Shown piece after piece: positions 1 to 22,561 of a stretch of 22,561 nucleotides of DNA (positions within the stretch are counted from its first letter, which is position 1; each line of letters starts with the position of its first letter). The position numbers were made by a program, and so were the translations under genes. The stretch spans positions 173,159-195,719 of the forward strand of contig MU646838.1 of assembly GCA_026770585.1 (NCBI GenBank). Reading direction: 5' to 3'. Source of the DNA: Baffinella frigidus (taxonomy: Eukaryota > Cryptophyceae > Cryptomonadales > Baffinellaceae). The notes under the pieces are model-generated. The model was not told where the DNA came from and ran no database searches. It saw nothing but the letters and a program-made list of their open reading frames with translations.

Positions 1-94
<94 letters not shown>
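1..94. repeat. GATA tetranucleotide microsatellite
   Basis: About 23 near-perfect TAGA units fill the left edge of the window. They are followed (95-142) by a degenerate TTGA/TCGA-type stretch resembling the tetranucleotide array at 8760-9030. No coding signal is present. Confidence 0.97.
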
Positions 95-95
<1 letters not shown>

Positions 96-142
96 GTCAA
101 TTGATTTACCGGTTGATTGATTGATTAATCGATCGATTGACT

Positions 143-390
143 GGGCCCGTGTCAGCGTGGGCGCCCTGGGCAGCAGCAAGGCAGAAAATGCAAGCGAGAC
201 GAGAACAGGTGGGGAGTAGCGACCGATGACGCCCACGCCAACCATGCCCGGCCCCGGCCCCGTGGTCTTCCGCTCCCGCATCGGCCCTGCCGCCAAATCA
301 AAACGTCAGCCAACAACAACCCAACCCAAAGCCTAGGACCGAGGTTGTCAGTCACGCTGGGTGGCAGGAGCACGCAGCAAACCCTCGCGC
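143..390. other. Gene-free spacer
   Basis: Mixed-composition DNA with no supported gene. Both strands hold open frames, but none has recognisable motifs or splice-compatible neighbours. Confidence 0.5.
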
Positions 391-509
391 TACAGGGTTA
401 CCTCGCGCATAAGAAACTGTGCCCCCCATAGGATCACCATAGGGCCCAAGGCATAGGCCTACAGGGCTCGAGGGGGTGGGGGGTTCTTATGAACGAGGTA
501 CCCCTGTAC
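391..509. mobile_element. Foldback (MITE-like) element, family 1, copy a
   Basis: Inverted-repeat element. The left arm begins TACAGGGTTACCTCGCGCAT and the right arm ends GAACGAGGTACCCCTGTA, so the ends are complementary. The centre carries the family core (ATAGGGCCC...AGGCATAGGCCTAC). Related copies lie at 988-1108, 15646-15758, 17318-17450, 17963-18052 and 18507-18633. It has no coding capacity, so any movement would depend on a transposase elsewhere. Confidence 0.8.
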
Positions 510-939
510 CATCGCTCCTCGAGTGCGTCGAGCCTCACATCCCAACATGCTGGGTACGCCTCACGTCCCAACGAAGTTATCACGCCTGAAAGGGTGGTGC
601 AGCATCGGCATGCGGCGGCGGCACGGGGTAGTGATAGTCGCTGGGGCAGAGGGCATCACGCCCAAGGACCGCCCGATCGGAACGCGATCTTCCGCGGTGC
701 CCGGAAGGGTTGTTGCAAGCCGCATTGCCCCAGGTGGGGCACGGGCTTTGATGAGGAGCACTGTCCCAGGTGGGGGCAGGCAGGCGGCTGGAAGGGTGTA
801 TGTGTAAGGGTGGACGCCCTGATTCCGGCATGAACCGATCCCGGCGTTCGGAAGGTGCTACGGAAGGCAATACAGTAGGGTGCTACGGCACGCCAGAAGT
901 GGCCAGAAGTGGGTTGATGCCGGAATCAGGTTGTGGACC
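510..939. other. Gene-free spacer with a 14-bp inverted repeat
   Basis: No gene is supported. CCTGATTCCGGCAT at 818-831 is repeated in inverted, perfectly complementary form at 917-930, with related GTGGAC sequence outside each arm, so the DNA could form a hairpin with an 85-nt loop. Short direct repeats (CCCAGGTGGGG near 728 and 766) are also present. Confidence 0.5.
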
Positions 940-1185
940 CTTCCCGTCGTCAGACGCTGCGAGTTGGTTGCGGGCAGCATCGCAAGGTACAGGGGTACCT
1001 CAGTCATAAGAAACCGCCCCCCCCCTAGGACCACCATAGGGCCCTAGGCAGAGCCCTACTGTAGGGTCCTAGGGGGGGGCGGTTTTTCATGAGCGAAGTA
1101 CCCCTGTAGGGCGGGCCCGTGGACGAGTGGGTGTGTAGAAACACCGTCGTCAGATGCAGCGAGTTTCTTGCGGGCAGCATCACAC
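940..1185 (-). repeat. Two copies of a downstream-exon 3' edge
   Basis: Read on the minus strand, two blocks (about 940-985 and 1138-1185) resemble the last 36 nt of the candidate exon at 1325-1407. They encode DAARNQLAASDDG and DAARKKLAASDD, against DSVRKQLAASDD in the exon. The six-codon LAASDD core differs only at synonymous positions. The copy at 1145 keeps a GT at the exon edge (GACG|GTGTTT); the copy at 945 does not. Family 1 element b sits between them. Confidence 0.7.
988..1108. mobile_element. Foldback element, family 1, copy b
   Basis: The best-preserved copy. The left arm starts TACAGGGGTACCTCAGTCAT and the right arm ends GAGCGAAGTACCCCTGTA. The inner arms CCCCCCCCTAGGACC and GGTCCTAGGGGGGGG are complementary. 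The whole 121 bp can fold into one long hairpin. No target-site duplication could be identified with confidence. Confidence 0.85.
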
Positions 1186-1210
1186 GGTAGGGTGGGCCGC
1201 CGATGAGGAT

Positions 1211-1300
1211 GTCTAGGCTCTAAGGGCGCCTACGAATGCAAGGTTGTCCTTTTTGGAGTCCGCATCACCTTGCATCCTTTGGTGCACTTAGAGCCTAGAT
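1211..1300. repeat. Foldback sequence, about 33-bp arms
   Basis: Left arm 1211-1243 (TCTAGGCTCTAAG...AATGCAAGGT) and right arm 1268-1300 (ACCTTGCAT...CTTAGAGCCTAGA) are inverted copies with a few mismatches around a loop of about 24 nt. The sequence differs from family 1. Confidence 0.75.
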
Positions 1301-1324
1301 ACCAACAGCCGAGTGGGTGCGTAC

Positions 1325-1407
1325 CGTCATCAGATGCGGCGAGTTGTTTGCGGACAGAGTCCGCCTCGTTGACCTCTCGCTGCAGCTGCTTACTCAACTT
1401 CCCCTTC
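1325..1407 (-). CDS. Candidate exon, charged helical (coiled-coil-like) segment
   Basis: The acceptor GATCAG at 1408-1413 and donor GACG|GTACGC at 1325/1324 bound 83 nt. They encode a charged, helix-prone peptide (KGKLSKQLQREVNE followed by ADSVRKQLAASDD). The start phase (one base completing a codon) fits the phase-2 end of the DTGSS exon at 2000, so it could be the next exon of that protease and form a helical insertion. This is unusual for the A1 family. Support is the phase match, the helical composition and the protein-level conservation of the two edge copies at 940-1185. It could instead belong to another gene or be a chance open frame. Confidence 0.35.
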
Positions 1408-1446
1408 CTGATCATCAGGGATGCGGGATCCGGGGTTCAGGTGCAC

Positions 1447-1507
1447 GATTAGGTTGCTCCACTTGAAGATTAGGTTACTCTACTTGAGATTAGGTAACTC
1501 CACTTCC
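1447..1507. repeat. Three tandem copies of a 20-mer
   Basis: GATTAGGTTGCTCCACTTGA is followed by two diverged copies. The array lies just upstream, in the minus-strand sense, of the candidate exon at 1325-1407. Confidence 0.8.
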
Positions 1508-1747
1508 CCGTGCTGTGCCCCCGCCATCGCGTCACACGTCAGACACAGGCACACCTCTCTCAAACAGCACACGATGAGCGGCGTCGGTCGGTAGCGGGGC
1601 AACGCCGCCATGCATTCCTGTAGCGGGGTAACAGGACGAGGCAAGCGTGCCAGGCGCAAGACCCACACGCCTGGCATTCCCGCCTCTGCCAGGCCCCAGA
1701 GTGCGCACGCAACTCTGGCTGCCTCTACTCGCCTACGCATCAGTGGA
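1508..1747 (-). other. Intronic stretch, Cys-rich open frame, unassigned
   Basis: The minus strand has an AG-bounded stretch that could encode ACGSCAWHACLVLLPRY, and a second Cys-rich part near 1530-1580. No family match or consistent splice phase was found. It probably forms part of the intron between the DTGSS exon and the exon at 1325-1407. Confidence 0.25.
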
Positions 1748-2020
1748 CGGACTTGCCCGTCTTTCCCCATCGCCATGGTGCGTGTGAAGGCTGTGGGAGG
1801 CACTTTCCCGTCCTTGCCCATCGTAACGGTACGTAGAGGCTGTGGGTGAAGTGAAGTGAGGGTGGGTGCGAATGGACGGGGGCCACTTACCCGTCTGTGG
1901 GGGCACGCAAAATTGGTGAATGTTGACGACGGTTCTGGTACTGGGGCAGACTCACCCGTCCTTTGATGAGTTCCCAGCGGTGCTGTGGGGGGCACGTACC
2001 CGTCCTTGCCCATCTTGACA
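1748..2020 (-). repeat. Array of 5' splice-site copies derived from the DTGSS exon end
   Basis: The minus-strand exon end reads ATGGGCAAGGACGG|GTACGT (boundary 2000/1999). Four diverged versions follow downstream: AAAGGACGGGTGAGT near 1950, CAGACGGGTAAGT near 1890, ATGGGCAAGGACGGGAAAGT near 1805 and ATGGGGAAAGACGGGCAAGT near 1755. Two of them (GTGAGT, GTAAGT) are better consensus 5' splice sites than the assigned one, so the choice of donor is uncertain. Confidence 0.75.
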
Positions 2021-2886
2021 AGCGCCTGTTGCACGACGGCAGAGTTGGCAGGCGCCGTGACGAGACCGAAGAACGACGACCCGGTGTCGAACACCACATC
2101 AAATCGCTGCGGTGGTTGCCCCACCTGTTTCGCAAAAACAAAACACGTGCTGTCTCAGAGAGGCGTGTTGAGATTTGTCCCAGGCAGTGACACCCAACTC
2201 TGCAGTGACAGACAACGCCCCTGCTTGACTGTCTCACACTCGCCCTGCAGTGACAAAAGGGCCACTCAATGGCTGCCGTCCACCTGCTTACAAAGCTCCA
2301 CACGTCCCAGCCAGTCCCAGCCAGCCCTTCAGTAACCACGCCACTGAATGAATGACTCGCACTCGCACGCCTACACCCAGGCACGTACGCACGTAGGCAC
2401 GAACGCACGAGCGTACGAGCGTGTTGAGTGGTAGGCAACTCTGGGGCGCGGGGGTCCTGCCGCTCAACACCCTCGTACGCTCGCGCTGGGAATGCTGGCC
2501 TCTTGCTCAGGGGCAGGGGGGTGCAGTGTTGTGGTGCGGTGAGCTACGGGCTGCACGAATCGGGCAAACTGCGTCAGGATTGATGCCGCACAAAGTGGCC
2601 AGACTTTCTGCAACGATTGCAGAGAGGCCTCGCCACAGCGTGGGCTTTACAGACAGTGTCCCATCATTCTTTCTGGTAGAAAGGAATAACCGGAATGTCG
2701 ACCAGAATTCTGGTCGAAATCCCCTTGGAAGCCCACTTTGTCTGCAGATCTGTTCCACGGAAAGGCGTGGTGTTCGCCTATTTTGGGAGAAATCAAACCC
2801 GCAAGGACCTCAAGGGTGGGTAGGGGACCATGACGGGGAGCAGGTAGTAGAGATCGTGAACAATCGACAGTTCCACGTCCGGCACG
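2000..2886 (-). CDS. Aspartic protease (pepsin family A1) N-lobe exons with catalytic DTGSS
   Basis: Two exons read leftwards on the minus strand. Exon 2886-2829 encodes VPDVELSIVHDLYYLLPVM; exon 2124-2000 encodes VGQPPQRFDVVFDTGSSFFG plus 21 further residues. They join in phase 0 and give the classic A1 pattern: YY....V-G-PPQ-F-V-FDTGSS. The Asp of DTGSS is the first catalytic Asp. Acceptors are GGCAG and AACAG; donors are ATG|GTCCCC and GG|GTACGT. No signal peptide, flap, second Asp or C-lobe follows on its left within the window, apart from the doubtful helical exon at 1325-1407. It is either the 5' part of a second protease continuing off the left edge, or the displaced N-lobe of the protease at 3710-6805, which lacks exactly this segment. 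A viral-type protease is unlikely, because the surrounding sequence has the cellular two-lobe pattern. Confidence 0.75.
2406..2485. repeat. Inverted repeat, 26-bp arms
   Basis: Left arm 2406-2431 (CACGAGCGTACGAGCGTG...) and right arm 2460-2485 (...CACCCTCGTACGCTCG) are complementary with a few mismatches around a 28-nt loop. It lies in the intron between the two N-lobe exons of the protease. Confidence 0.75.
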
Positions 2887-3239
2887 CTGCCACGCCCAAA
2901 ACCCCGCCTGTCAGTCCTCGCCCGTTCCTCCTACACAACCGCCTGCATCTACCCTGCTACGAACGACCGTGGCACGCTGTCTCCAACCCCCACCTCCGCA
3001 ACCGTCCCGTTCGCTGCCGCCACGCCCCCGTGTCGCGCCAGTCACTCATCGCCCATGCCTCCTCGCCAACCGTCTGCATCTTCTCTCTCGGCCACGGCAA
3101 GGTTCACGGCGCCCCCAACCCGCGCCTGTCGTCGCCTGTGCCTCGTAGCCACCCGCCTGCACCTTCCCTGCCGCGCACGGCACACTTCCACAGTACGTGC
3201 TGGGTACTCAAGAGAAGCAACTTACCGGTTGCTGACGGT

Positions 3240-3345
3240 TTAGGGTTCAGGGTTTGGGGTTGAGGGTTTAGGGTTTAGGGTTTAGGGTTTAGGGTGTAGG
3301 GTTTAGGGTGTGGGGTTTGGGTTTAGGGTTTAGGGTGTAGGGTTC
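3240..3345. repeat. Degenerate telomere-like array (TTTAGGG on plus strand)
   Basis: About fourteen 7-mer units of TTTAGGG type with TTCAGGG and GTGTAGGG variants. On the strand sense for the flanking minus-strand exons it reads CCCTAAA, as in the introns of the plus-strand genes. Confidence 0.95.
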
Positions 3346-3347
3346 AC

Positions 3348-3493
3348 GATGAGGATGCGCAGCAGGGGTTTGAGCTCCTCGAGTGGAAGAGAGCGCGGGG
3401 GAAGCACAGGGCGCACCTGGCGCGTGACCCCCCGTATCCAGGCAGCTCGGGCGTCTTGTAGTGCCGTTCCAACTTTTCCCGCCGCATCGCCAC
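3348..3493 (-). CDS. Candidate exon upstream of the protease N-lobe, possible propeptide
   Basis: The minus strand has an acceptor (GGTGCAG at 3494-3500) and a donor (CTCATC|GTGAAC) bounding an open 146-nt segment. It reads GDAAGKVGTALQDARAAWIR and then GVTRQVRPVLPPRSLPLEEL...LLRILI. Its basic, Leu-rich character would suit an A1 propeptide, and it lies upstream of the N-lobe exons between two telomere-like arrays. It ends in phase 0 while the exon at 2886 needs phase 2, so a further small exon or different boundaries are required. No family was recognised, and its membership of this gene is inference. Confidence 0.4.
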
Positions 3494-3529
3494 CTGCACC
3501 CCGACACGTGTTCAGAGTTTATTGTTTAG

Positions 3530-3650
3530 GTTTTAGGGCCAAGGGTTTAGGGTTCAGGGTTCAGGGTTCAGGGTTTAGGGTTTAGGGTGTGGGGTGTAGG
3601 TTTGAGGTTTTAGGATTTAGGGCGTAGGGTTTAGGGTTGAGGGTTTGAGA
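3530..3650. repeat. Degenerate telomere-like array (TTTAGGG on plus strand)
   Basis: Units of TTTAGGG and TTCAGGG type, again CCCTAAA on the strand sense for the flanking minus-strand exons. It lies just beyond the stop codon of the protease gene at 3710. Confidence 0.95.
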
Positions 3651-3709
3651 GAAAAGATGCCAGGTCAAGAGTTTGAGTAGCTTTCACCGGAAGAAGCAGT
3701 GGTGTGGCA

Positions 3710-6700
3710 CTATCGGGCGCCTGACAGCGAAAGGACATTGAGTGTGAGCGACAGTGCGGGCGCATTCAGTGTGTGGCAACGAAGGAGCATTGGGAATGAG
3801 GAACTCTGTCGGACCTTGGTGATGTCAGCGCCATGCTCATGAAGTTGGTATCCCTTCCCCGGAGTATACTTCGGTTCGCGCGCCGCGAGCCCGATCCGGG
3901 GAGGGAGGTCGTGCGCGGTGGGTCCGAGGTCGAAGAGTGCGAGCCACGATTGGAACAGCCAGTCCCCGATGATCACCTTGTCGCCTGGGCAGTCTGCCAG
4001 GGGGGTGCGAATCAGGTGCGTATCAGTCTGCCACCCCCACCAGAAAAAGCCATCCCGATCAGTCTGCCCCCCACCCCGAACAGGGTGAGCTAGCAACCCC
4101 AGGGTAAGTCCCACCAGTCAGGGCAACCAAGCGCCAGCCCCACCAGGCCACGCCACCATGTCAGTCTGGCACATCCCTAGGAAAAGGCACCCCTCCACCA
4201 AGCGCCGGCGTGAGTCAGTCGATCAGGGCACGCCGCCGCGTGTGCCCGCGCTGCCTGCTCGTCCACTTGACATGCCTCCTCATCCCGGGTTCGAGGCGAG
4301 ACACGGCATGTCAATCCGCCTACAATCAGGTGTGTTTCGGTGTTGACTAAGGTAGGCCGGCAGCGCCTATAGGGCTCCTACGAGAAACCCGGGCCTAGGG
4401 GCGCTGCGGCCTACCGTAGTGAATACCGTAGGCTGGACCACCCTCGGTATAGGCCGTTACGCTATGAATGTCAGGAAGAACGAGGCGCAGACCTTTTATG
4501 AGGGACGCAAGAACGTACACAGATCACACGTTTCATGAGGCAATGATAGACGAGGCACAACCCTTTCATGAGGCAAGGATGGACATGAGCATCGCCAGTG
4601 CCATGCTATCTTGTGTAGAGGGGGCGCTATCTGCAGGTGGTTCTCGTGTGGAGGCAAGGTTGGGCGTGGCACAGACAGACCTTGCATCAGGCAAGGAAGG
4701 ACGTCGAGGATCACACCTTTCATGAGGCATGCCAGGAAGGACGGGGCAGAGACCTCTCATGCAAGGATGGGCGTGGCACACACCTTTCATGAGGCAAGGA
4801 TGGATGTGCTGTGCTCACCTTGCATGAGGCATGTCCGAATGGACGAGGATCATACCTTTCATGAGGCAAGGATGGACGTGGCTGGCACAGAACTTTTATG
4901 AGGCAAGAATGGACGTGGCTGGCACAAACCTTTCATGAGGCAGCCCTTGACCTGCTGCATAGCTGGCATCCACACATCTGCCGGCACATCAATGTCGATC
5001 GATCCGTCCACCGTGATCTTCAGCGTCGCCTGTACACAACAGGGTTGGTGCTATCAGCGTTTCTATGGTAGGTTGTGAGACGTATCGGCGACTCATCTGC
5101 TCACCGTGCCAGCCACGCCAAGCCAACGTTAGCAAGGTAAGAATGCCAGGCACAAGACGGGGGTGATATATAAGCGTTTAGATTCTAAGTTAGCATACGC
5201 ATCGCCTGCGAACCAACCGTGCCAGCCAACTGCGCAGGCACGAATCCTGAGCACAGCGCCGCTAGAACGCGGCATGCTAGCAGGCACCAGGCTGCCAATG
5301 GTGAGGCAGCCGAAAGGGCGGTGCTCTGAAACGCCACACGCCGGTGGACTCGCGAGGAAGTCTGCGCCCAGCCTCTTCGATGCGGGTGATCCCACAACCT
5401 TCCGCGCTGATGTTTCCCACCATTTGCGAATGCATGTTGCAAGGCTTGGTGCACTTTCAGAAGCCACTGCTGGTGCAAGACGTCACGACGATACGCTCTT
5501 CTCCTGGTGCAATCAAATGCATGGACTATCTGGTATTGTCACCCCCCCCTAGCTTCCCAGAAACTACTGTTCCAGCTGGAGTTGCTGCAGTCTGGTAAAA
5601 ATTCTTGTGGAGCTTTCTCGTTCGGAAAGGAATTCCAACAGCCGAGAAGTGGGGAAACGGGCTGAGAAAATGAAGAAGGCAGTGCACCGCGAGATGGTTG
5701 ACAGGAGCAGGGATAGTTGACGGGGGCAAGAGAAAGGATGAGCCGGGCAACCTGGCCGTTGGAACGCCAGGAGTCGTGGAAGTTCTTCCAGGGCGAGGAT
5801 TCCGCCACCCCCCCGATGTCATTGTCCGGCAGGCAGATGCATGAGGTGCCTGCCCGGTCCACACATCATCAGCTGTGCGCCAGAACTTGATCCGAGGGGG
5901 GCGCGGGGAATGACGGATTAACAGGCGGGAGCAGAAGGGGGATTGGCGTCAAGTCCTGGAAACGAGTGAAGCGTCACAAGGCTTGCCACGGACCACCAAC
6001 CCTCACGATTGGACCAAATCGTCGATTTTAGACTTGAGATTTACCCTTGATCTACCCTCGCAGAGACCCCTGATCCGGGGTCTCTGCAAGGGTAGATCTC
6101 AAGTCTAATAATCGATGATTTGGTCCGACCGTGAGGGTTGGTGGGAGGAGGTGAAGGGTTACCGCTATCGAGGACGCCCGCGACGTGGCGCTTGAGACCC
6201 TTCTTCGCGGACGGTTGGAAGATGGGTGTTTCGCCGAGAGAGATCCCCGTGATGGGGACCACGTACGCGTACTTGGACAGAGAGTCCACGTATTTCATTT
6301 CCCCTTGCACGGCCTTGCGGTCGTAGCCCCCCAGCTGCAGCTCGGCCGCGTCCGGGGATGATAGGAACGAGAAGACTGGTTTGGGGACAGGGCGATCCTT
6401 GCCTTGATTGTCCAGGCCGGTGATGTTTCCCAGCGAGGTAAAGAGCGGCGGGAGAGGCGGAAACTGCGAGTCAGGGTCCTTCCGCGAGGGCGGGGCGAAG
6501 CCCGCAATTCCCGACCCGTCGAACATGCCTGAGACCGACGTCACGCAGCAGAAGGGAGAGAAGGACCCGTAGGGGCCCACCTGCACATAGTCTGAGCAGA
6601 GGAAGCCCTTCACGGTTGTGCCCTGCGCGTAGGTGGAGGAGAACCGCAGAGCGTCGTTGCCTCGCCAAGAGCTGCTCGTCTCCGGCACGAACCGCGAAAC

Positions 6701-6805
6701 GGTTGCGGGTGGGAGGTTCCCAAACGCCGCATCGTTCGCAGCGGTCTTGGACGGCGCGGCTGCCGCCCCAAGCAACCCAAGGAGGAGCAAGGTTGTCCGC
6801 GCCAT
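3710..6805 (-). CDS. Secreted pepsin-family (A1) aspartic protease-like protein lacking the first catalytic Asp
   Basis: Four exons join in phase on the minus strand: 6805-6163, 5849-5752, 5029-4930 and 3993-3710 (stop TAG), giving 374 residues. Residues 1-18 are a signal peptide (MARTTLLLLGLLGAAAAPSK). Residues 34-80 hold the flap region (RFVPETSSSW, then STYAQGTTVKG). Further A1 hallmarks are FDGSGIAGFAP, FSFLSS, LQLGGYD and YVVPITGISLG. The second active site DSGTS (213-217) is rebuilt exactly across intron 1 (GATAGCG|GTAACC to GCAG|GCACC). Exon 3 (LKITVDGSIDIDVPADVW) and exon 4 (VIIGDWLFQSWLALFDLG, RIGLAA) complete the C-lobe, including the usual Cys residues. The N-terminal strands and DTGSS that should precede the flap are missing: the signal peptide runs straight into it. 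So it is either a non-catalytic homologue or a rearranged gene whose N-lobe lies at 2000-2886. The gene is divergent from the CLPTM1 gene. Confidence 0.88.
4019..4170 (-). repeat. Copies of the exon-4 acceptor edge of the protease gene
   Basis: On the minus strand the real acceptor is CCTGGCAG|ACTGCCCAGG (3994/3993). Similar GGCAGACTGA-type sequences preceded by GGTGGGG recur at boundaries near 4027, 4063 and 4165 in the same intron. Confidence 0.6.
4351..4415. repeat. Foldback sequence, 21-bp arms
   Basis: Left arm 4351-4372 (GGTAGGCCGGCAGCGCCTAT) and right arm 4395-4415 (GGGGCGCTGCGGCCTACC) are inverted copies around a loop of about 22 nt containing CTCCTACGAGAAACCCGG. It lies inside intron 3 of the protease gene. 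Confidence 0.75.
4480..4942 (-). repeat. Large array of exon-3 end plus 5' splice-site copies
   Basis: The protease exon 3 ends TGCCTCATGAAAG|GTTTGTGCC (boundary 4930/4929). The intron then carries about ten diverged versions of this sequence (near 4890, 4855, 4816, 4781, 4751, 4714, 4680, 4560, 4530 and 4490), each followed by a CACGTCCATCC-like tail, giving units of about 30-60 bp. Several keep a plausible donor (AAAG|GTGTGT, AAAG|GTATGA, AAAG|GTGTGA). Confidence 0.9.
5030..5751 (-). other. Intron 2 of the protease-like gene
   Basis: This 722-bp interval separates two phase-compatible exons (CAG|GTTGCC donor, TGTACAG acceptor). Open frames occur on both strands between 5129 and 5600, but none has protease-like content and direct joining of the flanking exons is in frame, so I see no further exon here. 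Confidence 0.65.
5992..6145. mobile_element. Foldback element, family 2, inside protease intron 1
   Basis: Two arms of about 65-78 bp (5992-6070 and 6077-6145) are inverted copies at roughly 90 percent identity, separated by only TGATCC. The outer end is CCACCAACCCTCACG. The left arm carries an extra 11-13 bp partial duplication (TTGATCTACCC). It begins about 17 bp beyond the DSG-exon donor, so that exon ends at 6163 and the open frame that runs on to 6041 is element sequence, not protein. A related single arm is at 17157-17200. Confidence 0.88.
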
Positions 6806-6997
6806 AGCCGCCTTCTCAATGCCGAGTCACCAGAAACGAAAGGGTTTATTTCAAAAGTCAATTGCACAGGTTTTTCAGAAGAGCATTTACATTATTGTTC
6901 AAAAGTTGACAAATGGCTCCAACGACGTACAAACGGCTCCAAGCGCGCACATGAAATAGCCCCACTCCAGCAAGGAGACGCGTCCGCTCGTTCAGCG
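6806..6997. promoter_or_regulatory. Divergent promoter region, protease / CLPTM1
   Basis: 192 bp separate the two start codons. The middle is AT-rich (TTTACATTATTGTTC). ACAAAYGGCTCCAA occurs twice in direct orientation at 6909-6922 and 6929-6942, exactly 20 bp apart, a plausible paired factor site. No clear TATA box was identified. Confidence 0.5.
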
Positions 6998-9244
6998 ATG
7001 GCTACTCCGGCCGCGGCACCGCCCGTGGACAATGCCGCTGCTGTCCAGGCGCCTGCCGCTGACGCTGCGCGAAGAGCAGGGGGGGTTGTGTCCACCGGGG
7101 CGGACTGGTTCGCGATGATTCCCCAGATAGCTCTCATGCTCGCAATGTAAACAATCCCCTCACCGTTCGCGCGTCGGAGAGAGCTGACGGGTGGCATGCG
7201 GGCGCAGGGTTTATCCTGCAGATGATGTGTGTGCGGTCTGGGCTTGCTGTGCTGAGCAGACCCGTTGCCTGCTCCCCCCGATGCTGGCTTCTTGTTGGTC
7301 ACACCACTGACAGCTCAGCGTTTTGGGAAGGTACTACACCTTCGCGACGCCGCCGAAGCCGCCAGGGTCGAGAGCTGCGGGAGCTGCCGGGGGAGCGCAG
7401 GGCGCTGTCAACGGGGGGTCTCTCGGCGGCTCATCCGCCCTGAGTGGAGGAGACCCCGCGGGGCAGGCCCTGTCGCAAGGACATCCGATGGCTGCTCCCG
7501 GGGGGATCCCGCCGCTCTGGCCCGTCGGAACCGAATTCGAGATCTACGTGTACTTGACAGGGTCGAACGAGACCTCGAGGGGCGTGGTGATGGCGGACGA
7601 CGGCGTGGTCCCAACGGCCGCAGCGCCGGGCACCGCGGGCCTGCCCGACCCTCTCGATATCCAGGGGAAGGGGCCTCTCATCCTCTACGAGGTGCAGCCG
7701 CGCCACCCCAGCGCTGCAACTCGCCCTGTAATTGCAGGGAGATTCATCCATACCTTGAAGAAGCAGACGCGGTGGTGAAACGCGGGTGCGGTTGGTGGCT
7801 GACGCCTTGCAAACCTGTACAGGAAGGACTGAAGCTGGACTCCTCCCTGGCGTCCAACGCGCGGAACCTGGAGATGAACTTGACGCGCACAGACATCCCG
7901 GACGCGTGGAACAACAAGACGGTCTTCCTCCACATGTTCGCCGCGAGGAACCGCGTGAGTCCCGCTCGATTCTCCCTCTCTTCCCCGCTTCCCACGTCAC
8001 GTGACAGCATGTATCGAGAGGCTGCTGATGTTTTCCGCGCAAGCGAGGCACGAAACAAACTACAGAAATAAGGTAGAAAGAAAGCGACGGGACCGGAGGC
8101 TGACAGGAGGTGGCGGGTGGGTGGTGGGAGCAGGCGGATCCGATGATGTCGCTGGGAACATCTGATGTGGTCCATCGTGTCAGCGCGCTCATCCACTGGG
8201 AAAAGTGCGCTTTAACCCCAAACCCAGACCCAAAACAAAAACAAAGAAAATAAACACAAACACAAACACAGACCCAAAAAACAAAACAAAAAAACCAAAA
8301 CCAAACCCAAACCCAAACCCAAACCCAAAACCAAACACAAACCAACACCCAAGCCCAAACCCACCCTTCTCCTCCCATAGGGCACTGCCGCAGCCGCCGT
8401 TCCTAGAAACGTAGTGCAGGCTCCGGCCCGGAGGGGGGGGAGAGTTGTGTGGTGGCTGGTGGGGCAGGTGCCTGGTTTCGCGATCCCTGAACCAGTGCCG
8501 CCAGATGCGCTCAGCCAGATTGCCGAACAACACTTTGGGGTGCATTCGAAGCAGTGGGTTGTGCGAGCGCGCCAGATGGAACGTAATTCCACTGTAAAGA
8601 AACACGGCGTGGGATATGTAGTGTACAGCAAGGCTGATGTGGAGGTGCGATGGCGGTGTGTTCTCGCAGGCGCGCGAAAGCCAAGAAGACGGTCAACTTG
8701 ATTTCGGGGGAATTGTCGGAGAAGGACAAGGCGATCAACGAAAACAACGCAATGTAGGCTGATTGAGTGATTCGTTGACCGATGTATGGATGGATGGATT
8801 GATGAATGGTTGATCGGTTGGTTGGTTGATTGATTGGTTGATTGGTTGATAGATTGGTTGATAGATTGGTTGATTGGTTGGTTGGTTGGTTGGTTGATTG
8901 GCTGGCTGGTTGGTTGGTTGGTTGGTTGGTTGGTTGATTGGTCGATTGATTGATGGATCAATTGTTCGATTGCTTGATTGGTTGGTTGGTTGGTTGATTG
9001 GTGGATTCATGGATTCATGGATGGCGTGGTGCGGCAGCAGCGCTGCTCCGGACATCGGATGCCCCTGCTTCTGCGAGTGCGCCAGACGCACGTGCATCAA
9101 GGCCACGAAACAGTGGGGGCGAGATGCTCTGAGATGTCTCACGGCAGCGGCACTCCCTCGCCCGGCGTGCGTCGCTGCTCGGGACGCCAGGGACGCCTGT
9201 GTCTCAGAGTCAGAGTCTTGCACTCCAGTGCATCACTCTCTAGA

Positions 9245-9276
<32 letters not shown>

Positions 9277-9940
9277 GAACGTCTCGCGCCTGAGAGCAAC
9301 CGAGAAGCAGTGAGACTTATGCGGGACTCCCGCGCGCGCAGGCTCAACGTGACAGAGGAGGGCGTGGACGACTTCATCCCAGTGTGGAAGTCGGAGTTTT
9401 ACCTGGACATTGTTGAGGAGGTCTCGACGTGGCCTGCAGGGGGCATTCCGCCTCCCATCCTTCAGAACTTCAGGTCATAAACCCTAAACCTCAAACGCCT
9501 AAACCAAAACCCAAAACCCCTAAACCCAAAAAACGAAAAACGAAAATCGAAGCCCGAAACCCGAAACCTGAAACCCGAAGCCCTGAACCCGAAACCTGAA
9601 ACCTGAAACCCTAAACCCTAAACCCTAAACCCTAGACCCTAAACCCTAAACCCTAGACCCTAAACCCTGAACCCTGAACCCTAACCCCTAAACCCTAAAC
9701 CCTTAACCCTTAACCCTAAACCCTAAACCCTCACCCCTTAGTGTTTAGTGTTGATGGGTTGGGTTACAGGGTGCAGGGATTAGGTTAAAGGCGCCTCCCT
9801 TGACACTGTCTGCAGAAGCCTGCGAAAGCGTTTTTCTCGACCAGAATGCGCCAACTCGCTCGCTGCCTCGCTGCACGTAAGAGATGAAACGTGTGGTCTC
9901 TTGAGTGAAGTCGCACTCGCAAGTATCGGTTGAGAGAGAG

Positions 9941-9972
<32 letters not shown>

Positions 9973-12900
9973 AAGAGAGAGAGCGCGTGCGAGAGAAAGA
10001 GAGAAAGAAAGAGAGAGAGGAAGAGAGAGAGAGAGAGAGAGAGAGAGGCACGATCCTCTCGAATCCTCTCTGGCGTTGACGTGTGTGGATGCTGACAGGT
10101 TCATCACGGAGGGGGGTATCAAGTTCTACCTGCCGATCGTGCATATCAACGAATTTTGGCTGACCAAGAAGGAGATGGTGCTGGTCAACGAGTCGGTTGC
10201 CGAACTTCCTCTGAAGCTGCATGTTCGCTGCGAGGGCAAGTATGACTCCCTGCCTGCCTCCAGCCCTCACTCACTCACTCGTTCGCTCACGCACTCACGC
10301 ATGCCCGCGCGCACTCATGCATTCCCTCCACCCCTGTCAACCTCCTGACTCATCCTTGCTAATGCGCGTTTGCACTCCTCGCGTATGAGATTGTTTTCAA
10401 CAATGTGTGTGGTGTGGTGTGGTGTGGCGTGAAAAGAGGGGGTGTACAAAGAGGGGTGTGAAACAAGGGGGGATGAAAATATGGTTTCCGAAACCATATT
10501 TTGAAAATGTGGTTTTTTATGGTGGCAGGTTCAAGTGGTTGATGATCATTCAGTGGGAGGCATCGATGAAGCAGCAACAGTCCATGGGAACCCAGACTGA
10601 CAAGGATCAGGTACCCCTCAGATGCTCCCGTCCCCTCGAATTACCATCACCCTCTAGGCAACCGTCCATGGCCACCCAGACCGACAAAGATCAGGCACCC
10701 CCTTACCTCCTTACCTCCCCTGCCAGACTCACAACGGTCATGTGACCCCTCACCCCCCCCCCGCTCCTGCAAACACCATCGCCCTCTAGGCAACAGTCGA
10801 TAGGCACCCGGACTGAAAAAGAAGAGGTTGTCCCTTGCATCGGCCCTTCCCGTGCAATCATCATCGCTCTAGACCCCCCGCGTCAGCAGCTGGTGAGAAA
10901 GCAAGAATGGGAGTATTCGCGGCACGTGCGGTTGTTGAAGGAGTGGAGGATGGGGACAGGATCTGATCAAGACGGTGCTCCTGGACACCAACCCTGTCCT
11001 CCTCGGAGTCACTATGACCGTCTCGGTATGTCCCTCCCGTAACCTCCTCACCCCCTGCCCCATCTTGCTCTTGCGTTCTCTCGCTCCTGCCCCCCCCACA
11101 CACATCCCTCGCTCTTGCCCAGGCGTCCACCAGTGGCAACAATGCAGGGTCCCCTGCGGGAGGGCGGTATGTGGCATGATGCGCATCGAGGCGGGGCAGG
11201 TGGTGCGGTCCGCATCGTCTATCTTGCTCCTGATCACCGCTTGCTCCTGGGTGCGCCATCGCCTCCGATTCGATGCCGCACCCAGGAGAGAAGCCTCTAT
11301 TGCTCCTCCTGCGCCACAACCTCACGGGCGCCTGTTGCTGCAGACGGATTGCCTTGGGGTTTGGGGGTTGAAGGTTGGGGATTGGGGTTGTGTGTTTCAA
11401 AGCGTTTCCAGGCGTTTCCAGGCGATTCCAATCGATTCCGATCGATTTGAAACGCTGGAAGGACGGGTTGACGGCATGACGCGCGAGGGTCATCTGACGC
11501 TGGGTTCGCACGCGGCAGATGCTGCATACCGTGTTCGACTTCCTGGCCTTCAAGAACGACATCTCCTTCTGGCGCAAGGTTGAGACCATGCAGGCACGTC
11601 CCCCCTCCCAGCCGCATCACGACTCACAATGACAATCTGGGAGATGAGAGGGCGGGTGGCGCTTGCGTGATTGCGGGTGTGGGGTGGATCAGGGCCTGAG
11701 ATTGCGGGTGGCAAGAGGGACAGGGGCTGATTCCGAGTATGGAGGGGAGCAGCGGCTGAGATTGCGGGTGTGGAGTGGAGCAGGGAGATGAGACGGCGGG
11801 TGGCGGGTGGGTGTTCTGGGTGTGTCGAGCAACGGTGCCTGAGATTCCGGGTGTGGGGTGGAGTAACGTGAGAGGGTCAGGGGCTGAGCATTCGGGTGAG
11901 GAGTGGAACAGGGGCTGCGATTCTGGTTGTAATTTGGGGTGGAGCAGGGGCTGAGCATCCGATCGATCTTCACATCTATCATCACCCAGGCGATCGTCTT
12001 CCTCTACCTCCTCGATAACGATACGTCTCTCCCCTTCACTTGTTCGCGCTTGCCCACTAGAATGCAGGCAACGATTCGTTGAGCCCCTTCCTCTCCCCTC
12101 TCTCATCTCCCATCTCCCCTCTCTCCTCTCTCCTCTCTCATCTCTTCCTCTCTCCTCTCTCCTCTCTCCTCCCTTGTCCGTCATGCCTTCTCTCTCTTCC
12201 CTGGTTAGGCTCTTCTCCGACCTCTCTTCGTTGTTCCCATTCTCATTTCCCTCCTTCCGCTCTCCGCTCTCCCCCACTCGAATGCAGCTGCCACCACGCG
12301 CACAGCCAAGCGTGCGAGAGGGGGTGCGTGGTCAGTGGTCAGGTGATGGCCTGCAGCCTCAGGTGACCACGCCAGCCAGAGAGGGCCAGCGCACGCCAGC
12401 GCGCCACAGCGTGGGGCAACGCAGGGCCCGGCAGAGCGGGGCACGCCAGACAGAGAGGGTCATCGGCAGCGCGGGGCAGCACGAGAGGGTGCCGCGCGGG
12501 GCAGCGGTTGACGGGGCAGTGTTCGGCAGGTCATGGGTGATCCTGTTCTCGTCAGGCATCGGTCTCATGATCGAGTGCTGGAAGGTCAACAAAGCCATGG
12601 ACATTGAGATCCTTCCCGCGTTCCCGTTCGTCAGGTGCTGCCCCCCTGGCGAGTGATTTCTCCCCCATCCTCCTTGCTCTGGCGCTTCTTGGACCCCCCC
12701 TATCCAGGATAGCTGCAGCGCGAAGGAGACAATGAAGCACAACGTCAAGCAGAAAATGGGCTCTGGCAAGGTTTAGGAAACGGGCTCCACGGAGAAGTTG
12801 ATGTGCGTGGTGCGCGAGAAACGGTGAGCACGCGATGCTGTGGTGCCGGGCGTGTGGCTTCGAGACGCTGAGATTCGAGACGCTGAGATTCGAGAGACTG

Positions 12901-15624
12901 CATGGAATGGTAGAGAAGCTGGGAGTCGAGGCTCGATGGATTGGTGAGTGGCAGGCTCTCAGCCCCTCCCGCATGCCCCTCCCACGAGAGACTGAATGGA
13001 ATGGTGGCTTGCAGGCTGAAGCACAAGCAGTCGTACAAGAGCGAGACGCTCAAGTATGACAAGCTCGCTATGAAGTACCCCCCCTCTCCAGCCTCCACCC
13101 TCTACCCTCAACCCTACACCTTCCACCCTCAACCCTCCACCCTCACCCCTACACCCTCCCCTCCACCCTCCCATCCACCCTCCCTGCTGCAGAGCCTGAT
13201 GCACCAGGTTGTCATATGCCAGAAAGATGCCGAGAAACGAGGTGTGGTGTGCCGATGCAGCGGTGTCACAAGACAATGCCCTAGCAACCGGCATCGGGCT
13301 CCCGGGGGGTGGTGACGCGAGAGTTGACATGTCTGCCTGGCGAAATCGAAAAAGCGCATTTTGTCGCAGCGCTGATCGGTTTTCTGTCTCGAGTCGGGTT
13401 TCTTGGTGGGGCTGATGCGCAGCGCTGCGTGTTGATGTCTGGTGTTGATGTCTGGCAGCTATCTGTCGTACGTGCTCTACCCCCTCTCGCTCGGATGGTG
13501 CAGTGCTATCACAAGACAGTCCCCGACACCGCAACCGGTGTCGGGTTCCTTGGTGGGCGCTGAGTGTTTCTGTCTGATCGGCAGCTACCTATCCTACGTG
13601 CTGTACCCCCTCTCCCTGGGGTTCTCGATCTACTCGCTCTGCTACAACACCTACAAGTCGTGGTGGTCGTGGCTGATCTCGTCGCTGGTTGGCTGCGTGT
13701 ACACCTTCGGTTTCATCATGATGACTCCCCAGGTGCGTTCCAAGAGATCTCCACTCAGGAAGAGGTGGAGCCAGAGGCGGAGGCAGAGGGGGGGGGGGGA
13801 GTAGAAAGAGACACAGACACAGACACAGACACAGACACAGACACAGACACAGACACTGACACAGACGCAGACGCAGACGCAGAAGGCAGAGAGAGGGAGA
13901 AGGGGCGAGAGATAGAGAGAAGGCAGAGACAAACAGTGATGAGAGAGAGAGGGAAAGTTGCACAGCGGCGAGAAGGAGGTGGGTGGGGTTGGCTGAGAGG
14001 AGGCGGGGGGGGGCTAAACACTGAATTCAAAACCCTAAACCCTAAACCCTAATCCCGTGACCCCAACCCCTTAACCCTAAAACCTAGACCCTAGACCCTA
14101 AACCCCAAACCTAAACTCTAAACTCTAACACCTGAACCCTAAACCCTAAACCTAAACCCTGAACTCTAAACCCTCAACCCTAAACACTTAACCCTGAACC
14201 CTAAACCCTAAACCCCAAACCCTAAACCCTAAATCCTAAACCCGAACCCCTGAACCCTGAACCCTAAACTCTGAACCCTAACCCCTAAACCCTGAACCCT
14301 GAACCCTGAACCCTAAACCCTAAATCGTAAACCCTGGAGCAGCTGTTCATCAACTACAAGCTGAAGTCAGTGGCGCACCTCCCGTGGAGAGCAATGGTCT
14401 ACAAGTTCCTCAACACAATCATCGACGACCTTTTCGCATTCGTCATCAAGGTCCCTCCCGCCTCAACCCGAAACCCGAAACCCGAAATCTGAAACCCGAA
14501 ACCCGTGACCAGAAACCCGAAACCCGAAACCCGAAAGTCCCTCGCGCCCCTCGCCCGACCCCGGCCGTGCCCCACACCCCCGCCCCCGAGCGTCCCCCAC
14601 CCCTCCAGCCTCTCGCTGGCCCCCGCTGTCTGCCTCTCTGCATGGCTAGCCCACCGTGTTCTGTGTGCCAGGGTAGGCCACACCAGGGTCTGGGTGGGTG
14701 AAGGGCGGTGCATCGGGGTCGTGCCGGGGTGTGGATCGGGGGCGCGGGGGGGTCGTTGACGGGCTGCCGGGTGCCTGTAGCCTCTGCCTGCCACCCTGCA
14801 TAGCCCATCGCATCGTGGCAGGGCACGCCCACACGGCAGCAGGTTGTGACAGGGGTGTGCATCAGGGGCGTGGAGTGTTGACGGGCAGCTGGGTGGTGGG
14901 GAGACAGATGCCGACGCTGCACAGGCAGTCGGGTTGTATGCGTCGGGGTATGCATCGGGGAGGTGCCGTGGCGAGGGTAGGAGGGGGGGTGGTTGACGGG
15001 GTGGGTGTTGATCGTGCGGCAGATGCCGACGCTGCACAAGCTGTCGGTGTTCCGCGACGACTTGATCTTCGTGATCTACATCTACCAGCGCTGGGCCTAC
15101 CGCGTCGACCGCGCGCGCGTCAATGAATACGGTCCCGCCCCGAAACCCTGCATCCTCTCTTTTGCCTACTCTAGAGTAGTGCCAGTTGTACTAACCGAGT
15201 CATCTATGAATTAGATGCATCGCTGGACTGAACGCTCTGTTAAGGAACACGGTCCCGCCCCGAAAGCCTGCACCCTACCCCGTGGTCTGGGGGCGTGCAG
15301 AGGCGTGGTCTGGGGGGGGGGGTAGAGACGTGTCGTGTTGTCTGGCGTGTGTTGTGAGCGTACGTCGTTGGCTGGCGTGTGTGGTGGGCGTACATCTCGT
15401 CTGTTGCCTGGCGTGTGTGGTGAGCGTACGTCTCGTCTCATCTTGCTTCCTGGCGCGTAGCGGGCGTGCTTGACAATGTATCAAACCTTGATTTTCCACC
15501 GTGAGCAGGGTTGGTGGCCAAGGATATGGAGGACATGGATCAAGAAGGCAAGGACAAGGCAGCAGACGGGGTGCCTGGTGGTGACGCAACTTCTAGGCCA
15601 GCCATCGCGCCCGCCGCCCCGTGA
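6998..15624 (+). CDS. CLPTM1: CLPTM1-family multi-pass membrane protein, 18 exons
   Basis: Exons: 6998-7146, 7319-7691, 7823-7954, 8468 to about 8622 or 8644, 8670-8753, 9342-9473, 10099-10239, 10529-10610, 10960-11025, 11519-11593, 11948-12024, 12530-12634, 12719-12770, 13015 (or 13022)-13074, 13585-13732, 14343-14450, 15023-15131, 15509-15624; about 720 residues. Family landmarks appear in order: PPLWPVGTEFEIYVYL, DIPDAWNNKTVFLHMFAARN, VNLISGEL, GIPPPILQNFRFI, YLPIVHINEFW, LLDTNPVLLGV, FDFLAFKNDISFW, GLSIRSIF, YLLDNDTSW, CWKVNKAMD, YDKLAMNYLSYVLYP, YTFGFIMMTPQLFINYKLKS, VAHLPWRAMVYKFLNT, IDDLFAFVIKMP, RDDLIFVIYIYQRWAYRVD and VNEYG. It has one N-terminal and about five C-terminal membrane segments; family members sit in the ER and plasma membrane. 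ATG 6998 was chosen because it opens a low-complexity leader in phase with exon 2. Junctions 4/5 and 13/14 are not resolved in phase. Intron 10 appears to be GC-AG (CAG|GCACGT). Confidence 0.93.
8205..8360 (+). repeat. CCCAAA-rich simple repeat in CLPTM1 intron 3
   Basis: Runs of AACCCAAACCC and AACACAAACAC, C- and A-rich on the sense strand. The antisense open frame across it is low complexity and is not a gene. Confidence 0.9.
8760..9030. repeat. TTGG/TTGA tetranucleotide array in CLPTM1 intron 5
   Basis: About 60 tetranucleotide units (TTGG, TTGA and variants) fill intron 5. Antisense translation gives an Asn/Gln/Pro/Thr repeat, an artefact of the repeat. Confidence 0.95.
9238..9280 (+). 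repeat. CACTCT hexanucleotide repeat
   Basis: Tandem CACTCT units in CLPTM1 intron 5, a pyrimidine-rich stretch about 65 bp before the exon 6 acceptor. Confidence 0.9.
9478..9735 (+). repeat. Telomere-like CCCTAAA array in CLPTM1 intron 6
   Basis: Begins four bases after the exon 6 donor (AG|GTCATAAACCCTAAACC) and runs about 255 bp, with near-perfect CCCTAAA units at 9608-9665 and CCCGAAA, CCTGAAC and CCTAGA variants around them. Confidence 0.97.
9931..10047 (+). repeat. GA dinucleotide repeat
   Basis: Purine tract of GAGAGA with AAAGAGA interruptions in CLPTM1 intron 6, about 50 bp upstream of the exon 7 acceptor. This is an unusual place for a purine-rich tract. Confidence 0.95.
10575..10835 (+). 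repeat. Three copies of the CLPTM1 exon 8 end
   Basis: Copy 1 is the exon end (10575-10610) and reads QQSMGTQTDKDQ before GTACCC. Copy 2 (10659-10703, 37 of 45 nt identical) reads QPSMATQTDKDQ. Copy 3 (10791-10835) reads QQSIGTRTEKEE. Copies 2 and 3 are each preceded by CATCRCCCTCTAGG. Spacings are 84 and 132 nt, both multiples of three. The frame stays open through copy 2 and is stopped by TGA near 10742. Confidence 0.88.
11684..11947 (+). repeat. Array of 3' splice-site copies before CLPTM1 exon 11
   Basis: The real acceptor is GTGGAGCAG|GGGCTGAGCAT (11947/11948). At least seven diverged versions precede it, near 11685, 11719, 11752, 11774, 11826, 11873 and 11903 (for example GGATCAGGGCCTGAGATTGC and GGTCAGGGGCTGAGCATTCG), joined by CGGGTGTGG spacers into a minisatellite of about 30 bp. 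Confidence 0.88.
12066..12175 (+). repeat. CTCTCC pyrimidine tract in CLPTM1 intron 11
   Basis: Tandem TCTCCTCTC units starting shortly after the exon 11 donor (AC|GTCTCT). Confidence 0.9.
13085..13190 (+). repeat. CCCTCAACC / CCCTCCACC repeat in CLPTM1 intron 14
   Basis: C-rich degenerate tandem repeat starting about 10 bp after the donor AA|GTACCC, related to the telomere-like arrays in composition and strand. Confidence 0.85.
13459..13620 (+). repeat. Duplicated acceptor and exon 15 start
   Basis: GGCAG|C at 13454-13459 starts a copy of the first 37 nt of exon 15 (real acceptor 13584/13585, 126 nt downstream). Both encode YLSYVLYPLSLG. All seven nucleotide differences fall at third codon positions and are synonymous. 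The 30 codons between the copies contain no stop and are in frame, so either acceptor gives an open product. The duplicated unit also includes CAGTGCTATCACAAGACA-type and GTCGGGTTYCTTGGTGGG sequence, repeated from 13255 onwards. Confidence 0.92.
13808..13862 (+). repeat. GACACA hexanucleotide repeat
   Basis: Eight or nine ACAGAC units in CLPTM1 intron 15, followed by a GA-rich stretch. Confidence 0.95.
14030..14335 (+). repeat. Telomere-like CCCTAAA array ending at the CLPTM1 exon 16 acceptor
   Basis: About 300 bp of CCCTAAA units with CCCTGAA and CTCTAAA variants. It ends only about 7 bp before the acceptor GGAGCAG|CTG (14342/14343), so the repeat must supply the branch point and any pyrimidine tract of this intron. 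Confidence 0.95.
14461..14540 (+). repeat. AACCCGA variant of the telomere-like repeat in CLPTM1 intron 16
   Basis: About ten AACCCGA units begin roughly 15 bp after the exon 16 donor (AAG|GTCCCT). Confidence 0.9.
14783..15045 (+). repeat. Copies of the CLPTM1 exon 17 start
   Basis: The real acceptor is CGGCAG|ATGCCGACGCTGCACAAG (15022/15023). A copy, GACAG|ATGCCGACGCTGCACAGG, is at 14907/14908, 115 nt upstream, and identical for its first 16 exon bases. Both are preceded by TTGACGGG-type sequence. A weaker third copy lies near 14757-14810. The 115-nt spacing shifts frame, so use of the upstream acceptor would be disruptive. Confidence 0.85.
15121..15275 (+). repeat. Duplicated exon 17 end and donor
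   Basis: The exon 17 end, AATGAATACG|GTCCCGCCCC (boundary 15131/15132), is repeated 120 nt downstream as AAGGAACACGGTCCCGCCCC. About 30 of 35 positions match over 15121-15155 against 15241-15275, and GT is kept at the same relative position. Confidence 0.85.
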
Positions 15625-15645
15625 GTCGTGCGTGCTTCCTAGCTG

Positions 15646-15758
15646 TACAGGGGTACCTCGCTCATGGCAAACTGCCCCCCCCGTAGGACCACCATGGGGC
15701 CCTAGGCATAGGCCTACTGTAGGATCCTAGGGGGGTGTTGGTTTTTTATGAGCGAGGT
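15646..15758. mobile_element. Foldback element, family 1, copy c, 21 bp after the CLPTM1 stop
   Basis: Starts TACAGGGGTACCTCGCTCAT and ends TTTTTTATGAGCGAGGT, with the family core CACCATGGGGCCCTAGGCAT. It falls where the 3' untranslated region of CLPTM1 should lie and would form a long hairpin in the transcript. The terminal CCCCTGTA of the right arm has been lost. Confidence 0.85.
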
Positions 15759-16053
15759 CGGTGCGGGTGACTGCGCGCGCGAGTAGCGTGCGGGCAGCAT
15801 GCGTTGAGATGCCCTTCGACACGCATCGTCCGTGTTCGGAGGAGCCTGCAATGTCGACGCAGGCGGTGTCAGGTGGGTTGCATTCGGGAGGAGAGAGGAG
15901 AGAGGCGATGGCAGCAGAGGAGTGAGGGGAGAGAGTGAGAGTGTGCGCGTGCGAAATTGTGGAAAGAGAGTGGACTGGGGTGGTGTTTAATACAGTTGCC
16001 GAATGATACGAACGATCCGTGGCGGATCGGATTTGCGGGGAATGAGTGGCGTG
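15759..16053. other. Gene-free spacer
   Basis: Mixed sequence with a GAGAGAGGAG purine stretch near 15888-15940. No gene is supported. Confidence 0.5.
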
Positions 16054-16247
16054 TCACACTGGCGAGCCTTGTTCTGCTTCGGGGTCCAAGAATTCCGTGA
16101 GCTTTTCCCCGTACTGGTCCGCCGCTTGCTCTGCAGAGACGCAGGGACGCAGGGCGAAGACATCACCGTCCGTTGGATGGTTATACCTCCGGAGAATGGG
16201 TGCTTGTGAATCTCAACGACCTCCCCAACTCGATCCCCGACGCGCAC
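16054..16247 (-). CDS. Two candidate C-terminal exons of an unidentified gene
   Basis: On the minus strand an acceptor (AAATCAG at 16248-16254) opens 16247-16187, encoding VRVGDRVGEVVEIHKHPFSG. The donor GGAG|GTATAA and an acceptor CTCTGCAG enclose a 56-bp intron, and exon 16130-16054 follows in phase, encoding EQAADQYGEKLTEF then LDPEAEQGSPV and stop TGA. The exact phase match, consensus-like sites and acidic hydrophilic tail support real coding. I do not recognise the protein. No upstream exon was found between 16254 and 19712, where telomere-like repeats dominate, so it may be a remnant or have distant exons. Confidence 0.42.
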
Positions 16248-16253
16248 CTGATT

Positions 16254-17150
16254 TAGGTTTGAGGGTTTGGGTTTGAGGTTTAGGGTTTAGGGCGTAGGTT
16301 TAGGGACCCCAAACCTTCAACACTGAAGTCTCAACCTTAAACTCCAAATTCTGAAATCTGAACCCTCAACCCTCAACCCTAAACACTAAAACCTAAACTC
16401 TCAACTCCGAACCCTAAACCTTGAACCGTACACTTGAACCATACACGCCAAACCAAAAATTCTGAACCTTAAACGTCAAGGCTGAACGCTGATCCCCAAA
16501 CCCTTTATCCTAAACCGTGAACACTTAACCTTCAACCCCAAACTCAAAATACCAAACCCTAAACCCTGAACCACAAACCCTAAACCCCACGCCACACGCC
16601 CTCACGCCCTCAACCTTCAACCCTCAACCCTCAACCCAAAATTCTTGACCCTCAACCCTCAACCCTCAACCTCAAACACTAAACCCTGAATAAACCCTGA
16701 ACCCTGAACCCTGAAACCTCAACCCTAACCTCAAACCCCAAATCCTAAACCCTAAACCTCAAACCCTGAATAAACCCCAAACTCTGAACCCTGAATCCTC
16801 AATCCTACCTCAAAACATCTCAACATCAACATCAACCCAAAAACCTGAACCCTAAACCAAAAAAAACTGAAGCCAAAACCTTGAACCCAAACCCCTAAAC
16901 TCTCAACCCTGAACCCTTAACCATGAACTCTAAGCCCTGAACCCAGAACCCTGAACCTTGAACCTTACACCATCCTCGCCAAATCCTCAAAACTCAACCC
17001 ACAACACTAAACAACCCACAAACCCTAAACCCTAAACTTTGAAATCAAAACCCTAAACCAATGAACAATAAATCCTGAACCTTAAAACCCCAAACCCTAA
17101 ACCCTAAACCTCGAACCCTTTACCCTAAATCCCAAACCCTAAACCGAGGA
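16254..17150. repeat. Large degenerate telomere-like array with a strand switch
   Basis: About 900 bp of diverged 7-mers. The first 50 bp read TTTAGGG/TTTGAGG on the plus strand. From about 16305 to 17150 the plus strand reads CCCTAAA, CCTGAAC, CCTCAAC and similar. Divergence is much higher than in the intronic arrays, suggesting greater age. Confidence 0.95.
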
Positions 17151-17156
17151 AATGGC

Positions 17157-17200
17157 TCCAAATAATCGTTGATTTGGTCCGACTCGCAGGGCTGGTGGTC
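17157..17200. repeat. Single arm related to foldback family 2
   Basis: AATAATCGTTGATTTGGTCC followed by GACTCGCAGGGCTGGTGGT resembles the right arm at 6108-6145 at about 80 percent identity. No matching left arm is present, so it is a truncated copy or fossil. Confidence 0.65.
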
Positions 17201-17317
17201 ATTGATCTGGTCTGTTCATTCTGATCAGTTTCACGATAAAAGTTGACGAATTTGTACCTCAAAACAGGGAAATCAACTTCATGTCTCGTCAAATGACGCG
17301 CCCAACTGAGACAGAGC

Positions 17318-17450
17318 TGCAGGGGTACCTCGCTCATACAAAAGCGCCCCCCTCATAGGACCACCGTAGAGCCCTAGGGATAGGTCTACTGTAGGGGGCA
17401 ACCTCCTAGAGGGGGTTGGTTTCGGGTCCTACAGGGGGTTGGTACCCATG
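17318..17450. mobile_element. Foldback element, family 1, copy d, rearranged
   Basis: The left arm (GCAGGGGTACCTCGCTCATA) and core (GGACCACCGTAGAGCCCTAG) are intact. The right arm is replaced by repeated CTAGAGGGGGTTGGT and CTACAGGGGGTTGGT blocks ending near GGTACCCATG. Confidence 0.7.
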
Positions 17451-17962
17451 CAATCTCGGTGGGCCCGAGTTGGTATCAATACAGGTGACTCACGGTAAAT
17501 GGCGGTCATTTTGTTATCATTTTGCCCACCTACTGGGGGTGGGGTGCGGGGAACAAAAGGGAGGAGGGGGGTTCCAGGTATTATCTTGATGGGTTATTCG
17601 AGTAACCCATCATGGGTTTTTCAAGAAATTGTTTGGTACTTGGCTGTGTGGTTATGATACCCAGAGTTAAAGCGAAACGCCTCTGCTTTTTCTTCTTTTT
17701 CTTTATTACTCTTGATACAGCGCCTAAAGACAACGCCTCAACTACCCAGCCTCAGCACCCAGTCCACTACGGAAGGGCGTGTCGTTGGCATATGTTGGGC
17801 GAAATTGAAACCTAATGAACCTCAAGGACTGAGCAGCCACCGAGGTCCTCACGGATGCAGTCCATCTGAACGATTTTTACTAGAATTTTATCCATTGCTA
17901 TTGATTCCAACCGGAGTTTTACCCAAGAATTTGGGGGAAAATATCTTCGATCGCTGCTAAAT
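17451..17962. other. Gene-free, AT-richer spacer with a short palindrome
   Basis: No gene is supported. TGATGGGTTA and TAACCCATCA at 17587-17612 form a 10-bp stem around TTCGAG. The interval is more AT-rich than its surroundings and includes a TTCTTTTTCTTT tract near 17690. Confidence 0.5.
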
Positions 17963-18052
17963 GGACCACCATAGGGCCCTAGGGGGCGGCGGTTTCTTAT
18001 GAGCGAGATACTCCAGTGAAGGGGTACCTCGCTCATAAGAAACTGCCCTTCT
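17963..18052. mobile_element. Foldback element, family 1, copy e, two half copies
   Basis: A right half (GGACCACCATAGGGCCCTAG through TTTCTTATGAGCGAGATACT) is followed directly by the start of another left arm (AGGGGTACCTCGCTCATAAG, then AAACTGCCC). This looks like a head-to-tail junction or recombination product. Confidence 0.7.
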
Positions 18053-18074
18053 CCCTTGCCAGGAGTTATGCTTA

Positions 18075-18480
18075 ATTTGGGTTTTGCGGTTTATGGTTTA
18101 GGGTCAATGGTTCAGGTTTGAGGTTTGAGGGTTCAGGGTTTGGGGTTTGAAGTGTAGAGTTCAGTGTTGAGGGGTCAAAATTCAGGGTTTGGGGTTTGGG
18201 GTTTGGGGTTGAGGGTTTAGGGTTCAGGGTTGAGGGTTCAGGGTGTAGGGTTCACGTTTTGGGGTTAAGGGTTTAGGTTTGAGGTTTGACGGTTCAGGGT
18301 TTGGGGTTCGGAGTGTAGAATTCAGTGTTCAGGGGTCAGAATTCAGGGTTTGGGGTTTGAGGTTAATGGTTAAGGGTCTAGGATTTATGGTTTAGGGTTT
18401 AGGGTGTAGGCTTCACGTTTTGATGTCAAGGTTTTGAGGTTTGAGTGTTCAGAGTTTAGGGTTTGGGGTGTAGGGTGCAG
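18075..18480. repeat. Degenerate telomere-like array (TTTAGGG on plus strand)
   Basis: About 400 bp of TTTAGGG, TTTGGGG and TTCAGGG units, in the opposite orientation to 16305-17150. An internal repeat of roughly 170 bp (GAGGTTTGAGGGTTCAGGG... near 18119 and 18280) shows block duplication. Confidence 0.93.
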
Positions 18481-18506
18481 TGAATTCAGGACAGTAGTCC
18501 CACGCC

Positions 18507-18633
18507 TACAGGGGTGTACACCTCGCTCATCAAACCTCCCCCACCCCCTAGGACCACAATAGGATTCTAGGCATAGTCCTACTGTAGGGTTCTAGGGGGG
18601 TGCGGTTTCTAATGAGCGAGATGCCCCTGCAGG
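18507..18633. mobile_element. Foldback element, family 1, copy f
   Basis: Complete copy. TACAGGGGTGTACACCTCGC opens the left arm and AATGAGCGAGATGCCCCTGC closes the right, with the core GGACCACAATAGGATTCTAG. The arms pair with several mismatches. Confidence 0.82.
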
Positions 18634-19225
18634 GCCGACACGACCATCCTCCGTTAGGTCCTTTAGGTTCTTCGAGCTGCCAATATCCCTCAAGTGGCGA
18701 GTAGGCTCATACGCCCTACCGAAGGGCACTAGGATCTGCCTAGGGCCTCTTGGGGGTCAATGTTGATAGGCGGTTACTGGAACTGGTCTCTTTTTCTCGC
18801 TCGCTCTCTCTCTCTCGCTGTGTGTTTGTCTGCCTGCCTGCATGTATGTGTCTCTCTCCCTCCCGCTGTGTCTCGCTCTGTCTTTCTGTCTGTCTGTCTG
18901 TCTCGCTCTCTTTCTCTCTCCCTCCCTCTTCATCTACACGTCTTCGCCCCCTCTTTCCTCACCAAAGCAGGGTACCCCCTAATCACCCCCCCCCACCCCA
19001 CCCACACCCTGTGCGCATCACTCACTCTCACTACAGCCGTACTGTGCGTGTTTTTATGCCATGTGAGGGAGTCCTGGGAAGTTTCCCTTGCGGATACGAC
19101 TCTCTTGGGTCGCACCTCAATGGCCATCGAGACTCAATTATTCATGGAGACTCAATTATTCTAGAATCTAGTCTCAGGCACTCGAGTGCACTGAGACAGG
19201 CCACCTTTCCGGCCCAAAAGGACTA
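18634..19225. other. Gene-free spacer with a TCTC/TCTG pyrimidine tract
   Basis: CT-rich microsatellite at about 18788-18935. A GCACTCGAGTGC palindrome flanked by TCTCAG and CTGAGA lies at 19172-19196. No supported gene. Confidence 0.55.
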
Positions 19226-19338
19226 GCTCTGCCTGAGTAAAACTGGGCTCGCTATCAAAGCATTTAAATTGCTCTTTTGTACAGGAGTTTCTGCTCTGAA
19301 TGTGTTTTATGGCGAGCCGAGTTTTACCCAGGCAGAAC
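19226..19338. mobile_element. Foldback sequence, about 50-bp arms
   Basis: The left arm begins CTCTGCCTGAGTAAAACTGG and the right arm ends CCGAGTTTTACCCAGGCAGA, nearly complementary for the outer 27 bp and more weakly inward (AAAGCATTTAAATTGCTC against GAGTTTCTGCTCTGAATG). Unrelated in sequence to families 1 and 2. Confidence 0.75.
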
Positions 19339-19712
19339 CATGAGGACCAACGAGACACCAGCGTAAGGACGTTTGGCAAAACGGCGAGTGTCAGAGCAGT
19401 CAGGATCCGCCGGCCGTCCTGGCGCAGGAGTGGCCGTGCAACACCGTGGTTGCCTCTGTCCAGAGCGAAAGGAGCACAGAGGCGCCTTTTGCCTCTGGGG
19501 CCCTGGATGCCAGACTCTGCACGGATTCTGTTTGAGGTCCCAGGCGCATGTTCCTGCATTAGATCCACCACAAGCCACCCAGTTGGGCAGGCATCCTCTA
19601 GGCCCTTGAGGTTCTTTTAACTCCCACCGTAGGCGGACACCGGAACTGGTTCTGTAGAAGTCACCTACCGTACATCGGAGTTCCCCACTACGTTCCCTGC
19701 CGACGCATGTTT
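19339..19712. other. Gene-free spacer downstream of the nuclease gene
   Basis: No exon or element could be supported. AGGCGGACACCGGAACTGGT near 19632 resembles AGGCGGTTACTGGAACTGGT near 18769, a possible remnant of a dispersed repeat. Confidence 0.5.
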
Positions 19713-20759
19713 TCACTGTTGCAGGAGGTTCTTCCGTTTGCCCGGGGCAACGGTCGCGTCCTGGTACTCCTGGACCTCGCGCATGTCGAGAGGCGTTGCG
19801 TCGAGAAGCACCACGTCCGTGTAGTGCAGGTCGCTGCAGAAGCCCTGCAAACACCAGTCACATTGCTTCCGGGTTGTCGGAGTACGGGGTAGGAGACAGC
19901 GGTTACGGGTTGTGCGGTTAAGCTGCTTTGATTCTGGGCATTCCTTTTACCACGTACGCGCACGACGGCCATGGTGGGTCCGAAAATACCGTGCAAACAC
20001 ACTCAACCTGACAGGGGCAGCGCCAAACCTCACGCTCTTTCTAGCGGCTGGACCGAGGGGTGGAATGAATGGGACCTGGGCGAAGACAAGCGCGCCGGGG
20101 CCGAAGGCCTGCACGTACTTGGCGGCATGCGCGCGCGCCTTGCCGATCGGCAACCGTTCGTTGTCTGTGAAATGCGCGCTCCCGTAGAAGTTCTTTGCGT
20201 CGATCCAGTGGACCAGCTTCCCGTTCACGCGAATCGGCTCTTCGGGGAATAAGAAGTCGGGGGTGGGGGGCCGCCCCTTGCGGACCTCGTCCTGCTGCAT
20301 CTTCTCCTTGAACTTGGCGCCCGCCTCCGTGAGGAACTTTTCGATCGCCAGCTCAAAGAGACCCGCACAATTCTGCTGGCCCGCGTCGGTGCCCATGGCG
20401 TTGTGGCCCATCTTCGGGCTCTGCCCAAAGCGCTGGTTCCCGGACGGAAACGAGCGCAGCAGCGTGCGCCGGAGGCTCAGCGCCTGATAGGTCGTCGCGC
20501 CGCACTTTGCTGCGAAGGCTTTGATCTCCTCCTGACGTGCGTCGGGCAGGTCCATCCCCCGGCCAGACTCCCCCTTGCGGTGGAGCACAGAGAGCAGGCG
20601 CCTTTCGATCTGGACCGATGCCACCACGCTGTTACACGGCCACTCCAGCGCCAGGACGGCCGACTTCCCCAGGATGCTCTGCAAACCCTCCTTGACGCTC
20701 GCCATCGCACCAAACAGCGCCACGGTGTTGTCTCGTTGTCCAGCTCCATGAGCCTCCAT
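19713..20759 (-). CDS. CDIN1: CDIN1-like TPD-family nuclease
   Basis: Two exons, 20759-20076 and 19844-19713 (stop TGA), join in phase 0 (GCCCAG|GTCCCA to TTTGCAG|GGCTTC), giving 271 residues, close to the roughly 280 of animal CDIN1 (C15orf41). The C-terminal half has the family pattern: a Leu-rich helix (LFELAIEKFLTEAG), PTPDFLFPEEPIRVNG with TPD at 166-168, then HWIDAKNFYG with D-x-K (IDAK, 186-189), then AKYVQAFGPGALVFAQGF. TPD plus (D/E)xK is the PD-(D/E)xK nuclease-like core of this family. In animals the protein partners codanin-1, linked to histone supply and erythropoiesis; the algal role is unknown. The N-terminal 120 residues were not recognisable. ATG 20759 is the first in-frame ATG. 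The gene is divergent from the hibernation-factor gene 284 bp away. Confidence 0.85.
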
Positions 20760-21043
20760 CGTCACTTATGGAGCTTATGGAGCTTTAATGAACGTCATAT
20801 GGAGCTTATGGAGCTTTAATGAACGTCATCCATCAGCACACACGTTCCCACGTCCTGGTAGACCGAAACGGCATGGCGAGCCCGGCCGCGGGTGCTGGTC
20901 CTGCAGCAGCACAGTTTGACCAGTTCCGTCGGCACCGCTCACACGCGCGCGGGCCCTTGAATTTCCAGATTTTTCGAATTTTCCGGATTTTCACTCAACA
21001 AAACGGGGATTTTTCCAATCCGACGACCAAAATCACACCCACG
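20760..21043. promoter_or_regulatory. Divergent promoter region with a perfect 31-bp tandem repeat
   Basis: ATGGAGCTTATGGAGCTTTA followed by ATGAACGTCAT occurs twice, at 20768-20798 and 20799-20829, 9 bp from the nuclease start. Each unit itself contains ATGGAGCTT twice. Closer to the plus-strand gene lies an AT-rich TTTTTCGAATTTTCCGGATT stretch. Which gene the repeat serves is unknown. Confidence 0.5.
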
Positions 21044-22465
21044 ATGGCCTCCCGATTTGCCGCGTTGGCCGCGATGTCGCTCTCCCTCGGCTCCGTTTCT
21101 TGCTTCGTCGTGCCCATTGGCGCGCCCCTCTCGCTCCGCACAGCTGGATCTGCGCTGGGATCCTGCCTCCATCCGGCCTCTGCGCGCCTCGCCGCGCCTG
21201 CACCTTTCGCCCCTCTCCAGCGATCCCTCGCGTCCCACTCCACCTTCAAGATGGCGGCCGCCGCTGGCGTGCCCATCATCATCACCGGCGTCAACATCGA
21301 GGTGCGCACTCGAGCCCTTCCCCGTGCTTCCCCCCCTTTTCTCTCTCCTCGTTCCCGCTGCAACAACGCGGGAACGCTGCAACAACGCTGCAACAACGCG
21401 GGAACGAGGTTCCGGTGCGGGGCCGTGCGGGGCCGTGCATTTGAGGGCCGCGAACAAGTCGCACGTGACCCAGTGGTGCTTGCCACGGACCGCAGCGGCG
21501 CGGTTTCAGCTCCCTGCTCACCATACCTGCTGACACGCCACTGGTCCTGACATGTTCCTGGTACTGGGGGGCAGTTAACACCTGCCATCAAGACGTATGT
21601 TACCGACAAGGTGGGCAACGCGCTCTCCAAAGTAGGCCGCCGCGTCACGCGCTGCGAAGCCACGCTCACCGTCAACAAGAACCCCTCCATCGAGAAGCCC
21701 GCACAGATTGAGGTACCTCCCCCCCTCCAAAACCTTGGCGCCCAGGCGGGCCAAGGTGGATGCCCCTGAGAAGCAACGGCACGTCTCACTATGCGGCTGA
21801 AACCGAGAAGCACGCCCCAACGCTGCGCCCACACAAGCTGTGCTGACGGTGACACGCGTACGCTCTCTGTGCATCGCGCGCGCGCTGATCCTGTTTGGGG
21901 CTCTGACCTTCCCGGGGTGTCAAACGGCAGATCGTGTACACCGTCAAGGGAAACGTGATGCGCTCTTCAGAGACCACCCACGACATGTGAAACCCTCACC
22001 CGCACCCCTCAACTCTGTAACATGTACCCTGGAACGTAAACCCCAAAACCCCAACCCCTGAATTACAACCCTAAATCCCAAACCCCAAACCCCGAACCCT
22101 AAACCATTCACCCATACTAGGTACGCGTCCATCGACAAAGTGGTAGATTCGATGCGGCGCAAGCTTCGCAACTACAAGGTGCCGCCCCGCCCCGCCCCAG
22201 CCCCCTGCCACCCCTGCTACCGTGTCGGTACATAAAAAAAAAGGACAGCCCCGCCGTGTCCGCTGCCCCATGTTTCTCCTCCGACCCCTTCCCTGCAATC
22301 CTCTCCGGGCCTCTCATCTCACACGCGAGGGGAATGCGTGTGGTGGACGGTGATTGAGAGGGGGCGGGATGAATGGTGCAGGAAAGGATCATCGATGCGC
22401 ACCGGCAGAGCAAGCCCTTGGCCGCGGACTTCGATGATGCCGAGATTGAGGACTTCAAGCTCTCG
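21044..22465 (+). CDS. PSRP1: Plastid-targeted ribosome hibernation factor (HPF/PSRP1 family), 3' end outside window
   Basis: Exons 21044-21301, 21575-21712, 21931-21986, 22121-22178 and 22382-22465 all join in phase. Residues 1-20 are a signal peptide (MASRFAALAAMSLSLGSVSC) followed by FVVPIGAPL and an Arg/Ser/Ala-rich transit peptide to about residue 69. The mature N-domain has the family order: VPIIITGVNIELTPAIKTYV, DKVGNALSKVGRRVTRCEA, LTVNKNPSIEKP, IVYTVKGNVMRSS, THDMYASIDKVVDSMRRKLR, NYKERI. The family binds the small ribosomal subunit in the decoding region and silences or protects ribosomes; long forms carry a C-terminal dimerisation domain. The linker (SKPLAADFDDAEIEDFKLS) suggests the long form, with its C-domain beyond the window. 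The Phe after the signal peptide is the hallmark of red-lineage complex plastid targeting. Confidence 0.93.
21357..21411 (+). repeat. CGCTGCAACAACGCGGGAA microrepeat
   Basis: Three copies or partial copies of GCTGCAACAACGCGGGAAC within intron 1 of the hibernation-factor gene. Confidence 0.85.
22030..22110 (+). repeat. Short telomere-like CCCTAAA stretch in hibernation-factor intron 3
   Basis: AACCCCAAAACCCC, CCCTAAATCCC and CCCTAAACC units end about 10 bp before the acceptor ATACTAG|G (22120/22121). The sense strand again reads CCCTAAA. Confidence 0.9.
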
Positions 22466-22472
22466 GTGCCTA

Positions 22473-22561
22473 CCTCTCTCTCTCTCCTCTCTCCTCTCTC
22501 CTCTCTCCTCTCTCCTCTCTCCCCTCACCTCTCCCCTATCCCCTCTCCCCTCTCCCCTCTC
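22473..22561 (+). repeat. CTCTCCTCT pyrimidine microsatellite
   Basis: Tandem TCTCC units following the exon 5 donor (TCG|GTGCCT) and running to the window edge. Confidence 0.95.

Follow-up and report, generated by a model that had tools for sequence, protein, structure and literature searches.

The window analyzed here, a stretch of 22,561 nucleotides from the cryptophyte alga Baffinella frigidus, contains a CLPTM1-family gene on the forward strand (positions 6998..15624) whose 16 introns were located with spliced alignments of five homologs. At least four of the five homologs gave the same position for each of introns 2-16, and two did so for intron 1; a B. frigidus protein from NCBI was identical in 413 of 413 residues to a part of the spliced gene that spans 11 introns. 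The reverse strand carries an intron of an aspartyl-protease gene (3994..4929), two donor edges in putative gene models (1743..2019 and 933..1357) and, as a comparison, an intron of a TPD-domain gene (19845..20075). An S30AE-family gene with four introns (21044..22465, forward strand) served as a second comparison.

Exon edges and their intronic copies

The first-pass annotation had named nine edges in this window at which the sequence of an exon edge appeared to recur within the adjoining intron. When each edge was aligned with its own intron (gapped local alignment, with 44-nt self-overlaps disregarded and no shuffled control), boundary-crossing intronic copies were found at eight of the nine.

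Five of these eight edges lie in the CLPTM1-family gene, where the boundaries are fixed by the homologs. At donor 10610, the exon end is followed by three diverged copies within intron 10611-10959 (block 10574..10872); the copies cross the boundary with 19-34 exon nt, and the ungapped match comprises 37 exon nt and 7 intron nt at a shift of 84. Acceptor 11947 is part of an array of ∼31-nt units (11681..11962) that takes in the acceptor and 8-15 exon nt and supplies three boundary-crossing copies; a tandem repeat of period 31 with 4.4 copies, at 11669-11802, is part of the evidence for this array. Acceptor 13584 has one copy, comprising 36 exon nt and the intron end, at a shift of 126 (13393..13620), and acceptor 15022 has two with 14-29 exon nt, the nearer of which is at a shift of 115 (14746..15051). 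Donor 15131 has one copy with up to 31 exon nt at a shift of 120 (15101..15276). The annotated protein uses the exon-proximal sites at the 11 introns that it spans, in agreement with the earlier proposal that decoy sites are tolerated.

On the reverse strand, donor 4929 of the aspartyl-protease gene is repeated several times, with three strong copies (13-34 exon nt) and one weak copy. The position of this junction was set by reading frame and motif, and the PF00026 match of the upstream exon ends before it. At the other end of the same intron, acceptor 3993, for which a copied block had been placed at 4019-4170, matched on the intron side only, with none of the gapped alignment crossing the boundary. 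A second aspartyl-protease-like exon (PF00026, E 1.1e-4), part of a putative gene model, has three boundary-crossing copies of its donor edge at 2000, with 4-19 exon nt (1743..2019). Donor 1324, in another putative model, has two with 33 exon nt (933..1357), which could instead be exons of a repetitive protein.

In a window test that scored each edge against its own intron, 8 of the 44 real edges in the window scored at least 12, compared with 0 of 132 when the intron interiors were shuffled. Edge scores in the S30AE-family gene were 6-8, with none above 8; the PF02482 match crosses all four of its junctions, the first and last of which are near the ends of the match. The junction of the TPD-domain gene intron is spanned by PF14811, and the window test found no copy in this intron (donor score 6, acceptor score 10).

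Gapped alignment gave a weak crossing match (score 13.5) at the TPD acceptor, an edge that had not been named earlier. Weak crossing matches were also seen at other unnamed edges, such as the low-complexity donor 12024.

Edges compared with intron interiors

The sample was extended to 69 introns (138 edges), 47 of them outside the window; 41 were fixed by homology and 28 were placed by a gene finder only. The settings of the finder were tuned on the window, since the initial settings predicted too many introns. For genes on which it had not been trained, the finder reproduced 18 of the 19 introns that spliced alignments with PDB chains had placed, an agreement to be read with the caveat that the chains were themselves retrieved with the finder's own proteins. 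Loci L034, a WD-repeat gene, and L020, which we take to be RCC1-like, were left out of one re-count, as the copies in their introns could be repeat exons.

An edge window scoring at least 14 was present in 22 of the 69 introns. The pattern also extends beyond the genes in which it was first noticed, as 6 of 19 homology-fixed introns on other contigs had such a window. These data confirm that, in this alga, many introns hold diverged copies of their own exon edges.

It had further been claimed that the boundary is part of every copied block and that the arrays are centered on boundaries. The former is true of the cases that had been picked, but interior windows that contain no boundary recur too, and more often. 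The latter failed in the comparison proposed for it, as edges recurred less often than interiors, or about as often, at a score of at least 12. With masking, 7 of 44 edges in the window recurred at this score compared with 12.3 expected from interior windows (P(sim ≤ obs) 0.016), and 24 of 138 compared with 28.1 expected across the 69 introns. Without masking, the counts were 19 of 69 donors and 14 of 69 acceptors compared with 27.7 expected for each (together, 33 of 138 compared with 55.4), and no excess at edges was seen in the 69 introns at any threshold. A neutral simulation gave an edge-to-interior ratio of 0.67-0.87. Profiles of recurrence against distance had no clear peak at position 0, apart from a small local maximum in the donor profile at a score of at least 16; in the window, the W = 40 profile stood at 0.05 in the exon, rose to 0.15-0.19 at the edge, and reached 0.2-0.47 deeper in the intron. 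Boundaries as a focus of duplication are therefore not supported at the sensitive threshold.

Under stricter masked matching, donors in the 69 introns recurred more often than expected. The counts were 14 compared with 9.9 expected at a score of at least 14 (P 0.057), 14 compared with 7.6 at 16 or more (nominal P 0.004), 12 compared with 5.7 at 18 or more (P 0.002), 7 compared with 3.7 at 20 or more (P 0.051), and 5 compared with 1.1 at 24 or more (P 0.002). Acceptors had no excess (7 compared with 7.6 expected at 16 or more, same masked sample). Outside the window, 11 of 47 donors recurred at 16 or more compared with 4.7 expected (P < 0.001). When two repeat-protein genes were removed, the count was 11 of 58 compared with 6.5 expected (P 0.024) overall and 8 of 36 compared with 3.5 (P 0.004) outside the window. 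In the homology-fixed introns alone it was 7 of 41 compared with 5.2, which is not significant (P 0.22). The local maximum in the donor profile was 0.23 at position 0, compared with 0.17-0.22 at +10 to +60.

The strict excess at donors but not acceptors, its presence outside the window without the repeat-protein genes, and the local maximum at 0 are what duplication truly focused on donor sites might produce, for example through breaks or stalled replication where transcription meets splicing. We consider this unlikely, since the excess is absent at a score of at least 12 across all introns, at every threshold without masking, and, to significance, from the homology-fixed introns. At 30-50 nt into the intron from the donor, windows have a recurrence of 0.20-0.22, nearly the value at the edge, and the threshold and subsets were chosen post hoc, on data already seen. 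Similarly improbable is a preference of local duplication for the 5′ splice-site region, by which introns would lengthen from the donor and keep graded decoy donors, while upstream acceptor copies would be purged, since scanning for the acceptor would otherwise select them.

Local duplication and other possible origins

The edge copies are probably, for the most part, spill-over from frequent local direct duplication in non-coding DNA rather than the product of a mechanism aimed at splice sites. The observed basis for this reading is that local direct copies are plentiful both in introns and, beyond the window, in unannotated DNA, and few in the exons of the window, that recurrence rises across the boundary, that edges lack strong inverted copies, and that the annotated CLPTM1 protein uses exon-proximal sites. 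In unannotated DNA, 43% of 24,177 windows recurred locally, compared with 39, 23, and 18% in three intron sets and 2.5% in window exons. Within the window alone, 43% recurred locally in introns and 5% in intergenic DNA. Duplication specific to introns seemed likely from these window values and was dropped as unannotated DNA elsewhere was equally repetitive, in a comparison that has two weaknesses; the poverty of the window's own intergenic stretches in local copies (5-7%) nonetheless counts against the local duplication reading.

By this reading, non-coding DNA would be enlarged by short local direct duplications, with shifts mostly of tens to ∼200 nt, and the duplicated blocks would diverge and be broken up further by microsatellite arrays, telomere-like ones among them. 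The ends of blocks would land more or less anywhere, so that some blocks would straddle an exon edge. Such duplications would spare the protein as long as the spliceosome takes the exon-proximal site, and would thus persist and come to resemble decoy splice sites, while selection would remove duplications within exons. We infer that the mutations arise by slippage or unequal exchange and that exons are spared through selection.

The copies are direct and local, as local tandem or minisatellite duplication requires. At a score of at least 16, 21 of the 138 edges had a direct copy and none had an inverted one; at 12 or more, two had an inverted copy. Over the 21 edges, the ratio of ungapped run to shift ranged from 0.13 to 2.41, being at least 0.67 in 4 and at most 0.5 in 15, and some copies extend further in gapped alignments than as ungapped runs. 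Some copies form islands separated by unrelated DNA. Plain tandem duplication does not explain the short runs and islands without later insertions.

Islands of this kind, which in some cases are short and sit inside or next to telomere-like arrays, close to inverted repeats, might instead reflect templated insertion, in which break repair by polymerase-theta-like end joining copies nearby exon edges into introns. Inverted copies are indeed common in intron interiors, at 5.5% of windows scoring at least 16 compared with 0.06% after shuffling (direct copies, 16%), but these may be hairpin elements, like one that was observed. Templated insertion should yield both orientations, and the lack of any inverted copy among the 138 edges at that score makes it very unlikely and speaks against the edge copies having come from inverted templated copying.

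Introns could also have originated when an AGGT-bearing exon segment was duplicated in tandem (the Rogers model), in which case their content would be old exon. AG|GT is favored at both edges (after the acceptor, G at 80% and T at 53%), the donor context resembles the acceptor context slightly more within one intron than in mispaired combinations (0.301 compared with 0.283 over 60 nt, z 2.6), and donor-acceptor local matches scoring at least 12 occurred in 4 of 69 own pairs compared with 6 of 414 mispaired ones. The gain in likeness, however, is about one nucleotide in 60, and the copied edges are mostly one-sided. A small nominal signal remains; this origin of the introns is highly improbable and, as the general source of the edge copies, disfavored.

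The suggestion that partly spliced RNA was copied back into the genome fared no better. Under a loose criterion, copies of exon-exon junctions were scored at 4 of 69 introns, two of them in the WD-repeat gene, and each reached 8-9 nt past the junction. Without copies that extend farther, spliced-RNA copying is disfavored.

Relation to known systems and significance

In PMC2812944, duplicated human genes have internal tandem repeats with units of ∼30 bp at exon-intron boundaries, which can alter splicing or form novel introns; repeat number differs between recently duplicated loci, and 27 intron modifications are described. The position of the repeats is the likeness to the present case, in which the copies are diverged and lie in single genes (edge windows of at least 14 in 22 of 69 introns). 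In intron gain by tandem duplication, tandem copies likewise bear splice-site sequence and may leave the protein unchanged; there, one duplicated segment gives both intron ends, whereas in the present introns the copying usually involves a single edge, and the donor context has hardly any likeness to the acceptor context. The direct repeats of 4-30 bp near intron splice sites in PMC11782384 are also located by exon-intron borders, but they pair the 5′ with the 3′ border, whereas here an edge is repeated within its own intron. Introner elements (PMC9860276) are another case of repeated sequence shaping introns; they copy themselves into many genes, whereas the copies here derive from the local exon edge. 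Among the matches listed for Baffinella introns or for cryptophyte introns with tandem repeats, the text given contained no report of the edge-copy pattern.

A striking pattern at splice sites can thus arise from where selection tolerates duplications. The donor excess, if upheld genome-wide, would point to splice sites as hot spots of duplication. With near-copies of real edges in 22 of 69 sampled introns, this genome would be suited to studying how spliceosomes bypass near-copies of real sites.

Introns of the window and of other contigs

The window (contig C526:173159-195719; assembly size 382 Mb) belongs to a cryptophyte, Baffinella. When its rough CLPTM1-like gene was used as a protein query, a Baffinella frigidus database protein was recovered, and alignment of this protein with the window gave 413/413 identical residues spanning 11 introns. 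Spliced alignment of five CLPTM1 homologs placed 16 introns in the gene, on the plus strand; introns 2-16 received the same placement from 4 or 5 of the 5 homologs, and intron 1 from 2/5. A GC-AG intron of this gene (11594-11947) was placed identically by 5/5.

Pfam matches run across four introns in an S30AE-family gene and one intron in a TPD gene; one aspartyl-protease intron was set by the reading frame together with the motif. With the 16 of CLPTM1, the window set numbers 22 introns. PDB chain sequences served to place a further 19, located on other contigs in the genes CCT1, CCT6, CCT4, and CWC22. The two groups make up a homology-fixed set, in which the aspartyl-protease intron is the one exception to placement by homology; 28 further introns from a gene finder bring the whole sample to 69 introns, or 138 edges. 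The usual donor consensus includes RAGT. In 41 introns of the window and other contigs, the donor consensus is AG/GT followed by C-rich positions, without RAGT, and the acceptor consensus is GCAG followed by G (80%) and T (53%).

Copies of splice-site edges

The first-pass annotation had claimed intronic copies crossing the exon-intron boundary at nine edges. By edge-by-edge alignment, such copies are present at 8/9; at the remaining edge, the acceptor at 3993, the match lies on the intron side only. When edge windows (sequence across a boundary) in the window set were scored against their own introns, 8/44 reached a match score of 12, compared with 0/132 when intron interiors were shuffled. 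An edge window scoring at least 14 was found in 22/69 introns overall, in 13/41 homology-fixed introns (including CLPTM1 intron 12, where the match takes in just 3 exon nt), and in 6/19 homologously placed introns outside the window (CCT1, CCT6, CCT4, and CWC22). Edge-copy alignments contain at most 46 exon nt. In a gene-finder intron of locus L025 (2417-3052), an exon-end copy is 27/27 identical, and visual inspection showed a perfect 31-nt inverted repeat flanking one exon-edge copy.

The proposal that the boundary is the focus of copying was not supported at a threshold of 12 in the edge-versus-interior comparison suggested for it, as 24/138 edges had a copy scoring at least 12 against 28.1 expected from random interior windows (69 introns). 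In the homology-fixed subset, the count was 13/82 edges against 19.6 (P(sim<=obs) = 0.016, 41 introns). Within the window, recurrence at 12 or more was 45% for interior windows (mean over introns) versus 18% for edge windows, or 28% versus 16% with microsatellites masked; the masked edges gave 7 hits where 12.3 were expected. The recurrence profile of the window set climbs from exon through boundary to intron interior, with no peak.

Donor excess under masked matching

Under strict masked matching of the 69 introns, donors scoring at least 14 numbered 14 versus 9.9 expected, with corresponding values of 14 versus 7.6 at 16 (P = 0.004), 12 versus 5.7 at 18 (P = 0.002), 7 versus 3.7 at 20 (P = 0.051), and 5 versus 1.1 at 24 (P = 0.002). 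Masked acceptors showed no excess in these introns (7 versus 7.6 expected at 16). An unlikely reading is that the donor region is a favored site of local duplication, such that introns grow from the donor, decoy donors are kept as a graded record, and upstream acceptor copies are purged because acceptor scanning would use them. Consistent with this, the masked donor excess was found outside the window (at least 16, 11/47 versus 4.7, P < 0.001), when the two repeat-protein genes (WD repeats and RCC1-like) were left out (11/58 versus 6.5, P = 0.024), and with both restrictions (8/36 versus 3.5, P = 0.004). In simulations, exon constraint lifted the neutral edge/interior ratio from 0.67 to just 0.77-0.87, so constraint alone does not account for the donor ratio of ∼1.7. 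However, homology-fixed introns alone gave 7/41 versus 5.2 (P = 0.22), and unmasked matching at 16 or more gave no excess (16 donors and 9 acceptors versus 20.6 expected). In addition, masking leaves no interior window in four or more of the introns from outside the window, and these contribute nothing to the masked expectation, a circumstance that biases the comparison toward a donor excess.

Orientation, preservation, and source of the copies

Edge copies scoring at least 16 were direct at 21/138 edges and inverted at 0/138, and interior windows at this threshold recurred in both orientations (16% direct, 5.5% inverted). Local recurrence was 43% of 24,177 windows in unannotated DNA and 39, 23, and 18% in three intron sets, so that such DNA is no poorer in local copies than introns; in exons of the window it was 2.5%. 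The comparison of unannotated DNA with introns is weakened in that 5/11 unannotated segments surround a hairpin element for which they were chosen, the range searched is larger in these segments than in a short intron, the segments may contain introns of unfound genes, and recurrence in the window's own intergenic stretches was just 5-7%. A palindromic element of ∼110 bp lies at 15640-15760, with stretches resembling it by eye near 400-510, 1000-1110, and 18500-18630; a genome search gave 1912 first-look candidates, and the 40 that were scored matched at 88-100%.

In the 10 nt nearest the boundary, donor copies preserve the exon half at 84% and the intron half at 73%, a gap inflated by the exon-side selection criterion. 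GT is retained in 7/14 donor copies and AG in 7/9 acceptor copies. Some copies are isolated islands within or adjoining telomere-like arrays. The sense strand of such arrays, in introns of the window and of loci L009-L018 and L029, is nearly always C-rich (CCCTAAA). The 41 homology-fixed introns contain 490 C-rich and 10 G-rich motif hits, and those with at least 10 hits are C-rich in 14 cases and G-rich in none. The 28 gene-finder introns contain 263 C-rich and 194 G-rich hits, 165 of the latter in one predicted intron of locus L030, where a prediction exists on the opposite strand as well.

Repeats at exon-intron boundaries are described for duplicated human genes (PMC2812944), intron gain via tandem duplication for potato and Drosophila (PMC4974935, PMC2891723), and short direct repeats for intron borders (PMC11782384); among the matches listed for Baffinella or cryptophyte introns, none concerned the edge-copy pattern.

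The absence of inverted edge copies at 16 or more, the repeat-rich unannotated DNA, the scarcity of local copies in exons, and the kept dinucleotides fit local direct duplication filtered by selection. The island copies at telomere-like arrays would in addition require that sequence was later inserted, or expanded, between copies. Based on these results, local direct duplication in non-coding DNA is probably the source of the edge copies.
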